Shown: piece after piece, positions 1 to 64,000 of the stretch
Layout: each line of letters opens with the position of its first letter
How positions within the stretch are numbered: position 1 is the first letter of the stretch
From: Terrabacter sp. Root181
GTDB lineage: Bacteria > Actinomycetota > Actinomycetes > Actinomycetales > Dermatophilaceae
NCBI RefSeq assembly: GCF_001428505.1
Contig: NZ_LMHU01000001.1
Span: 1,319,813-1,383,812, forward strand
DNA: 64,000 bases
Direction of reading: 5' to 3'
Notes under the pieces: model-generated
What the model was told of the DNA's origin: nothing
What the model saw: the letters and a program-made list of their open reading frames with translations, nothing else
Database searches by the model: none
Translations under genes and position numbers: made by a program

Positions 1-863
1 TTCTGCTCGAGGGCGTCCTGCTGCCAGATGGCCCCGATGGTGCGCAGCACGGCGAACAGCGTGCCGGGGGAGGCGAGCACGACCTTGCGTGACAGGGCGT
101 GCTCGTAGAGCCCGGGGTCGTCGGAGAGCGCGGTCGCGAGGATCGCCTCGCCGGGGACGAAGCAGATGACGACCTCGGGGGAGCGCGTGAAGGCCGTCCA
201 GTACGCCTTGGCGGCCAGGCCCTCGACGTGGCGACGGAGCGAGGTCGCGTGGGCGGCCAGCAGCTCAGCGCGCTCGACCTCGGACACCGTGTCGCCGTGC
301 GCCTGGAGGAAGTGGGCCATCGGCGCCTTCGAGTCGACGACGACGTGGCGCGCGCCGGGGAGGTTGATGACCGCGTCGGGACGCACCGTCGCGCCGTGGC
401 GGCTGACGCGCGTCACCTGCTCGTCGAAGTCGCAGCGGGCAATGAGGCCCGCGAGCTCGAGCACGCGCCGCAGCTGCACCTCGCCCCAGGCGCCGCGGAC
501 CGTGGAGGCGTTGAGGGCACTCGCGAGGGTCGCCGTCTCGGAGCGGAGCGACTCGGTGGAGCGGCTCACCTCGGTCAGGCGCTCACCGAGCTGGCCGAAC
601 TGGAGCGACCGGTCGCGCTCGAGCGCCCCGACCTGTCGCTCGACCCGGCCGATCGTGTCGCGCAGCGGGGCGAGCAGGGTGGCCGTCGTGTCGTCGAGGT
701 CGCGCGCGGCCTCGAGGTCCGAGACCCGCTCGCGGAGCACGTCGCGCTCGGCCTCGGCGCCGGCCGACCGTGCGAGGAGGGCGGAGCGGGCTGAGAGCCA
801 GGCGAGCAGCCCGCCGACGAGTGCCCCGATGACGAGCCCGACGAGCAGAGCGGTGAGGTCCAT
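1..863 (-). CDS. rmuC: DNA recombination protein RmuC, partial (C-terminus off the left edge)
   Basis: About 287 residues are visible from an ATG at 863 and the frame is still open at base 1, so the end of the protein is missing. An N-terminal membrane anchor (roughly residues 4-22, Leu/Val/Gly rich) is followed by a charged coiled-coil stretch and then the RmuC core with the motif RGAWGEVQL and later VVDSKAP, both typical of the family. RmuC proteins are predicted nuclease-like factors that limit recombination at inverted repeats; the biochemical activity is poorly defined. The gene diverges from the thioesterase gene at 1007. I am confident of the family from the motifs. Confidence 0.9.
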   Translation of the reverse strand, partial: MDLTALLVGLVIGALVGGLLAWLSARSALLARSAGAEAERDVLRERVSDLEAARDLDDTTATLLAPLRDTIGRVERQVGALERDRSLQFGQLGERLTEVSRSTESLRSETATLASALNASTVRGAWGEVQLRRVLELAGLIARCDFDEQVTRVSRHGATVRPDAVINLPGARHVVVDSKAPMAHFLQAHGDTVSEVERAELLAAHATSLRRHVEGLAAKAYWTAFTRSPEVVICFVPGEAILATALSDDPGLYEHALSRKVVLASPGTLFAVLRTIGAIWQQDALEQ

Positions 864-1006
864 GCCAGCACCGTCCCAGATGCCGCCGACACCGTGGGGA
901 CGCCACACCCGACCCGACGGCACGCGCCACCCGACCCGTGGGACGTGGCGGACGGCATACGCCCCGGGGTGGGCGGCGCGTCCGGGAGGTCTGTTACACC
1001 TAGTCC

Positions 1007-1855
1007 GTGAGCGAGTACGACGACGCGACCCGGCTCGAGACCGGCCAGGACCCCAGCCAGCGGCACGGCACCTTCCACGAGGAGTGGATGATCGGCAACG
1101 CCGTCAACGGCGGGCTCGTCATGACGACGGCGTTGCGCGCCCTCGGCGAGCACCTCGCCGCCGACCCGACCGAGACGACCGAGCACGTCGACCCCGTCGT
1201 GCTGTCGGCCTACTTCATGACCGCCTCGCAGCCGGGGCCGTTCACCGTGACGACCGAGGTGATGCGCTGCGGCCGCAAGCTCTCCACCGGGCAGATGACG
1301 ATCCACCAGACCGACGACGACGGCCGGCCGGTCGAGCGGATGCGGGCCATCGGCTCGTTCGGCAACCTCACCGACCTCGACGTCCAGCGCCAGGCCAGCC
1401 CGCCCGACATGCCCCCACCCGAGCAGTGCGTCTCGGCGGAGCAGGCACCGCCCGACTTCCTCGCGAACGCCAAGTTCCTCGAGCGCCTCGACCTGCGCCT
1501 CGACCCGAGCACCGCCGGGTGGGCGCTCGGCAAGCCCTCGATGCGTGGCGTCATGCGCGGCTGGCTGCGGCTGCGTGACGGGCGCGACCCCGACACGACC
1601 ATGCTCATGATGGCGCTCGACGCGCTCCCGCCTGTCGCCTTCGACCTCGGGCTCTTCGGCTGGACGCCCACGCTCGAGTTCACCGGCCACGTGCGCCGCC
1701 GGCCCGAGCCGGGCTGGCTGCAGGTCACGCTCGGCAGCGACACCCTCGGCGGCGGGATGATGGAGGAGGACGCCATGATCTGGGACTCCGCCGGCAACCT
1801 CGTGGCCCAGTCGCGCCAGCTCTGTGGCGTCCGGCTGCCCAGGGCGGGCGCATGA
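1007..1855 (+). CDS. acyl-CoA thioesterase family protein
   Basis: This 282-residue protein resembles the double-hotdog acyl-CoA thioesterases (TesB-like / 4HBT_3). The first hotdog half contains the helix region GNAVNGGLV near residue 29, where these enzymes bind the CoA thioester. The second half starts near residue 135 and ends with a conserved EDAMIWDSAGNLVAQSRQL segment. It probably hydrolyses an acyl-CoA in the cytoplasm; the substrate cannot be read from sequence. The GTG start lies only 6 nt after an AT-richer patch (995-1000), with no Shine-Dalgarno, suggesting a leaderless or near-leaderless message. Its stop overlaps the next start (ATGA), so the phosphatase is translationally coupled. 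Confidence 0.75.
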   Translation: MSEYDDATRLETGQDPSQRHGTFHEEWMIGNAVNGGLVMTTALRALGEHLAADPTETTEHVDPVVLSAYFMTASQPGPFTVTTEVMRCGRKLSTGQMTIHQTDDDGRPVERMRAIGSFGNLTDLDVQRQASPPDMPPPEQCVSAEQAPPDFLANAKFLERLDLRLDPSTAGWALGKPSMRGVMRGWLRLRDGRDPDTTMLMMALDALPPVAFDLGLFGWTPTLEFTGHVRRRPEPGWLQVTLGSDTLGGGMMEEDAMIWDSAGNLVAQSRQLCGVRLPRAGA

Positions 1856-2391
1856 GCGTCGAGCTCGTCTACGAGACGCACTCGATCACCGAGGACAACG
1901 AGGCCGGCATCGCGACAGGCTGGCTCCCCGGTCGGCTGTCGGAGGAGGGCTGTCGCCTCGCCACCGAGCTCGGTGAGCGCCGCCCCGCCAGCGGCTTCGC
2001 CGCCGTCTGGTCCTCCGACCTGGCCCGTGCCGTCGAGACGGCACAGCTGGCCTACGGCGACTGCGAGGTGAGCCTGCGCCAGGACGCCCGGCTGCGCGAG
2101 TGCGACTACGGCACGCTCAACGGCAGGCCCGTGGCCGAGCTCGAGCGCCTCCGCCTCGAGCACGTCGACGCGCCGTTCCCCGGCGGCGGCCAGAGCTACC
2201 GCGACGTCGTCGACGCGACAGCCGGTCTCCTCGACGACCTGCGCCGCATCCACGACGGCGAGCGCGTCCTCGTCATCGCCCACTCGGCCAACCGGTGGGC
2301 CCTGCAGCACCTGCTCGACGGAGTCCCGCTCGAGCAGCTCGTCGACGCGCCCTTCGCCTGGCAGCCCGGCTGGGAGTGGACGATCACGTGA
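1852..2391 (+). CDS. histidine phosphatase family protein (phosphoglycerate-mutase-like) with an altered N-terminal motif
   Basis: This 179-residue protein has the overall layout of the histidine phosphatase superfamily: an N-terminal catalytic His, WSSDLARAVETA (the 'SxLxRAxxTA' motif), RECDYGTLNG (the general-acid region) and a C-terminal VIAHSANRWAL. The usual RHG triplet is replaced by Thr-His-Ser at residues 9-11, so the presumed phosphohistidine His10 is kept but the preceding Arg is lost. The second His is followed by Ser rather than Gly. It may be a subfamily with changed substrate or low activity. It overlaps the thioesterase by 4 bp. Confidence 0.75.
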   Translation: MSVELVYETHSITEDNEAGIATGWLPGRLSEEGCRLATELGERRPASGFAAVWSSDLARAVETAQLAYGDCEVSLRQDARLRECDYGTLNGRPVAELERLRLEHVDAPFPGGGQSYRDVVDATAGLLDDLRRIHDGERVLVIAHSANRWALQHLLDGVPLEQLVDAPFAWQPGWEWTIT

Positions 2392-2443
2392 CCCGGTCGG
2401 GACGGCATACGCCCTCGTGGTCGGAGCCGGGCCCGATCGCCAC

Positions 2444-2449
2444 TAAACT
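2444..2449 (+). promoter_or_regulatory. -10 element (TAAACT) for ychF
   Basis: TAAACT fits the actinobacterial -10 consensus TANNNT. It lies 9 nt before the GTG start of ychF and there is no Shine-Dalgarno in between, so the ychF message is probably leaderless or has a leader of only one or two bases. Confidence 0.5.
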
Positions 2450-2458
2450 CTTGTCCTC

Positions 2459-3544
2459 GTGGCACTCACCATCGGAATCGTCGGTCTCCCCAACGTCGGC
2501 AAGTCGACGCTCTTCAACGCGCTGACCAAGAACAACGTGCTCGCAGCGAACTACCCGTTCGCGACGATCGAGCCGAACGTCGGCGTCGTCCCGCTGCCCG
2601 ACGCGCGCCTCGGTGCGCTCGCCGAGATCTTCGGGTCCGAGAAGATCCTCCCGGCCACCGTGAGCTTCGTCGACATCGCCGGCATCGTCCGCGGCGCCTC
2701 GGAGGGGGAGGGGCTCGGCAACAAGTTCCTCGCGAACATCCGTGAGGCCGACGCGATCTGCCAGGTCGTGCGCGCGTTCGAGGACGGCGACGTCGTGCAC
2801 GTCGACGGCAAGGTGAGCCCGGCCGGGGACATCGAGACGATCCACACCGAGCTCATCCTCGCCGACCTCCAGACGCTCGAGAAGGCCGTGCCCCGCCTCG
2901 AGAAGGAGGCCCGGGTCAACAAGGACAAGAAGGCCGCCGTCGACCTCGCGGTCGCCGCGCAGAAGGTCCTCGAGGAGGGCCACACGCTGTATGCCGCCGG
3001 GCCGTCCGCCGGGGTCGACCTGGCCGAGGCGAAGCAGCTCGGTCTGCTGACGACCAAGCCGTTCATCTACGTCTTCAACCTCGACGAGGACCAGCTCGCC
3101 GACGCCGAGCTGCAGGAGTCGCTGCGCGAGCTCGCCGCCCCGGCCGACGCCGTCTTCCTCAACGCGAAGCTCGAGATGGACCTCATGGAGATGGAGCCCG
3201 ACGAGGCGCTCGAGCTGCTCCAGAGCTTCGGCGCCGAGGAGTCCGGCATGGACCAGCTCGCCCGGACCGGCTTCCACACCCTCGGGCTACAGACCTACCT
3301 CACGGCCGGCCCCAAGGAGTCGCGTGCGTGGACGATCGGCAAGGGCTGGACCGCCCCGCAGGCCGCCGGGGTCATCCACACCGACTTCCAGCGCGGCTTC
3401 ATCAAGGCAGAGGTCGTCTCGTTCCACGACCTCGTCGCCGCCGGGAACATGAACGCCGCCAAGGCCGCCGGCAAGGTCCGCATCGAGGGCAAGGACTACG
3501 TCATGGCCGACGGCGACGTCGTGGAGTTCCGCTTCAACGTCTGA
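2459..3544 (+). CDS. ychF: redox-regulated ATPase YchF
   Basis: This 361-residue Obg-related P-loop protein carries GLPNVGKS at residues 9-16, the YPFATIEPN switch region and a C-terminal TGS-like domain ending in VVEFRFNV. Length and motifs are standard for YchF/Ola1, a ribosome-associated ATPase linked to translation and oxidative-stress control. The last 19 bp of the gene are duplicated at 24398-24416, so the 3' end is the integration site of the island. The reading frame stays intact at the left junction, as is usual when an element regenerates the gene end it inserts into. Confidence 0.95.
   Translation: MALTIGIVGLPNVGKSTLFNALTKNNVLAANYPFATIEPNVGVVPLPDARLGALAEIFGSEKILPATVSFVDIAGIVRGASEGEGLGNKFLANIREADAICQVVRAFEDGDVVHVDGKVSPAGDIETIHTELILADLQTLEKAVPRLEKEARVNKDKKAAVDLAVAAQKVLEEGHTLYAAGPSAGVDLAEAKQLGLLTTKPFIYVFNLDEDQLADAELQESLRELAAPADAVFLNAKLEMDLMEMEPDEALELLQSFGAEESGMDQLARTGFHTLGLQTYLTAGPKESRAWTIGKGWTAPQAAGVIHTDFQRGFIKAEVVSFHDLVAAGNMNAAKAAGKVRIEGKDYVMADGDVVEFRFNV
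3526..3544 (+). repeat. left attachment repeat (attL core) inside the ychF 3' end
   Basis: This 19-bp segment includes the ychF stop codon and is identical to 24398-24416. Flanking bases differ on both sides (GA before and A after on the left; ATC before and C after on the right), so the identity is bounded as expected for a site-specific recombination core. Confidence 0.85.
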
Positions 3545-3849
3545 ATCAGCACGTTTTCCCAGTTCAGAGGGGCTGCAACACCTCTCAGTCCGCAGACAGT
3601 CCGCAAGAAGTAGCGCTAGAGGTGCCCAGTCGTTGCTTGGCCGGGGAGAGGACGAGGCCACCCGCCCGACTTGCTAGCGCCATAGGGCCGGCGACGTCGG
3701 GTAGCGGTTCGTGGGAAGGCCGGGTGCATGCCTCGCGGCGCGTCGCCCCGTCGAACGTGCCGCCGACGGAGAGGGGCGAGCTTGGGTCGCGCCTTCCCGC
3801 GGGCGACTATACGGTGACTTAGGCTCGGCGCTACCAACTGCGGCCGATC
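3545..3849. other. non-coding left end of the island
   Basis: I see no convincing gene here. It holds a short stem (AGAGG 3566-3570 with CCTCT 3581-3585), the 24-bp double repeat at 3588-3611, and probably the promoter of the SIR2 gene: TATACG near 3808-3813 and TAGGCT near 3820-3825 are both possible -10 boxes. Other open frames crossing it have no recognisable protein sequence. Confidence 0.5.
3588..3611 (+). repeat. island-end repeat, left copy (two GTCCGCA units)
   Basis: This 24-bp sequence contains two direct GTCCGCA units and matches 24252-24275 with one mismatch (G versus A at position 8), in the same orientation. It lies 43 bp inside the left core. By position and structure it resembles arm-type binding sites of a tyrosine integrase; that function is inferred. 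Confidence 0.6.
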
Positions 3850-5103
3850 ATGAGCGATCAGTCGAGTTCCGTGGGTGAGAGGGGGATCCCGTTGGTTGGT
3901 TATGACCCGTACGACCTCATTGGTAGGCTCCGCGACCACCTGTGTGCACCTGATGCTCCGTTGTCATTTCTAATGGGTGCTGGCACCTCTAGCGCGGTGA
4001 ACATTGCACCGATGCCTGTAGGTGGTGGGGCTCGCTCTTACACGCCGCTGATTCCAGCGATTGCTGGGCTGACTGAGCAGGTGCGAAGAGCATGCGTCGA
4101 TGCAAACCCGCGCTTCGAGGACGCGTGGGAGCAGCTGGTCCAAGCCTGCGTTGCACGGAAGCAAGATCCACACATCGAGTCCCTCCTCGGCCTGCTTCGG
4201 ATGACGACTGCGGCGATGATCCCCACCGCGACCGGATTTGGACTGAGTTCCGCGGATTTGGGCACGTTGGAGAGAACCATTCAGGTGTCGATCGCGACGA
4301 TCGCGTCGCCAAGCGAGGAGGACATTCCAGCGGATTTGCCTCACCGGGAGTTCGCCGATTGGGTGCGAAACGCGTCACGCGGTCATCCGGTGGAGGTGTT
4401 TACGACGAACTACGACGTGCTGATCGAGCGCTCGCTCGAGCTTGCACGGGTTCCGGTTTTCGACGGATTCGTGGGCAGCCATAGGCCGTACTTCCTGCCC
4501 TCTGCGGTGGCGTCGCGTGAGGCGGCCGAGTGGACGAGGGTATGGAAGATCCACGGCTCGGTGAACTGGGCAGCGGAGAGTCAGGGCACTGTCCGAGGGG
4601 AGGGAGTACCGGACGGGTCGATGATTTTGCCTTCGCACCTGAAGTACGACGAGTCTCGAAAAATGCCGTACCTGGCATTGATGGATCGACTCGCGATGTG
4701 TGTCTCGAGGGTGAGTTCGGTGCTGGTCACGTGCGGCTACAGCTGGGGCGACCAACACATCAACGCGACTCTTCTCTCGGGGCTGGAGTCAACAGCAAGC
4801 AGTGCCATCTTCGCGCTGGTCTACGACGACATCCACACCGACAGTCATGTCGTGAGATGCGCGGAGAAGCATTGGAATCTCACTGTTATCGGTCCGAACT
4901 CAGGGGTGATCCGCGGCCAGCTGGCCGACTGGGAAGTCGACACAGGCCCAGGCGTGGTCGCCGCTGGCCGGCTGGTCAAGTACTTCACGCCAGATCCAGT
5001 CTCCGGATCGTCCACCAGCACCGGACGAGTGAACCTCGGTGACTTCAACGTGTTCGCCGAGTTCCTGGCATCTATGACCAGCAGCCGACCTGGGCGTGCC
5101 TGA
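3850..5103 (+). CDS. SIR2-family NADase-like protein of a SIR2-HerA defence system
   Basis: This 417-residue protein has the SIR2 fold signatures: GAGTS at residues 43-47 (NAD binding), TTNYD at 185-189, KIHGS at 233-237 (catalytic His235) and GYSWGDQHIN at 296-305. No zinc-binding cysteine set is visible, which fits the bacterial defence SIR2 proteins that hydrolyse NAD+ rather than deacetylate. It is followed directly by a HerA ATPase gene (stop and start share one base, TGATG), the arrangement of the known SIR2-HerA (Nezha) anti-phage system. In that system the two proteins form a complex that depletes NAD+ and cuts DNA on infection. Function here is inferred from that match. Confidence 0.88.
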   Translation: MSDQSSSVGERGIPLVGYDPYDLIGRLRDHLCAPDAPLSFLMGAGTSSAVNIAPMPVGGGARSYTPLIPAIAGLTEQVRRACVDANPRFEDAWEQLVQACVARKQDPHIESLLGLLRMTTAAMIPTATGFGLSSADLGTLERTIQVSIATIASPSEEDIPADLPHREFADWVRNASRGHPVEVFTTNYDVLIERSLELARVPVFDGFVGSHRPYFLPSAVASREAAEWTRVWKIHGSVNWAAESQGTVRGEGVPDGSMILPSHLKYDESRKMPYLALMDRLAMCVSRVSSVLVTCGYSWGDQHINATLLSGLESTASSAIFALVYDDIHTDSHVVRCAEKHWNLTVIGPNSGVIRGQLADWEVDTGPGVVAAGRLVKYFTPDPVSGSSTSTGRVNLGDFNVFAEFLASMTSSRPGRA

Positions 5104-6893
5104 TGCCGGCACCAGCGACACTCATCGGGCGTGTTCAGTCCGTCACTGGGAAGATCGTGACGGTGCGCTTGCTAAGGGGCCAGACGTCCCTTGTGATGGT
5201 CGAAGGCGAATCCCACAGGATCGGTCAGGTCGGTTCGATGGTGCGCATCCCGCTTGGATACACGCACCTCTACGGGATCTGCTCCCAGGTTGGCGCCGCG
5301 GCCATTCCAAACTCGGTCGTCTCGGAGCCGGGCAAGGAGATCGACAGCCGCTGGATGACCGTGACGTTGTTCGGGGAGGCTATCGGAGATGAGTTCGAGC
5401 GCGGTGTGAGCCAATATCCGACCATCGATGACGAGGTGCACATTGCAACCACCCCAGAGCTCGCTGTCATCTACAGCGAGAGTTCGGCAGCAGCCTTAGC
5501 GGTTGGACATTTGGCCGCAGCTCGCTCCATACCCGCGACAGTCGACCTCGCCACCCTGGTTTCGCGACACTCAGTGGTTGTCGGGTCTACCGGCGCAGGC
5601 AAGTCGAACTTGGTCGCCGTTCTCTTGGAGTCGATCGCCGAACAGGGTTACTCCTCTGCACGCGTGTTGGTTATCGATCCACATGGTGAATATGCGGACG
5701 CGGTGGGGGACAACGGCGCCGTGTTCTCGGCGTCGCCATCGGCGGCACGCCATCAGCAGCTCTACGTCCCGTATTGGGCGCTCCCGTTCGAGGAGTTCGT
5801 CGCCGCGACCATGGGAGAACTCTCGCCGCAGAACTCCGCTGACATCAGAGACATGGTGAGACGGCGTCGTCAGGATGCCGCAAGGCACCTGAATACCCCA
5901 CCGGAGCCTACATACGTTACCGCCGACACCCCGATCCCGTTCAGTGCCAAGGGTTTGTGGTTCGACCTGAACGAGTTCGAGATCCGCACCTACGACGACA
6001 TGATGCTCACAACTCCCGCCGTGATCTCGCTAGGCGACCCGGAGACCCTTACTCCAAGTGAGTACCTGCCATACGAGCCTGGGAGTAAGGCCCCCTTCAA
6101 GGGCACGTCTCGATTGATTGCGCGCCAGCTTGACATGATGCGGCACCGGCTTCGGGACACCCGGTTCGCTTTCTTGCTCGAGCCGGGAGTGGACTACACG
6201 CCCGACGCCGACGGACGAACGAACGCCGACCTTGACGAGCTACTCAGTAGCTGGGTGGGCCATGACAAGCCGGTCACCGTCCTGGATCTTTCCGGCGCCG
6301 CCGCAGACGTCCTTCCCTTAGTCATCGGCACTGTGCTCCGACTCGTTTCCGATGGACTCTATTGGGCAGGGGACCTTCCAATCGGAAGCCGCGCGCAGCC
6401 ACTTCTCATCGTGCTCGAAGAAGCGCACCTCTTCGTGCGAGAAGGCGATTCTTCCGCTGCACACCGCGCCGTGGACAAGATTGCGAAGGAGGGCCGAAAG
6501 CACGGCGTGGGTCTGATGCTCGTAACCCAACGGCCCACCGACCTCGACTCAACCGCGCTCAGCCAATGCGGGACGATGCTTGCGCTCCGGCTTACGAATC
6601 AGGCAGATCGAAGCCGGGTTGCCGCGGCCCTCCCGGACGAACTGACCGATCTGGTGTCCCTCCTGCCGGCCTTGCGAACCGGCGAGGCCATCGTTACGGG
6701 TGAGGCCGTGAAGGTGCCCTCGAGGTTCCGGATTCGGGAAGCTAGGCACAAGCCGATCGGGTCAGACCCGGACCTCGCGACCGGTTGGCGCAAGGATCCT
6801 CGCCCCGACCCGTCCCACTACACGTCGGCGGTCGTCGCCTGGCGCACTTCGACAACAGCTGCTGCCTTGGCCGCGGAGGAGGAGGTGCTGTGA
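5103..6893 (+). CDS. HerA-like ATPase/helicase of the SIR2-HerA defence system
   Basis: This 596-residue protein has an N-terminal HAS-barrel-like segment (residues 1-120), a Walker A motif GSTGAGKS at 161-168, the HerA-typical DPHGEY at 192-197, a Walker B region VLEEAH at 437-442 and a VTQRPTDLD sensor segment near 480. HerA proteins form hexameric DNA-translocating rings. Here it is the partner of the SIR2 protein encoded just upstream and probably scaffolds and activates it. It shares one base with the SIR2 gene and overlaps the KTSC gene by GTGA. The gene is intact, unlike the nearby integrase and relaxase genes. Confidence 0.9.
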   Translation: MPAPATLIGRVQSVTGKIVTVRLLRGQTSLVMVEGESHRIGQVGSMVRIPLGYTHLYGICSQVGAAAIPNSVVSEPGKEIDSRWMTVTLFGEAIGDEFERGVSQYPTIDDEVHIATTPELAVIYSESSAAALAVGHLAAARSIPATVDLATLVSRHSVVVGSTGAGKSNLVAVLLESIAEQGYSSARVLVIDPHGEYADAVGDNGAVFSASPSAARHQQLYVPYWALPFEEFVAATMGELSPQNSADIRDMVRRRRQDAARHLNTPPEPTYVTADTPIPFSAKGLWFDLNEFEIRTYDDMMLTTPAVISLGDPETLTPSEYLPYEPGSKAPFKGTSRLIARQLDMMRHRLRDTRFAFLLEPGVDYTPDADGRTNADLDELLSSWVGHDKPVTVLDLSGAAADVLPLVIGTVLRLVSDGLYWAGDLPIGSRAQPLLIVLEEAHLFVREGDSSAAHRAVDKIAKEGRKHGVGLMLVTQRPTDLDSTALSQCGTMLALRLTNQADRSRVAAALPDELTDLVSLLPALRTGEAIVTGEAVKVPSRFRIREARHKPIGSDPDLATGWRKDPRPDPSHYTSAVVAWRTSTTAAALAAEEEVL

Positions 6894-7105
6894 TTCCTGA
6901 GATGCAGTACGTGGAGTCGACCGCTATCGAAATGGTCGGATATGACCCGGTCGACAGTGCCTTGGCGGTCATGTTCAAGGGGGGTGCAACGTACCTCTAT
7001 TCAGGAGTGCCCCAGCACCTCTACGATCAACTGATGATGGCCGAGTCAAAGGGTCTCTTTGTTAACAGGTATATCAAGCCGAACTTCCCGCCGGTGCCGT
7101 TGTAG
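6890..7105 (+). CDS. small KTSC-domain protein, third gene of the SIR2-HerA operon
   Basis: I place the start at GTG 6890, which overlaps the herA stop as GTGA and follows a strong GGAGGAGGAGG Shine-Dalgarno at 6875-6885. This gives 71 residues made almost entirely of a KTSC domain: VESTAIEMVGYD at residues 8-19, the central YLY motif (YxY) at 35-37 and FVNRYIKPNFP at the end. KTSC domains occur alone or at the C-terminus of some lysyl-tRNA synthetases; the function is unknown and RNA binding has been suggested. The strong ribosome site and overlap imply co-translation with herA, so it may be an accessory or regulatory subunit of the defence complex. Confidence 0.75.
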   Translation: MIPEMQYVESTAIEMVGYDPVDSALAVMFKGGATYLYSGVPQHLYDQLMMAESKGLFVNRYIKPNFPPVPL

Positions 7106-7315
7106 TGTTGTCTGGATGGCTTTGCGCCTGCTGCTTCAGAGCGAATCGCGGAGTCTTGGCATTCCCATTCCGGGCGTCCCTCGCCGCAAGATCGGGACGC
7201 TGCCCCGCCTGGTTGCCAACCCCTTGCAGTAGCCGATGACTGCCTGTGGTTTCGTGCGCCGAAGGTGACAAGACGTGCCGCAGCGACGGAATACGAGGTC
7301 GACGGAAGTTCAGAC

Positions 7316-7350
7316 CTAGTGGCGCGTGTAGTTAGTTGATTTACAGTTGG
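7316..7350 (+). repeat. left terminal inverted repeat of the IS630 element
   Basis: It begins CTAGTGGCGCGTGT and pairs with the reverse complement of 8421-8455, which begins CTAGTGGTGCGTGT. The outer 14 positions differ at one base and the inner part is more diverged, ending in TTGG in both. Confidence 0.85.
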
Positions 7351-8454
7351 TGGGCTGGGACGATGGGGCATGGCGAATCGTCCGGCGGTGGCGTTGGGGT
7401 TGCGTGCTGGTGACCGGGAGGCGCTGACGCTGTTGACGCGGGCATCGTCGGGTCGGGCTGGTCTGGCGCAGCGGGCGCGGATCGTGTTGCTGGCCGCGGA
7501 CGGTGAGTCGAACACGGCGATCGCGGCGAGGGTCGGGGTGTCGCGTCCGACGGTGATCGACTGGCGCAACCGGTATGCCGCGCAGGGGATCTCGGGATTG
7601 GACGATGATCCGCGCTCGGGTCGGCCGCGCACGATCGACCACCGGAGGATCGTCGCGGTGACGCTGCGGCCACCGCCGAAGAAGTACGGTGTGACGCACT
7701 GGTCCTCGCGGTTGCTGGGGCGGCACCTGGGGATCAGCAACGGAACCGTCGCGAAGGCGTGGCGTGACTACGGCGTCGCGCCGTGGCGGGTCGAGACGTT
7801 CAAGTTCTCCACCGACCCGGAGCTGGTCGGCAAGGTCGTCGACGTCGTCGGGTTGTACCTCGCGCCGCCGGAGAACGCGATCGTGCTCTCCATCGACGAG
7901 AAGTCGCAGATCCAGGCGCTGGACCGGACCGCTCCGATGCTGCCGATGCAGCCGGGCCTGCCGGAACGACGCACCCACGACTACAAGCGGCACGGCACCA
8001 CGACGCTGTTCGCGGCGCTGGAGATCGCCACCGGCAAGGTCACCGGCGCGTGCAAGCCGCGCCACCGCCACCAGGAGTTCCTCGCGTTCCTCAAGCAGGT
8101 CGCCCGCGCCTACCCCGACACCGGCGACGGCGTGCAGCTGCACCTGGTGATGGACAACTACGCCGCCCACAAGCGCATCGAGATCCGCGACTGGCTGGCC
8201 GCCAACCCCCGGATCCACGTCCACTTCACCCCGACCTCCGGGTCCTGGCTCAACCTGGTCGAGGTCTGGTTCGGCATCATCGAACGACAGGCGATCCACC
8301 GGGGGACCTTCGGCTCCGTCAAGGACCTCAACGCCAAGATCCGTGCGTTCGTCGACGGCTGGAACGACCGCTGCCACCCCTTCGTGTGGACCAAGACCGC
8401 CGACGAGATCCTCAACTAGGCCAACCGTCAGATCACTTCAAACACGCACCACTA
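7317..8454 (+). mobile_element. IS630-family insertion sequence, complete
   Basis: One intact DDE transposase gene is framed by 35-bp imperfect inverted repeats at 7316-7350 and 8421-8455 that share CTAGTGG, GCGTGT and a terminal TTGG. A TA dinucleotide lies at each outer edge (7317-7318 and 8453-8454), matching the TA target duplication of the IS630/Tc1-mariner superfamily. It sits between the SIR2-HerA-KTSC operon and the integrase stop, 11 bp from the latter. It does not visibly interrupt a gene. Confidence 0.88.
7370..8419 (+). CDS. IS630-family transposase
   Basis: This 349-residue protein has an N-terminal helix-turn-helix (AIAARVGVSRPTVIDWRNRY, residues 50-69), a second DNA-binding segment and a C-terminal DDE catalytic domain. 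The likely triad is Asp176 in LSIDEKS, Asp262 in VMDNYAAHK and Glu298 in SWLNLVEVWF, a DD35E spacing. The length is normal and the frame is unbroken, so the element may still be active. Confidence 0.92.
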   Translation: MANRPAVALGLRAGDREALTLLTRASSGRAGLAQRARIVLLAADGESNTAIAARVGVSRPTVIDWRNRYAAQGISGLDDDPRSGRPRTIDHRRIVAVTLRPPPKKYGVTHWSSRLLGRHLGISNGTVAKAWRDYGVAPWRVETFKFSTDPELVGKVVDVVGLYLAPPENAIVLSIDEKSQIQALDRTAPMLPMQPGLPERRTHDYKRHGTTTLFAALEIATGKVTGACKPRHRHQEFLAFLKQVARAYPDTGDGVQLHLVMDNYAAHKRIEIRDWLAANPRIHVHFTPTSGSWLNLVEVWFGIIERQAIHRGTFGSVKDLNAKIRAFVDGWNDRCHPFVWTKTADEILN

Positions 8455-8455
8455 G
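8421..8455 (-). repeat. right terminal inverted repeat of the IS630 element
   Basis: The reverse complement aligns base for base with 7316-7350 over 35 positions, with CTAGTGG, GCGTGT and the terminal TTGG conserved. Confidence 0.85.
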
Positions 8456-8465
8456 CGGCGTGAGC

Positions 8466-9591
8466 TCACGGGCGGAGGCCGCTAGCCACGCCGTCTTCGG
8501 GCGAGCGGGCTGCTCTAAGCCCGAGGCTTGTCGCCATGATTGACTCCGCGGCCCTGCGGGTTCGGTCTTCGGCCGTTGGCCAGAGGTGGGCGTAGGTGTT
8601 GAGAGTCGTCGTCGCTCTCGCGTGGCCCAGTGAGCGTTGGACGGTCACGACGTCGCAGCCGGCAGCGATGAGCCCCGAGGCGTAGAAGTGCGCAGGTCGT
8701 GGAGTTTGATGCCGACGAGGCCGGCCTCGCGCAGGGTCTTGCGCCACCAGTAAGCGACGGTGTTCTGGTGCGGTGGCTCTTCGCCGGCCCCGGCGAAGAG
8801 CCACCGCTGCTTGCCGGTGGTGCCGTGAGCGGCGACGTGCTCGGAGAGGACGGTGACGAGGCTGTCGGCGAGGTAGACAACGCGCTCTGATCCGTACTTC
8901 GGCGCCCGGACGTCGATGGCTCCACCGTTGACGCGCTGGACCTGGCGGGAGACCCTGAGCGATCTCCGGAGGAAGTCGATGTCGCCGAGCTGGACGCCGG
9001 CCGCCTCGCCCAGCCGCAATCCGGCGAAGGCGCACAGGGCGATGAAGGGCCGAAACCGCTCGTCGGCCACGACCATGAGCTGTCCGACGTCTTCGGGTGT
9101 GGGGATCGACATGGCGACGTCGGCACGGCGGCCGCGTGGGAGGCGCACTGTGTCGGTCGGGTCGGAGCCGATCACTCGGTCGTTGACGGCGGCGCGGAAC
9201 ACCGACCGGACGTTGAAATACCGCGTCTTGATCGTCCCGGGGGCGAGCCCGGCGGCATCCATCTGCTTGATCCACGTCTCGACGTCCGAGCGCCGGACCT
9301 CCTTCATCGGCTTCCCGGCGAAGGGCACGGATCTGGCCGCCAGCGACATCGCGAGCCTGGTGCCGGGTGCCCAGACCTGGCGGGCTGACCACTCGCCGAA
9401 GAACGCCGCGAACGTGATCCGGCCGGCCTTCGGGTCGGCGTAGGTGCCCGTGACGACGGCCGAGGTGACCGCGTCGAGCCACTGCTGGGCGTCGATCTTG
9501 CGGTCGAAGTGTCGCGAGTGCTCCTTCCGGACTCGTCGCGGTACCGCGCCCGCCACTTGCCGTTGGCTCGCTTGGCGATGTTTCCCGCCAT
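8466..9591 (-). pseudogene. tyrosine-type site-specific integrase, broken by two frameshifts
   Basis: The true start is probably ATG 9591, giving MAGNIAKRANGKWRARYRDESG, a common N-terminus of actinobacterial phage-type integrases. A single-base deletion near 9525-9530 then moves the frame to the long central part (SAM-like core-binding domain, then the catalytic Arg in FAGLRLGEAAG). A second deletion near 8689-8692 breaks the HDLRHFYAS box, because CGCCAC has become CGCAC. The last part, with LGHARATTTLNTYAH and its catalytic His and Tyr, is in another frame. Repaired, it would be about 375 residues, the usual size. It probably once acted on the ychF-end sites, but its distance from both ends (about 5 and 15 kb) is unusual. 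Confidence 0.85.
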
Positions 9592-9649
9592 GGTGATGCT
9601 CCTTCCGAGATCGCTCCATCGTCTCTCCGAGATCTGACGGCGGACAGTC

Positions 9650-9879
9650 TCAGCGGTGGTTCTGTGGACGGTTGGTCTGCTCGCTGAGCCAGAGGATGAG
9701 GTCGGCGCGCCAGTACCGGACGTGGCGGCCGAGCTCGAAGCTGCGCGGCCCGGACCCGAGGTGCGCCAGTAGCGCAGGGTGCCCTCAGGCACCCGGAGGA
9801 AGGCACAGGCCTCCTGGAGGGTGAGCATCTCGTCCCCGGCGTTCTTTGGGCGGAGAGTGGGGTGGTGTTGTGCGGTCAT
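9650..9879 (-). pseudogene. excisionase / MerR-like HTH protein, frameshifted
   Basis: ATG 9879 opens a reading frame with MLTLQEACAFLRVPEGTLRYWR, a helix-turn-helix of the excisionase type. A missing C near 9760-9764 (TGGCGCCACC reduced to TGGCGCACC) shifts it. In the correct frame it continues GSGPRSFELGRHVRYWRADL and ends at TGA 9650, giving about 76 residues if repaired. It lies 58 bp upstream of the integrase in the same direction, the classic xis-int order. Confidence 0.8.
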
Positions 9880-10052
9880 CGTGGCGCTCCTCGTTATCGG
9901 CGACAGTGAGCGTCGGCTCACGCCGGTCATCATGGGAGGGCGTTGTACCCGCCTTCGTACCCGCCCGGAGCTTCGCGTGGGAGGTACAAAGGGAGGGACG
10001 TTGGCATCGCCGCAGGTCAGGGCACGTCCCCACGAAAGTTCAGAAAATGTTG

Positions 10053-12736
10053 TCAACGCCCGACCGAGAGGCCCTTGAGCCCCGACTGACGTGACGGGCC
10101 GTGCCGTTGTTCTCGCTCTCGGTGCCGTCGTTCCCGGGCCGGTGGGGGCGCTTCCGGTCGCAGCGCGGGTCCGTACCGTTCGATGTCCTCGAGGGCGGCG
10201 TCGCGGGCGCGGGCAGGGCCGAGGTCGGACCGGTTGCGCGCGAACGCGTCGATCCACTGCTGCTTGGCGTCCTCGAGGGTCTCGGCGACCAGGTGCGCCG
10301 TGTTGCCGGCTCGGCCGCGGGTCATGGAGACGTACGCCGCTGCGGCGCCGGTGGAGTCGGTCAGGGCGACGTGGGCTCGGGGGACGGTCTCGCCCTGGGC
10401 TCCGTGGACGGTCGTGGCGTAGGCGAGCTCGACGTGCCCTCGCGCGTACTGGGCGGGGACGACCTGGTCTCGTCCCCGATCCTGGAGGGTCACCGAGCCG
10501 TCGCCGCCCACGCCGGTCACGGTCCAGGTCTGTCGGTTCGCGACGCGGAGGTCGGGGTCGTTGCGGCGCGTCGCGATTCGGTCGCCGACCGTGAGTGTCT
10601 CGCCGCGGCTGGTGGTCACCGTCGGGCGGCCTCCGGAGAGGGGATCGACGTCCGTGCGCTGCGCGCGGATGGCCGCGTTGAGGTCGGCGACCTGCTCACG
10701 GGTGTCGGCCATGACGAGGTCGCCGGCCGCACCGAGGCGCGCGAGAGCCGCTGTGCGCTCGACATCAGAGGGGTGCACGACGATCTGACCGCTTGCGAGA
10801 AGTGCGTCGAACACTTCGTCGCTTCGGTAGCCCTCGCGCATCCGGAGGCTCAGGATGGCGTAGGCCTCGTCGGTGAATCGGCGCACGGTCTCGAGGGTCA
10901 CGACCGCCGCCGGGTCCGCGTAGGCGACAGCGTGGTCGAGGACGCCGCCCCGGCCGACGGCCGGGAGCTGGTGGCGGTCCCCGATGAACGCGACCCGGGC
11001 GCCGGCTTCGTCGGCGACGGTGAGGAGCGCACGGGCGGTCTCCTGGTCGAGCATCCCGGCCTCGTCGACCACGAGCAGGTCCCCGGGTCGAAGGGCTGCC
11101 GACTCGCAGGGTCCGGGGTCGGACTGCCGGGACCAGTGCCCGTCGTCGTCCCAGCGCCAGCCGTGTTGGTAGATCAGCCACGCGGCGGAGTGTCCCTCGG
11201 CGCCGGTCTCACGCGCGGCCACGTCGGCGGCCTTCATCGTCGGGGTCACGACGACCAGTCGCCGACCGTGGTACGCCAGCTGCTGTCGGACAGAGCGCAG
11301 AACGGTGGTCTTGCCTGCTCCGGCGGCTCCCTCGACGACCACGAGGGGCGCAGTGCCCGTCAGCGCGCCGAGGGCGTCGTCGTGGACGGGCTCTTCCTGA
11401 TGCGGGGCGAGGCTGTCGGAATGTTGCAGATTGGTGGAGTGATCGGCGCGCCGGGCGATCCGGGCGATGAGGTCACCTCGACGGCCAGGACCCCAGGCGA
11501 GGTGAGAGATCGGACGTGTTCGGGGACGTCGCGTCGGGTCAGCAGCGGGGTGCAGCGCGCGACGGCCCGGGCAGTGACGTCCTCCGCCAGCTCGATCCGG
11601 GCGGCGGGGTCCGCGACGAGCGCCGTCTGGGCGAGCAGGACCTCGGTCTTCCCGCGAATGTCAGCCGTGTTCCAGGCCGACCGCCTGGCGCCGAGCATCG
11701 AGACGACCAGATCAGCGGCAGCGTCGCGGTCGATCCACCCCGGCAGCGTCCGCCGGAGGGGGACGGCGTTGGCCGAGTCTCGGTAGCCGACCTCGTGGAG
11801 CTCGCCGTTCCATCGGTCGACGAACTCGCGCCCGTCCATGGGCACAACCTTGTCGGGTCGCGCCTCCGCCCACGCCCGCCGGTCCCACACCTCACGCATC
11901 CGAGGACCCGGTTCTTGGTCGGGATGCCCGTCTCGCCAGTCGGCCTCGAGCCGGTCTACGTTGCGGCGGATCTGCGCGGCCCTGGCACTGAAGGCGCCGA
12001 CGTACGGCGCGAGCTCCCGGATCTCGCTCGTCTCGGGGTCGACGGTCAGTCCGTGCGCAGCCGGCACCGCCCGGAACTCCGGGTCGGTCGCGACGGCGGC
12101 GTGGCCGATGCCGTTGATCGCCTCGATGCTGTCCCGGACGCCGACGGAGTGGATGCCCCGCCAGGCGCTGGCCGCCCAGACGCGGGCATTGATCTGCAGG
12201 TGGAGGTGGCGGTGCGGGTCGCCCGCGCGAGACGTGTAGTGGCGGATGACCGCGGCCTCGATGGACTCGACGGGAACCTGGACCTGGCGCCCGCGAGGGC
12301 CGACGCGGGTGGTCGCGTGCGCTGCGATCCAGCTGACTATCTCGATGGCCGCCTTGTCCTGGGCTCGGTCCAGGGCTGCGGAGACTTCCGGGTACAGAGC
12401 GGCCGCAAGGGACCAGGTCTTGGGACCGTTGACCACGACCTCGACGAAGCGAATCGCGTTGTCGTCGGTTCGTATGTGGCCCTTGGCCGTCAGCGTGTCA
12501 AGGTCGATGCCGGCGACCCACTGCTCGTACAGCTCCCCGGTCATGCCGCCCAGGCTTCGCACGCCGTCGGGGGTGGCGATCAGCCGCATCGCGACGCCGC
12601 TGCCTTCCGCCAGGTAGTAGTCGTCCGCCCGCGACCGGTCGCGCTCGACGTAGGCCCGCGCGGCTCTCGGCGCTCCGCGGTAGAACTTCACCCCTCCGTG
12701 CACCCGGACCCCCGCCTTCACGATGTCCGTCGACAA
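10053..12736 (-). pseudogene. MobF/TrwC-family conjugative relaxase-helicase (TraA-like), one frameshift
   Basis: The N-terminal half is a MobF relaxase: a YYLAEG segment near the start and the three-histidine motif in GDPHRHLHLQI. The C-terminal half is a RecD/UvrD-type helicase with Walker A GAAGAGKTTVL, Walker B LLVVDEAGMLD and a late YAYVSMTRGR-type motif (here AAYVSMTRGR). A single missing G near 11472-11476 (GTGGACCTC reduced to GTGACCTC) splits it into two frames. I choose TTG 12736 as start because AGGGGTCC lies just upstream and a strong hairpin occupies 12763-12786; a longer frame to 12817 is less likely. It would nick at an oriT and pilot DNA into another cell's conjugation machinery. 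Confidence 0.85.
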
Positions 12737-12762
12737 CCAACGGACCCCTAGAAATGCCGCGT

Positions 12763-12786
12763 GGGCCGCCCGATTACGGGCGGCCC
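12763..12786 (-). repeat. perfect inverted repeat in the relaxase leader
   Basis: GGGCCGCCCG at 12763-12772 and CGGGCGGCCC at 12777-12786 pair perfectly around the loop ATTA. It lies 26 bp upstream of the relaxase start. It could be an oriT hairpin, an attenuator, or a structure that limits relaxase translation; there is no following T-run on the minus strand. Confidence 0.6.
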
Positions 12787-12827
12787 ATCTACGTCCTTCG
12801 TAGCATGGGTGCCGCATGGATGGAAGG

Positions 12828-12856
12828 CGTTGAAGGGCCGAAGTCCGTTGAAGGGC
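12828..12856 (+). repeat. 11-bp direct repeat, period 18 bp
   Basis: CGTTGAAGGGC occurs at 12828-12838 and again at 12846-12856. Two phased copies upstream of a relaxase gene suggest binding sites for a DNA-processing protein; no function is shown. Confidence 0.5.
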
Positions 12857-12872
12857 AGGAAGATTCCGAGCG

Positions 12873-12896
12873 TTGACGATAATCGATGATTGTCAA
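12873..12896. promoter_or_regulatory. 24-bp imperfect palindrome, candidate operator
   Basis: The sequence runs TTGAC..AT..ATCGAT..AT..GTCAA and 20 of 24 positions are symmetric around ATCGAT. The outline resembles operators of small winged-helix repressors of the ArsR/SmtB type, but no such regulator gene is next to it. It could control the relaxase or be part of an oriT. Confidence 0.4.
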
Positions 12897-13164
12897 TCAA
12901 AGGGTTCGTAGCGGAGGGCTGATCATGGGGTGCGGGGTGGGGCGTGTCTGCTGCGGGGTTCTATGGCTGTCGTGGTGGCCGACCTCGGGCTGATTCGGCG
13001 GTTATGCGAGAAGCATGGGCGCCCCAGGTGCGGGATCACGTGCACAGAGCACCGTGTGCCACACCGACCCAACCTGCGTCCCCAAGGGCTGACACCTACT
13101 GCCGTTATCCACAGGTGTACTCGGTGCGCTCATGGCCGTGCGCCAGGTGACCTAGCGTTGCGGG

Positions 13165-13821
13165 ATGTCGTTGAGGGTGCGGGTGCTCGCCGACGATGAA
13201 CCCTGCCAGCGACTCCTGCGGCTGGGTGCTGGCGCGCTGAGCGACGCCGAGCTCGTTGCTCTGGTCGCTGGCACCGAAGTTGAGGGATGCGACGACGTTG
13301 CCGTGGGCCACCAGCTGATACTGGAGTGTGGTGGACTGCGTGGTCTATCGATGGCCTTTCCCGAGGAGTTGATGCGATCACCCTGCACCGGACCGGTTGA
13401 GGCGGCGCGCCTGCTCGCCGCCTTCGAACTGGCGGGGCGGGCCACAGATGCGCCGACCAACCGCGTCGTGGACACGGCAGCCGCGATCGCTGAGCTGGTT
13501 TCGCCGGCGCTCGCCCGTGAGCGGCGGGAGAAGGTCGTTGTCCTGGTTGCCGACGCCGCCAACCGCGTGCTTCGCATAGTGCCTGTTGCGAGTGGCGGCT
13601 CGGATTCGAGTCCGTTGCCTGTCCGAGAGGTGCTGCACGCCGTGCTGCGGTACGACGGCCGCGCGTTCGCGCTGGCCCACAATCACCCGTCAGGTGATCC
13701 GACTCCGAGCGTCCAAGATCGTGAGGCGACGGCTGCGGCTGAACAAGCCGCCGATGCGGTCGGACTGCGGTTCCTGGACCACGTGGTTGTCGGGCGAAGC
13801 TCCTGGCGCAGCGTCAGGTGA
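13165..13821 (+). CDS. radC: RadC-family JAB/MPN-domain protein
   Basis: This 218-residue protein has an N-terminal helix-hairpin-helix-like segment (residues 15-90) and a C-terminal JAB/MPN metalloprotease-like domain with AHNHPSGDPTPS at 171-182, the His-x-His metal site and Ser/Asp typical of RadC, then DHVVVG near the end. RadC proteins are common on mobile elements and in defence islands; a role in DNA repair is doubted and the real activity is unknown. It converges on hsdS and the two overlap by 8 bp at their 3' ends. Confidence 0.85.
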   Translation: MSLRVRVLADDEPCQRLLRLGAGALSDAELVALVAGTEVEGCDDVAVGHQLILECGGLRGLSMAFPEELMRSPCTGPVEAARLLAAFELAGRATDAPTNRVVDTAAAIAELVSPALARERREKVVVLVADAANRVLRIVPVASGGSDSSPLPVREVLHAVLRYDGRAFALAHNHPSGDPTPSVQDREATAAAEQAADAVGLRFLDHVVVGRSSWRSVR

Positions 13822-14935
13822 GTTTGGCGAACGCCTTGTTCCGGGCGGCGGGAAGGATTGCTGCCCGTAGGTGTTCACGCTCTGCCTCGAAGCCCGCCAC
13901 GCGCAGCCTGCTCCGGTTCAGCGCGGCGATGCGCCGCTGAGATTCCGCGTCCGGATAGGGGATTCGCAGAGATAGCAGCGCGTCCGCGCTAACGCGCTCA
14001 CGCCGCGCGCCAATGCCTGTTGAAGTCGCCCGGAGAGCCTCCCAGAATCTCGGCCATCGACAGAGGGAGTCCACCCAATCGGGATCAACGCCCGCCTTCG
14101 GCGTGAACGTTACAAACTCCTGGGATACGACTGACCCCTCAAACCCCGGAGTTGCTATAGCGACCGCGCCCTCGAATGCCTTTAGGCGACTCATGACCAG
14201 TTGGCCCGTGTGAACGTAGCGGAGCTTGGCGTACTTCGTTTGCGACCCCGGCATTAGACCATGAGTGAAGAGGCCCCGACCGAAACTGAGAACGCCTGCG
14301 CGCTCGTAGACTGCTTCTCGATCGACAGGGAAGTCGTCCAGTTCGAGGTCCAATGCTGCCGCCAGCGGCGCATCGGGTCCCTCTCGCAGTAGGGCGTGGA
14401 TGGAGAGGTCCAGCTGCTCCGTCGTCGATGGGAACGGGCGCATGGCGGCTAGGCGGTCGAGGTGAGCGGCTACGCGCTGCTGCTCGGAGAGTTCTGGCAG
14501 ACCGATCACGATGTTCTCGAGGGCAGAGATGCTAAGGGTTCGGTTTCTGCCCGCTGAACCGGGTGAGGCGGTACGGAGTTGCGACAAGCCTGGCTCGGAG
14601 AGGAAGTAGTGCCACAGGTACCGAACATCGACTTGGTTGGCTCTGCGAGGGGTCCAGGTCATGAATCGGTGAGAGCCGATTAGTCCTCGCTCGCATTCCG
14701 AAGCGACCGCCAACGCGCCTTCCCAAGCGAAGACGTTGCTGATCACCAGATCGCCGGGCTCGATTCTGTAGACCTTCTTGCTGCCCAGTTGAGCACTAGT
14801 GGCGGCGGGCTTGTGGAAGACGCCCTTGCCGAACGAGCGGAGTCCCACCTCGACATACTCTTCGGCCGCGTCGAGCGCGACCCTGCGGCGCTGAAGCTCG
14901 AGGACATCTCCTAGCCGCACCTGATGCACCACCAT
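13814..14935 (-). CDS. hsdS: type I restriction-modification specificity subunit HsdS
   Basis: This 373-residue protein has two target-recognition domains separated by a conserved helix (LPELSEQQRVAAHLDRLAAM, residues 147-166) and ends with a second helix (SQRRIAALNRSRL). The two recognition domains look alike: TRD1 (about 31-93) has SFGKGVF, PGDLVISNVFAWEGALAVA and GSHRFMTW, while TRD2 (about 213-278) has SFGRGLF, TGQLVMSRLKAFEGAVAIA and SQEFVTF. The two half-sites may therefore be similar. HsdS selects the DNA site for HsdM and HsdR. The start shares a base with the hsdM stop (TGATG). Confidence 0.88.
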   Translation of the reverse strand: MVVHQVRLGDVLELQRRRVALDAAEEYVEVGLRSFGKGVFHKPAATSAQLGSKKVYRIEPGDLVISNVFAWEGALAVASECERGLIGSHRFMTWTPRRANQVDVRYLWHYFLSEPGLSQLRTASPGSAGRNRTLSISALENIVIGLPELSEQQRVAAHLDRLAAMRPFPSTTEQLDLSIHALLREGPDAPLAAALDLELDDFPVDREAVYERAGVLSFGRGLFTHGLMPGSQTKYAKLRYVHTGQLVMSRLKAFEGAVAIATPGFEGSVVSQEFVTFTPKAGVDPDWVDSLCRWPRFWEALRATSTGIGARRERVSADALLSLRIPYPDAESQRRIAALNRSRLRVAGFEAEREHLRAAILPAARNKAFAKLT

Positions 14936-16431
14936 CAGCCGTCGCTCCCGAGTTCATCTTGAAGGTCCCGGAGAGTCGCGAGGACCTGCTCCTCCACGGC
15001 GATGAGTTCCTTGACCAGCTCCTCGGGCGCGCGAAGCGCCAGGTCGTCGGCACGATGCGGGTTGCGGAGGTCGAGGTTGTAGCCGTCCTCCGCGAGCGTC
15101 GCGGCGTCCACCCTCCAGGCGTGTTCGTTCTCGACTCTTCGGACGCGGCCACGACCGCCCCACCACTCGGTGAGGTCGGCAAACTCTTCGTAGCGCAGCG
15201 GCTTGGTCTTCGTGTAGTTCTTCCGGCCCTCCGGGAGGGGGTGCTCGTAGAACCAGATGTGCTGCGTCGGTCCGCCGTACTCGAAGAAGAGCAGGTTGGA
15301 TGGAATGAGCGTGTACGGCGCGAAGACGCCATTGGGGAGCCGCACCACGGTGTGCAGGTTGAAGTCGGTGAGCAGCTTCTTCTTGATCCGGGCGGGCGCG
15401 CCCTCGTTGGCGAAGAGGACCCCGTTGGGGACGACGATCCCGCAACGACCCTTCTTCTTCTCAAGACGGGCCATCACCACTTGGAGAAACAGCCAAGCGG
15501 TCTCGGCCGTCCGCGAGTCCGCTGGGAAGTTCTCCAGGCTGCTGCTCTCCTCCTCACCCCCGAATGGTGGGTTGGTCAGAACGACGTCCACCCCAGCCTT
15601 CCGCTGGTCAGCCAGTGGGAAGGTCAGAGAGTTCGTGCGGGTGACGTTGGGCTGCTCTACCTCGTGTAGGAGCAGATTCATCTGGCACAGCAGGAAGGGA
15701 AGCGGCTTCTTCTCAAAGCCCATGATCGAGTCCTTGGCCTGGGCGATCTCCGCCGCGGATCGAGCCTGGGCACGCAGATGTTCGTACGCCTCGACCAGGA
15801 AGCCGCCCGTTCCTACGGCTGGATCGAGCACTGTCTGGCCCAAGCGCGGATCGACCTGCTCGACCATCAGCCGGATCACAGGTCGCGGAGTGTAGAACTC
15901 GCCGGAGTCCCCGGCAGCGTCACGCATCTCCCGCAACATCGACTCATAGAGATGCGCCATCGTGTGGATGTCGTCGGCTGATGTGAAGTGCACCTTGTCG
16001 ATCTGGTCAATGACGTCACCAAGGAGGTACCCGGACAGCATCCGGTTGATGGTCTCCTTGAACACCGACGCGAGCGTGGTCCGAGGGTCGCCCGCCTGCC
16101 CGGATCCCTCGAGCCTCGCGAGGCCCGGGAGCAGGGTGCCGTTGACCCAGTTGATCAGGGCCTCACCCTGCTTGCGCGTCGTTGGATCCGCTGCCCACGC
16201 GCTCCATCGGAGCTCCTCCGGCAGCGCCGGTCGATAGCCGGGGTCCACGATCATTCGGTTCTGCTCGAGGTCGTCGAACGCCTTCAAGAAGAGGAGCCAG
16301 GACAGCTGGGGGAGCCGATCCAGGTCACCGTTGAGGCCGGCGTCCTTGCGCATGATGTCGCGACTGGTCTTGATGACCGATGCCAGGCGCGCCTGCGGCG
16401 TCTGGGCAGCACTCTTAGCGGATGGGCTCAC
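14935..16431 (-). CDS. hsdM: type I restriction-modification DNA methyltransferase HsdM
   Basis: This 498-residue N6-adenine methyltransferase has an N-terminal helical HsdM domain (to about 150), the SAM-binding motif I DPAVGTGGF at 203-211 and the catalytic NPPF motif at 287-290. With HsdS it methylates the recognition site and protects host DNA. The GTG start at 16431 overlaps the abiEii stop (GTGA), so it is translated as part of the abiEi-abiEii-hsdM-hsdS series rather than directly after hsdR. Confidence 0.93.
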   Translation of the reverse strand: MSPSAKSAAQTPQARLASVIKTSRDIMRKDAGLNGDLDRLPQLSWLLFLKAFDDLEQNRMIVDPGYRPALPEELRWSAWAADPTTRKQGEALINWVNGTLLPGLARLEGSGQAGDPRTTLASVFKETINRMLSGYLLGDVIDQIDKVHFTSADDIHTMAHLYESMLREMRDAAGDSGEFYTPRPVIRLMVEQVDPRLGQTVLDPAVGTGGFLVEAYEHLRAQARSAAEIAQAKDSIMGFEKKPLPFLLCQMNLLLHEVEQPNVTRTNSLTFPLADQRKAGVDVVLTNPPFGGEEESSSLENFPADSRTAETAWLFLQVVMARLEKKKGRCGIVVPNGVLFANEGAPARIKKKLLTDFNLHTVVRLPNGVFAPYTLIPSNLLFFEYGGPTQHIWFYEHPLPEGRKNYTKTKPLRYEEFADLTEWWGGRGRVRRVENEHAWRVDAATLAEDGYNLDLRNPHRADDLALRAPEELVKELIAVEEQVLATLRDLQDELGSDG

Positions 16432-17282
16432 GGGTGGTTCTCCTCGGGGGTGACCGCTTCGGCGAAGAGGCGTACGGCGGTAGAGCGGGCAGTTGTGTAG
16501 TCGACGGGCAGGTCAAGCTCGGCGGCCATGGCCGCGTAGTCGAGCTGCCAGGATGCTGGGAACTCGGGGAGTTCTGCTGGCGGCGGCAACCCGTCACGCA
16601 CCTGCCATACGGTCTGGAGCCGTCCCTCGAGATCAGGGTGTGGAAGCAGTCCAGCTTCTGCGAGTAGTACGACGTCGACCAGGTCCTTGACGCGGCTGCT
16701 CGGTCGATCGCCGGCGTACGTCCGAGTCATCGCGTGGAACTTCTCGGCCGCGTGCTGGGCGACGTCCACCGCCGGCATGGCGGTGCTGCTCAGACGCTCG
16801 GCAAGGATCGGCGGATGCACCTCGACTGTGCCCACGGCACCGTCGATTTCCGCGCTCCGCGCGACGATATCGACGCGTAGCGGGGCGAAGACCTTGCCGC
16901 CGAGGAACGACGTGACGGTGAACTTCCAGCCAGGCTTGCCGGTCTCGTCGGCGGCGAGCGCTCTCGGTGCGGACACCTGGAAGGTCAGCCCGTCGTCCGC
17001 GTCGCCGTCGAGAGCATCCAATAGTCGGTCCTGCACTTCGGTACCGTCGAGGTCGTCCAGCATCACGAGGTCAAGATCCTTGGTCGCCCGCGCCTGAAGG
17101 CCGAGTCTCACCTCGAGAGCGAAGCCGCCCTTGAGCACCCAGCCGTCTGCAGCGGACAGCCGGACGAGGATCCGTTGAAAGACGAAGTGGCGACGGACTC
17201 GGTCCGGTGCGATCTCTCGCTCGGCTGCGACGTTGGCCAAGCGGTGGTTGATGCTGTCACGGAGTGCTCGGTCGACGGTCAC
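16428..17282 (-). CDS. abiEii: AbiEii toxin, nucleotidyltransferase of a type IV toxin-antitoxin pair
   Basis: I start it at GTG 17282, overlapping the abiEi stop as GTGA, giving 284 residues. It has the AbiEii/AbiGii nucleotidyltransferase signature: VLKGGFALEVRLG followed by RATKDLDLVM (GG...TKDxD), then a C-terminal helical part with VDVAQHAAEKFHAM and RVKDLVDVVLL. Toxins of this family block growth by adding nucleotides to cellular targets such as tRNA and cause abortive infection when not countered by AbiEi. A longer upstream frame exists but would run through the antitoxin gene. Its stop overlaps the hsdM start. Confidence 0.88.
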   Translation of the reverse strand: MTVDRALRDSINHRLANVAAEREIAPDRVRRHFVFQRILVRLSAADGWVLKGGFALEVRLGLQARATKDLDLVMLDDLDGTEVQDRLLDALDGDADDGLTFQVSAPRALAADETGKPGWKFTVTSFLGGKVFAPLRVDIVARSAEIDGAVGTVEVHPPILAERLSSTAMPAVDVAQHAAEKFHAMTRTYAGDRPSSRVKDLVDVVLLAEAGLLPHPDLEGRLQTVWQVRDGLPPPAELPEFPASWQLDYAAMAAELDLPVDYTTARSTAVRLFAEAVTPEENHP

Positions 17283-17872
17283 GGGGTCGTTGCTCCAAGC
17301 GCGCGCTCGATACGGAGTGCCGCACGGTCGCCAGCCCCGTCGGAGCGGGTGCGGAGCCGGCGCGCGGTCGTCAGGCCCTGGTCGAGCGCGCCAGCGACAG
17401 CAGCGTCGAGTTGCTCCTGCGTGGTGTCGCCTGCCGCGAGATCGAGCAGCGTGCGCAGCGGAGTGGTCACGCGCCAAGCGCCGTGGTCGAGGACTTCCGC
17501 GTCAGAGAGGTCGCTCGCATGCGTGACCACTGCAGGATCCACCGCTCGGAATCCTGGGGGGACAGACAGGTGTACGTGGCGCGGATCGAGCTCGCCGAGG
17601 TCGTGGACGAGCGCCGCCGAGTCGTGGGACACCACGCCACGGCCCTCGCTCCACAGGGTCCAGCGCACCCACTGGTCCTCGGGTGCTGCGGGCCAGTCGG
17701 GTAGACGGAACAGGCCACGGTCGATGCGCAGCCAGTTGCCACTATCGGCGTGGTACTTCTGAGCCTGGTAGCTGTATCCGAGGTCGAGAGCCTGGGCGGC
17801 GGTGAAGTAGCCAGCCTGGCTAAAGGCAAGGCGTTGCAGCGCCAGCCGCAGGTCTTGTCGGGTACCGGCCAT
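17279..17872 (-). CDS. abiEi: AbiEi antitoxin and autorepressor
   Basis: This protein of 197 residues begins MAGTRQDLRLALQRL and has the AbiEi-type winged helix (residues 12-55, FSQAGYFTAAQALDLGYSY then WLRIDRGLFRLP), followed by the C-terminal antitoxin domain with RTLLDLAAGD. AbiEi proteins repress their own operon and neutralise AbiEii. I choose ATG 17872 because TATGCT at 17879-17884 is a -10 box placed 6 nt upstream, giving a leaderless message; an ATG six codons earlier (17890) would start upstream of that box. It is the first gene of a four-gene overlapping series that also encodes HsdM and HsdS. Confidence 0.85.
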   Translation of the reverse strand: MAGTRQDLRLALQRLAFSQAGYFTAAQALDLGYSYQAQKYHADSGNWLRIDRGLFRLPDWPAAPEDQWVRWTLWSEGRGVVSHDSAALVHDLGELDPRHVHLSVPPGFRAVDPAVVTHASDLSDAEVLDHGAWRVTTPLRTLLDLAAGDTTQEQLDAAVAGALDQGLTTARRLRTRSDGAGDRAALRIERALGATTP

Positions 17873-17878
17873 GGTCGG

Positions 17879-17884
17879 AGCATA
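17879..17884 (-). promoter_or_regulatory. -10 element (TATGCT) for abiEi-abiEii-hsdM-hsdS
   Basis: TATGCT on the minus strand lies 6 nt before ATG 17872, the spacing of a leaderless transcript. It shows that the four genes downstream can be transcribed without hsdR. Confidence 0.5.
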
Positions 17885-17903
17885 CCTCATTCGAACTCAA
17901 CGT

Positions 17904-17915
17904 GAACTTTAGTTC
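17904..17915. promoter_or_regulatory. candidate AbiEi operator (inverted repeat)
   Basis: GAACTTTAGTTC is an inverted repeat (GAACT/AGTTC around TT) centred about 28 bp upstream of the abiEi -10 box, with a further GAACTC half-site at 17893-17898. AbiEi repressors bind inverted repeats in their own promoter, so this is the likely site. The assignment is by position only. Confidence 0.45.
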
Positions 17916-17944
17916 CACGCTGGCGAGCGTCATCAAAATAAGAC

Positions 17945-20311
17945 TCACGCTGAGTACAGCCGCCCCTGGAGTTCACTAATGGCTTGCCGCCAGCCTTCAG
18001 CACCGCCAAAGTGTCGCGCTGCTTCGACCGGTGAGCCGAAGTTGCTCAGTGGGGGCACCTGGAAGGCGTAGATGTGGGTCATCTCCTCGACGCCGTACTC
18101 CTCGTAGCGGTCGAGGAGGGCGGAGATGATCTCTCGCGCGGTCGGCACCAGTGCCTCGAGGTCGCTCGCGTGGTCCTCTCGCACTAACCGGGCGCGTTCC
18201 GCCCTCGTCCGTTGAGGGACATTCCAAGCCGCGTGTGCGAGGACGTCGAACGGGTCAGTCTCGGGCGTAAGTTCGAGGCGTCTCGACATCTCTTCGATGG
18301 ATACGCCGCGGGAGGCGAGGCTCTCTTCCAGGATTGCGCGTAGCTGGGGATCGGCCCAGCGCGCGCGAAGGTCGTCGATGGTCGGACACAGCACGCGCAC
18401 CTGGCCGGCGAGGTAGTCGGCGTACTCCACCAGACGGAGAGTGCCGGTGCTGGTGTCGGCGACGTAGTAAGCCTCGGCGGTGACGGTGACTTGCGTGCCG
18501 TCGACGTAGTACTTCCTCGCAGGCGGCTGTTCGAGCTCGCCCTCGGACTGGGTCCGGTCGAAGGAGGGCTCGGGTTCGCCAAGCGAGGGCATCTCGAGGG
18601 CAACATCCTCAGCATCACCTTCGACGACCACGCCGGACTCGTCGATGCGCTCGGTCCGGATGCGCACCGGCTCACCGTCGAAGCCCGGGTCGGAGAAGAG
18701 GACCGATGCGCCGACGTAGTCCACGATCTCGAAGGAGTACTTGCCGTTCTCTGGATAGAGTCGGGAGCCTCGGCCGACGATCTGCTTGAACTCGACCGTC
18801 GAGCCGATCGGACGAAAGAGGACGACGTACTTCAGGTCCTGGACATCGATGCCAGTGGACAGCATCCGCGATGTCGTGGCGACGACGGGTGAGGGCGACT
18901 CCGGGTCGCTGAAACGGTCTAGTTGGCGACGGCCGGTCTCGCCTTCGGCGCTGACGATCCGGACGACCCAGAACGGATCGGCTGCCACCTCGGTCGGGTT
19001 GTGCGCCACCAGGGCCTGCCGCATCTGCTCTGCATGTTCGGAGTCGACGCAGAAGACGACAGCGCGACCGGGGCGATCGTGGAACATCTGACTGAGGTGC
19101 CTAGCCGCCGCGTCCGTTCGGCGCAAGAGTGATACGACGCGCTCGAAGTCACGGGTTGTGTAGAGACCATCCGGGATGTCGCGGCCGAAGGTGTCGACCT
19201 CACCGGGTTCCGGCCGCCAGCCCTCGGCGTCCGGGGTCAAGACGATGCGCCGCACGGTGTACGGGGCAAGGTAGCCGTCCTCGATGCCCTGACGCAGGGA
19301 GTACTCGAACACCGGCTCGCCGAAGTAGTCGTACGTGTCGACGTTCTCGTCCCGCTTCGGGGTTGCAGTGAGGCCGAGGTGGACGGCGGAGGTGAAGCGG
19401 TCGAGCACTGCTCGCCAGGACGATCCGGGCACGGAGCCTCGGTGGCACTCGTCGACGATGACGACGTCGAAGAAGTCCGGCGGGTAGCCCTCGAACGTCG
19501 ACTCAGCGTCGTTGCTGTTCTGCAGCGACTGGTAGGTGGCGAAGTAGATCTCTCGTCCCATGACGGCGTGCCCTTGGATGCGCGTGGCACCCTCACCGAA
19601 CACGGGCCGGAAGTAGCCCTCTAGCGGCTGCTTGATGAGCGCGTCGCGGTCCGCAACGTAGAGGATTCGCCGGGGTTGTTCGGCATCGACGACCTGCCAG
19701 TACGAGAGGAGCTTCCAGCAGAGCTGCAGTGCAGTGAGAGTTTTGCCCGAGCCCGTGGCCATCAGCAGAAGCACCCGAGTCTGCCCGGCAAGAACCGCGC
19801 GGAGGACGCGGTTGATGGCGACCATTTGGTAATGGCGCAGCTGCCGGATGGAGCCGTCGGCGTTCGTCAGGGTCTGTGAGAGCGGCTGGGAGAGGGCCGA
19901 CCTCGCCTCATCGGCCAAGTGGTGGTGGCGCGCATAGCGGTCCCAGAGCTCGGGCGGGGTCGGGAAAGCGTCTAGGTGTCGCTCGGTCCCCGTCGAGAGG
20001 TCCCGCTCGATGATGTCGTGACCGTCCGACGCGATCGCGGTCGGAAGGTCAAGCGCGACGGCGTACTCGATGGCCTGCTGCAAGCCCTGTCCCGGGCTCG
20101 AGTACTCGCGCTTCGCCTCCACCACGCCAACGGGGAGACCAGGCACGATCTCAAGCAGGTAGTCGACCCGGCCATCGCCGCCGAGGGTTGTGTTGGTGGC
20201 AAGGTCCGAGCGGACGGCGTACTCGGTGCGGAAGCTGTCCTCCCAGCCGGACTCCACCAATCTCGGAACGACGAACTCGCGGCAGGTGTCCCGCTCGTTT
20301 CGCCCCGTCAT
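17945..20311 (-). CDS. hsdR: type I restriction endonuclease subunit HsdR
   Basis: This 788-residue protein has an N-terminal nuclease domain with Asp50 and the E-A-K triplet at 65-67 (VEAKREY, with a later QQAIEYA), followed by a superfamily 2 translocase: Walker A ATGSGKT at 185-191, DECH at 287-290, TATPKR soon after, and a late QIVGRGSR motif VI. It translocates DNA and cuts unmodified DNA together with HsdM and HsdS. It is somewhat short for HsdR but has all motifs. A TAGCCT box lies 6 nt before the ATG. A 72-bp gap with its own promoter separates it from abiEi. Confidence 0.9.
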   Translation of the reverse strand: MTGRNERDTCREFVVPRLVESGWEDSFRTEYAVRSDLATNTTLGGDGRVDYLLEIVPGLPVGVVEAKREYSSPGQGLQQAIEYAVALDLPTAIASDGHDIIERDLSTGTERHLDAFPTPPELWDRYARHHHLADEARSALSQPLSQTLTNADGSIRQLRHYQMVAINRVLRAVLAGQTRVLLLMATGSGKTLTALQLCWKLLSYWQVVDAEQPRRILYVADRDALIKQPLEGYFRPVFGEGATRIQGHAVMGREIYFATYQSLQNSNDAESTFEGYPPDFFDVVIVDECHRGSVPGSSWRAVLDRFTSAVHLGLTATPKRDENVDTYDYFGEPVFEYSLRQGIEDGYLAPYTVRRIVLTPDAEGWRPEPGEVDTFGRDIPDGLYTTRDFERVVSLLRRTDAAARHLSQMFHDRPGRAVVFCVDSEHAEQMRQALVAHNPTEVAADPFWVVRIVSAEGETGRRQLDRFSDPESPSPVVATTSRMLSTGIDVQDLKYVVLFRPIGSTVEFKQIVGRGSRLYPENGKYSFEIVDYVGASVLFSDPGFDGEPVRIRTERIDESGVVVEGDAEDVALEMPSLGEPEPSFDRTQSEGELEQPPARKYYVDGTQVTVTAEAYYVADTSTGTLRLVEYADYLAGQVRVLCPTIDDLRARWADPQLRAILEESLASRGVSIEEMSRRLELTPETDPFDVLAHAAWNVPQRTRAERARLVREDHASDLEALVPTAREIISALLDRYEEYGVEEMTHIYAFQVPPLSNFGSPVEAARHFGGAEGWRQAISELQGRLYSA

Positions 20312-20317
20312 GGCTTC

Positions 20318-20323
20318 AGGCTA
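20318..20323 (-). promoter_or_regulatory. -10 element (TAGCCT) for hsdR
   Basis: TAGCCT on the minus strand ends 6 nt before the hsdR ATG, again the leaderless spacing seen for abiEi. I see no well-placed -35 box. Confidence 0.4.
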
Positions 20324-20395
20324 TGGGACGCAGTGCCGCAAGGCCCGTCTTTCTGTCGAGCTGGGAAACCGCGTCAAACTGTCCGGCAGCGACGG

Positions 20396-21487
20396 CTACC
20401 GCAGTTGATCGGTAGGACCAAGGCCGTTGTCAGGATCCGTGTTTCGGGCGACGAGCAGCTCTAGGAGGGCCGCCAATTCATTCTTTAGGGGCGGCTGATC
20501 GGTGATTGCCGTCGCCATGAATGCCCCGATGGTTGCTTGACCGAGGTCGTCCAATAGCTCCTGTGGGGCCGACCCATCTGGCGCATGGGCTGAGCGACTT
20601 CGTTCTCGTAGTTCGCGGGCCCTCATCCGTTCTGACCAAGTAGCCACGGTGAGCCACGTCGGCCTGCCGTTGCCGGAGCTCTGTTGGATGGGTCGACTGA
20701 AGACCGACACTGCACGGTCGAGTGCGCGCACCCGCCGGACGCGGGGGTCGTCCACCTCCCCTAGCGTCGACGCAGTTACGCTCATCTCGCGCCAGATCGC
20801 TTGCTCGTCATGCGCGGTGAGTTCGACGGGTTCGCCGGGATCAAAGTGATCGATCGAGGTGCCGACGTCAGTAATCCATGCCCAGGACATTGACCAGGAG
20901 GGCGGAGCCCCGACTCTTGAGTCCGTGGCAACCTTGACCGACCAGTTGTGCATCCCCTCGAGCTTCGACTTTTGCACGGCAACCGGACGCCTAGACCCAA
21001 CGGGACCCCCAGAGCCGCGACCCCTCGCCTCAATCCCGTGCCATCCAGAACTTGTCTGAACGATGAAGTCAGGGCGGCTACCAGACGCGACGTACAATGG
21101 GGAGGTCTTGCTGAGCCGGTCGGCGTCCAGGATGGCTCGGAGAGGATCCCAGCCGTAGACGGACGCCGACTCGATCGCGATGCAAAGGCCCAAGGATTCG
21201 GTCAGGAAGCGCGACATGTGAGACGGGGAGGACATGGCTACACCGCTCCAGCTGAGGGCAACGCCTGGCCGCCAGTTGGTGTTTTCCAGGAGGAGGGCAG
21301 TTTCCGCGGCAACTGTGAGTAGCGTCGGCGGTGCATATGGCCGACGGACGACGAAGGCCGAGACGAAAGGCCACCACGTTGGTCGAACCTGCCACGTCTT
21401 GTCCGCGACGTGCGACCACACTCCAGCTGGAACCGTTGGGGATGAGGGAGATATGCATTGGTAGGTCCGTGCCGCCGCGAATGCCAT
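20396..21487 (-). CDS. unknown protein with restriction-nuclease-like signature, member of a divergent pair
   Basis: I do not recognise this family. From ATG 21487 it has 363 residues (a TTG six bases earlier is possible). The N-terminal third is hydrophobic but has no clear membrane helix. The middle has SRPDFIVQTSSGWHGIEARG, where Asp140, Glu153 and Arg155 form D-X12-E-x-R, close to the PD-(D/E)XK nuclease pattern with Lys replaced by Arg; Glu106 in CIAIESA could be the helical Glu. Trp- and Arg-rich segments follow. It lies 84 bp upstream of hsdR in the same direction and diverges from the 831-residue gene at 21602. A nuclease or DNA-binding role in defence is inferred. Confidence 0.6.
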   Translation of the reverse strand: MAFAAARTYQCISPSSPTVPAGVWSHVADKTWQVRPTWWPFVSAFVVRRPYAPPTLLTVAAETALLLENTNWRPGVALSWSGVAMSSPSHMSRFLTESLGLCIAIESASVYGWDPLRAILDADRLSKTSPLYVASGSRPDFIVQTSSGWHGIEARGRGSGGPVGSRRPVAVQKSKLEGMHNWSVKVATDSRVGAPPSWSMSWAWITDVGTSIDHFDPGEPVELTAHDEQAIWREMSVTASTLGEVDDPRVRRVRALDRAVSVFSRPIQQSSGNGRPTWLTVATWSERMRARELRERSRSAHAPDGSAPQELLDDLGQATIGAFMATAITDQPPLKNELAALLELLVARNTDPDNGLGPTDQLR

Positions 21488-21601
21488 GGGCAATCATATT
21501 CGCGACTGGTGCCAGTCGGCGCCCCGACGGGGCGTGGTCAAATGGCGCGGTCCACGCGGCCAAGTCCCCAAGAGTGACCTGACTGGCGATAGAACTATCC
21601 C

Positions 21602-24097
21602 ATGTCCGTCTCGACCCCGGCTCTCGACTACGCCGCAATCGACCTGATGTTGCGCGCTCCGCGCGTTGCCGTGATTGTCGATGGGTCCGACAAGGCATGG
21701 GTGGCCGCCGCGCGTATCGCGCTGGCCCAGAGCTCGGAGGTCTGGGGCGGCGCAGGATTCGTGCTAGTTCCCCATCATGATGGCAAAGTCGGCCGAACCG
21801 TTCTCAAGGCCGTAGTCGCCTTTGACCCGGACTATGTGGCGACTTCTGCGCGCACGATCGCCGAGCGCGAGGCGGCTGCTCCGGGTGCTCTTGTGCTTGC
21901 CGAGGAAAATGGCGCTCCCATCACGGGCGAGGAACGCGTTGAACTTATCGCGCGGGTCGGCGAGCAGGAGGTCTTCGACGAGCTCGCTGCCGCTGCTCGA
22001 GACACCGTTGTCGCCGCCTGCAGCCCTCATCGCATGCGGGGAGAGGACGAAGAGGGAGAACCGGTGTGGGACGACCCGCTTCATCAGCTCAGCAAGGCGG
22101 ACCCCACGGGATCAGGGCTGACCCACGTCGACAGGCTCCGTGCGTTCGCCGCCAAGGCGTGCTTAAGTGCACCTCCGGCCTGGGGTGGTGCACTCGGCCT
22201 CCTTACTGCAGCAAAGCTGGGTGCGGTGCAGCGTCCCGATCTCACGCCGAGCCCCCCGACGGTGACTGGCGACGCCGCAGTCTGGATGGCCGCTTGGCTG
22301 CAAGGGGTGTTCACCCTCGTTCCTCCGGAGGCGAGTGAGCTGATCGCTAATCCGTCGGGGGGCGCGACGTTCGGATTCCAGGTTGAACAGTTGCCGCAGG
22401 CCTGGCACAACTCCCGGGCCGGGCTGACTACGGTCAGTGTGGGTAGCACACGCCATAACCCGGCATGGGTGGTTGTTGGTGACTCGCCCGACGACTTCGC
22501 TCTCTGGATGGTGCTCGACCGGCTCTACGGACACGCCGCATGGCTTCACCCTGACTGGTTCTCAGCAGACAGCGATGAGTCACACGATGTTCTCGACTCG
22601 ATCGCCCACGACTGGCAGCGAACAAGACGCGGTATCCACGTCTGTTCAGCTCGTGCAGACCAGGCAGACGTCCTCGCGGTCCGTGACCTCCTACAGGGCG
22701 CGATCGACAACCCGCGGCCGGGCCGGAACCGCTCCCGAAAGCGAACAGTCGCCGCCGGCGACATCCCTTGGAGCTACAACGGGTCGCTGACCCTCGCAGT
22801 TCGCGACAACTTCAGCGCCGAGTTCCCTGTCCCGGTCCACCGAGACGGGGAAGGGGGAGTCGAGATGGTGATGAAGCCACCCGGCCCCACGCTCGCCAGC
22901 TCCGTTGCCCGCGAGGGCAGCCACGGCTTCAGCTGGCAGGTGGAGCTGAGTTTCGACGGGTCGGTGATGCCTCGCGGGCGCGGGCTGCTTGGCCGCGAAA
23001 TTTGCGTCGAAGGACAAGACCCGGCCCACACCTACATCCGGAGTAGCCGGGCGGGTATCACCTGGCATTCGGAACGGTACGACTTCACGACGCCCGGGAT
23101 GGCACCGGACCAGCAAGTCGCGCGACCCAAGGTCCGCGAGCTCTCGCTCAGCGACTGGGTGGAGGCCATGAGCAGGCAGCGTGGCTACACGACCCAGCAC
23201 TCGGCATCCGGGATCAGCGCGCAGGTGCTCGCCACGCTTTGGGGCGGCCGCGGGCAGATGATCGACGACCTCGCAGGCCAGTGGAGCAAGGTTCTGCGGC
23301 TGTTCGGTCCCGCCGGCGCGGCAGGTAGCAAGGGAAGCAGTGCGACCTACGAGGAGGGACATGGCGTGGTGATCACCGGTCACGGCGGCGTCCTTACCTT
23401 CAAGGGCATCGCGGGGTGCTGGGCCGATGATGTGGAGCCCGGGGAGGTCCGTATGCAGGTGGATCGCCTTGTCAGCGGGCGGGTCCTCCGCCGAGGGCTG
23501 GCCCTCCTCTGCGCCGAGTGTCGCAAGGCGGCGTTCGTCGCGGTCGACGAGCTCTCTCAGACCAACCGCTGTGCCAGCTGCTCCGCCAACAACGACCTTG
23601 ATTTGGCCGCATGGAAGAAGCCCGACGACGAGCCCCTGTGGTTCTACGACCTCCATCCCGTCGCCCGCGAGCTCGTGCTGATGAACGGCGTCGCCCCGCT
23701 TGCAGCCGCTCACCACATCAAAGCATCGTCGAAGTCCTTCACCGACGCCGCAGAGACCGAACTGGTTAGCGGCAGCAAGCCGGTCGCAGAGACAGACGTG
23801 CTGATCCACGCCGATGGCTCGGTTGTCACGGGTGAGGTCAAGACCACCGACCAGCTCCACAGCAATGGCAAGGAGCGTGTGAAGGCCGCCGGCAAGCGGG
23901 CACTCTGGGCCGACGTCCTCAGGGCCGACGAGATCGTTCTCGCCACAACCCGGGACCAGTGGGTCCAATCGTCCGTCACGGCGATGACCGACTGCATGGC
24001 CTCATACACATGGACAACTCCGGGCCATCGCCCACGACTACGTCTCCTCACCGGCGTTGGTGGACCCGCGGTGGGGTCCGAGTACGTCGACTGGTGA
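21602..24097 (+). CDS. unknown large protein with four-Cys zinc ribbon and PD-(D/E)XK-like C-terminal domain
   Basis: I do not recognise the family of this 831-residue protein. The N-terminal part has RVAVIVDGSDK at 21-31, then VWGGAGFVLVPH and VAFDPDYV, a pattern with an alpha/beta look. The middle (about 200-620) is featureless to me. A zinc ribbon is clear: Cys637-AE-Cys640 and Cys657-AS-Cys660. It is followed by HPVARELVLMNGV, a helix with Glu718/Glu720, and AETDVLIHADGSVVTGEVK, giving Asp732-X12-Glu745-V-Lys747, a good PD-(D/E)XK active site. It is therefore probably a nuclease. It occupies the right end of the defence island and diverges from a second protein with a similar motif. Confidence 0.65.
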   Translation: MSVSTPALDYAAIDLMLRAPRVAVIVDGSDKAWVAAARIALAQSSEVWGGAGFVLVPHHDGKVGRTVLKAVVAFDPDYVATSARTIAEREAAAPGALVLAEENGAPITGEERVELIARVGEQEVFDELAAAARDTVVAACSPHRMRGEDEEGEPVWDDPLHQLSKADPTGSGLTHVDRLRAFAAKACLSAPPAWGGALGLLTAAKLGAVQRPDLTPSPPTVTGDAAVWMAAWLQGVFTLVPPEASELIANPSGGATFGFQVEQLPQAWHNSRAGLTTVSVGSTRHNPAWVVVGDSPDDFALWMVLDRLYGHAAWLHPDWFSADSDESHDVLDSIAHDWQRTRRGIHVCSARADQADVLAVRDLLQGAIDNPRPGRNRSRKRTVAAGDIPWSYNGSLTLAVRDNFSAEFPVPVHRDGEGGVEMVMKPPGPTLASSVAREGSHGFSWQVELSFDGSVMPRGRGLLGREICVEGQDPAHTYIRSSRAGITWHSERYDFTTPGMAPDQQVARPKVRELSLSDWVEAMSRQRGYTTQHSASGISAQVLATLWGGRGQMIDDLAGQWSKVLRLFGPAGAAGSKGSSATYEEGHGVVITGHGGVLTFKGIAGCWADDVEPGEVRMQVDRLVSGRVLRRGLALLCAECRKAAFVAVDELSQTNRCASCSANNDLDLAAWKKPDDEPLWFYDLHPVARELVLMNGVAPLAAAHHIKASSKSFTDAAETELVSGSKPVAETDVLIHADGSVVTGEVKTTDQLHSNGKERVKAAGKRALWADVLRADEIVLATTRDQWVQSSVTAMTDCMASYTWTTPGHRPRLRLLTGVGGPAVGSEYVDW

Positions 24098-24397
24098 ACG
24101 ACCCGCGAGATTCGAGCCACTTCGAGGCGATGCCAACCAAGACCGCTAGGGGCGTGCACCAGGGTGGTGCTGCGGTGACCGAAGGCCGACAAGTAGGCCC
24201 GGACACTGCTCGGTGCCTCTTTGGCCCAAGGGCCCTCGCGGTGACCCAGCGGTCCGCAAACAGTCCGCAAGAAGTCCGGCCGAGACCGACGATCGCTGAC
24301 GACGTCCAACGCTTCCACGACCGCGTTTCCGCAGGTCAGACCGCATTCGCCGACATCGACTAACCATGCCCAACGACCACCGTTATCCCGCGTGATC
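24098..24397. other. non-coding right end of the island
   Basis: I find no gene in these 300 bp. The only recognisable element is the 24-bp double repeat at 24252-24275. The region separates the unknown nuclease-like gene from the right attachment core. Confidence 0.5.
24252..24275 (+). repeat. island-end repeat, right copy (two GTCCGCA units)
   Basis: It matches 3588-3611 at 23 of 24 bases, in direct orientation, and lies 122 bp inside the right core. The paired copies near both ends suggest integrase arm sites. Confidence 0.6.
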
Positions 24398-24416
24398 GTT
24401 CCGCTTCAACGTCTGA
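24398..24416 (+). repeat. right attachment repeat (attR core)
   Basis: This is an exact 19-bp copy of the last bases of ychF (3526-3544), including the TGA, but with no ychF coding sequence before it. It marks the right boundary of the island. Confidence 0.85.
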
Positions 24417-24505
24417 CGCGACCGGCCGGGATGTCCGTTCGGAAGGTGCGCGCGAGCTCGTCGTCTCGCCACCTCCGCGAGGGTGACCGAGCAGGCGTGG
24501 AGGGA

Positions 24506-24658
24506 TCACACCCAGGGTCGGTCCGCGCTGTCACGCATGCGTTTGACCGCCAGGAGCTCCCGGCGGTGGCACCGTTGGCAGACGATCACGTCCTTGTCAC
24601 CAGGCTGGCGTCGGTACACGTGCCCCATGACCCAGCACGGGACGTTCCTCAGTCGCAT
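24506..24658 (-). CDS. small Cys/His protein (50 residues), possible zinc-binding
   Basis: ATG 24658 opens a 50-residue frame ending at TGA 24506, preceded by a GAGAGGA ribosome site. It reads with C-W-V-M-G-H at residues 8-13 and C-Q-R-C-H at 27-31, so it has a Cys/His pair plus CxxC like a small treble-clef or zinc ribbon. The upstream gene at 24680-24946 begins with a similar pattern (C-M-I-G-R-H then CTECGRH), so the two look related and lie 21 bp apart in one transcription unit. The function is unknown. Confidence 0.55.
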   Translation of the reverse strand: MRLRNVPCWVMGHVYRRQPGDKDVIVCQRCHRRELLAVKRMRDSADRPWV

Positions 24659-24679
24659 GATCGGTCCTCTCGTCCGCGC

Positions 24680-24946
24680 TCAGCAGCTGCCGCCGCCGTC
24701 GCCACCGCAGCCGCCGCCGTCGAACCCGCCACCGAACCCGCCACCGAACCCGTCGCCATTGACGTAGCCCCAACCGCTCTCGGCCCCGAAGCCGGCGGAG
24801 TGGCCTCGACCCGCGCCGTGGCGGCCGCCGCGCACACCGGGGCGGTGCCTACCGCACTCCGTGCAGGTGTGGCCGTGTGTGGGGTCGGCAGCGGGCTCCC
24901 AGCGGTGCCGGCCGATCATGCACGTGAAGCTCCTGGTCGTGTCCAT
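24680..24946 (-). CDS. small Cys/His protein with Gly-rich tail
   Basis: This 88-residue protein starts with a short domain holding C-M-I-G-R-H (residues 9-14) and C-T-E-C-G-R-H (28-34), a likely zinc site. Its second half is nearly all Gly with Phe, Asp and three Cys and ends in GGGSC. The tail is low complexity and resembles the Gly/Cys-rich ends of several small actinobacterial proteins. It is followed by a related 50-residue gene. I cannot name a function. Confidence 0.6.
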   Translation of the reverse strand: MDTTRSFTCMIGRHRWEPAADPTHGHTCTECGRHRPGVRGGRHGAGRGHSAGFGAESGWGYVNGDGFGGGFGGGFDGGGCGGDGGGSC

Positions 24947-25067
24947 GCCTCAGGATCGGCCGCGAGCAGTCCCCGTGTCTGTGCGCGTCGCTACACATGG
25001 CGAGGGTTCCTTGCTCGTGGCGACAGCTGACGAGCGAGAGCCGTGCTCGACGTGGCGCTCGCCCGTG

Positions 25068-25104
25068 AAAAAGCAGATCCCCGACCAGGAGGTCGGGGAT
25101 CTGC
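25068..25104 (-). terminator. rho-independent terminator after cspA
   Basis: GCAGATCCCCGACC (25073-25086) and GGTCGGGGATCTGC (25091-25104) form a perfect 14-bp stem with loop AGGA on the plus strand. Read on the minus strand, the stem is followed by TTTTT (25072-25068), a complete intrinsic terminator 33 bp past the cspA stop. Confidence 0.88.
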
Positions 25105-25136
25105 GCGGGACCGAAGTCACCGAAGGCTGTGGGGGG

Positions 25137-25340
25137 TCAGATGCCCTTGACCTTCTCCGCCTGGGGGCCCTTCGGGCCCTGCGTGACGTCGAACTCGACC
25201 TTCTGGCCTTCCTGGAGCTCGCGGTAGCCGCCGCTCTCGATGGCCGAGTAGTGAACGAAGACATCGGCGCCGCCGCCGTCCTGCTCAATGAAGCCGAAGC
25301 CCTTTTCGCTGTTGAACCACTTCACGGTGCCTGTTGCCAC
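25137..25340 (-). CDS. cspA: cold-shock protein, CspA family
   Basis: From GTG 25340 it has 67 residues, the normal CspA size, preceded by AGAGG. It contains the RNP1-like KGFGFIEQD (residues 15-23) and RNP2-like DVFVHYSAI (29-37) motifs and binds single-stranded RNA and DNA as an RNA chaperone. An upstream in-frame ATG would add a 21-residue extension with no family match, so I reject it. A possible -10 (TACCTT, minus strand, 25493-25488) would give a leader of about 150 nt, as is common for cold-shock genes. Confidence 0.95.
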
Positions 25341-25700
25341 TGGTGTTGCCTCTTCTTGTCTGCGAGGCCTCCCGTGCGGAGACCTCAGGCTGCCGCTGGT
25401 CACGACGGGCGCGTCACGCGAACCTTCGCGCGGCCGCTACGTCGTGCCGAGCCCGCACATGACGGACTGGGACGGCAACTGGGAACGAAGGTAGCAGTCG
25501 CAGGTCCCCACGGCCCGGTCCCGGTGCCCGTTGGCCTCGTGTTGTCCGGGCCTCGAGATGGGCCGGTGACCGCACGAAGCGTCGTCCAGGTGCGCTTCGG
25601 TGCCGCGGGCTGCCCCGCATTCCGACGAACACCTGTGCGGCGAAACGGCGGCGAGTAGCGTTCTTGGAGCCGGATCAGGGCCATGACAAGGGAGGGCGAC
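25341..25700. other. non-coding region: cspA leader and upstream DNA
   Basis: This stretch of 360 bp lies between the divergent cspA and the hypothetical gene at 25701. Apart from the putative long cspA 5' leader and a possible -10 at 25488-25493, I see no gene or strong repeat. Confidence 0.4.
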
Positions 25701-26036
25701 ATGCCGAACCAGGCCGACGGAGCACTGCTCGTGCAGGTGGCCCAGTGGGGCTCCACCATGGGCATCGAGGAGGCCCAGCAGGCGATCTGGGCCGATGACT
25801 TCGACCCCGAGACAGCGTCCACCGACGACGTGCTCGTCTCCCGTGTCCTCAACTGGGGCGAGACGATCGGGACCCTCACGAAGAACGGGCTTCTCGACAC
25901 CGACCTCGTCCTCGACTGGCTCTGGATGTCTGGACTCTGGTCACGGGTCGGGCCCGCCGCCAAGAAGCTGCGTGAAGAGCACGGCGTGCCCGAGCTGTAC
26001 GAGAACTTCGAGGCGCTCGCCACACGACAGGGGTGA
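25701..26036 (+). CDS. hypothetical protein (111 residues)
   Basis: I start it at ATG 25701 because GGGAGGG sits 6 nt upstream; an ATG at 25683 lacks a ribosome site. It is acidic and helical, rich in Trp (QVAQWGST, VLNWGETIGT, VLDWLWMSGLW), and ends KKLREEHGVPELYENFEAL. No signal peptide or membrane segment is visible. I do not recognise the family. It converges with the next gene, 17 bp away. Confidence 0.6.
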   Translation: MPNQADGALLVQVAQWGSTMGIEEAQQAIWADDFDPETASTDDVLVSRVLNWGETIGTLTKNGLLDTDLVLDWLWMSGLWSRVGPAAKKLREEHGVPELYENFEALATRQG

Positions 26037-26053
26037 GGCGCCGCCTCCGCCCC

Positions 26054-26617
26054 TCAGTCGCCGGCGACGCCGGTGTGCCGGGCGAGCGTCGAGCCGTAGG
26101 TGCCTCCGCCGGGACTGCGGACGAAGTGCGAAGGGTCGACCTGCGCGGCCTCGGGCGAGTTGGAGAAGCCCGCGAGCCACTCCGTGACCGCAGGTGACAC
26201 GGCCACCGCGCCGGCGACGGACGCCAGGAGCGAGTGCGCGTAGAGCAGCTCGCCGCCCGGCGTGGCGCCGGACCCGGCCGCATGCCCTTCGGTGACGCCC
26301 TGGCCCGGGCGGCGCAGGATCCTGACCAGATGTCCAGGGTCGAGCAGCTGCGCCGAGAAGGCGGCCTGGGCCAGGTCGGCCGGTTCTGCCGTCGGCGGCC
26401 GGAGTCCGTCCGGCAGGTCGTGGTCGAGACGGAGGAACAGGGCCTCCGACTGGTCCGACGAGAGCGTGGCGAAGGCTTCGCGGTGCGCCTGTCGGAGCGC
26501 GTCCGACGGCGCCACGCGCAGCAGGAAGGTGTATCGGGCGACGTCCATCGCCTGCACGTCGGATGCACCGCCCTGCTTGCGTGGCCTGATCTTGCCGAGC
26601 CTGTCGCGAATCCCCAT
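26054..26617 (-). CDS. hypothetical protein (187 residues)
   Basis: ATG 26617 follows a GAGGAG ribosome site. The protein starts MGIRDRLGKIRPRKQ (basic), then has a helical core with DVARYTFLLRVAPSDALRQAHREAFATL, LFLRLDHDLPD and ELLYAHSLLASVAGAVAVSPAV, and a Gly-rich end GGGTYGSTLARHTG. A short hydrophobic stretch near residues 140-155 could touch the membrane. The family is not known to me. Confidence 0.6.
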   Translation of the reverse strand: MGIRDRLGKIRPRKQGGASDVQAMDVARYTFLLRVAPSDALRQAHREAFATLSSDQSEALFLRLDHDLPDGLRPPTAEPADLAQAAFSAQLLDPGHLVRILRRPGQGVTEGHAAGSGATPGGELLYAHSLLASVAGAVAVSPAVTEWLAGFSNSPEAAQVDPSHFVRSPGGGTYGSTLARHTGVAGD

Positions 26618-26740
26618 GAACGCTCCTCGAGCACCACTCGTCGTGGACGCGGACCACCCTGACCCGTCGATCGTCCTCCGGTGTCGTGCCCGGGGACAAG
26701 GGCTGCGCGAGCCTCGCACCAACGCGTCGGCTCACGCCGC

Positions 26741-26746
26741 TAAGGT
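26741..26746 (+). promoter_or_regulatory. -10 element (TAAGGT) for the ArsC-like gene
   Basis: TAAGGT lies 8 nt before ATG 26755 with no ribosome site in between, consistent with a leaderless transcript. Confidence 0.4.
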
Positions 26747-26754
26747 TCGGCGCC

Positions 26755-27111
26755 ATGAGTGACGTGACGATCCTGCACAACAGCCGCTGCTCGACGTCGC
26801 GGGCGGCGATGGGGCGCCTCGACGAGGCCCACATCGAGGCCGAGGTCGTGGACTACCTGCGGCACCCGCTCGACGCGGTCGCCCTGGGGGACCTGCTCGA
26901 CAAGCTCGAGGACGCACCGACCGACCTCGTCCGGCGCGACGCGTACTTCGCCGAGCTCGGGCTGACCGAGGCCGACGTCGAGACCCGCGAGCAGGTCGTC
27001 GCGGTGCTCACCGAGCACCCGCGCCTCCTCCAGCGGCCCGTCCTGGTCAAGGGAGGGCGCGCCATCATCGGTCGGCCGAAGGAGCGGGTCGCGGCGTTCC
27101 TCGCGGAGTGA
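26755..27111 (+). CDS. ArsC/Spx-family reductase (arsenate reductase-like)
   Basis: This 118-residue protein has the ArsC fold: VTILHNSRCSTSR at residues 4-16 with the reactive Cys12 and Arg16, YLRHPLD, and late RPVLVKGGRAIIGRP with the conserved Arg residues that bind the oxyanion. It could reduce arsenate using glutaredoxin-like partners, but no other ars gene is near and many such proteins have other thiol roles. Confidence 0.8.
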   Translation: MSDVTILHNSRCSTSRAAMGRLDEAHIEAEVVDYLRHPLDAVALGDLLDKLEDAPTDLVRRDAYFAELGLTEADVETREQVVAVLTEHPRLLQRPVLVKGGRAIIGRPKERVAAFLAE

Positions 27112-27143
27112 CGGCAGCGGGCCGGTGGTCCGGTGGCCCCGGC

Positions 27144-28436
27144 TCAGTCCAGCCCGAGCCCGCGGCGCCCGGTGTCGTTGAGCTGCTCGGGGGCGAACCG
27201 GTCGGGCCAGGTGCGCTCGTAGTGCTCCTCCGGAAAGTCGCTCGGGCTGGAACCGCTGAGGAACGCCCTGCGCACGCTGGCGGCATACCGCTCGTTGCGC
27301 TCGCACCACGGCGCCGCCGGGATGTACATGACGTTGCCCCAGCCCTGCTGGTCGGTGACAGGCGCGACGCTGTGGATCATGTCGCAGTGCCACCAGACGG
27401 AGTCGCCGGCCTGCACGTCGGGGATCCCGCTCAGGGCCTCGATGAGCAGCGGGTGCCACCGCTCGCTGGCGGGGAAGACCTGGTTGGTCGTGACCCCGCA
27501 CATGTCGTCGTCGGCGACGTCGTCGAGCAGCGGACGAAGCATGAGGTATGCCATCGCCTCGGGGATCGGGACCGTGTGCAGGACGCCCTGGTCGTGGTCC
27601 ATGTCGGACAGCGCGGTCCAGCCCTGGAAGGTGCGGAAGGCGGAGCACATCGTCGTGCCCGGGTACTGCGGCCCGGAGGTCCGGTGGGCGGCGTCCCACG
27701 GGTCGTACTGCTCGACGCTGCCGTCGAAGAGGTGACGGAAGGCCTGCTGGTAGCCCTGCGTCATCCAGAGGTCGAGCGTGCCCGGGTCGCAGTGGGCGCC
27801 GAGGCCGTTGGAGTCGGCACCCGGCGGCCGGCGGCGGATCCGGTCGGGGTAGAGCGAGTCGCGGTCGGGGTCGAACCAGGTGACACCGCCGGACTCGTGC
27901 TTCCACTGGGCGTTGAGCAGGGACTGCACCGTGGCCATGCGCTCGCTCTGCCGGGCCTCCATCTGCGCGGGGGACCAGTAGACCGGGTAGATCTCGGGCT
28001 TGGAGCCGACGCTGCCGAAGAAGTCGTCACCGGGTCCGCGGTAGGTCTCGAAGAAGGCGTTTCGCTCGACGTAGTCGACGATGCCGGCGTCCCAGGCGAG
28101 CGCCTGCTCGCGCGGGAAGTGGCCGCGGACGACGAGGCACCCGCGACGGCGCAGCTTGTCGAGCTGCTCGGGGCTGACCGTGCCGTTCTCGATGTCGGCG
28201 TAGTCGATGACGGGCCAGACCTCCTCTCCGCGCTCGTGGTCGGCACGGATCTCGGCGACGCGCTCGGCGACTAGGGCCTCGACGACGGCGAAGACCTCGG
28301 AGACCGTGCGCCCGGATGCCGCGATGCGCTCACGCATCGCGCGCTTGACCTCGCGGACCGCTGCGGGAAGGTCGTCGGGCGGGGTCTCCCAGTGCGGGAG
28401 GTCCGTGTCGGAGGGGGTGACGTGGGTCGTGGTCAT
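27144..28436 (-). CDS. DUF1479 (YbiU-like) putative Fe(II)/2-oxoglutarate oxygenase
   Basis: This 430-residue protein matches the DUF1479 family in length and motifs. A likely metal triad is His215-x-Asp217 (GLGAHCDPGTLDLW) with a later His in VWWHCDMIHSVAPV (His350 or His355). It also has WKHESGGVTWFDPDRDSLYPDRIRRR, split over the mid-protein. Substrates are unknown. It diverges from a ROK regulator at 28524 with paired 7-bp arms in between, so that regulator probably controls it. Confidence 0.8.
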   Translation of the reverse strand: MTTTHVTPSDTDLPHWETPPDDLPAAVREVKRAMRERIAASGRTVSEVFAVVEALVAERVAEIRADHERGEEVWPVIDYADIENGTVSPEQLDKLRRRGCLVVRGHFPREQALAWDAGIVDYVERNAFFETYRGPGDDFFGSVGSKPEIYPVYWSPAQMEARQSERMATVQSLLNAQWKHESGGVTWFDPDRDSLYPDRIRRRPPGADSNGLGAHCDPGTLDLWMTQGYQQAFRHLFDGSVEQYDPWDAAHRTSGPQYPGTTMCSAFRTFQGWTALSDMDHDQGVLHTVPIPEAMAYLMLRPLLDDVADDDMCGVTTNQVFPASERWHPLLIEALSGIPDVQAGDSVWWHCDMIHSVAPVTDQQGWGNVMYIPAAPWCERNERYAASVRRAFLSGSSPSDFPEEHYERTWPDRFAPEQLNDTGRRGLGLD

Positions 28437-28452
28437 GAGCGCTCCTTTGGTC

Positions 28453-28508
28453 AGGACTCCTTACGAATGAAGACGGTAGCGCGTCGCGCACTTTTGGGCA
28501 AGAGTCCT
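28453..28508. promoter_or_regulatory. inverted-repeat arms in the DUF1479-ROK intergenic region
   Basis: AGGACTC (28453-28459) and GAGTCCT (28502-28508) are perfect inverted arms 42 bp apart. Each is extended: the right arm read in reverse is AGTTAGGACTCTT and the left arm is GTCAGGACTCCTT. TTAGGA-like half-sites are typical of ROK regulators. Both divergent promoters lie between or over these arms. Confidence 0.45.
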
Positions 28509-28523
28509 AACTAGAATGGCGGC

Positions 28524-29684
28524 ATGCCCTCTGCGAAGCCGAGCCTCGACCTGCTGCGCTCGCTCACCGAGGAGCACGTGCTGCGGGCGCTGATGGACCG
28601 CCGCCGTCTCACCCGGGCCGAGATCGCGGCGCTCACCGCCATCTCGAAACCCACGATCTCCGAGGGCGTGCGGCGCCTCGTCGAGGCCGGGCTCGTCGTC
28701 GACACGGGGGAGCGCAGCTCGGGACGGGGCCGGGCCGGCGCCTACTACGCGCTCGCGCCCGACTGCGTGGCCGCCCTCGTCGTCAGCATCACCCCGCACG
28801 CCGTCATGGCCGAGTCCGTCGACGCCTACGGCGACGTGGTCACCGCGACCGAGATCGCGCTGGCCCGCGATGCCGGCGTCGGCGCCGTCGGCCTGGCCCT
28901 GACAGAGGCTGTCGCGGAGGTGGGGGCGAGCGGGACGGGGCGCAGGCGCTTCGGCCTGGCGGTCGTCAGCGCGGCGGACCCGGTGGACCGCCGGACCGGC
29001 CGCCTGGTGCACCTGCCTGACGCCCCCTTCCTCGTCGGTGACCTCGACGCGCCGGCGTTGCTCGCAGACGCCGTCGACGGGCCCGTCCTCGTCGACAACG
29101 ACGTGAACTGGGCGGCCCGGGCCGAACGTGCGACCGGAGCCGTCGAGGGCTCGAGCGACTTCGTCTACCTCTACCTCGACGAAGGGCTCGGCTGCGCCGT
29201 CGTGTCCGACGGTGAGGTGCGGCGTGGTCACGCCGGCCTGGCCGGGGAGGTCGCCCACCTCCTGACGGAGGGGCCCGACGGGCGGGCCGTGCGTCTGACC
29301 GAGGTCTTCGCCCAGCTCGGGCTGCGCCGACCCGGTTCGACCGCCATCGATGTCGATCTGCTGCGGACGAAGGTCGCCGAGGCCCCCAGCGGCGACACGA
29401 CGCTCGTCGCCCTGGGGGCCGCGATCTCGGGCGTCCTCGACGCGGTGACAGCGCTCGCGGACCCCGAGGTGGTCGTCGTCGGGGGCGCCTGGGGGCGCGA
29501 CGGCGCCGTCGTCGAGGAGCTTCGCCGCCGGTCAGCCGACCTGCCGCGCCGAGCTCCGGTCGTCGCGGCCCTCGACGGCGACCGGCCGCAGCTCGCCGGT
29601 GCCCGCGCGGCGGCCCTGCACCAGCTCCGCGAGTCGGTCGTCGCCGCGGTACGTGCACCGGCCAGGGAGCAGGACCGCGAGTGA
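28524..29684 (+). CDS. ROK-family transcriptional regulator
   Basis: This 386-residue protein has an N-terminal MarR-like winged helix (HVLRALMDRRRLTRAEIAALTA then SKPTISEGVRRLVEAG, residues 18-60) and a C-terminal ROK actin-like domain with VLVDNDVNWAARAE near 190, DFVYLYLDEGLGCAVV and GHAGLAGEVAHL. The usual ROK zinc cluster (CxCGxxGC) is not visible after that, so the sugar site may be altered. It probably controls the divergent DUF1479 gene, itself, and perhaps the glucosidase cluster that follows. Confidence 0.85.
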   Translation: MPSAKPSLDLLRSLTEEHVLRALMDRRRLTRAEIAALTAISKPTISEGVRRLVEAGLVVDTGERSSGRGRAGAYYALAPDCVAALVVSITPHAVMAESVDAYGDVVTATEIALARDAGVGAVGLALTEAVAEVGASGTGRRRFGLAVVSAADPVDRRTGRLVHLPDAPFLVGDLDAPALLADAVDGPVLVDNDVNWAARAERATGAVEGSSDFVYLYLDEGLGCAVVSDGEVRRGHAGLAGEVAHLLTEGPDGRAVRLTEVFAQLGLRRPGSTAIDVDLLRTKVAEAPSGDTTLVALGAAISGVLDAVTALADPEVVVVGGAWGRDGAVVEELRRRSADLPRRAPVVAALDGDRPQLAGARAAALHQLRESVVAAVRAPAREQDRE

Positions 29685-29868
29685 CCACATCCGGCGTTGA
29701 TCCGGTCGGGGCGGCTCTCGCATGGCCCGCGCGAACGGACTCCCGACCGCTGGCCGGCCGGCCGGCTCCTCGGCCCGGGGTCTCGCCGGTAACACGCAGA
29801 TCCCACAGAGTTCATCCAGTTGACACGTTGACCCGATGTACTGGTCGTCCGACGAAGGGGAGCCCCAC

Positions 29869-32531
<2,663 letters not shown>

Positions 32532-32535
<4 letters not shown>

Positions 32536-34481
32536 GCCCTGCGCGGCGCGCCACCGGGATCGCGTTCGGTCGGGGCGTCTGCGGCTCCCTCGACGAGGCC
32601 TCGTCGAGGGAGTGGCTGGTGACCGACGGGCTCGGCGGGTACGCCTGCGGCACGATCTCGGGACTGCACACCCGTCGGTACCACGGCCTGCTCGTGGCCC
32701 CGACCGCACCGGCGGGCGCGTCCCGGATGCTCGGACTGGCCGCCCTCGACACCGTGGTCGTGGTCGGGGACCGCCGTATCCGGCTGTCGACCCACGAGTG
32801 GGCAGGCGGCGTCGTGGATCCGCGCGGGCACGAGCAGCTCGCCTCGTTCGACCTGGTGGACGGGGTGCCGCGCTGGCGCTTCGACCTCGGTGCGGTGCAG
32901 CTGGAGGTCGAGCTGGCCATGGCTCACGGTCTCAGCGCGGTGGCGGTGGTGCACCGCCTGCTGGGCGGGGAGGCGCGCCTGGAGGTGACTCCGCTGTGCA
33001 CGTGGCGCGACCAGCACGGTGACCGGTTCGCTGGGTCCGACCCCGACGTGGAGCCGACCGGGTCCGGACTCGTCTTCGAGTCCGCCTATCGGGTGGAGGG
33101 CCCGAACTACCGTCCCGGGGGCGAGTGGTACCGCGGCGTCCACCATCGAGAGGAGGTGGCGAGAGGGCTGGGTGCGACCGAGGACGTCTGGGCCGCAGGC
33201 ACATTCACCGCCCAGCTCAGGGCTGGTGACGTGCTCGGGGTGACGGCCTCGACCGATCTGGGCGGCCCGTCTCCGGACGCGGTGACCCTCGTGGCCGAGG
33301 CCCGGGCCCGGGCCGACGCGCTCGCTGCGCAGGCCGGTGCTCGTGGCCCCGTCGATCGGACCCTGGCCGTCGCCGCGGACCGGTTCGTGGTGCGGACCCC
33401 GAGCGGCCCCACCGCCGTGGCCGGCTACCCGTGGTTCGGTGAGTGGTCGCGTGACCTGTTCACCTCCTACGAGGGACTCTTCCTCGCGACAGGCCGGGCC
33501 GACGAAGGGCGCTCCGTGCTCGTCCGAGCGGCCGACAGCGTGTCCGAGGGCATGCTGGCCAACACCGCTGACGTCGGCACGCTCGAGTACAACACCATCG
33601 ACGCCACGCTCTGGTTCCTGCACGCGCTGGGTCGGCACGTTGCAGCCACCGCTGACGTGGACCTGGCCGCGCAGCTCGCCGACACCGTCGTCGACATCCT
33701 GTCCGCACACCGGGCCGGCACCCGCTTCGGCATCCGCGTCGACCCGGCCACCGGCCTCGTGCGAGGCGGGGCCGACGGATGGGCCCTGACCTGGATGGAT
33801 GCGCGGATCGACGGCCGGCCGGTCACCCCGCGTTCCGGCTATCCCGTGGAGGTCGAGGCGCTCTGGATCAACGGGCTCGGGAGCGCCATCGATCTCCTGG
33901 AACGGGTCGGGCGCACCACCGACGACTGGGGCGCGCTGCGAGACAAGGCGATCGACTCGTTCGGGACTCTCTTCCCCGTCGGCCCGCACGGCCTCCCCGA
34001 TCTGGTCGATGACGCCGGACGGGCGCACACCGAATGCCGGCCGAACCAGCTGCTGGCCGCGTCGCTGCCCCACGGCCCTGTGCAGGACCCTCGGACCGCT
34101 GCCGCTGTCGTCGCTGCCTGCCGCGCCGACCTGGCGACCTCGGTCGGCCTTCGGTCCTTGTCGCCCGAGGGCCCCGCCTACCTCGGCCGACACCGGGGCG
34201 GACCAGCCGCCCGTGACCGGGCCTACCACCAGGGCACGGTCTGGCCCTGGCTCATGGGTCCCTACGTGGACGCGGTGCGCCGCGCCCAGGAGGACACGAC
34301 CGGCCTGCTCGACGGACTCGAGCTGCACCTGTCCGAGTTCGGGCTCGGCTCGGTGTCCGAGACGGCCGACGGGGACGCACCCCATGGCGCGACCGGCTGC
34401 CCCTTCCAGGCATGGTCCGTCGCCGAGCTCATCCGGGCGAGGGCCTCGCTCGCGGACGGCCACCCCATCCCACCGACGTAA
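32532..34481 (+). CDS. amylo-alpha-1,6-glucosidase / glycogen debranching-type enzyme
   Basis: GTG 32532 overlaps the previous stop (GTGA) and gives 649 residues. The N-terminal GDE_N domain starts with EWLVTDGLGGYACGTISG and TRRYHGLLVA; the C-terminal barrel (GDE_C) has GYPWFGEWSRDLF, NTADVGTLEYNTIDATLWF and QGTVWPWLMGPYVDA. It should remove alpha-1,6-linked glucose or act on a related oligosaccharide. It forms an operon with the glucosidase upstream and the MFS transporter 10 bp downstream. Confidence 0.85.
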
Positions 34482-34491
34482 GAGAGACGCC

Positions 34492-35919
34492 ATGAACGAG
34501 ACTCCAGCCGTGGCCCGAACCTCGACCGACCTGCGCAGGGTCCTGGTCCCGCTGGCCCTGGCCCAGTTCATCTGCAGCTTTGCCGGCTCGAACATGAACG
34601 TCATGATCAACGACATCAGCGAAGACCTGGACACGACGGTGCAGGGCGTGCAGACGGCCATCACGATCTTCCTGCTCGTCATGGCCGCGCTGATGATCCC
34701 GGCCGGCAAGCTGACCGACCGCTACGGCCGGCGGCGCTGCTTCACCGTCGGTCTCGTCCTCTACGGCGTCGGCGCCCTGATGAGTGCGGCGGCCCCGGGT
34801 CTGGGGGTCCTCATCCTGGGCAACTCGATCCTCGAGGGGGTCGGCACTGCCCTGCTGATCCCGCCCGTCTACATCCTGACGACGATGCTGTTCACCGAGA
34901 CCACCTCACGGGCCCGCGCCTTCGGCGTGATCAGTGCCCTCGGCGGGGTCGGAGCCGCCGCGGGGCCGCTGATCGGCGGCCTGATCACCTCGGCAGTCAG
35001 CTGGCGGGCAGCGTTCCTGTTCCAGGCCGTCGTCGTGGGGGTGATCGTCCTGCTCAGCCGGCGGATCGAGGACCCCGTGCCTGCCGATCCCACGCGTCAG
35101 TTCGACACCCGCGGGGCGGTGCTGTCCGCGGTCGGTCTCGTGCTCGTGGTCATGGGCATCCTGGCCGCCGACGAGAGCGGCTGGCTGATGGTCGCCCTCC
35201 TTGCACTCGGTGCAGCGGTGCTGTTCTGGTTCTTCCGATCGGTGATCGCCATGGAACGCGCCGGCGAGGAACCGCTGCTGTCCACGTCGCTCTTCCACAA
35301 CCGCACCTCGAACCTCGGGCTCATCACGCAGAGCGCGCAGTGGCTGATCCTCATGGGCGTGTCGTTCGTCGTCTCGGCGTACCTGCAGGTGGTGCGTGGC
35401 TACGACGCGATCTCGACCGGCGTGATCTTCACGGCGGCCACGGTCGGCCTGCTGGTCTCCTCGTTGGCAGCGGGCCGTCTTGCCCAACGCCTCGCCCAGC
35501 GGACGCTCATCCTGGCGGGCTTCGCCATCTCGACCAGCGGCATCGCCCTGCTGCTCGTGCTGGTGACAGGGTCGTCGAACGCCTGGGCCTTCACGCCGGG
35601 GCTGCTCATGATCGGGGTCGGCCTCGGCACGATGCTGACCCCCTCGGTGAACGTGGTCCAGTCCAGCTTCAGCCAGGACCGGCAGGGTGAGATCTCGGGG
35701 CTGTCGCGAAGCGTCTCCAACCTCGGCTCCTGCCTCGGGACGGCCGTCGCCGGCACGATCCTCGTCGCCGGTCTGACGACGACCCCGGAACGGGGCTACG
35801 GACTCGCCATGGCCGCTCTGGGCGTGGTCGGGGTGGCGGGCCTGGCCGCCGCCGCACGGCTCCCGCGGGCGGCGGCCGCCCGCTCGATCTCGCACACGGA
35901 CCCGGTCCAGCAGACCTGA
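34492..35919 (+). CDS. MFS transporter, DHA2 (14-TM) drug:H+ antiporter-like
   Basis: This 475-residue membrane protein starts at ATG 34492 after AAGAGAG. The MFS motif A is GKLTDRYGRRR (about residues 73-83), and GGVGAAAGPLIGG matches the antiporter motif C of the EmrB/QacA family. I count about 14 hydrophobic helices. Its place after two glycosidase genes suggests co-expression, though the family usually exports drugs rather than importing sugars. Confidence 0.85.
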   Translation: MNETPAVARTSTDLRRVLVPLALAQFICSFAGSNMNVMINDISEDLDTTVQGVQTAITIFLLVMAALMIPAGKLTDRYGRRRCFTVGLVLYGVGALMSAAAPGLGVLILGNSILEGVGTALLIPPVYILTTMLFTETTSRARAFGVISALGGVGAAAGPLIGGLITSAVSWRAAFLFQAVVVGVIVLLSRRIEDPVPADPTRQFDTRGAVLSAVGLVLVVMGILAADESGWLMVALLALGAAVLFWFFRSVIAMERAGEEPLLSTSLFHNRTSNLGLITQSAQWLILMGVSFVVSAYLQVVRGYDAISTGVIFTAATVGLLVSSLAAGRLAQRLAQRTLILAGFAISTSGIALLLVLVTGSSNAWAFTPGLLMIGVGLGTMLTPSVNVVQSSFSQDRQGEISGLSRSVSNLGSCLGTAVAGTILVAGLTTTPERGYGLAMAALGVVGVAGLAAAARLPRAAAARSISHTDPVQQT

Positions 35920-35933
35920 CCGGAAGCGGCCGT

Positions 35934-35958
35934 GCCCGCCACGTCCAGCGTGGCGGGC
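35934..35958. terminator. hairpin between convergent MFS and mgsA genes
   Basis: GCCCGCCACG (35934-35943) pairs perfectly with CGTGGCGGGC (35949-35958) around TCCAG. It lies in the 59-bp gap of two convergent genes and could stop both transcripts; there is no T-run. Confidence 0.55.
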
Positions 35959-35978
35959 GCGGCCCCCGTGTGCGCGGG

Positions 35979-36446
35979 TCAGGCCACGAGGGGCGGCCCA
36001 CCCGCCGGTACGTCGTAGGTGAGCGACTGGTCTCCGAAGTCGGGACGCGTCGGCGTGTAGTCGCCCGACAGCAGGGGTGAGGAGATCATCAGGTCGGCGC
36101 TCGCGACGTTGCAGGCCACCGCGGTGTTCCAGACCGCGGCCACGCGCAGCAGGGCCTTGACGTCGGGATCGTGCGGCTGTGGCTCGAGCGGGTCCCAGAA
36201 GAAGACGAGCAGGTCGATGAGGCCCTCGGCGATCCGGGCGCCGATCTGCTGGTCGCCGCCCACCGGGCCGCTGAGCAGCCGGGTGACCGGAAGGCCGAGC
36301 TCGTACTGGAGCAGGGTGCCCGTCGTGCCCGTGGCGTAGAGGCGGTGCTCCTCGAGGGTCTCGCTGTTGAAGGCGGCCCACCGGAGCAGGTCGGGCTTCT
36401 TGTTGTCGTGGGCCACGAGGGCGATCCCTCGTTCGGTCGTCGTCAT
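35979..36446 (-). CDS. mgsA: methylglyoxal synthase
   Basis: From ATG 36446 it has 155 residues, the usual size. Motifs are IALVAHDNKKPDL, TGTTGTLL, GPVGGDQQIGARIAEG and FFWDPLEPQPHDPDVKALLR, which include the phosphate-binding and catalytic Asp residues. It converts dihydroxyacetone phosphate to methylglyoxal, a bypass that relieves sugar-phosphate stress, which fits its place beside a glycan-degrading cluster. A longer upstream frame to 36551 has no family match. Confidence 0.93.
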   Translation of the reverse strand: MTTTERGIALVAHDNKKPDLLRWAAFNSETLEEHRLYATGTTGTLLQYELGLPVTRLLSGPVGGDQQIGARIAEGLIDLLVFFWDPLEPQPHDPDVKALLRVAAVWNTAVACNVASADLMISSPLLSGDYTPTRPDFGDQSLTYDVPAGGPPLVA

Positions 36447-36616
36447 GCGTGTCTGGCCTCCGTGGTCGGGGCTGGTGCCTCCACGCTGACCGACGGACGT
36501 GACGTCGCCGTTGCCACCGTGTGAGCGCCGTGTTGCGGCTCGCGGAGCCACGCGCAGGAAGAAAGTTCCCGGATCGCTGTAACGCCCCGGCCCGCCCTGC
36601 CGATGGAGTGGTCAGA

Positions 36617-36654
36617 AGAGGCGCCACTCGGACCCCCGAGCGAGTGGCGCCTCT
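36617..36654 (-). terminator. strong hairpin downstream of the XRE-STAND regulator
   Basis: AGAGGCGCCACTCG (36617-36630) pairs perfectly with CGAGTGGCGCCTCT (36641-36654) around a 10-nt loop. It lies 52 bp after the stop of the minus-strand regulator gene. It lacks a T-run but is the only strong stem there. Confidence 0.55.
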
Positions 36655-36706
36655 CCTCATGTGCGCCCCCACAGGGCGCACCGAGCGGTGGGTCCGACGA
36701 CCGTGC

Positions 36707-39106
36707 TCAGCGACGCGGACGTTCGATCCGAGGGCCGCGCCGGTCGCCGACGGCCACGGCGACCGCCTCGTTCGGCGTCAGCGAGCGGCCGTGCGTCAGC
36801 TCGGCGACGAAGGCGTCGTCGCCCAGTCGTGCCCGGGCGCCGCCTTCGGCCGCGGCCCGGAGATCGGGGTCGGGCAGGTAGTAGCCGTACACCGCCGAGC
36901 CCACCCGGTCACGCATCGCCGAGGAGGCGCCGAGCAGCAGCGTGGCGCGCGAGTGGTCGCCGGTCGAGCCCTCCACGACGGCAAGGCTCTCGAGGAAGAA
37001 GGCGAGATTGGCGAGGTCACCGGTCTCGTCGGAGAGCTCGATGCCCTCGAGGAGGAGCCCACGGGCGTCCTCCGGTCGCCCGAGCGCCAGGGCGGCCTGG
37101 ACCAGCCCGTAGAGCGCGACGTAGGTCGTGAGGCGGTCACCGCGACGGCGAGCACGCGCCAGCCCCTGCTCGTAGCGCGAGATCGCTGCATCGGGGGCAC
37201 CTTGGAGCAGGTGCACGGTGCCGAGCCACACGTGGGTCAGGCCCAGGATCCAGTCGGCCTCGGGGTCGTCGGGGCCCACGGCCTCGAGGACGCGCGCGAA
37301 GTGCTGGCCGGCGCTCGTGAGGCTGCCTGCAGCGAGGGCAGCGAGGCCCTCACCGGCCTCTCCGAACGCGCGGCCGAGCGCGTCGTCGGTGTCCACGGCG
37401 ATGCGGCGGGCGACCTGCCACCTCTGGGCGCTCGTCTCGATGTCGCCCTGCGCGAACGCCATCGAGGCCGCCGTCAACGTCGTGCGCACACGGACGGGCG
37501 GTGACATCTCGAGAGCCAGGGCGCCCTCGGCCAGACGACGACCCTGCCTGAGGTGACCGCGCAGCCACCAGAAGAGCCACAACGCCCAGGCCATCTCCCC
37601 GGCCCGCTGGCCGTCCCCCACGGCGATCCAGTGGTCGACGGCGGAGACGAGGTTGCCCGCGTCCCGCTCCGACCGGTCGAGCCAGACGACCTGGTCGGCT
37701 CCCTCGTAGTGACAGGCGGCCTCGATCGCCTGGGTGCGGTAGAAGTCGGCGTGCCGGGACCGCGCATCCTCGTGCTCCTCGCCGCCGAGCAGCGCCGCCG
37801 CGTGCTGGTGAACGGGCTCGAGCATCGAGTGCCGCACCGACCCGTCCGGCAGGGTGGTCACTCGTACGAGCGAGTGCTCGACGAGCCGCTCGAGGTGCCC
37901 GAGGACGCCGTTGCGCTCGCCGGCCACGGCCTCCACGGCGTCGAGCGACGCCCCGTCCGTGAAGACGGAGAGCCGACGATAGAGGGCCTGCTCGGCCTCG
38001 GTGAGCAGCCGGTAGCTCCAGTCGAGCGTCGCGCGCATCGTGCGCTGGCGCTCCGGCAGGTCGGCGGATCCCTCACGGGCCATCGCGTCGTCGAGCCGAT
38101 CGAGCAGCAGCCGCGGGGAGAGGAGCCGGGCACGTGCGGCCGCGAGCTCGAGAGCAAGAGGTATGCCGGCGAGTCGCGTGCAGAGGGCCGTGACCACGAC
38201 CGCGTCGTCCGGGGTCGTGGCGAAACCCGGCGAGACCGCGCGCGCCCGCGTCAGGAAGAGCATCCCGGCGGGCGCCGCCTCGACCTCGGCCATGCCGCCG
38301 ATCCCGCTGGGCAGCGCGAGCGGCTGCACGGCATACTCGACCTCCCCGCGCACGCGAAGGGCAGCTCTGCTCGTCGCGAGGACGACGAGCTGGTCGCACT
38401 CCTCGAGCAGGCGGGTCACGGTGATGCCGACGCCGGGCAGCTGCTCGAGGTTGTCGAGCACGAGCAGGACACGTCGGCCGCCCAGGGCGTTCACGACGGC
38501 CTCGTCGGGGCCCTCGACGGCGTGGAGGCCGAGGGCCCGGCCGATCGTCGGCAGCACAAGGGCGTCGTCCTCCACGGCGGCGAGGAGCACCATCGTGATG
38601 CCGTCCGGGTAGTCGCCGCGCGCCCGGCGAGCCACCGTCGTCGCGAGGTGGGTCTTCCCGACGCCCCCGGTGCCGGTCAGCGTGACGAGCCGTACGCCGG
38701 GCCTGCGCAGCAGTCCGAGCACCGCGTCGAGGTCGCGGTCCCGACCCATCAGGGGGGTGAGCTGCAAGGGCAGGGACGCGCCTCGACCCTCCTGGGACAC
38801 CTCGCCGTCGGCCGCCCGGAGCGGTTCGATAGCCGCCCGGGCGCGTGGTGGCACGGCCGCGAGGAGGGCCGCGCGGTCCTCGGCGCCCAGCGACAGGGCG
38901 GAGGTGAGCGAGCGGACGGTGTGCGGGTAGGGGCGTGACCGGAGACCCCGCTCGAGCGCGCTGATGCCGTGCGAGGTGAGCCCGGCACGCGCGGCGAGCT
39001 CCTCCTGCGTCCAGCCCGCCGCCTCCCGTAGCCGGCGCAGGACGTCGCCGAACGGCTCCTGCGGTCGCGAGGAACCGGCCGGGTCGGTTGGGTCGAGGGC
39101 CGCCAC
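36707..39106 (-). CDS. XRE-type HTH regulator with NB-ARC/STAND ATPase and helical repeats
   Basis: This 799-residue protein has an XRE helix-turn-helix at about 20-75 ([20 protein letters not shown]), a P-loop GTGGVGKT at 145-152, a Walker B segment [13 protein letters not shown] near 210, an NB-ARC tail with [18 protein letters not shown], and a C-terminal series of TPR-like helices. Such proteins are signal-transduction ATPases that switch DNA binding on ligand sensing; in actinobacteria they often regulate secretion or secondary metabolism. GTG start at 39106. It diverges from a small secreted protein. Confidence 0.85.
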
Positions 39107-39123
39107 GCCGGGGAGTCTAGGTC

Positions 39124-39141
39124 TCGTACACCGCTCGTACA
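39124..39141. promoter_or_regulatory. heptamer direct repeat TCGTACA with 11-bp period
   Basis: TCGTACA occurs at 39124-39130 and 39135-39141, separated by CCGC. This 7+4 geometry is that of SARP/AfsR-type binding sites. It lies 17 bp upstream of the STAND regulator start and about 105 bp upstream of the secreted-protein gene. Confidence 0.4.
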
Positions 39142-39246
39142 GTCGGAACCGTGCGATCGCCGTCCGTGGTGTGTGGACCCGAGCCGCAGGACGCTTCTCC
39201 GGTCAGGGCGATCACCCCGATGCGCCCAAGAACCGAAGGAACCGCC

Positions 39247-39663
39247 ATGCTGCGCAGGACCGCTGCCACGCTCGCTCTCACCACGGCCCTCGTGTCCGTT
39301 GGTGTCGGCGCCGCGTCGGCTCACGAGTGTTTCATCGCCAACCGCTCGGCCCAGGGCAACGCCGGGGCCAGCAACTCCTCGAACTGGTACACCCTCCAGC
39401 TCGAGGAGCTCTACCGCACTGGTCACTTCTTCCTCGGCGGCGACCCGCTGACCGAGGAGCAGGTGCAGACCGCACTCAGCATGACGAGGGAGCAGGGCGT
39501 GCCGCTCAGCTTCACCGTCTTCGAGAGGTTCACCATCCCCAGGTCCATCGGGGACCTCGAGGAGATCACGTCGAAGTCGTCCGACGGCAAGGGCGTCGAC
39601 CACTTCTTCGTCGCCTACGGCGACGCGATCGTCGGCATCTTCCTGGCGGCTCAGGCGTCCTGA
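39247..39663 (+). CDS. small secreted protein of unknown function
   Basis: From ATG 39247 it has 138 residues. A Sec signal peptide is clear: basic LRR, a hydrophobic core of about 17 residues and a likely cut after GAASA before HECFIANRS. The mature part has one Cys, several Asn/Ser and a helical middle (TEEQVQTALSMTREQG). I do not recognise a family. It is divergent from the STAND regulator, which may control it. Confidence 0.7.
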   Translation: MLRRTAATLALTTALVSVGVGAASAHECFIANRSAQGNAGASNSSNWYTLQLEELYRTGHFFLGGDPLTEEQVQTALSMTREQGVPLSFTVFERFTIPRSIGDLEEITSKSSDGKGVDHFFVAYGDAIVGIFLAAQAS

Positions 39664-39670
39664 CTCCGAG

Positions 39671-39702
39671 GCGCCGGCACCCGACGGGGCGGGTGCCGGC
39701 GC
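39671..39702. terminator. bidirectional hairpin terminator
   Basis: GCGCCGGCACCCG (39671-39683) and CGGGTGCCGGCGC (39690-39702) form a perfect 13-bp stem with loop ACGGGG, placed between the convergent secreted-protein and DUF5995 genes. Confidence 0.65.
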
Positions 39703-39717
39703 ACCCGTCTGAACTCG

Positions 39718-40482
39718 TCACCCCTCCGGTGGCAGCACGACGCCGAACCCGGCGACCGCCAGACGGAGCAGCACCTGACCCGGTGCGAGCAGGTCGGCGA
39801 TGCGAGCGGCACTGAGCACCTCCAGCTCGGCGAGGCGGACGGCATACGCCTCCGGGCCGTCGACGCGGGCCCGGTGGAGCTCGGTCGTGTTGTGCCACAC
39901 CTTGGTGCGGGCCTCGCGCAGGAAGCGGGTCGAGGCGGCGCGGTTGAGCGGCGTCAGCACCCGGTCGAGCGCGCTCTTGGCGCTCAGGGCGTTGAGCTCG
40001 TCGTCCTCCGCGGCGACGCGACCGGACAGGACCCCGTCGATGCGCTCGTGGTCACGTCGGCGCCGCTCGAGCAGGACGGGGTCGGCGAAGTCGGCATCCC
40101 TGATGACGCCGAGCAGGGCCTGCGGCAGGTCGTAGTTGATGTGGGCGTTGATGCCGAGCAGCACCTGCCGCAGCGGCGGAAGGTCCGGCGGCGCGTCGAA
40201 CGCCAGCCGCCACGGCCGCGGCGCGCGGCGTGCCGGGTCACCGGACAGGTCGGCGTCCAGGGCGTCGAGGTAGAGGTCGGCGAAGACGACGTCCCACCGC
40301 TCGACCCACGCCGGGTCCTCGAAGGCGGCCGCCTCGATGGCCTCGCCGACCGCGCGCGTCGTGCGCTGGTAGGTGGCGAGGAACGCGCGTCGGGCGGCGA
40401 GCTCCGGGGGCATCTCCTCGAGGGTCGCGGTCATCCGTCCGAGGACGTCGGCGATGGTGCGCCCGCCCACGGTCCCGGTCAT
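39718..40482 (-). CDS. DUF5995-family protein
   Basis: ATG 40482 follows a GAGGAGAACGCG ribosome site and gives 254 residues. Characteristic segments are FLATYQRTTRAVGEAI, WVERWDVVFADLYLDAL and LLGINAHINYDLPQAL, which match DUF5995 as I remember it. It is cytoplasmic and helical. The conserved His, Asn and Asp residues hint at an enzyme but no function is known. Confidence 0.75.
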   Translation of the reverse strand: MTGTVGGRTIADVLGRMTATLEEMPPELAARRAFLATYQRTTRAVGEAIEAAAFEDPAWVERWDVVFADLYLDALDADLSGDPARRAPRPWRLAFDAPPDLPPLRQVLLGINAHINYDLPQALLGVIRDADFADPVLLERRRRDHERIDGVLSGRVAAEDDELNALSAKSALDRVLTPLNRAASTRFLREARTKVWHNTTELHRARVDGPEAYAVRLAELEVLSAARIADLLAPGQVLLRLAVAGFGVVLPPEG

Positions 40483-40654
40483 CGCGTTCTCCTCACGCAC
40501 GCCGTCCCTCGCTCCTATTCTGAAGCGAGAGTCGCACGGTGTCAGTCGAATCCGGACGCCGGCGCGCGGGGGCGCTCCTGGTCGAGGAGGCCGGATGAGA
40601 GCACGGACGCACGGGCCCAGGCCGTTCGACGTGGTCGGCAGGTCGAGGACGTGA

Positions 40655-41524
40655 GTGGCCGTGGCGCGCGCCGACCCCGCATCCCTGCCCTCGACGTCAC
40701 GGCGTGACGACCGCGTGCTGCCGGCCACGCGGGTGCTGGCCTTCGTGCTCGTGCCCATCCTCGTCACGGCGTTCGTCATCCTCTACGGGTTCCCCGCCGA
40801 CACCGGGCGGCTCTTCGCCTGGACCATCCGGCCGACGCTGACGCCGATGGTGCTCGCGTCGGCCTACCTCGGTGGCGCGTGGTTCTTCGTCCGGGTCACA
40901 CGCGAGCGGCGGTGGGCCCGCGCCGGCGCCGGACTGCTGTCCGTCACCCTCTTCGCGACCCTGCTCGGCGTCGCCACGGTCATCCACTGGGACCGCTTCA
41001 ACCACGGCCACGTCGCCTTCTGGCTGTGGGCCACGCTCTACCTCGTCGCCCCGTTCCTCGTGCTCGCGGCGTGGGTGGCCAACACGCAGGTCGCCGCGAC
41101 GCCTCGCCCCGACGAGCTGCGCCTCAGGCCGGGAGCGCGTGTCGTCGTCGCGGCCGGCGGTGGGCTGGCGCTCGCCCAGGGCCTCCTGATGTTCGCGTTC
41201 CCGAGCCTGGTCATCCCGGTCTGGCCGTGGCTGCTGACACCGCTCACGTGTCGTGTCGTCGGTGCGGTCTTCTGCCTCGGCAGCGCCGGTCTCGTCGTGC
41301 TCCGTGACAGCAGGTGGGTGCGCCTGCGGCTCATGGTCGAGGTCGAGGTCGTGATGCTGACGCTCATCCTCGTCGGCGCCGTGCGGGCGCGCTCCGACCT
41401 GTACGCCGACCGCCCCCTGACCTGGCTGCTGCTGGCCGGCTTCGCTGCCACGCTCGTGGCCTCGCTGGTCCTCTGGAGGGCCATGGCACGGCGTGAACGG
41501 ATGCCCGGGACGGCGGCCCGCTGA
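40655..41524 (+). CDS. hypothetical multi-pass membrane protein
   Basis: This 289-residue protein has about eight hydrophobic helices: VLAFVLVPILVTAFVIL, a segment with MVLASAYLGGAWFF, LLSVTLFATLLGVATVI, FWLWATLYLVAPFLVL, then several more. The GTG start at 40655 is uncertain; another GTG lies two codons later. No transporter or enzyme motif is visible to me. Confidence 0.65.
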   Translation: MAVARADPASLPSTSRRDDRVLPATRVLAFVLVPILVTAFVILYGFPADTGRLFAWTIRPTLTPMVLASAYLGGAWFFVRVTRERRWARAGAGLLSVTLFATLLGVATVIHWDRFNHGHVAFWLWATLYLVAPFLVLAAWVANTQVAATPRPDELRLRPGARVVVAAGGGLALAQGLLMFAFPSLVIPVWPWLLTPLTCRVVGAVFCLGSAGLVVLRDSRWVRLRLMVEVEVVMLTLILVGAVRARSDLYADRPLTWLLLAGFAATLVASLVLWRAMARRERMPGTAAR

Positions 41525-41643
41525 CACCCGCCCGCCGACGGAGCCGTCAGCGCGGCGTGAGGCCGAACGGCGTCGTCGACGTCGAGGTCGGCTCCATCGT
41601 GCTGCCGTCGACCACGGTGCGGCCGTCCTGGACGCGTGCTGCG

Positions 41644-42486
41644 TCAGGACGTGGTGCGGCGGGCGGTGACGAGGAGGTACTCCCACCCCATGTGCCCGTC
41701 CGCGTCCAGGTGGTCGCGGGCCAGGTCGAGCAGGGCCTCGTCGAGCGCCGCGACCTTGTCGGGGTCGTCGGCGATGCCCCGGTAGGTGACGATCGTCGGA
41801 CCATAGGTCCGCTTGAAGAAGGCCCGGAAGTCCTCGGGCCGCGTGAAAGGCACCGGAAGGGAACGCTTCTCGGCCACCAGCCCCTCGACGCGGTCTCCGA
41901 GCAGCTCTCGCACGTGCGCCTCGTCGCCCCAGAGCGGAGGCGGCTGCCCGCCGGGAGGCGGCGGGGCGGCATACGGCTTCATCGCCGCGAACATCCGGCC
42001 GATGAAGCCTGCGGGCGTCCAGCTGACGAGCCCCACGGTCCCGCCCGGTCGCACCACCCGTACGAGCTCGTCCGCAGCCATCTGGTGGTGCGGTGCGAAC
42101 ATGACCCCGACGCAGGACAGGACGACGTCGAAGGAGCCGTCGGCGTAGGCGAGGGCCTCGGCATCGCCCTGCTCCCAGGCGATCTCGACCCCGGCGTCGG
42201 CGGCGAGCCGGCGGCCGACGTCGAGCAGCTCGCGGGCGAGGTCGTTCGCGACGACGCGCGCCCCGGTCCGGGCCGCTGGGATCGCGGCGTTTCCGGTGCC
42301 CGCTGCGACGTCGAGGACGTCCTGGCCGCTCGTGACGCGGCAGGCGTCGACGAGGACGCGGCCGAGCCCCGGGATCACCTCCCGGGCCACGGCCGGGTAG
42401 TCGCCGAGGGCCCACATGGCGGCGTGCCGGGCCTTGAGCGCGGAGTCGGCAGCGGTGGCCTCCAGCGTCCTGGTGTGTGTGGTCAT
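41644..42486 (-). CDS. class I SAM-dependent methyltransferase (UbiE/Methyltransf_11 type)
   Basis: From ATG 42486 it has 280 residues. Motif I is VLDVAAGTGNAAI, followed by the acidic loop in VVANDLA, motif II GSFDVVLSCVGVMFAP and motif III VRPGGTVGLVSW. The substrate is unknown. It diverges from an HxlR regulator whose start is 189 bp away, so it is probably that regulator's target. Confidence 0.85.
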   Translation of the reverse strand: MTTHTRTLEATAADSALKARHAAMWALGDYPAVAREVIPGLGRVLVDACRVTSGQDVLDVAAGTGNAAIPAARTGARVVANDLARELLDVGRRLAADAGVEIAWEQGDAEALAYADGSFDVVLSCVGVMFAPHHQMAADELVRVVRPGGTVGLVSWTPAGFIGRMFAAMKPYAAPPPPGGQPPPLWGDEAHVRELLGDRVEGLVAEKRSLPVPFTRPEDFRAFFKRTYGPTIVTYRGIADDPDKVAALDEALLDLARDHLDADGHMGWEYLLVTARRTTS

Positions 42487-42675
42487 GCTCGTTCCCTCCA
42501 TCGGTGGCGGGCCGCGTCGCGGCCCGGCGACCCCCCCGGGCCGTCTGCCATCCAGAGTCCGCCGCCACCGGGGCCGTCTCCAGTACACGAAGTGGACTGA
42601 CGCGGTGCACGTCGAGGACCGATACTGGACGGGGTCGTGGCAGGACGGGCCGCGTCCTCCGACCGGAGGTGGGGC

Positions 42676-43359
42676 ATGGGACGACATGATCCGGGGGCGG
42701 GCCAGTACTGCCCGATCTCGCGCACGCTCGACGTCGTGGGGGAGCGCTGGTCGCTGCTCATCCTGCGCGACATGCTGACCGGCACGACGCGGTTCAACGA
42801 CCTGGCGCGCGGCCTGCCCGGGCTGTCGCGCACACTCCTGTCGAAACGGCTGCGCCACCTCGAGCGCTGCGGCGTCGTCGAGCGGGCGGGCACCCGCTAC
42901 GTGCTGACAGCCTCGGGGCGAGCCCTCGAGCCCGTGGTCTTCGGGCTGGCGCAGTGGGGCGCCGACTGGGTGTTCCGTGACCCCATGCCGGAGGAGCTCG
43001 ACGCCCAGCTGCTCGTCTGGTGGATGCACAGCCGCGTCGACACCTCGGTGCTCGCCGGCGACCGGCACGTGCTGCACCTGCGCTTCGCCGACGACGCGCG
43101 CCGCTTCTGGATCCTCGTCGAGCACGGCACGCCGTCCGTGTGCATGACCGACCCCGGCTTCCCGGTGGACGTGACGATCAGCAGCGACGTCGCGTCGTTG
43201 TATGCCGTGTGGCTCGGCCGTCTGCCCCTGACCGCGGCGCTCCGCTCCGGGCGCGTGCAGCTCGAAGGGGCCACGACCGTGACGCGCCGGCTCGACGAGG
43301 TGCTCCGGCTCAGCCCGGTGGCACCCTTCGTCGCCGCCATGCGGGCCACACCGGCGTGA
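42676..43359 (+). CDS. HxlR-family winged-helix transcriptional regulator
   Basis: ATG 42676 is preceded by GGAGGTGGGG and gives 227 residues. The HxlR domain (about 10-95) has CPISRTLDVVGERWSLLILRDML, FNDLARGLPGLSRTLLSKRL and LERCGVVER. The conserved Cys12 of this family senses oxidants or electrophiles in some members. The C-terminal SCP2-like part (VDVTISSDVASLYAVWLGR) may bind a lipid. It probably regulates the divergent methyltransferase gene. Confidence 0.85.
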   Translation: MGRHDPGAGQYCPISRTLDVVGERWSLLILRDMLTGTTRFNDLARGLPGLSRTLLSKRLRHLERCGVVERAGTRYVLTASGRALEPVVFGLAQWGADWVFRDPMPEELDAQLLVWWMHSRVDTSVLAGDRHVLHLRFADDARRFWILVEHGTPSVCMTDPGFPVDVTISSDVASLYAVWLGRLPLTAALRSGRVQLEGATTVTRRLDEVLRLSPVAPFVAAMRATPA

Positions 43360-43380
43360 CGTGGAGGCTCCGGTCTGCGC

Positions 43381-44100
43381 TCAGCAGCCGTCCGGCCCGC
43401 AGGCGACCGCGTCGGTCGCACCGACCGCGACCCCGCTCGTGACGGGCTGGAGCATGACGAGCGGGTGCGACTCCTGCCACGCCTGATCCAGGGCCCGGGC
43501 GAAGAGCTCGGTGGGCTGCGCGCCTGACACCCCGTACTTGTCGTCGAGCACGAAGAACGGAACGCCCCTGATGCCGAGGGAGTTCGCGGCGGTGATGTCG
43601 GCGACGACAGCATCCCGCCAGGTGTGGGTCTCGAGATCTCGGCGCACCTCGTCGGGGGCGAGCCCGGCCTCGGTGCCGATGCGCACGAGGACCTCCCGGT
43701 CGCCGATGTCCTCGCCGTGCTCGAAGTGTGCCGACAGCAACGCCTCCTTGACGCCGTCGCCGACGCCGTGGGCCTTCGCGAGGTGGAGGAGCTCGTGCGC
43801 GGCGAAGCTGTTGGCGACGACCACGGACCCGAAGTCGTAGTCCAGGCCCTCGTCGGCGGCGATGGCGGTCACCTGCTCGAACATCTGGCTCACCTGGCTG
43901 CGCGACATCCCCTTGCGGTCGACGAGGTAGTCGAGCTCCGTGCCGTCGTGGTGGTCAGGCAGGGTCGGGTCGAGCTGGTAGCTGCGCCAGTGCACCTCGA
44001 CGTCGTCCCGGTGCGCGAACGAGCCCAGCGCCCTCTCGAAGCGGCGCTTGCCGATGTAGCACCAGGGGCAGGCGACGTCAGACCAGATCTCGACCTTCAT
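43381..44100 (-). CDS. DsbA-family oxidoreductase, FrnE-like
   Basis: From ATG 44100 it has 239 residues. It begins MKVEIWSDVACPWCYIGKRR, with a CPWC thioredoxin-type active site, and has the cis-Pro segment SLGIRGVPFFVLDDKYGVSGAQ. This is the FrnE/2-hydroxychromene-isomerase-like branch of cytoplasmic DsbA proteins. No signal peptide is present. It may act in disulfide handling or polyketide chemistry. Confidence 0.85.
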   Translation of the reverse strand: MKVEIWSDVACPWCYIGKRRFERALGSFAHRDDVEVHWRSYQLDPTLPDHHDGTELDYLVDRKGMSRSQVSQMFEQVTAIAADEGLDYDFGSVVVANSFAAHELLHLAKAHGVGDGVKEALLSAHFEHGEDIGDREVLVRIGTEAGLAPDEVRRDLETHTWRDAVVADITAANSLGIRGVPFFVLDDKYGVSGAQPTELFARALDQAWQESHPLVMLQPVTSGVAVGATDAVACGPDGC

Positions 44101-44141
44101 GCACCGCTCAACCACCGTGCCGGCGCATTGCTTCCCGAGGG

Positions 44142-45296
<1,155 letters not shown>

Positions 45297-45363
45297 GATG
45301 GGGCTCCTGTGCTGAGGTCGCGTCGTGCGCGACCGGACCGGGCGTGGACGGACGGTGCAGGCA

Positions 45364-46496
<1,133 letters not shown>

Positions 46497-46500
<4 letters not shown>

Positions 46501-47510
46501 GAGGTGCGCACCCTGGGGTCGAGGACGGCGTAGAGGAGGTCGACGATGAGGCTCGCGAAGATGACGAACACGGCGCCGAAGAGTGTCACGCCGAGCACCT
46601 TCGGAAGGTCGTTGTTGGTGATCGCCTGGACGGCGTAGTAGCCGATGCCCTGGAGCGAGAACGTCGTCTCGGTCAGCACCGCGCCACCGAGCAGCAGGCC
46701 GAGGTCGAGACCGAAGATCGTGAGGATCGGCGTCAGTGCCGAGCGCAGCCCGTGCCTCACGACGACGTCGTGCTCCCTCAGCCCCTTGGCGCGGGCCGTG
46801 CGGATGTAGTCCTCGTTCATCGTCTCCAGCATGCCGGCGCGGGTCAGGCGGGCGTAGGAGGCCGCGTAGAGGAACGCGAGCGTGATCCAGGGCAGCAGCA
46901 TGCGATGGACGAGGTCGAGCGGACCGGTGGCGTCCATCGGACTCGCGCCGCCGGCATACGTCCATTTGAGGCCGTAGCTGAAGATCGTCAGGGAGAGCAG
47001 ACCGGTGAAGAAGATCGGGAGGGACACGCCGGCGAGGGCGATGCCCATGAAGCCGCGGTCGAGCACGCTGCCGCGCTTGAGCGCGGAGATGACGCCGGTG
47101 CCGACGCCGCCGACGAGCCACAGGAACGCGGCGCCCGCCGCGAGGATCCCGGTGACGGGGAGGCGGTCGAGGATGTCGGGCAGCACCGGGTTCTGCGTGA
47201 TGTAGGAGTAGCCGAGGCACGGGGCCGGGCAGTGGTCGATGCCGGCGCCGGTGTCGTAGTCGGATCCCGTGAGGACGCCCTTGACGAAGCGGCCGTACTG
47301 CACCCAGATCGGGTCGGTGAAGCCGAGCTTGATGGCCTGCGCGTGGATCTGCGCCTCGCCGGCGCTCTTGCCGACGTAGCGCGACGCGAGGTCGTCCGCT
47401 GTCGCACCGCCGATGCGGGGGACGAGGAAGAAGATCACGAAGACGACCGCGCTCACGATGAAGAGCAGCAGGACGGCGGCGAAGAGCCGGCGGATCAGGT
47501 ACGTCAGCAC
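46497..47510 (-). CDS. oligopeptide ABC transporter permease (OppB/DppB)
   Basis: This 337-residue protein begins MLTYLIRRLFAAVLLLF, the typical OppB N-terminus, and has about six membrane helices and the EAA loop DYIRTARAKGLREHDVVVRH. It forms the channel with the second permease at 49452-50444. Its stop overlaps the start of the oppD-like gene. Confidence 0.92.
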
Positions 47511-47604
47511 GATGTGGTGGCCGGACGCGACGACGAGCAGCTCATGGCTACCCGTCGCCGCGTCACGCCTTCACCTACTTTCGATGAAAAGGTTCGAACC
47601 GTAA

Positions 47605-47620
47605 GGCCCGCGGACGGGCC
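47605..47620 (-). terminator. short GC hairpin after the substrate-binding gene
   Basis: GGCCCG (47605-47610) pairs with CGGGCC (47615-47620) around CGGA, 8 bp past the stop of the lipoprotein gene. In ABC operons such a hairpin often lowers transcription of the downstream permease genes or protects the mRNA of the binding protein; that role is inferred. Confidence 0.4.
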
Positions 47621-47627
47621 CGTTGGG

Positions 47628-49406
47628 TCACGGGTTGGCGACGCCCGTCGAGGCGTAGTCGTAGTAGGAGTAGCCGTCGTTGACGAACACGTTGGCGATC
47701 GTGTCGGGGCGGAAGAGCAGCGACTTGGGCCAGACGCCGGGGATCACCTGGGCCTGCTCCATGACGATCTTGTCGATCTGGCCCCAGATCGCCTCACGCT
47801 TGGTCGTGTCGGACTCGTTGAGCGCCTGGTCCATGAGCGCGTCGACCTCGGGGATCTTGATGCCGAGGTTGGTGTTGCCCGCGGGGCGGATGACGCGGCT
47901 GTCGACGATCTGCTGCAGGAAGCCGAAGCCGTCGGGCCAGTCAGCACCCCAGCTCATCACCATGAGGCCGAGCTTGTTGGCCTTGGCGAAGTCCGGCTTG
48001 CCGGCGTAGAGCTTGAAGTAGTCACCGGCCGGGTAGGGCTTGAGCGTCAGCTTGACGCCGATCTTGGCGAGCGACTGCTGCATCGACTCGGCAGCGGCCT
48101 TCTCCTTCGGGCGCTCCGGGCGGTAGGAGATGTTGGTCTCGAAACCGTTCGGCTGACCGCACTTGGTGAGCGCGGCCTTGGCGGAGTCGACATCTCCGGT
48201 CGGCTTGGCCTTGGAGTTGTAGAGGTCCATCTCCTGGAAGCCCGGGATGATCGGGGGCAGCAGCCCCGTGGCGATGGTGCCGCCGATGTCGCCGCCGTAG
48301 GCGCGCTGGTAGCCCGTCTTGTCAGCGGCGAAGATGACGGCCTTGCGGCAGTCGATGTTGTCGAACGGCGCGACGTCGCTGTTGATCTGGGCGTAGTTCG
48401 CACGCGCGGTCGTCGGGTTGTCGGTGTGGGCCTTCAGGGCCGGGTCGGCGAGGATCTTGCCCTGCGCGGCGGCCTGCACGCCGGTCCCGGCGAGGTCGAT
48501 GTCGAGGTCACCGGCCATGAGGCGGTTGTCGAGGTCGGCGGCGTTGACGCCGATCTCGACGGTGAGCTTGTCCGGGAGTGCCTTGCGGCCCGTGTCCTTG
48601 TCGGTTGCGGGGTCGTACTGGTCGTTGCGGACGAGCTCGAGGCGCTTGCCCGTCTGGTAGACCGAGAACTTGTAGGGGCCGCTCGAGATGACGTGTTCCT
48701 TGTACTTCGTGCCGGTGTCCTTGGCCTGCGGCACGGGGGACGTGGAGGACAGCTGGGCGAAGTAGTCGAAGCCGGCGAACGGCTTGCTGAGGTGGAAGAC
48801 GATCGTCTTGTCGTCGGGCGTCTCGATCGACTTGAGGTTGTCGAGGTTCTTGTCCTTGTAGACCGAGTAGCCCTCGGGGACGTCGGCGAGGAAGTCGTTG
48901 AAGTACGTCGGGCCGTTGGGGAACGTGCCCTTGTCGAGCTGTCGCGCGACGGCGTACTTGATGTCCTTGGTCGTGATGGGCGAGCCGTCCTCGTACTTCA
49001 GGCCGTCCTTGAGGGTGTACGTCCACGTCTTGTTGCCGTCGCTCGCCTTGCCGAGCGTGGTGGCGAGGTCGGGCACGAGCTGCGCCCCTTCCTTGCCCGG
49101 CGCCGACTTGAACGACACGAGCTGACGGGCGTAGTTGCGCAGGAAGTCCCACGACAGGCCGTAGTACGTGTCACCGGGGTCGACGGAGTCCCAGTCGCTC
49201 GAGATGCCGAAGCGAAGCGTTCCGCCCTTCTTGTCGGACGGGTTGAAGACCGCGGTCAGGGCAGCGTTCGCTGTCGGTGCCGCTCCCGAGCCACCTCCGG
49301 CCGTACCGCTGGGCGTCGAGCCCGGCGTCGTGCTGCCCGCGCACGCGGACAGACCCAAGGCGAGGGCGGCCGCGGTTGCGACCACCATCACGCGTGTGTT
49401 CTTCAT
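47628..49406 (-). CDS. oligopeptide ABC transporter substrate-binding lipoprotein
   Basis: This 592-residue family-5 solute-binding protein has a lipoprotein signal: a basic start MKNTR, a hydrophobic core and lipobox LSAC with the lipidated Cys at position 22, then a Gly/Ser/Thr linker. The mature part has LRFGISSDWDSVDPGDTYYG, the LKYEDGSPITTKDIKYAVAR motif and a late WGADWPDGFGFL segment, all typical of DppA/OppA proteins. It delivers peptides to the permease pair encoded on both sides. Confidence 0.92.
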   Translation of the reverse strand: MKNTRVMVVATAAALALGLSACAGSTTPGSTPSGTAGGGSGAAPTANAALTAVFNPSDKKGGTLRFGISSDWDSVDPGDTYYGLSWDFLRNYARQLVSFKSAPGKEGAQLVPDLATTLGKASDGNKTWTYTLKDGLKYEDGSPITTKDIKYAVARQLDKGTFPNGPTYFNDFLADVPEGYSVYKDKNLDNLKSIETPDDKTIVFHLSKPFAGFDYFAQLSSTSPVPQAKDTGTKYKEHVISSGPYKFSVYQTGKRLELVRNDQYDPATDKDTGRKALPDKLTVEIGVNAADLDNRLMAGDLDIDLAGTGVQAAAQGKILADPALKAHTDNPTTARANYAQINSDVAPFDNIDCRKAVIFAADKTGYQRAYGGDIGGTIATGLLPPIIPGFQEMDLYNSKAKPTGDVDSAKAALTKCGQPNGFETNISYRPERPKEKAAAESMQQSLAKIGVKLTLKPYPAGDYFKLYAGKPDFAKANKLGLMVMSWGADWPDGFGFLQQIVDSRVIRPAGNTNLGIKIPEVDALMDQALNESDTTKREAIWGQIDKIVMEQAQVIPGVWPKSLLFRPDTIANVFVNDGYSYYDYASTGVANP

Positions 49407-49451
49407 GAGTGGATGCGCTCCTTCGTGTTGCGGGATGCGGGCTGCGGTGGG

Positions 49452-50444
49452 TTACCGAGACCGCGGATCGAGGGCGTCACGCAGGCCGTCCCCGAAGAGG
49501 TTGAAGGCCAGCACCGTCACGAAGATGGCGAGGCCGGGCCAGAGCATGAACCAGGGGTCGATCTGGTACCACTGGGCGGCGTCGGAGAGCATGCCGCCCC
49601 ACGTGGCGGTGGGGGGCTGCACGCCGACACCGAGGAACGACAGGCCTGCCTCGAAGAGGATGTTGCTCGGGATGAGCAGGGTCGCGTAGACGAGGATCGG
49701 CGCCAGGAGGTTGGGCAGCAGCTCCTTGAAGAGGATGTAGGGCGTGCGCGCCCCGAGGCTGCGTGCCGCGTCGACGAACTCGCGCTCGCGCAGGGACAGC
49801 GTCTGGCCGCGCACGATGCGCCCGATGTAGGGCCAGTTGAAGAAGCCGATGATGAAGACGATGACGGAGATGCGCAGGGCGTCGCCCTTGAGGCCGAACG
49901 CCTGGTCGGGCACGACGCCGGCGAGGGCCAGGGCGAAGACGAGCAGCGGGAACGCGAGGAAGACGTCCATCGTGCGGCTGATCAGCGTGTCGATGGTGCC
50001 GCCGAAGAAGCCGGCGACGACGCCGAGGATCGTGCCGATGACCACCGAGAGCAGCGTCGCGAGGAACGCGATGAGCAGGGAGACCTGGGAGCCGTAGATG
50101 ACGCGGCTGAAGATGTCGCGGCCGTTGACCGGCTCGAGGCCGTAGAGGAAGTCCCAGGACATGCCGCCGTAGGGGCCGATCGGGATCTGGGTGTTGGGGT
50201 CGATGAGCTCCTGGTGGAACTCGTTCGGCGGGTGGCCGAGCAGGCCGACGACCAGCGGGGCCGCGATCGCGACGACGATGAGGTAGATGACGAAGAAGCC
50301 ACCGGCGAGGGCGACCTTGTCGCGCTTGAGCCGCGACCAGGCGATCTGACCGAGCGACCGCCCCTCGATGTGTCCCTCGCCCTGCAGGACGGACTCGGGC
50401 TCCGCCGAGGTCGCGCCGGGCTCGAGGTCAAGGGGAGTGCTCAT
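49452..50444 (-). CDS. oligopeptide ABC transporter permease (OppC/DppC)
   Basis: ATG 50444 lies after a GGAGGTGA ribosome site and gives 330 residues. A cytoplasmic N-terminus with SLGQIAWSRLKRDKVAL leads into about six helices; EFVDAARSLGARTPYILFKELLPN is the EAA loop. It is the first gene of the operon, order oppC-oppA-oppB-oppD-oppF, which differs from the common A-B-C-D-F order. Confidence 0.92.
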   Translation of the reverse strand: MSTPLDLEPGATSAEPESVLQGEGHIEGRSLGQIAWSRLKRDKVALAGGFFVIYLIVVAIAAPLVVGLLGHPPNEFHQELIDPNTQIPIGPYGGMSWDFLYGLEPVNGRDIFSRVIYGSQVSLLIAFLATLLSVVIGTILGVVAGFFGGTIDTLISRTMDVFLAFPLLVFALALAGVVPDQAFGLKGDALRISVIVFIIGFFNWPYIGRIVRGQTLSLREREFVDAARSLGARTPYILFKELLPNLLAPILVYATLLIPSNILFEAGLSFLGVGVQPPTATWGGMLSDAAQWYQIDPWFMLWPGLAIFVTVLAFNLFGDGLRDALDPRSR

Positions 50445-50834
50445 GGATGCCGTCACCTCCGGGTCGTGATCGGTGCCGGAGACCGGGTCGGCCCTCCAAC
50501 ATGCTGGGTAGCAGCCGCAACCTACCGCCCCCACGACCGCGCGGCTTCATCATTCAGCGGGTTTACACGGTCAGCAACCGACTTGGCGAAATCGTGACGC
50601 GGTGGAGATCTTCCGGCGACCTGTGCGGCACAACCGGAAGATCGCCCGCACCCCGGGGTTCGCGCCAGCCGGGGCGACGAACGGCCGGCCCCGGCGGGCC
50701 CGAAAGGCCGCATATCCCCTCGCGCGTGGTGGAGGCCCCTCCGAGCGGGCTCGGAGGGGGCTCCCAGCGAGCACCCAGCGTGGGCCGTCCGGGACGGGGT
50801 CGTACGCGTGGGGCGGGCGCTCGCCGGCCGCGCG
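50445..50834. other. non-coding region between the opp operon and the CNNM pair
   Basis: These 390 bp hold the promoter of the opp operon, which I cannot place exactly (TAAACC on the minus strand near 50565 is one candidate -10), and the hairpin at 50731-50764. No gene is visible. Confidence 0.4.
50731..50764 (-). terminator. hairpin downstream of the CNNM gene pair
   Basis: GGAGgCCCCTCCGAGC and GCTCGGAGGGGgCTCC pair almost perfectly around a short loop, 70 bp after the stop of the minus-strand CNNM gene. There is no clear T-run. Confidence 0.5.
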
Positions 50835-51848
50835 CTACGCGTCCGTCTCGTCGTCGAACTGCCCGAGGACGCGCTCGAGCAGGTCCTCCATCGTCACGAG
50901 GCCGACCGGGGCGGTGGGCCCGTCGACGAGGACGAGCTGGACGTGGCGGGCCCGCATGGCCGACACGGTGTCGAGCAGCGAGAGTCCGGCGTCGACGTGG
51001 ACCGCCGGCGCCGTGACGGTGGTGACGGGCGCCCCCGGGGCGGCGCGGACGATGTCCCGCACATGGGCGATGCCCACGGGCGTGTCGCCCTCCCTGACGA
51101 CGAGTCTCGACCGGCCGGTGTCGCGCGAGACCGCCTCGGCCTCGGCGCAGGTCGCCGTGGTCGCGACGCCGACCGCCTCGTCGATGGGGACGAGGACGTC
51201 GCTCACCGGCGTGGTGTCGAGGTCGATGGCGCCGGCGAGGACGCGGTGCTCGGGCTCCGCGAGCATGCCGTGGTCCTTCGAGCTCGCGATGAGCAGCTGC
51301 AGCTCCTTGGGGCCGTGGACCTGGCCGAGCTCGTCCTGCGGCGTGACGCCGACGAGCCGCAGGCACCCGTTGGCCATCGCGTTGAGCAGGCTGAGCGCCG
51401 GGCGCATGACGAAGGCGAAGCCGCGGAACGGCAGCGCCAGCAGCACGGCGGACCGCTCGGGGTGGGCGATCGCCCACGACTTGGGAGCCATCTCGCCGAC
51501 GACCATGTGCAGGAAGACGACGATGCCGACGGCCAGCACGACCGAGACGACGTAGGCCGCCGCCTCCGGCACGCGCACGAAGGTGAAGACCGGGGTGAGC
51601 AGCTCCGCCACGGCCGGCTTGGCGAGCGAGCCGAGGCCCAGGGTGCACAGCGTGATGCCGAGCTGCGCGCCGGCGAGCATGAGAGACAGCTCGCGGCTGC
51701 CGCGCACCGCGGCCCGCGCCGCGACGCTGCCGCGCTCGGCGAGGTCCTCGAGCCGGTGGCGCTTGCTGGCCACGAGGGCGAACTCCGCCGCGACGAAGAA
51801 CGCGTTGAGGACGAGGAGCAGGAGGGAGACGAGCAGGGCGGTCGTCAT
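50835..51848 (-). CDS. CNNM/CorC-family transmembrane protein (hemolysin C-like), short paralogue
   Basis: This 337-residue protein has an N-terminal CNNM (DUF21) domain with about four helices (residues 1-135, including AEFALVASKRHRLEDLAERG and VVGEMAPKSWAIAHP) and a pair of CBS domains after it, ending VTMEDLLERVLGQFDDE. Relatives act in Mg2+/Co2+ efflux or homeostasis. It lacks the C-terminal CorC_HlyC domain that the upstream paralogue has. Its start overlaps the stop of that gene (ATGA). Confidence 0.87.
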   Translation of the reverse strand: MTTALLVSLLLLVLNAFFVAAEFALVASKRHRLEDLAERGSVAARAAVRGSRELSLMLAGAQLGITLCTLGLGSLAKPAVAELLTPVFTFVRVPEAAAYVVSVVLAVGIVVFLHMVVGEMAPKSWAIAHPERSAVLLALPFRGFAFVMRPALSLLNAMANGCLRLVGVTPQDELGQVHGPKELQLLIASSKDHGMLAEPEHRVLAGAIDLDTTPVSDVLVPIDEAVGVATTATCAEAEAVSRDTGRSRLVVREGDTPVGIAHVRDIVRAAPGAPVTTVTAPAVHVDAGLSLLDTVSAMRARHVQLVLVDGPTAPVGLVTMEDLLERVLGQFDDETDA

Positions 51849-53446
51849 CGGCCGGCCTCCGTCCGCGCGTCGGCCGAGCGGTCCGTCGCATCGTCGCCCG
51901 CGTCGCCCGCGACGCCCTCGTCGCCCTCGTCGGCGAAGGTACGGCCGGAGTCGAGTGCCTCGAGGTCCGACATGAGGTCGAGCACCTCGACGCGCACCGA
52001 CGACGGGACGTGTCGCTCGACCGCCTCGACGGTCAGGCGGACCGAGACCGTCAGGTGCCGGCGCTCGGGCTCGTGGTCGTGGTCGCCGCCGCCGGCCGGA
52101 GAGCCGACCGTCGCCGCTCCGGGGTCGGTGGGGTCGGGGGGGTCGCGAGGGTCGCCGGCATCGTCCGACTCGTCGGGGTCGGCGGCGTGGCGTTCCGGCA
52201 CGACCTCGCGGCGGGCCTCGACCTGCACCTCGTCACCGACGACGGCCGTGCGGCCGAGGTCCTCGAGGATGAGTCCGCTGATGGTGGAGTACCCGTCGCT
52301 GCTCGCCAGCCGCAGCTCGGTGGCGGTGTCGAGCTCGTCGAGGCGCAGGTGGCCCGGGACCACCCACGTGTCGGTGCCCGCCTCGACGACGCCGGGTTCC
52401 GGGCTGTCGTCCTCGTCGAGGATCTCGCCGACGACCTCCTCGGCGATGTCCTCGAAGGTGACGATGCCGGCGAAGCCCCCGTGCTCGTCGACGACCACGG
52501 CCAGCTGCCGGTGGTCGGCACGGATCTGCTCGAGCACGCGGGGCAGGGGAGCGCTCGTGGGCACGACGGTCGGGTCGGACACGACGGAGCCGACGGTCGT
52601 CGTCGCACGACGGTCGGGCTCGACCGACAGCACCTCGGCGATCCCCGCGACCCCGACGATGTCGTCGCCGTCGTGGCCGGTGACCGGGAAGCGCGACCAG
52701 CCGCTGTCGAGCAGGTCGACGAGGGCCGAGACCGGGGCGTCGGCGTGGATCGTCGTGACGCGCACGCGCGGTGTCATGACGTCGCCTGCGTCGAGCTCTC
52801 GGAAGCGCAGGCCACCCTCGAGCACGTCGGACAGGTCGTCGTCGAGCAGGCCGCCCGCGTGCGACTCGTCGATGATCCGGGTGAGGTCCGCGGCCGTGGC
52901 GCCCTGCTCGAGCTCCTCGACGGGCTCGATGCCGACCTTGTGCAGCAGGGTCGTGGACGCACGGTCGAAGAGCTGCACGACCGGGCCGGCCACGCTGAGG
53001 TAGATCAGCGTCGACCGGCTGAGGGCGCGGGCCAGCGGCACCGTCCGTGCGATGGCGAGGTTCTTGGGCGCGAGCTCGCCGAAGACCATCTGCACGACGG
53101 TCGAGAAGACGAGGACGGCGGTGACCGAGAGGCTGAGGCGGGCGGCATACGACATCGACGGGTCGAGCAGCTCGGCGATGCCGGCGCCCACGAGGGGTTC
53201 GGAGACGTAGCCGACGAGCAGTGCGGTCACGGTGATCCCGAACTGCGCGGCGGAGAGGGTGAACGACAGCCGCGAGGTGACCTGCAGGGCGCGTTCGGCG
53301 GGGGCGTCGCCCTCGGCCGCGAGCTGCCTGAGGGCGTTGCGGTCGACGGCGACGTAGGCGAACTCCTGGGCCACGAAGTAGCCGGTCGCCGCGGTCAGGG
53401 CGAGGATCAGCAGGATGCCCAGGCCGATGCCCAGGGCGGTGCTCAT
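51845..53446 (-). CDS. CNNM/CorC-family transmembrane protein with CBS and CorC domains
   Basis: This 533-residue protein has the CNNM domain (1-145, FVAQEFAYVAVDRNALRQL, VFGELAPKNLAIART), two CBS domains (GDVMTPRVRVTTI near 217; LAVVVDEHGGFAGIVTFEDI near 315) and a CorC_HlyC FAD-like C-terminal domain (VVPGHLRLDELDTATEL). It ends in a long Asp/Glu/Pro/Gly-rich disordered tail, beyond the usual family length. Probably a cation-homeostasis membrane protein acting with its short paralogue. Confidence 0.88.
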   Translation of the reverse strand: MSTALGIGLGILLILALTAATGYFVAQEFAYVAVDRNALRQLAAEGDAPAERALQVTSRLSFTLSAAQFGITVTALLVGYVSEPLVGAGIAELLDPSMSYAARLSLSVTAVLVFSTVVQMVFGELAPKNLAIARTVPLARALSRSTLIYLSVAGPVVQLFDRASTTLLHKVGIEPVEELEQGATAADLTRIIDESHAGGLLDDDLSDVLEGGLRFRELDAGDVMTPRVRVTTIHADAPVSALVDLLDSGWSRFPVTGHDGDDIVGVAGIAEVLSVEPDRRATTTVGSVVSDPTVVPTSAPLPRVLEQIRADHRQLAVVVDEHGGFAGIVTFEDIAEEVVGEILDEDDSPEPGVVEAGTDTWVVPGHLRLDELDTATELRLASSDGYSTISGLILEDLGRTAVVGDEVQVEARREVVPERHAADPDESDDAGDPRDPPDPTDPGAATVGSPAGGGDHDHEPERRHLTVSVRLTVEAVERHVPSSVRVEVLDLMSDLEALDSGRTFADEGDEGVAGDAGDDATDRSADARTEAGR

Positions 53447-53621
53447 GCGATCACCACCCGGCTGAGCGGGTGGTGGGTCTGGGCGGCCGGATCGGGTCCG
53501 GCCAGGGACTATGTCCCTCCCGGGACTCGGCGCGCGAGTCGGAGCGTGAGTGGGATCGCATGAGGCAATCCTAAGTTAGGGACGCGCCGGGTCCCCCGCC
53601 GCACGTCAGCTGCTCAGCGGG

Positions 53622-53930
53622 TCAGCCGGTCGCGACGGCGCCGCGGCGCGTCGCCTCCTGGCTGATCTGGTGCGCGAGCTCGACGTCGAGCTGGGTGAGG
53701 CCTCCCTCGGAGTGCGTCGACAGTGCGAAGGCGACCGTGCGCCAGCGGATGTCGATGTCGGGATGGTGGTCCATCGTCTCCGCCGCGGCCGCGACCTCCC
53801 GCACGAGCGCGATGCCGGTCAGAAAGTCCGGTGCCTCGAAGGACGCCCGGATCGTGTCGTCGTCGCGCGTCCAGTCGGGCAGGTCGCCCAGCTGGCGCTC
53901 GATCTCCTCGTCGGTGAGCCGTCGTGTCAT
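53622..53930 (-). CDS. 4a-hydroxytetrahydrobiopterin dehydratase (pterin-4-alpha-carbinolamine dehydratase)
   Basis: This 102-residue protein matches the PCD/DCoH family in size and motif: [27 protein letters not shown], given here in parts as DHHPDID and STHSEGGLT, contains the conserved His-His and distal His of the active site. It recycles the pterin cofactor, although no aromatic hydroxylase is in the window. It diverges from the NUDIX gene at 54004. Confidence 0.9.
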
Positions 53931-54003
53931 GCAGTCCAGTAAACGCCTCGTCGTGCTCGTCCGGTCGTCGTGGACACCCGGCTGTGGCACCATCGGTGGC
54001 GCC

Positions 54004-54459
<456 letters not shown>

Positions 54460-54547
54460 GCCGGGCGAACCGCCTCCTGAACCACACGAGAACCACCCAC
54501 GACGCCGTGGTCCGAACCACCCTCGAAACCCTGAGAGACTGTTCCTC

Positions 54548-56446
54548 ATGCCCATGAAGACCCGCGCGGACATCCGCAACGTCGCCATCGTCGCCCACGT
54601 CGACCACGGCAAGACCACCCTCGTCGACAAGATGCTCTGGCAGTCCGGCGCGTTCGGCGAGCACCAGCACGTCGACGAGCGCGCGATGGACTCCGGTGAC
54701 CTCGAGCGCGAGAAGGGCATCACGATCCTCGCGAAGAACACCGCGGTGCACTACACGGGCAAGGCGGCCTCCGACCGTGGCCTCTCCGACGGCGTCACCA
54801 TCAACATCATCGACACCCCGGGCCACGCCGACTTCGGCGGTGAGGTCGAGCGCGGTCTGTCGATGGTCGACGGCGTCGTCCTCCTCGTCGACGCGTCCGA
54901 GGGCCCGCTGCCCCAGACCCGCTTCGTGCTGCGCAAGGCGCTGGCCGCGAAGATGCCGGTCATCCTCTGCATCAACAAGGTCGACCGTCCCGACTCGCGC
55001 ATCGCCGAGGTCGTCGACGAGGCCTACGAGCTCTTCCTCGACCTCGACGCCACCGAGGAGCAGATCGACTTCCCGATCGTCTACGCGTCGGCCAAGGCCG
55101 GCCGCGCCTCGCTCGAGCGTCCCGACGACGGCGGCCTCCCGGAGGGCGACGACCTCGAGGCCCTCTTCGAGACGATCCTCGAGACGATCCCCGCGCCGAC
55201 CTACGACGACGAGGCCCCGCTCCAGGCGCACGTCACCAACCTCGACGCCTCCAACTTCCTCGGCCGTCTCGCCCTGCTCCGTGTCTTCAACGGCACGATC
55301 AGGAAGGGGCAGCAGGTCATGTGGTGCCGTCACGACGGCTCGCAGCAGCGCGTCAAGATCACCGAGCTGCTCATGACCGAGGCCCTCGAGCGCAAGCCCG
55401 CGGAGGAGGCCGGCCCCGGCGACATCATCGCCGTCGCGGGCATCCCCGAGATCACGATCGGCGAGACGCTCGCCGACCCCGAGAACCCGGTCCCGCTGCC
55501 GCTCATCACCGTCGACGAGCCCGCCATCTCGATGACGATCGGCACCAACACGAGCCCGATGGTCGGCCAGGTCCGCGGCTCGAAGGTCACGGCCCGCATG
55601 GTCAAGGACCGCCTCGACAAGGAGCTCATCGGCAACGTGTCGCTGCGCATCCTCAACACCGAGCGTCCCGACGCCTGGGAGGTCCAGGGCCGTGGTGAGC
55701 TCGCGCTCGCCATCCTCGTCGAGCAGATGCGTCGCGAGGGCTACGAGCTGACCGTGGGCAAGCCGCAGGTCGTCACGCGCGAGGTCGACGGCAAGATCCA
55801 CGAGCCCGTCGAGCGCCTCACGATCGACACCCCCGAGGAGTTCCTCGGCGCGATCACGCAGATCATGGCCGCCCGCAAGGGGCGCATGGAGCAGATGACC
55901 AACCACGGCACGGGCTGGATCCGCATGGAGTTCCTCGTGCCCAGCCGTGGCCTCATCGGCTTCCGCACCGAGTTCCTCACCGAGACGCGCGGCACGGGCA
56001 TCGCCCACCACGTCTTCGAGGACTACGAGCCGTGGTTCGGCGCCATCACGACCCGCACGAGCGGCTCGCTGGTCTCCGACCGCAAGGGCGTCGTGACGTC
56101 CTACGCGATGGTCAACCTCCAGGAGCGCGGCACGCTCTTCGTCGACCCCACGACCGAGGTCTACGAGGGCATGATCGTCGGCGAGAACTCCCGCGCCGAC
56201 GACATGGACGTCAACATCACCAAGGAGAAGAAGCTCACCAACGTGCGCGCCTCCTCCTCGGACAACTTCGAGAAGATCGTCCCGCCCCGCAAGCTCAGCC
56301 TCGAGCAGTGCCTCGAGTTCTGCCGCGAGGACGAGTGCGTCGAGGTGACGCCCGAGTCCGTCCGCATCCGCAAGGTCGTCCTCGACGCCGGCGAGCGCGC
56401 CCGAACCGCGTCCCGTGCGCGTTCGGCGGCGAAGGCCGAGGGCTGA
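54548..56446 (+). CDS. typA: translational GTPase TypA/BipA
   Basis: This 632-residue GTPase has P-loop AHVDHGKTT at 16-24, [14 protein letters not shown] (G3), NKVDRPDSR (G4), and the TypA-specific C-terminal domain with [19 protein letters not shown]. It binds ribosomes and is needed for assembly or translation under stress. The start is ATG 54548 or the in-frame ATG at 54554. It is followed 7 bp later by the lipoprotein gene. Confidence 0.96.
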
Positions 56447-56453
56447 CCGACCC

Positions 56454-58238
56454 GTGCCTGTGGGTGGGCGCGTCGTGGTGCGTGGGCTGAGGCGGTCGCT
56501 GGCCGCCGCAGCCGGTGCTGCCGTCCTCGCGGCGGGAGCCGCGGCGTGCAGCGGGTCGAGCGACCCGACGAGCACGCAGGGGGCGTTGGGCAGTGCCCCG
56601 TCGGCTGCGACGGGGCAGCCCCAGCCCGGCGGCACGCTGCAGGTCCTCGTGTCGGGCACCGTCTCGACGTGGGACCCGCAGCTGATGTACGTCGGGCCCG
56701 AGGCGTTCTTCGCCCAGCGCACGTTCGCCCGCGGCCTGACGGCATACGGCACCGGTGAGCACCAGCGCGACGTCGAGGCCGACCTCGCGACCGACACGGG
56801 CCGGCCGAGCGACGGTGCCCGCACGTGGGCGTTCACGCTGCGCGAGGGACTGACCTGGCAGGACGGCTCGCCGATCACGTGCGACGACGTGCGCCACGGC
56901 GTGGCCCGCACCTTCGACCGCCGCACCCACGTCGGCGGCACGAACTACGCCAGCTACCTGCTCGACATGCCGACCAAGGTGACGCCGGAGGGGCTCGAGA
57001 AGCCCGTCTACGCCGGGCCCACCGACAAGGGTCACCAGACCGACTTCGACCGGGCCGTCTCGTGCAAGGGCCGCACCATCACCTTCCGGCTGCGCGACGC
57101 CGAGCCCGACTTCGCGCACATCGTGGCGCTGCCCGAGTTCGCACCCCGCAAGGACTCGGCCGACACCAAGAGCGACAAGGCGTCGTTCGCCGTCATGTCC
57201 AGCGGGCCCTACCGCCTCAAGGAGCCGTGGGTCGTCGGCAAGGGCGGCACCTTCGTGCGCAACGAGCACTGGGACCCGCGCTCCGACCGGATCCGGCAGG
57301 CCTACCCCGACGAGATCCACGTGACGTCGGGGCTGGGGGAGTCGACGGTCATCCAGCGGCTGCTCAACCAGCAGGACGACGACGCGTATGCCGTGTCGTG
57401 GGTCCAGGCGAGCCCGACCCTGCGCAACCAGGCGGGCACCGACCTGCAGGCCCGCCTCACCTTCCCCTACACCGGCAACGTCGACTACCTCGCCGTCAAC
57501 ATGCGCAGCAAGGTGATGTCCAACCCGGCCGTGCGCAAGGCCCTGTCGCTGTCGACGAACCGCGCGACCTACGTGACCGCGACCGGCGGCGAGGGCGCGG
57601 GCACCCCGACGTGGTCGGTCCTGTCGCCGACGGTCGACCCCGAGTCCGTGACCCCGCCACCGGGTCTCGGCGTCGAGGGTGACCCCGAGGGAGCCCGGAA
57701 GCTGCTCGAGCAGGCCGGCGTGAAGCTGCCCGTCCCCCTGCGGGTCGTCTACGCGCGGTCGGTGCTCGGCGACAAGGCGTACGCCGCCCTGGCGGCCGGG
57801 TGGGAGCGTGCGGGCTTCAAGGTCGAGCTCACGGGTGTGCCGCCGGAGGAGTACTACGAGACCATCGAGAAGCCGACCTCGGTCGACTCCTACGACGTCT
57901 TCCGCGGGGTGTGGACGCCCGACTGGCCGTCGGCCGGCGGGGTGCTGCCGGCGCTCTTCGACCCGCGCATCAACATCGACTCGTCGGGTCCCGGGCAGGA
58001 CGTCGGCTACTTCAGCAGCGACGCCGTGAACGCGCTCATCGACAAGGCCGTCGCGACCCCCGACCCCAGGGCACGCGCGACGGTGTGGGAGAAGGCCGAC
58101 CGGGTCATCCGCGACGAGGGCGGCTACATCGCGCTGTCGGCGACGAAGGCCCTCTACCTGCACGGTGCCGGCGTCAAGACCTACGAGGACCACAGCGTCG
58201 GCGGCATCGTCGACCTCGCCACCGTGTCCGTGCGCTGA
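56454..58238 (+). CDS. family-5 substrate-binding lipoprotein, LpqW-like by gene order
   Basis: With GTG 56454 as start it has 594 residues; GTG 56475 or 56478 is equally possible. A basic stretch, a hydrophobic core and the lipobox GAAAC (Cys32) show a lipoprotein. The mature part is a peptide-binding-type fold with DPQLMYVGPEAFF, LTWQDGSPITCDDVRHGVAR and a late DSYDVFRGVWTPDWPSAGG. In mycobacteria the gene after typA is lpqW, which has this fold but controls cell-envelope lipoglycan synthesis. No transporter genes are adjacent, so a non-transport role is plausible here too. Confidence 0.8.
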   Translation: MPVGGRVVVRGLRRSLAAAAGAAVLAAGAAACSGSSDPTSTQGALGSAPSAATGQPQPGGTLQVLVSGTVSTWDPQLMYVGPEAFFAQRTFARGLTAYGTGEHQRDVEADLATDTGRPSDGARTWAFTLREGLTWQDGSPITCDDVRHGVARTFDRRTHVGGTNYASYLLDMPTKVTPEGLEKPVYAGPTDKGHQTDFDRAVSCKGRTITFRLRDAEPDFAHIVALPEFAPRKDSADTKSDKASFAVMSSGPYRLKEPWVVGKGGTFVRNEHWDPRSDRIRQAYPDEIHVTSGLGESTVIQRLLNQQDDDAYAVSWVQASPTLRNQAGTDLQARLTFPYTGNVDYLAVNMRSKVMSNPAVRKALSLSTNRATYVTATGGEGAGTPTWSVLSPTVDPESVTPPPGLGVEGDPEGARKLLEQAGVKLPVPLRVVYARSVLGDKAYAALAAGWERAGFKVELTGVPPEEYYETIEKPTSVDSYDVFRGVWTPDWPSAGGVLPALFDPRINIDSSGPGQDVGYFSSDAVNALIDKAVATPDPRARATVWEKADRVIRDEGGYIALSATKALYLHGAGVKTYEDHSVGGIVDLATVSVR

Positions 58239-58256
58239 CGCACCGAGAGGACTCCC

Positions 58257-59189
58257 GTGAGCCGACTGCTCTTCGTCCACGCCCACCCCGACGACGAGAC
58301 CCTGACGTGCGGCATCGCGATGGCCCACCACGTCGCCCGCGGCGACGAGGTGCACGTGCTGACCTGCACGCTGGGGGAGGAGGGTGAGGTCATCCCACCG
58401 GGTCTGGCTCACCTCGAGGGCGACCCGGACGACCGGCTCGGACCCTACCGTCACGGCGAGCTGACGCGGGCACTCGACCGCATCGGGGCCGTGCTGCACG
58501 TGCTCGGCGCCGACGAGTCCTCCGGCCGGCTGTCGCTCTACCGCGACTCCGGCATGGCCGGCTCGCCGGCCGCGGCCCGCCCCGAGGCGTTCGCGGCGGC
58601 CGACCTCGAGCAGGCCGGTGGCCTCGTCGCCGACGTCGTGCGCGAGCTGCGGCCCGACGTCGTCGTGACCTACGACGAGCACGGCGGCTACGGCCACCCC
58701 GACCACGTCCAGACGCACCGCGTCACCCGCAGCGCGCTCGCGCTGCTCGACCTGGTCGACCGGCCAGGGCGCGTCTACGAGATCCTCACGCCGGCCGGCT
58801 GGGCCGGCGAGGACCGCGCGTGGCTGGCCGCCGCCGACCCGGCCCTGCTCGACACGGCCACGTGGTGGGCCCGACAGGACCTCGGGCCGGGTGCGCCGGT
58901 GCCGCCGCGGCTCGTCGTCCCGGGTCCCGACGACCCCTTCCCGCCGTCGGTCGTCGACGACGACCGCGTCACCCACGCCGTGGTCGACGAGGCCGCGCGC
59001 GCCGTCCAGAGCGACGCCCTGCGCGAGCACGCGACCCAGGTCATCGTCGCGAGCGAGGACGTGCACGCCCTCTCCAACCTCGTGGCCGTGCGGACGACCG
59101 CGCGCGAGGGATTCCGGCGCGTCGACCCCCTCACGTGGGAGACGGTCGGCGGGCCCGTCGACCCCGGCGAGGCGGGCCTGCTCGTCTGA
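58257..59189 (+). CDS. mshB: mycothiol biosynthesis deacetylase MshB
   Basis: GTG 58257 follows GAGAGGA and gives 310 residues. The zinc site is HAHPDDE at residues 7-13 with a distal His in GYGHPDHVQTH. It removes the acetyl group from GlcNAc-inositol in mycothiol synthesis, the thiol buffer of actinobacteria. The place after typA and the lipoprotein matches other actinobacteria. Confidence 0.93.
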   Translation: MSRLLFVHAHPDDETLTCGIAMAHHVARGDEVHVLTCTLGEEGEVIPPGLAHLEGDPDDRLGPYRHGELTRALDRIGAVLHVLGADESSGRLSLYRDSGMAGSPAAARPEAFAAADLEQAGGLVADVVRELRPDVVVTYDEHGGYGHPDHVQTHRVTRSALALLDLVDRPGRVYEILTPAGWAGEDRAWLAAADPALLDTATWWARQDLGPGAPVPPRLVVPGPDDPFPPSVVDDDRVTHAVVDEAARAVQSDALREHATQVIVASEDVHALSNLVAVRTTAREGFRRVDPLTWETVGGPVDPGEAGLLV

Positions 59190-59364
59190 CCGACGCGAGC
59201 GCATACGCCCTCCTGGCGGGGTCCCGGGCGACGGCGCGCGGGGGGCCGCAGGCGTCGCGCCGGCAACGATCTCGTCACGGGGCCGACACCTCGCGGTACT
59301 TCGCTGAATTCGGACACGGCTGGGGTTACCTTCGTGCCACTCGATGTCCCCTGCCCGGAGAACC

Positions 59365-61092
59365 ATGGCCGACGACTGGTCCGACGACACGCGCCGCGAG
59401 CGGCGCTCGACCGTGCTGCGCCTGCTCGTCGCGGCGGTCGTCCTCGGTGGCGGCTATGCGGGCCTCTGCGCGTGGTCCTCGCAGCACGTCCCTGCCTCGG
59501 CGTCGGTGGGCGGGATCCGCATCGGCGGGATGACACCCGAGTCCGCGCGAGCGGCCATCGACAAGGCCTCTCGCTCCCTGCTCACGACCCCCATCGCGCT
59601 CAGCGTGCCGGGCCGAGCCGATCCGCTGCAGGTCGTGCCGCGCGACGCGGGCCTCACGATCGACGCGGACCGCTCCCTCGTGGGACTCACCGGCTTCACG
59701 CTCGACCCGCGGGTCGTGTGGGACAAGCTCACGGGGTCGGTCCGGGCTCCGCTCCTCACGAGCGCGGACGACGAGGCACTCACCGCCTACCTCGACCGGC
59801 TCGCGCCCGGAGTGGCCGTCGCCCCCGTGGAGGGGCAGGTGACGTTCCCCGGCGGATCCGTCTCGGTCGACATGCCGGTGCCCGGTCGCAGCCTCGACGT
59901 GGTCGCGACGAAGTACGCCCTGCGCCAGGCCTTCCCCGACTCGACGCGGGCCACGGCGTCGGTGCGTCAGACGCCCCCCGCGGTGAGCGCCGACGTGGTC
60001 CAGCAGGTCGGCTCGCAGTTCGGCAGCACCGCCATGTCGCGCCCGCTCACACTCGTGTCCGGCGCGACCCGCGTGCTCCTCTCCCCGGCCGAGTACGCCC
60101 CGATGGTCTCGGTGGTACCCGACGGGGCGGGCGGCCTGACCCCACGCTTCGACGAGCCCGGCCTCGCCCGCCTCGTCGCCGGCAAGGTGACGGTGACGAC
60201 CCGGACGGCGAGCAACGCACGCTGGGTCTTCGAGCCCGACAACGGCAAGCCGCGCCTCGTGCCCTCGGTCGACGGGCTGACCGTCGACGAGGACGCCGTC
60301 GCCAAGCGGGTCGTCGCGGCCATCTCGGGAGCCGACCGGACGGTCGACGTACGAGCGACGGTCGCCCGGCCGCCCTTCACGACCCAGGACGCCCAGACGG
60401 CCGGCGTCACGAGCCTCGTCGTCGACTTCCGCTCGCCCTTCCCGACGAACGACACGACGCGCACCAACAACCTCGTCGTCGCCACGAAGCGCATCAACGG
60501 CACCTACGTCCCGCCCGGGGGCACCTTCAGCCTCAACGCGATCCTCGGCGAACGCACCGAGGACAAGGGGTACGCCGACGGCACCGTCATCATCGACGGC
60601 CGGCTGACCCGCGGCACCGGAGGCGGCATCAGCCAGGTCTCCACGGTCGTCTACAACATGGCCTACTTCGCCGGTGTCGACTTCCTCGAGTTCAGTCCCC
60701 ACGCCTTCTTCATCCCGCGCTACCCCGAGGGCCGCGAGGCCACCGTCTACTGGCCGACGATCGACAACAAGTGGAAGAACGACACCCCCTACGGCATCCT
60801 CCTGCAGACGTGGGTCGAGGGCGGCTTCGTCCACGGTCGCGTGTGGAGCACGAAGACGTGGGACGTCAGGTCGGTCAAGGGGCCGAGACGAGACGTCGTG
60901 CCCCCCAAGACGATTCGCACCGGCAGCCTGAAGTGCTACCCGCAGCAGCCGAATCCCGGCTTCGACGTCACGGTGACCCGGCAGTGGTACCGACCCGGAT
61001 CGAGCACCCTCGTCAGGAGCGAGCCGGTCAGCACCCACTACGTGCCCGAGGACCACATCATCTGCACGAACCCGGCCGCCACTCCGCCGTGA
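59365..61092 (+). CDS. VanW-family protein with peptidoglycan-binding-like domains
   Basis: I start it at ATG 59365 (GGAG 4 nt upstream) instead of ATG 59344. The 575-residue protein has a basic N-terminus, one membrane helix (about 16-35), two YoaR-like domains (IRIGGMTPESARAAID near 55, and a second before 300), then the VanW domain with PPGGTFSLNAILGERTEDKGY, GGGISQVSTVVYNMAYFAG and ATVYWPTIDNKWKNDTPYG. It is probably anchored outside and acts on the cell wall; the activity of VanW is unknown. Confidence 0.88.
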   Translation: MADDWSDDTRRERRSTVLRLLVAAVVLGGGYAGLCAWSSQHVPASASVGGIRIGGMTPESARAAIDKASRSLLTTPIALSVPGRADPLQVVPRDAGLTIDADRSLVGLTGFTLDPRVVWDKLTGSVRAPLLTSADDEALTAYLDRLAPGVAVAPVEGQVTFPGGSVSVDMPVPGRSLDVVATKYALRQAFPDSTRATASVRQTPPAVSADVVQQVGSQFGSTAMSRPLTLVSGATRVLLSPAEYAPMVSVVPDGAGGLTPRFDEPGLARLVAGKVTVTTRTASNARWVFEPDNGKPRLVPSVDGLTVDEDAVAKRVVAAISGADRTVDVRATVARPPFTTQDAQTAGVTSLVVDFRSPFPTNDTTRTNNLVVATKRINGTYVPPGGTFSLNAILGERTEDKGYADGTVIIDGRLTRGTGGGISQVSTVVYNMAYFAGVDFLEFSPHAFFIPRYPEGREATVYWPTIDNKWKNDTPYGILLQTWVEGGFVHGRVWSTKTWDVRSVKGPRRDVVPPKTIRTGSLKCYPQQPNPGFDVTVTRQWYRPGSSTLVRSEPVSTHYVPEDHIICTNPAATPP

Positions 61093-61143
61093 CAGGGGTG
61101 AGGCGGCAGTGGGTCGCCGACGCTGGTGGGCGCCGCGAGCGGC

Positions 61144-62274
61144 TCAGGCCGTCGGGCGGGCGAGGTAGGTGTACTCGTGGTGCACGCCGAAGCCCAGCCC
61201 CTCCCAGAACGCGACCCCGTCGGCGTTGTCGGACGAGACCTGCAGGTACATCGCGGGCATGTTGTTCTCGCGGGCGACCATGGCGATCGCCGAGACGACC
61301 GTCGTCGCCAGGCCCTGGCGGCGGTGGTCCGGATGCACCCAGAGGCCGAAGACGCCGGCCCACCCCGGGTGGATCGCCATGCGCGCCAAGGCGATGATGC
61401 GCCCGCTCTCGGGGTCGGTCACCGAGAGGAAGAGCTGTCCGTCGCTGCCCGTGAGGACCGCCTCGGTGGCGCCCGGCACGATCGTGCGCTGCTCGCCGTA
61501 GCTCATGAGCCAGTCGAGCTTGAGCTCCGCGTCGGCCGTGACCGGCGCCGACTCCTCGGTGAGGGGCGGCACGGAGGCGGACAGGCCCGTCATGACAAGC
61601 ACCCGCTGCCAGTCGTCGCGACCTCCACCGACGGCGTAGCCGCGCTCGAGCAGCGCCGCGGCAGCAGGGATCTCGTCCACCACGAACCCGCGCTCTCCGT
61701 GGACCTGGAAGATCGGGGGGCGGTCGCGCTCGGCGTACCACTTCTCGACGTAGTCGATCGCCTTGTCGATCGGCAGGCTGGGGTCGCCCACGACGAGCGC
61801 CGAGTTGGCCCGCCCGGTGAAGCCCTCCGAGGCGCGCAGCACCCACTCGCCGACACCCCCGCGGTCGAGGGCCTGCCAGCCCTTGGCCATGACCTTCTCG
61901 AGGTCGTCGGCCGAGACGCGCTCGTGCGCCCGACCGGGACGGCTCGCGGGCGGCGGCACGTCCTTGGCGGCGACGACGTCGGCGCGGATCAGCTTCACCC
62001 GCTCGGTCTTCGTGTCCACGACGAGGAAGTCGTCGTTGCGGGCGACGAGCTCGCCGACGACGTCGGTGGCGGCGGCCTCGGCGCCCTCGGCGAGCCGGTA
62101 GCGCACGACGACCCTGCTGCCGATGGTCAGGCCCGCGGTGAGCCGGTGGCCGGTCGTGTCGGCCGCGGCGGTGGGGGAGAGCGGAGCCACCTCCGGGCCC
62201 CTCGCGGTGTCCTCCGAGGACGTCGTCTCCGGGTCGGTCTCATCCGTGGGGCCGTGCGTGGGCTCGCCATTCAT
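61144..62274 (-). CDS. GNAT acetyltransferase with N-terminal SH3-like domain
   Basis: ATG 62274 lies 7 nt after TAGTAT, so the message is probably leaderless; this gives 376 residues. An acidic disordered start (about 40 residues) is followed by an SH3-like domain (TIGSRVVVRYRLAEG to DDFLVVDTKTERVKLI) and a C-terminal GNAT domain with GVFGLWVHPDHRRQGLATTVV and a late YLQVSSDNADGVAFWEGLGF. The CoA-binding loop HRRQGLA is clear. The layout is like mycobacterial Rv0428c-type proteins. The substrate is unknown. Confidence 0.85.
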   Translation of the reverse strand: MNGEPTHGPTDETDPETTSSEDTARGPEVAPLSPTAAADTTGHRLTAGLTIGSRVVVRYRLAEGAEAAATDVVGELVARNDDFLVVDTKTERVKLIRADVVAAKDVPPPASRPGRAHERVSADDLEKVMAKGWQALDRGGVGEWVLRASEGFTGRANSALVVGDPSLPIDKAIDYVEKWYAERDRPPIFQVHGERGFVVDEIPAAAALLERGYAVGGGRDDWQRVLVMTGLSASVPPLTEESAPVTADAELKLDWLMSYGEQRTIVPGATEAVLTGSDGQLFLSVTDPESGRIIALARMAIHPGWAGVFGLWVHPDHRRQGLATTVVSAIAMVARENNMPAMYLQVSSDNADGVAFWEGLGFGVHHEYTYLARPTA

Positions 62275-62281
62275 GTCCGGC

Positions 62282-62287
62282 ATACTA
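62282..62287 (-). promoter_or_regulatory. -10 element (TAGTAT) for the GNAT gene
   Basis: TAGTAT on the minus strand is 7 nt before ATG 62274, with no ribosome site between. It overlaps the recurring GGCATAC heptamer at 62279-62285. Confidence 0.5.
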
Positions 62288-62338
62288 GGCGGTGCAGCAT
62301 CCGCTCCCGAACGCTCCACAGCAGGAGGTCCGCTCCCC

Positions 62339-62665
62339 ATGACCTATGTCATCGCCCAGCCTTGCGTCGATCTCAAGGACCGTGCCTGCATCGAGGAGTG
62401 TCCGGTCGACTGCATCTACGAGGGCAAGCGGTCGCTCTACATCCACCCCGACGAGTGCGTCGACTGCGGTGCCTGCGAGCCGGTCTGCCCCGTCGAGGCG
62501 ATCTACTACGAGGACGACGTCCCCGAGCAGTGGGCCGACTACTACAACGCCAACGTCGAGTTCTTCAACGACCTCGGCAGCCCCGGCGGCGCCGCCAAGC
62601 TCGGCGTCATCGACAAGGACCACCCGCTCATCGAGGCGCTGCCGCCGCAGGAACACGACGAGTGA
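62339..62665 (+). CDS. fdxA: ferredoxin FdxA/FdxC (7Fe type)
   Basis: ATG 62339 follows AGGAGGT. The 108-residue protein has CVDLKDRACIEECPVDCI and CVDCGACEPVCPVEAI, the Cys pattern of bacterial ferredoxins with one 3Fe-4S and one 4Fe-4S cluster. It carries electrons in the cytoplasm. The next gene is dapC with a GTGA overlap, the order also seen in mycobacteria. Confidence 0.94.
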   Translation: MTYVIAQPCVDLKDRACIEECPVDCIYEGKRSLYIHPDECVDCGACEPVCPVEAIYYEDDVPEQWADYYNANVEFFNDLGSPGGAAKLGVIDKDHPLIEALPPQEHDE

Positions 62666-63795
62666 CCGTGCCCGGCGCGTCCCTCAGGGGGCTCGACCTT
62701 CCGGACTTCCCGTGGGACTCGCTCGCGCCGTACAAGGCGCGAGCGGTCGCGCATCCGGAGGGCATCGTCGACCTGTCGGTCGGCACCCCGGTCGACCCCA
62801 CCCCCGAGGTCGTACGCCGGGCGCTGGCCGAGGCGGCCGACGCCCCGGGCTATCCGCTGACCGTGGGCACCGCCGACCTGCGGGCCGCGATCTGCGAGTG
62901 GTTCGAGCGGCGGCGCGGCGTCCCGGGCCTGACCGCCGACGCGGTCCTGCCCACCATCGGCAGCAAGGAGCTCGTCGCCTGGCTGCCCACCCTGCTCGGT
63001 CTGGGCGCAGGTGACGTCGTCGGCATCCCGGCCGTCGCCTACCCGACCTACGACATCGGCGCCCGCATCGCCGGTGCGACGAGCGTGGTCGCGCAGTCGC
63101 TGACGAGCCTGGGGCCGCTCACCGCGTCCACGACACCGAAGCTCTTGTGGCTCAACAGCCCCGGCAACCCCAACGGACAGGTGCTGGGCGTCCCGCACCT
63201 GCGCAAGGTGGTCGCGTGGGCGCGTCAGCACGGCGTCGCGGTGGCCAGCGACGAGTGCTACGCCGAGCTCGACTGGCGCGAGGGTCAGGTCGGCACCGCG
63301 ACGCCGAGCATCCTGCACCCCGACGTCTGTGGGGGGTCCCACGAGGGACTGCTGGCCGTCTACTCGCTGTCCAAGCAGTCCAACCTCGCCGGCTACCGCG
63401 CCGCGTTCGTCGCCGGCGACCCCGCCCTCGTCGGCGCGATCCTCGAGGTGCGCAAGCACGCCGGCATGATCATGCCCACACCCGTCCAGCACGCCATGGC
63501 GGTCGCCCTGCGCGACGACACCCACGTGCGGACGACGCGTGCGGCATACGCCCGACGGCGCGAGCAGCTGCTTGCCGCGGTCACCCGGGCGGGCCTGCGT
63601 GTCGACCACTCCGAGGCGGGCCTCTACCTCTGGGCCACGCGCGAGGAGGACTGCTGGACAACGGTGTCCGAGCTCGCCGACCGCGGCATCCTCGTCGCGC
63701 CGGGTTCGTTCTACGGCGCTGCAGGCGCCCAGCACGTGCGCATCGCGCTCACGGCCACCGACGAACGCGTCGCTGCGGCCTGCTCCCGGCTCTGA
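62662..63795 (+). CDS. dapC: succinyldiaminopimelate transaminase DapC
   Basis: This 377-residue PLP fold-type I aminotransferase starts at GTG 62662, overlapping the fdxA stop. Key sites are GSKELVAWLPTLL near 98, the NSPGNPNG segment near 165, DECYAELDW and the PLP-lysine region YSLSKQSNLAGYRAAF. It makes a step of lysine and diaminopimelate synthesis. Together with fdxA this matches a common actinobacterial gene pair. Confidence 0.9.
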   Translation: MTVPGASLRGLDLPDFPWDSLAPYKARAVAHPEGIVDLSVGTPVDPTPEVVRRALAEAADAPGYPLTVGTADLRAAICEWFERRRGVPGLTADAVLPTIGSKELVAWLPTLLGLGAGDVVGIPAVAYPTYDIGARIAGATSVVAQSLTSLGPLTASTTPKLLWLNSPGNPNGQVLGVPHLRKVVAWARQHGVAVASDECYAELDWREGQVGTATPSILHPDVCGGSHEGLLAVYSLSKQSNLAGYRAAFVAGDPALVGAILEVRKHAGMIMPTPVQHAMAVALRDDTHVRTTRAAYARRREQLLAAVTRAGLRVDHSEAGLYLWATREEDCWTTVSELADRGILVAPGSFYGAAGAQHVRIALTATDERVAAACSRL

Positions 63796-63797
63796 CG

Positions 63798-63818
63798 CCG
63801 GGGCCGTCACGGCCCCGG
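63798..63818 (+). terminator. hairpin after dapC
   Basis: CCGGGGCCGT and ACGGCCCCGG (63798-63818) form a near-perfect palindrome 3 bp past the dapC stop. There is no T-run, so termination is plausible but unproven. Confidence 0.45.
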
Positions 63819-63944
63819 TCGGAAGGCGGTTTCGTGCGGTGGTATGGGGTGGACCTGTTTTCTCAGCCGACCCGACGCTGGGGTAACGTCGCTCGCGGAT
63901 ACGTCCGGCGCCGTTGGGCCGGAGTTACAGGAGGCGAGGAACAG

Positions 63945-64000
63945 TGACGAAGGCAGTGGACGCGACACTCAGGGTCGCAGACAAGGAACTCACGTTCCCG
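63945..64000 (+). CDS. citrate synthase, partial (first 18 codons)
   Basis: GTG 63945 is preceded by ACAGGAGGCGAGG. The visible residues, with DATLRVADKELTFP at the end, match the N-terminus of type II citrate synthase (GltA), which condenses oxaloacetate and acetyl-CoA. The rest lies beyond the right edge. Confidence 0.7.

Follow-up and report, generated by a model that had tools for sequence, protein, structure and literature searches.

A predicted Can2/Card1-type nuclease, apparently a stand-alone gene on a mobile element, as a one-gene defence candidate in Terrabacter

The analysis of a 64,000-nucleotide stretch of the Terrabacter sp. Root181 genome (the window) indicates that protein A, of 831 amino acids (21602..24097, + strand), combines a Rossmann-like region, a zinc ribbon, and a PD-(D/E)XK nuclease domain, apparently as a stand-alone gene. 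With modest confidence, we favour the view that A is a single-protein immune nuclease in which a probable sensor holds a C-terminal nuclease in check, acting independently of Cas10 and of the neighbouring protein B, and carried as mobile cargo; its trigger and its role in defence are what we infer. A is a one-gene defence candidate for Actinomycetota that was missed by the defence models searched, and, with four catalytic residues that do not vary in the alignment, it lends itself to direct tests.

Conserved Features of Protein A

An earlier note on this DNA described A and its divergent neighbour as unrecognised proteins with nuclease-like motifs, and pointed in A to four cysteines (C637, C640, C657, and C660) followed by D732-x12-E745-V-K747. 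The coordinates, lengths, and residues given there for both proteins are correct, and A is indeed unrecognised: searches of Pfam, PADLOC, and NCBIfam at E ≤ 1 returned zero matches, PDB sequences yielded no convincing match, and no description of the protein was found among the titles and abstract openings listed in literature searches. A promoter and terminator scan of positions 20250–24450 revealed nothing exceeding chance.

Shuffling each sequence 2000 times produced the bare D-x12-E-x-[K/R] pattern in 25% of cases for A and in 11% for B, and motif statistics alone were therefore rejected as evidence. The motif of A stands above chance because its catalytic residues and the four cysteines are conserved across relatives. 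In an alignment of 26 rows, comprising the window protein and 25 relatives of 23–37% identity, residues E730, D732, E745, and K747 of the active site (E730-x-D732-x12-E745-x-K747; 23789..23842, + strand) and all four cysteines of the zinc ribbon (residues 637–660; 23510..23581, + strand) are invariant (26/26), and the E-x-D-x12-E-x-K spacing is kept in 25 rows, the remaining one having x14. For B, no result lifts its motif over the chance level.

The nuclease fold suggested for A was borne out by structure prediction. In the AlphaFold model (pLDDT 83.7, pTM 0.85), the ten-residue blocks of the nuclease domain (residues 697–829; 23690..24088, + strand) have pLDDT values of 92–97, with three exceptions at 87, 88, and 89, and the alpha-beta core consists of helix 697–708, strands within 713–747, helix 756–773, and strand 777–782. 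With the catalytic motif conserved in all aligned proteins and this core present in a confident model, the PD-(D/E)XK nuclease fold is near certain. The ten best Foldseek matches of the model in the PDB are all Can2/Card1 (top E 1.7e-3, probability 0.94). None reaches E ≤ 0.001 and the TM-scores are low; therefore, the likeness to Can2/Card1 is at the domain level only. Conservation, model, and matching motif spacing together support a C-terminal domain that is a metal-dependent, Can2/Card1-type nuclease, its predicted active site being formed by E730, D732, E745, and K747.

The first 600 residues of A, with two conserved Rossmann-like stretches, probably form a sensor, as conservation and secondary structure suggest. 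The N-terminal beta-alpha-beta-alpha-beta stretch (residues 18–82; 21653..21847, + strand), in which R18, R21, W33, W48-G49, P57, and P76-D77 are conserved, would contribute to it. The second stretch (residues 288–351; 22463..22654, + strand), delineated from the same two kinds of evidence, is a candidate ligand pocket with the loops G293-D-x-P-x-D298-F299, W314, and S349-x-[S]351; the window protein has R at position 351, where the other 25 rows have S.

The Mobile Element and Its Defence Island

Proteins B and A occupy a variable cargo slot (20331..24247) of a 20.9-kb integrative element (3526..24416), which has a 19-bp direct repeat at its ends, lies integrated at the ychF 3' end, and is missing from this site in two congeners. 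According to blastn, the backbone similarity to a sister element (L099) ends at window position 20331 and restarts at 24247; the sister element has other genes in the slot, with A and B replaced together as one segment.

The defence island that had been noticed beside hsdR is real, as the other cargo of the element comprises a SIR2-HerA defence pair (3850..6893, + strand; SIR2 3850–5103, PADLOC 9e-108; HerA 5103–6893, PADLOC 1e-145), a type I restriction-modification system, and AbiE. The type I restriction subunit gene hsdR (17945..20311, − strand) adjoins B. The hsd operon continues on the same strand with the AbiEi antitoxin (17279..17890) and the AbiEii nucleotidyltransferase toxin (16428..17477; start uncertain, the family match beginning near residue 67–102 of the longest frame), hsdM (14935..16431), and hsdS (13814..14935), next to a radC-like gene (13165..13821, + strand).

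Protein B and the Question of a Conserved Pair

Protein B (20396..21493, − strand) is an orphan of 365 amino acids if translated from TTG, or of 363 if the start is the ATG at 21487, two codons further, so that the gap between the divergent genes is 108 bp or the 114 bp reported earlier. Its motif, D142-x12-E155-x-R157 in the TTG numbering (21023..21070, − strand), corresponds to Asp140, Glu153, and Arg155 of the ATG form. B is likely to be a genuine gene: of the six frames, its own scores best and holds 365 open codons, against a longest of 289 in 500 base-shuffled copies, with a weak coding score of 0.08 versus 0.23 for A. Relatives of B were found neither in 394 genomes of the class (E ≤ 0.001), nor in eight other genomes of the genus (E ≤ 0.1), nor on plasmids, and the genomes of the family gave weak matches only (E 0.012–0.08, from 5 of 149). 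The single-sequence model of B has a pLDDT of 35 and is useless for judging its fold.

The proposal of the earlier note that A and B form a new paired defence system was not supported by a survey of 30 other A loci: none contained a relative of B (tblastn, best E 0.19). No partner gene recurs beside A across the family either, and a conserved two-gene system was rejected on these two grounds. The same results, together with the lack of a convincing B relative in the collections searched, make it unlikely that the two genes are a true module that moved together into the element, with B as a regulator, immunity partner, or second nuclease of A, even though they are divergent, 108–114 bp apart, and exchanged at once in the sister element. 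A is apparently alone on a mobile defence element and is therefore probably a one-gene defence enzyme, not half of a conserved two-gene system.

Distribution and Neighbourhoods of Protein A

The occurrence of A in Actinomycetota is patchy. Among nine genomes of the genus it is present only in its own, and among 394 genomes of the class in nine, six of them with near full-length copies (own genome counted). Relatives of A, of B, or of a distant member of the A family were found neither in phages nor, by exact peptide patterns, in viral contigs. The 79 neighbours of A relatives, scanned without a control set, include matches to QatA, TIR, and transposases, one to a CBASS-type cyclase and one to a SAVED-HNH effector, as well as household genes (glycyl-tRNA synthetase, MFS, AhpC/TSA); where neighbours were scanned singly, six of ten gave no defence match. 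A TnsA-like reading of A, prompted by one Kitasatospora relative with a Mu-type transposase and an ATP-binding protein as neighbours, was dropped because this neighbourhood does not recur in at least three A loci. In a weak test of 389 genomes, the N-terminal region of A was not found joined to another effector; the hits do not include G391, a genome that supplied a row of the query alignment and may or may not have been in the sample.

Proposed Mode of Action and Alternative Readings

In the mechanism that we propose, the sensor would keep the nuclease off until an infection cue binds, likely a nucleotide or nucleic-acid ligand, while the probable task of the zinc ribbon is to bind nucleic acid or to couple the domains. 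By analogy with Can2/Card1, activated A would show no sequence preference and would cleave or nick DNA, alone or along with RNA; this would halt the phage or plasmid, and the cell might be stopped as well. A would act without B and without Cas10, as their absence elsewhere suggests, and would move in Actinomycetota as exchangeable cargo of mobile elements. A bolder version, which we put forward tentatively and with considerable doubt, is that A represents a class of Cas10-independent, single-protein, Can1/Can2-like sensor nucleases of Actinomycetota that detect a new infection ligand directly through their N-terminal double Rossmann region. If such direct sensing is true, A would be a candidate CARF-nuclease relative able to do without a dedicated cyclase gene.

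The Rossmann region could instead bind a cyclic oligonucleotide from a cyclase elsewhere in the cell, making A a strict CARF effector. The top fold matches, Can2/Card1, are cA4-activated, and eight of the ten best alignments span at least 500 columns (gaps counted), past the nuclease domain alone; yet GGT[KR], the Can2-type CARF motif, occurs in one of the 26 rows, at residue 146 and outside 288–351. Sequence matches to CARF_PDDEXK in the A family are confined to the C-terminal part. A distant member (L020) matches the PADLOC Csx1 model 'ARF+Nuclease' (7e-5) and CARF_PDDEXK (1.4e-4), both in the nuclease domain, whereas the window protein matches no PADLOC model; one of ten rows of the family matched PADLOC, and four of six members tested matched neither CARF_PDDEXK nor Csx1. 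The cyclase and SAVED-HNH matches among the neighbours, not necessarily from one locus, would suit such an effector, but Cas10 was found in none of 23 genomes, several of them drafts, which weakens a version driven by cA4 and Cas10; 21 of these genomes encode A, one encodes the distant member, and one has a fragment only. Of the 14 known genomes that served as control for this search, 5 gave a match, including E. coli, where we take a match to be contrary to expectation. Overall, we consider a strict CARF effector improbable.

We likewise see little likelihood that A works as a restriction enzyme of the direct-acting, modification-dependent (type IV-like) kind, reading foreign DNA through its zinc ribbon and N-terminal region and cutting it with the nuclease: a large protein with these two domains in an island with restriction genes would fit, but the Pfam matches of the 26 members (E ≤ 1) include no known modified-base reader domain. 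It is very unlikely that B is instead an accessory of the type I system belonging with the hsd-AbiE operon, despite lying directly upstream of hsdR on the same strand, since the order hsdR-AbiEi-AbiEii-hsdM-hsdS is kept in six of nine AbiEi loci fetched (22 other genomes have an AbiEi match) and none of the nine holds a B relative at E ≤ 0.001.

Comparison with Known Systems

Weak matches to UPF0102, Hjc, NERD, and AHJR-like domains were obtained for one or two of the 26 members each (best E 0.004–0.16); we take these to be nuclease-only domains, and the matches lend no support to the N-terminal region of A. The nuclease in PMC12799240 differs from A in having an MBL fold. Can1 is described in PMC9704534 as monomeric, with two CARF domains and a C-terminal nuclease. 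A resembles it as a long single chain with two predicted Rossmann-like stretches and one C-terminal nuclease, but it has no recognised nuclease-like middle domain, Cas10 was not found with it (0/23 genomes), and Can1 is absent among the 50 PDB fold matches listed for A.

In type III CRISPR, the Can2/Card1 enzymes, helper nucleases with a CARF domain, serve as effectors of the second messenger. They share with A a C-terminal PD-(D/E)XK nuclease preceded by a Rossmann-like region (in A, from the model) and an identical motif spacing, E276-x-D278-x12-E291-x-K293 in the one Can2 sequence compared. The E276A/D278A substitutions abolish Can2 activity, as stated in PMC7969007. For further comparison sequences, a search with PF09002 (Card1 endonuclease) matched 1 of 198 genomes, under the curated cut-off. 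A differs in its length (831 amino acids against 366–439 in the PDB chains), in its zinc ribbon, and in its candidate region 288–351, which has no TGGTK-like motif, any CARF fold in A being divergent and putative. It differs too in the absence of Cas10 from all 23 genomes examined, and A is therefore Can2-like without the known activator of Can2. Such a family, with this nuclease motif behind a far longer N-terminal region and with Cas10 not found in its genomes, would show how a Can2-like effector operates under another trigger.

The ychF Element and Its Cargo Slot

The divergent genes A (831 aa, window 21602-24097, + strand) and B (365 aa from a TTG start or 363 aa from an ATG, window 20396-21493, - strand) are carried by an integrative element spanning 20.9 kb between the copies of a 19-bp direct repeat, one at the 3' end of ychF (3526-3544) and the other at 24398-24416. 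In the congener G397 the element's flanks at window 3544 and 24502 sit 2 bp apart, and in G395 those at 3544 and 24491 are separated by approximately 0.6 kb. The end opposite A and B encodes a SIR2-HerA defence pair (3850-6893), and the element also contains a KTSC gene, a DDE transposase, a tyrosine integrase, a TrwC relaxase, and a helicase. B and A come after a restriction block (13165-20311) of radC, hsdS, hsdM, AbiEii, AbiEi, and hsdR, in line with the defence island beside hsdR described in the earlier note. In the stretches 8466-9806 and 10053-12817 (- strand), the tyrosine integrase appears to be broken across two frames, probably along with the TrwC/TraI-like relaxase-helicase, so the element may no longer be self-mobile.

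A sister element in G287 shares the backbone (85% DNA identity over 5.4 kb of the hsd-AbiE region) and a matching end, and has other genes where the window has 20331-24247, which indicates that A and B occupy a swappable cargo slot. At that place (1783-3656 of its locus, L099) lie genes for a 165-aa protein with no Pfam match and a DUF7669 protein. The order hsdR-AbiEi-AbiEii-hsdM-hsdS places a toxin-antitoxin pair within a type I restriction operon, and these five genes recur in six of nine loci fetched by AbiEi similarity. Just past ychF in the congener G400, an integrase-like stretch (L075, 2885-3561) with 70% DNA identity to window 8563-9247 perhaps marks another element at the same site.

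B as a Proposed Partner of A

The reading frames and named residues of both proteins were as previously described; the D-x12-E-x-[K/R] motif that they share is commonplace by chance, occurring in 25% of A shuffles and 11% of B shuffles. Neither protein had a match at E ≤ 1 in Pfam, PADLOC, or NCBIfam, and the best E-values in a PDB sequence search were 0.35 (A) and 0.078 (B). The B frame has the top, yet weak, coding score of the six frames and exceeds every open run in 500 base-shuffled copies; B is therefore probably a real gene, presumably one with unusual codon use. Structure prediction gave no usable model of B.

The proposal that A and B form a new, conserved two-gene defence system gained no support from the neighbourhood survey, as a B relative was found in none of 30 other A loci (best tblastn E 0.19). 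Relatives of B were also absent from 394 class genomes (E ≤ 0.001), from eight other genomes of the genus (E ≤ 0.1), and from the plasmids, phages, and viral contigs searched; weak matches (E 0.012-0.08) occurred in five of 149 family genomes. The 18 sequence groups common to at least three of 31 A loci comprised A, its shadow frames, transposases, and one membrane/HTH-like family, present approximately 2-8 kb from A in four Frankia-group loci and absent from the others. A two-gene system beyond this one element is thus not supported.

The A Family

A belongs to a real, unnamed nuclease family. A scan of a single genome from each species, run with a pair of conserved peptide patterns and confirmed by tblastn, yielded 25 loci, all in records with actinobacterial genus names, including Nocardioides, Kribbella, Rhodococcus, Nocardia, Frankia, and Streptomyces; three plasmid records also carry a relative. 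One locus (L025) is recorded as Rhodococcus sp. IEGM 1381 and bears a cyanobacterial lineage label in the tree, so one of the two looks wrong. A was matched in nine of 394 class genomes sampled, six times near full length (the window's genome included in both counts), and within its own genus only in its own genome among nine. In the tree it clusters (support 98/96) with proteins of Kribbella and Nocardioides; its end branch measures 1.11, the median being 0.35.

The alignment of A with 25 relatives (23-37% identity; three rows without a start, one of them 506 aa) shows invariant zinc-ribbon cysteines (637/640/657/660), E730, D732, E745, K747, and K765, while E718 is conserved in all but one of the 26 rows. 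The AlphaFold model built from this 26-row alignment has a mean pLDDT of 83.7 and a pTM of 0.85, the nuclease-domain blocks reaching 92-97 with three exceptions at 87-89. The ten best PDB matches in Foldseek were all Can2/Card1 (best E 1.7e-3, probability 0.94); all of the matches stayed above E 0.001, and TM-scores were low. Together, the model, these top fold matches, and the invariant active-site residues support the nuclease fold suggested earlier for A. Several weak matches among viral models were annotated as PD-(D/E)XK or restriction nucleases, none at E ≤ 0.001. Five Pfam families (UPF0102, Hjc, NERD, AHJR-like, and Card1 endonuclease) were touched by one or two of the 26 members each, at best E-values of 0.004-0.24. 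A distant member (L020, 18% identical) matched PADLOC Csx1 (7e-5) and CARF_PDDEXK (1.4e-4), both confined to its nuclease domain; five members scanned with it gave one CARF_PDDEXK match (0.0075), one cyclase match (0.026), and three without a match. A 147-aa ORF (L021, 9530-9973) resembles A's nuclease end only; it may be a remnant, or else a nuclease that stands on its own.

Neighbours of A at Other Loci

Of 177 genes called beside 25 A loci, 79 of the nearer ones were scanned; lacking a control set, the survey is descriptive. Among the matches, the PADLOC ones being those listed for 25 of 115 families, are QatA (two members), a SAVED-HNH effector, a CBASS-type cyclase, PD-T4-6, TIR, and KAP NTPases, along with several transposases and two integrases of phage type; household genes are also among the neighbours. 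Of ten neighbours scanned singly, six gave no match; the match was QatA-like at L028, to a type IV restriction-like helicase at L034, to a type IIG-like enzyme at L039, and to a candidate system at L027. EAD1-STAND-type genes lie near A in Frankia nepalensis (L031), where a TIR protein is found too, and in L017, whose genome falls in the same family group.

The nuclease fold, active site, zinc ribbon, mobile defence context, and lack of a family-wide partner are supported, and A is a good candidate for a single-gene defence.

Comparison with Can2/Card1

The closest known kin of A in its nuclease domain are Can2/Card1. Cas10 palm domains (PF22335) were found in none of 23 genomes (21 with A, one with the distant member, and one with a fragment only; several are drafts); the control search was positive in five of 14 known genomes. 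Additionally, the CARF domains of Can2 show a TGGTK motif, whereas A's candidate region does not; GGT[KR] occurs in one of 26 family rows, outside that region. The likeness therefore covers the cutting end, and A is not established as a CARF protein. An actinobacterial Can2-like ORF (L108, 775-1953) has TGGTK and differs at the position of Can2's ExK.

Judging from the model, two conserved Rossmann-like stretches of A (residues 22-82 and 288-348), with nearly invariant loop residues in the alignment, would suit a ligand pocket. The N-terminal 600 residues probably act as a sensor, and A, once activated, would cut nucleic acid without discrimination, in the manner that PMC9704534 describes for Can2/Card1. 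The active residues named for Can2 include E276 and D278 (PMC7969007), which belong to E276-x-D278-x12-E291-x-K293 in its sequence. A has the same spacing in E730-x-D732-x12-E745-x-K747, with x12 in 25 of 26 family rows and x14 in one; by analogy, its cutting end should work like that of Can2.
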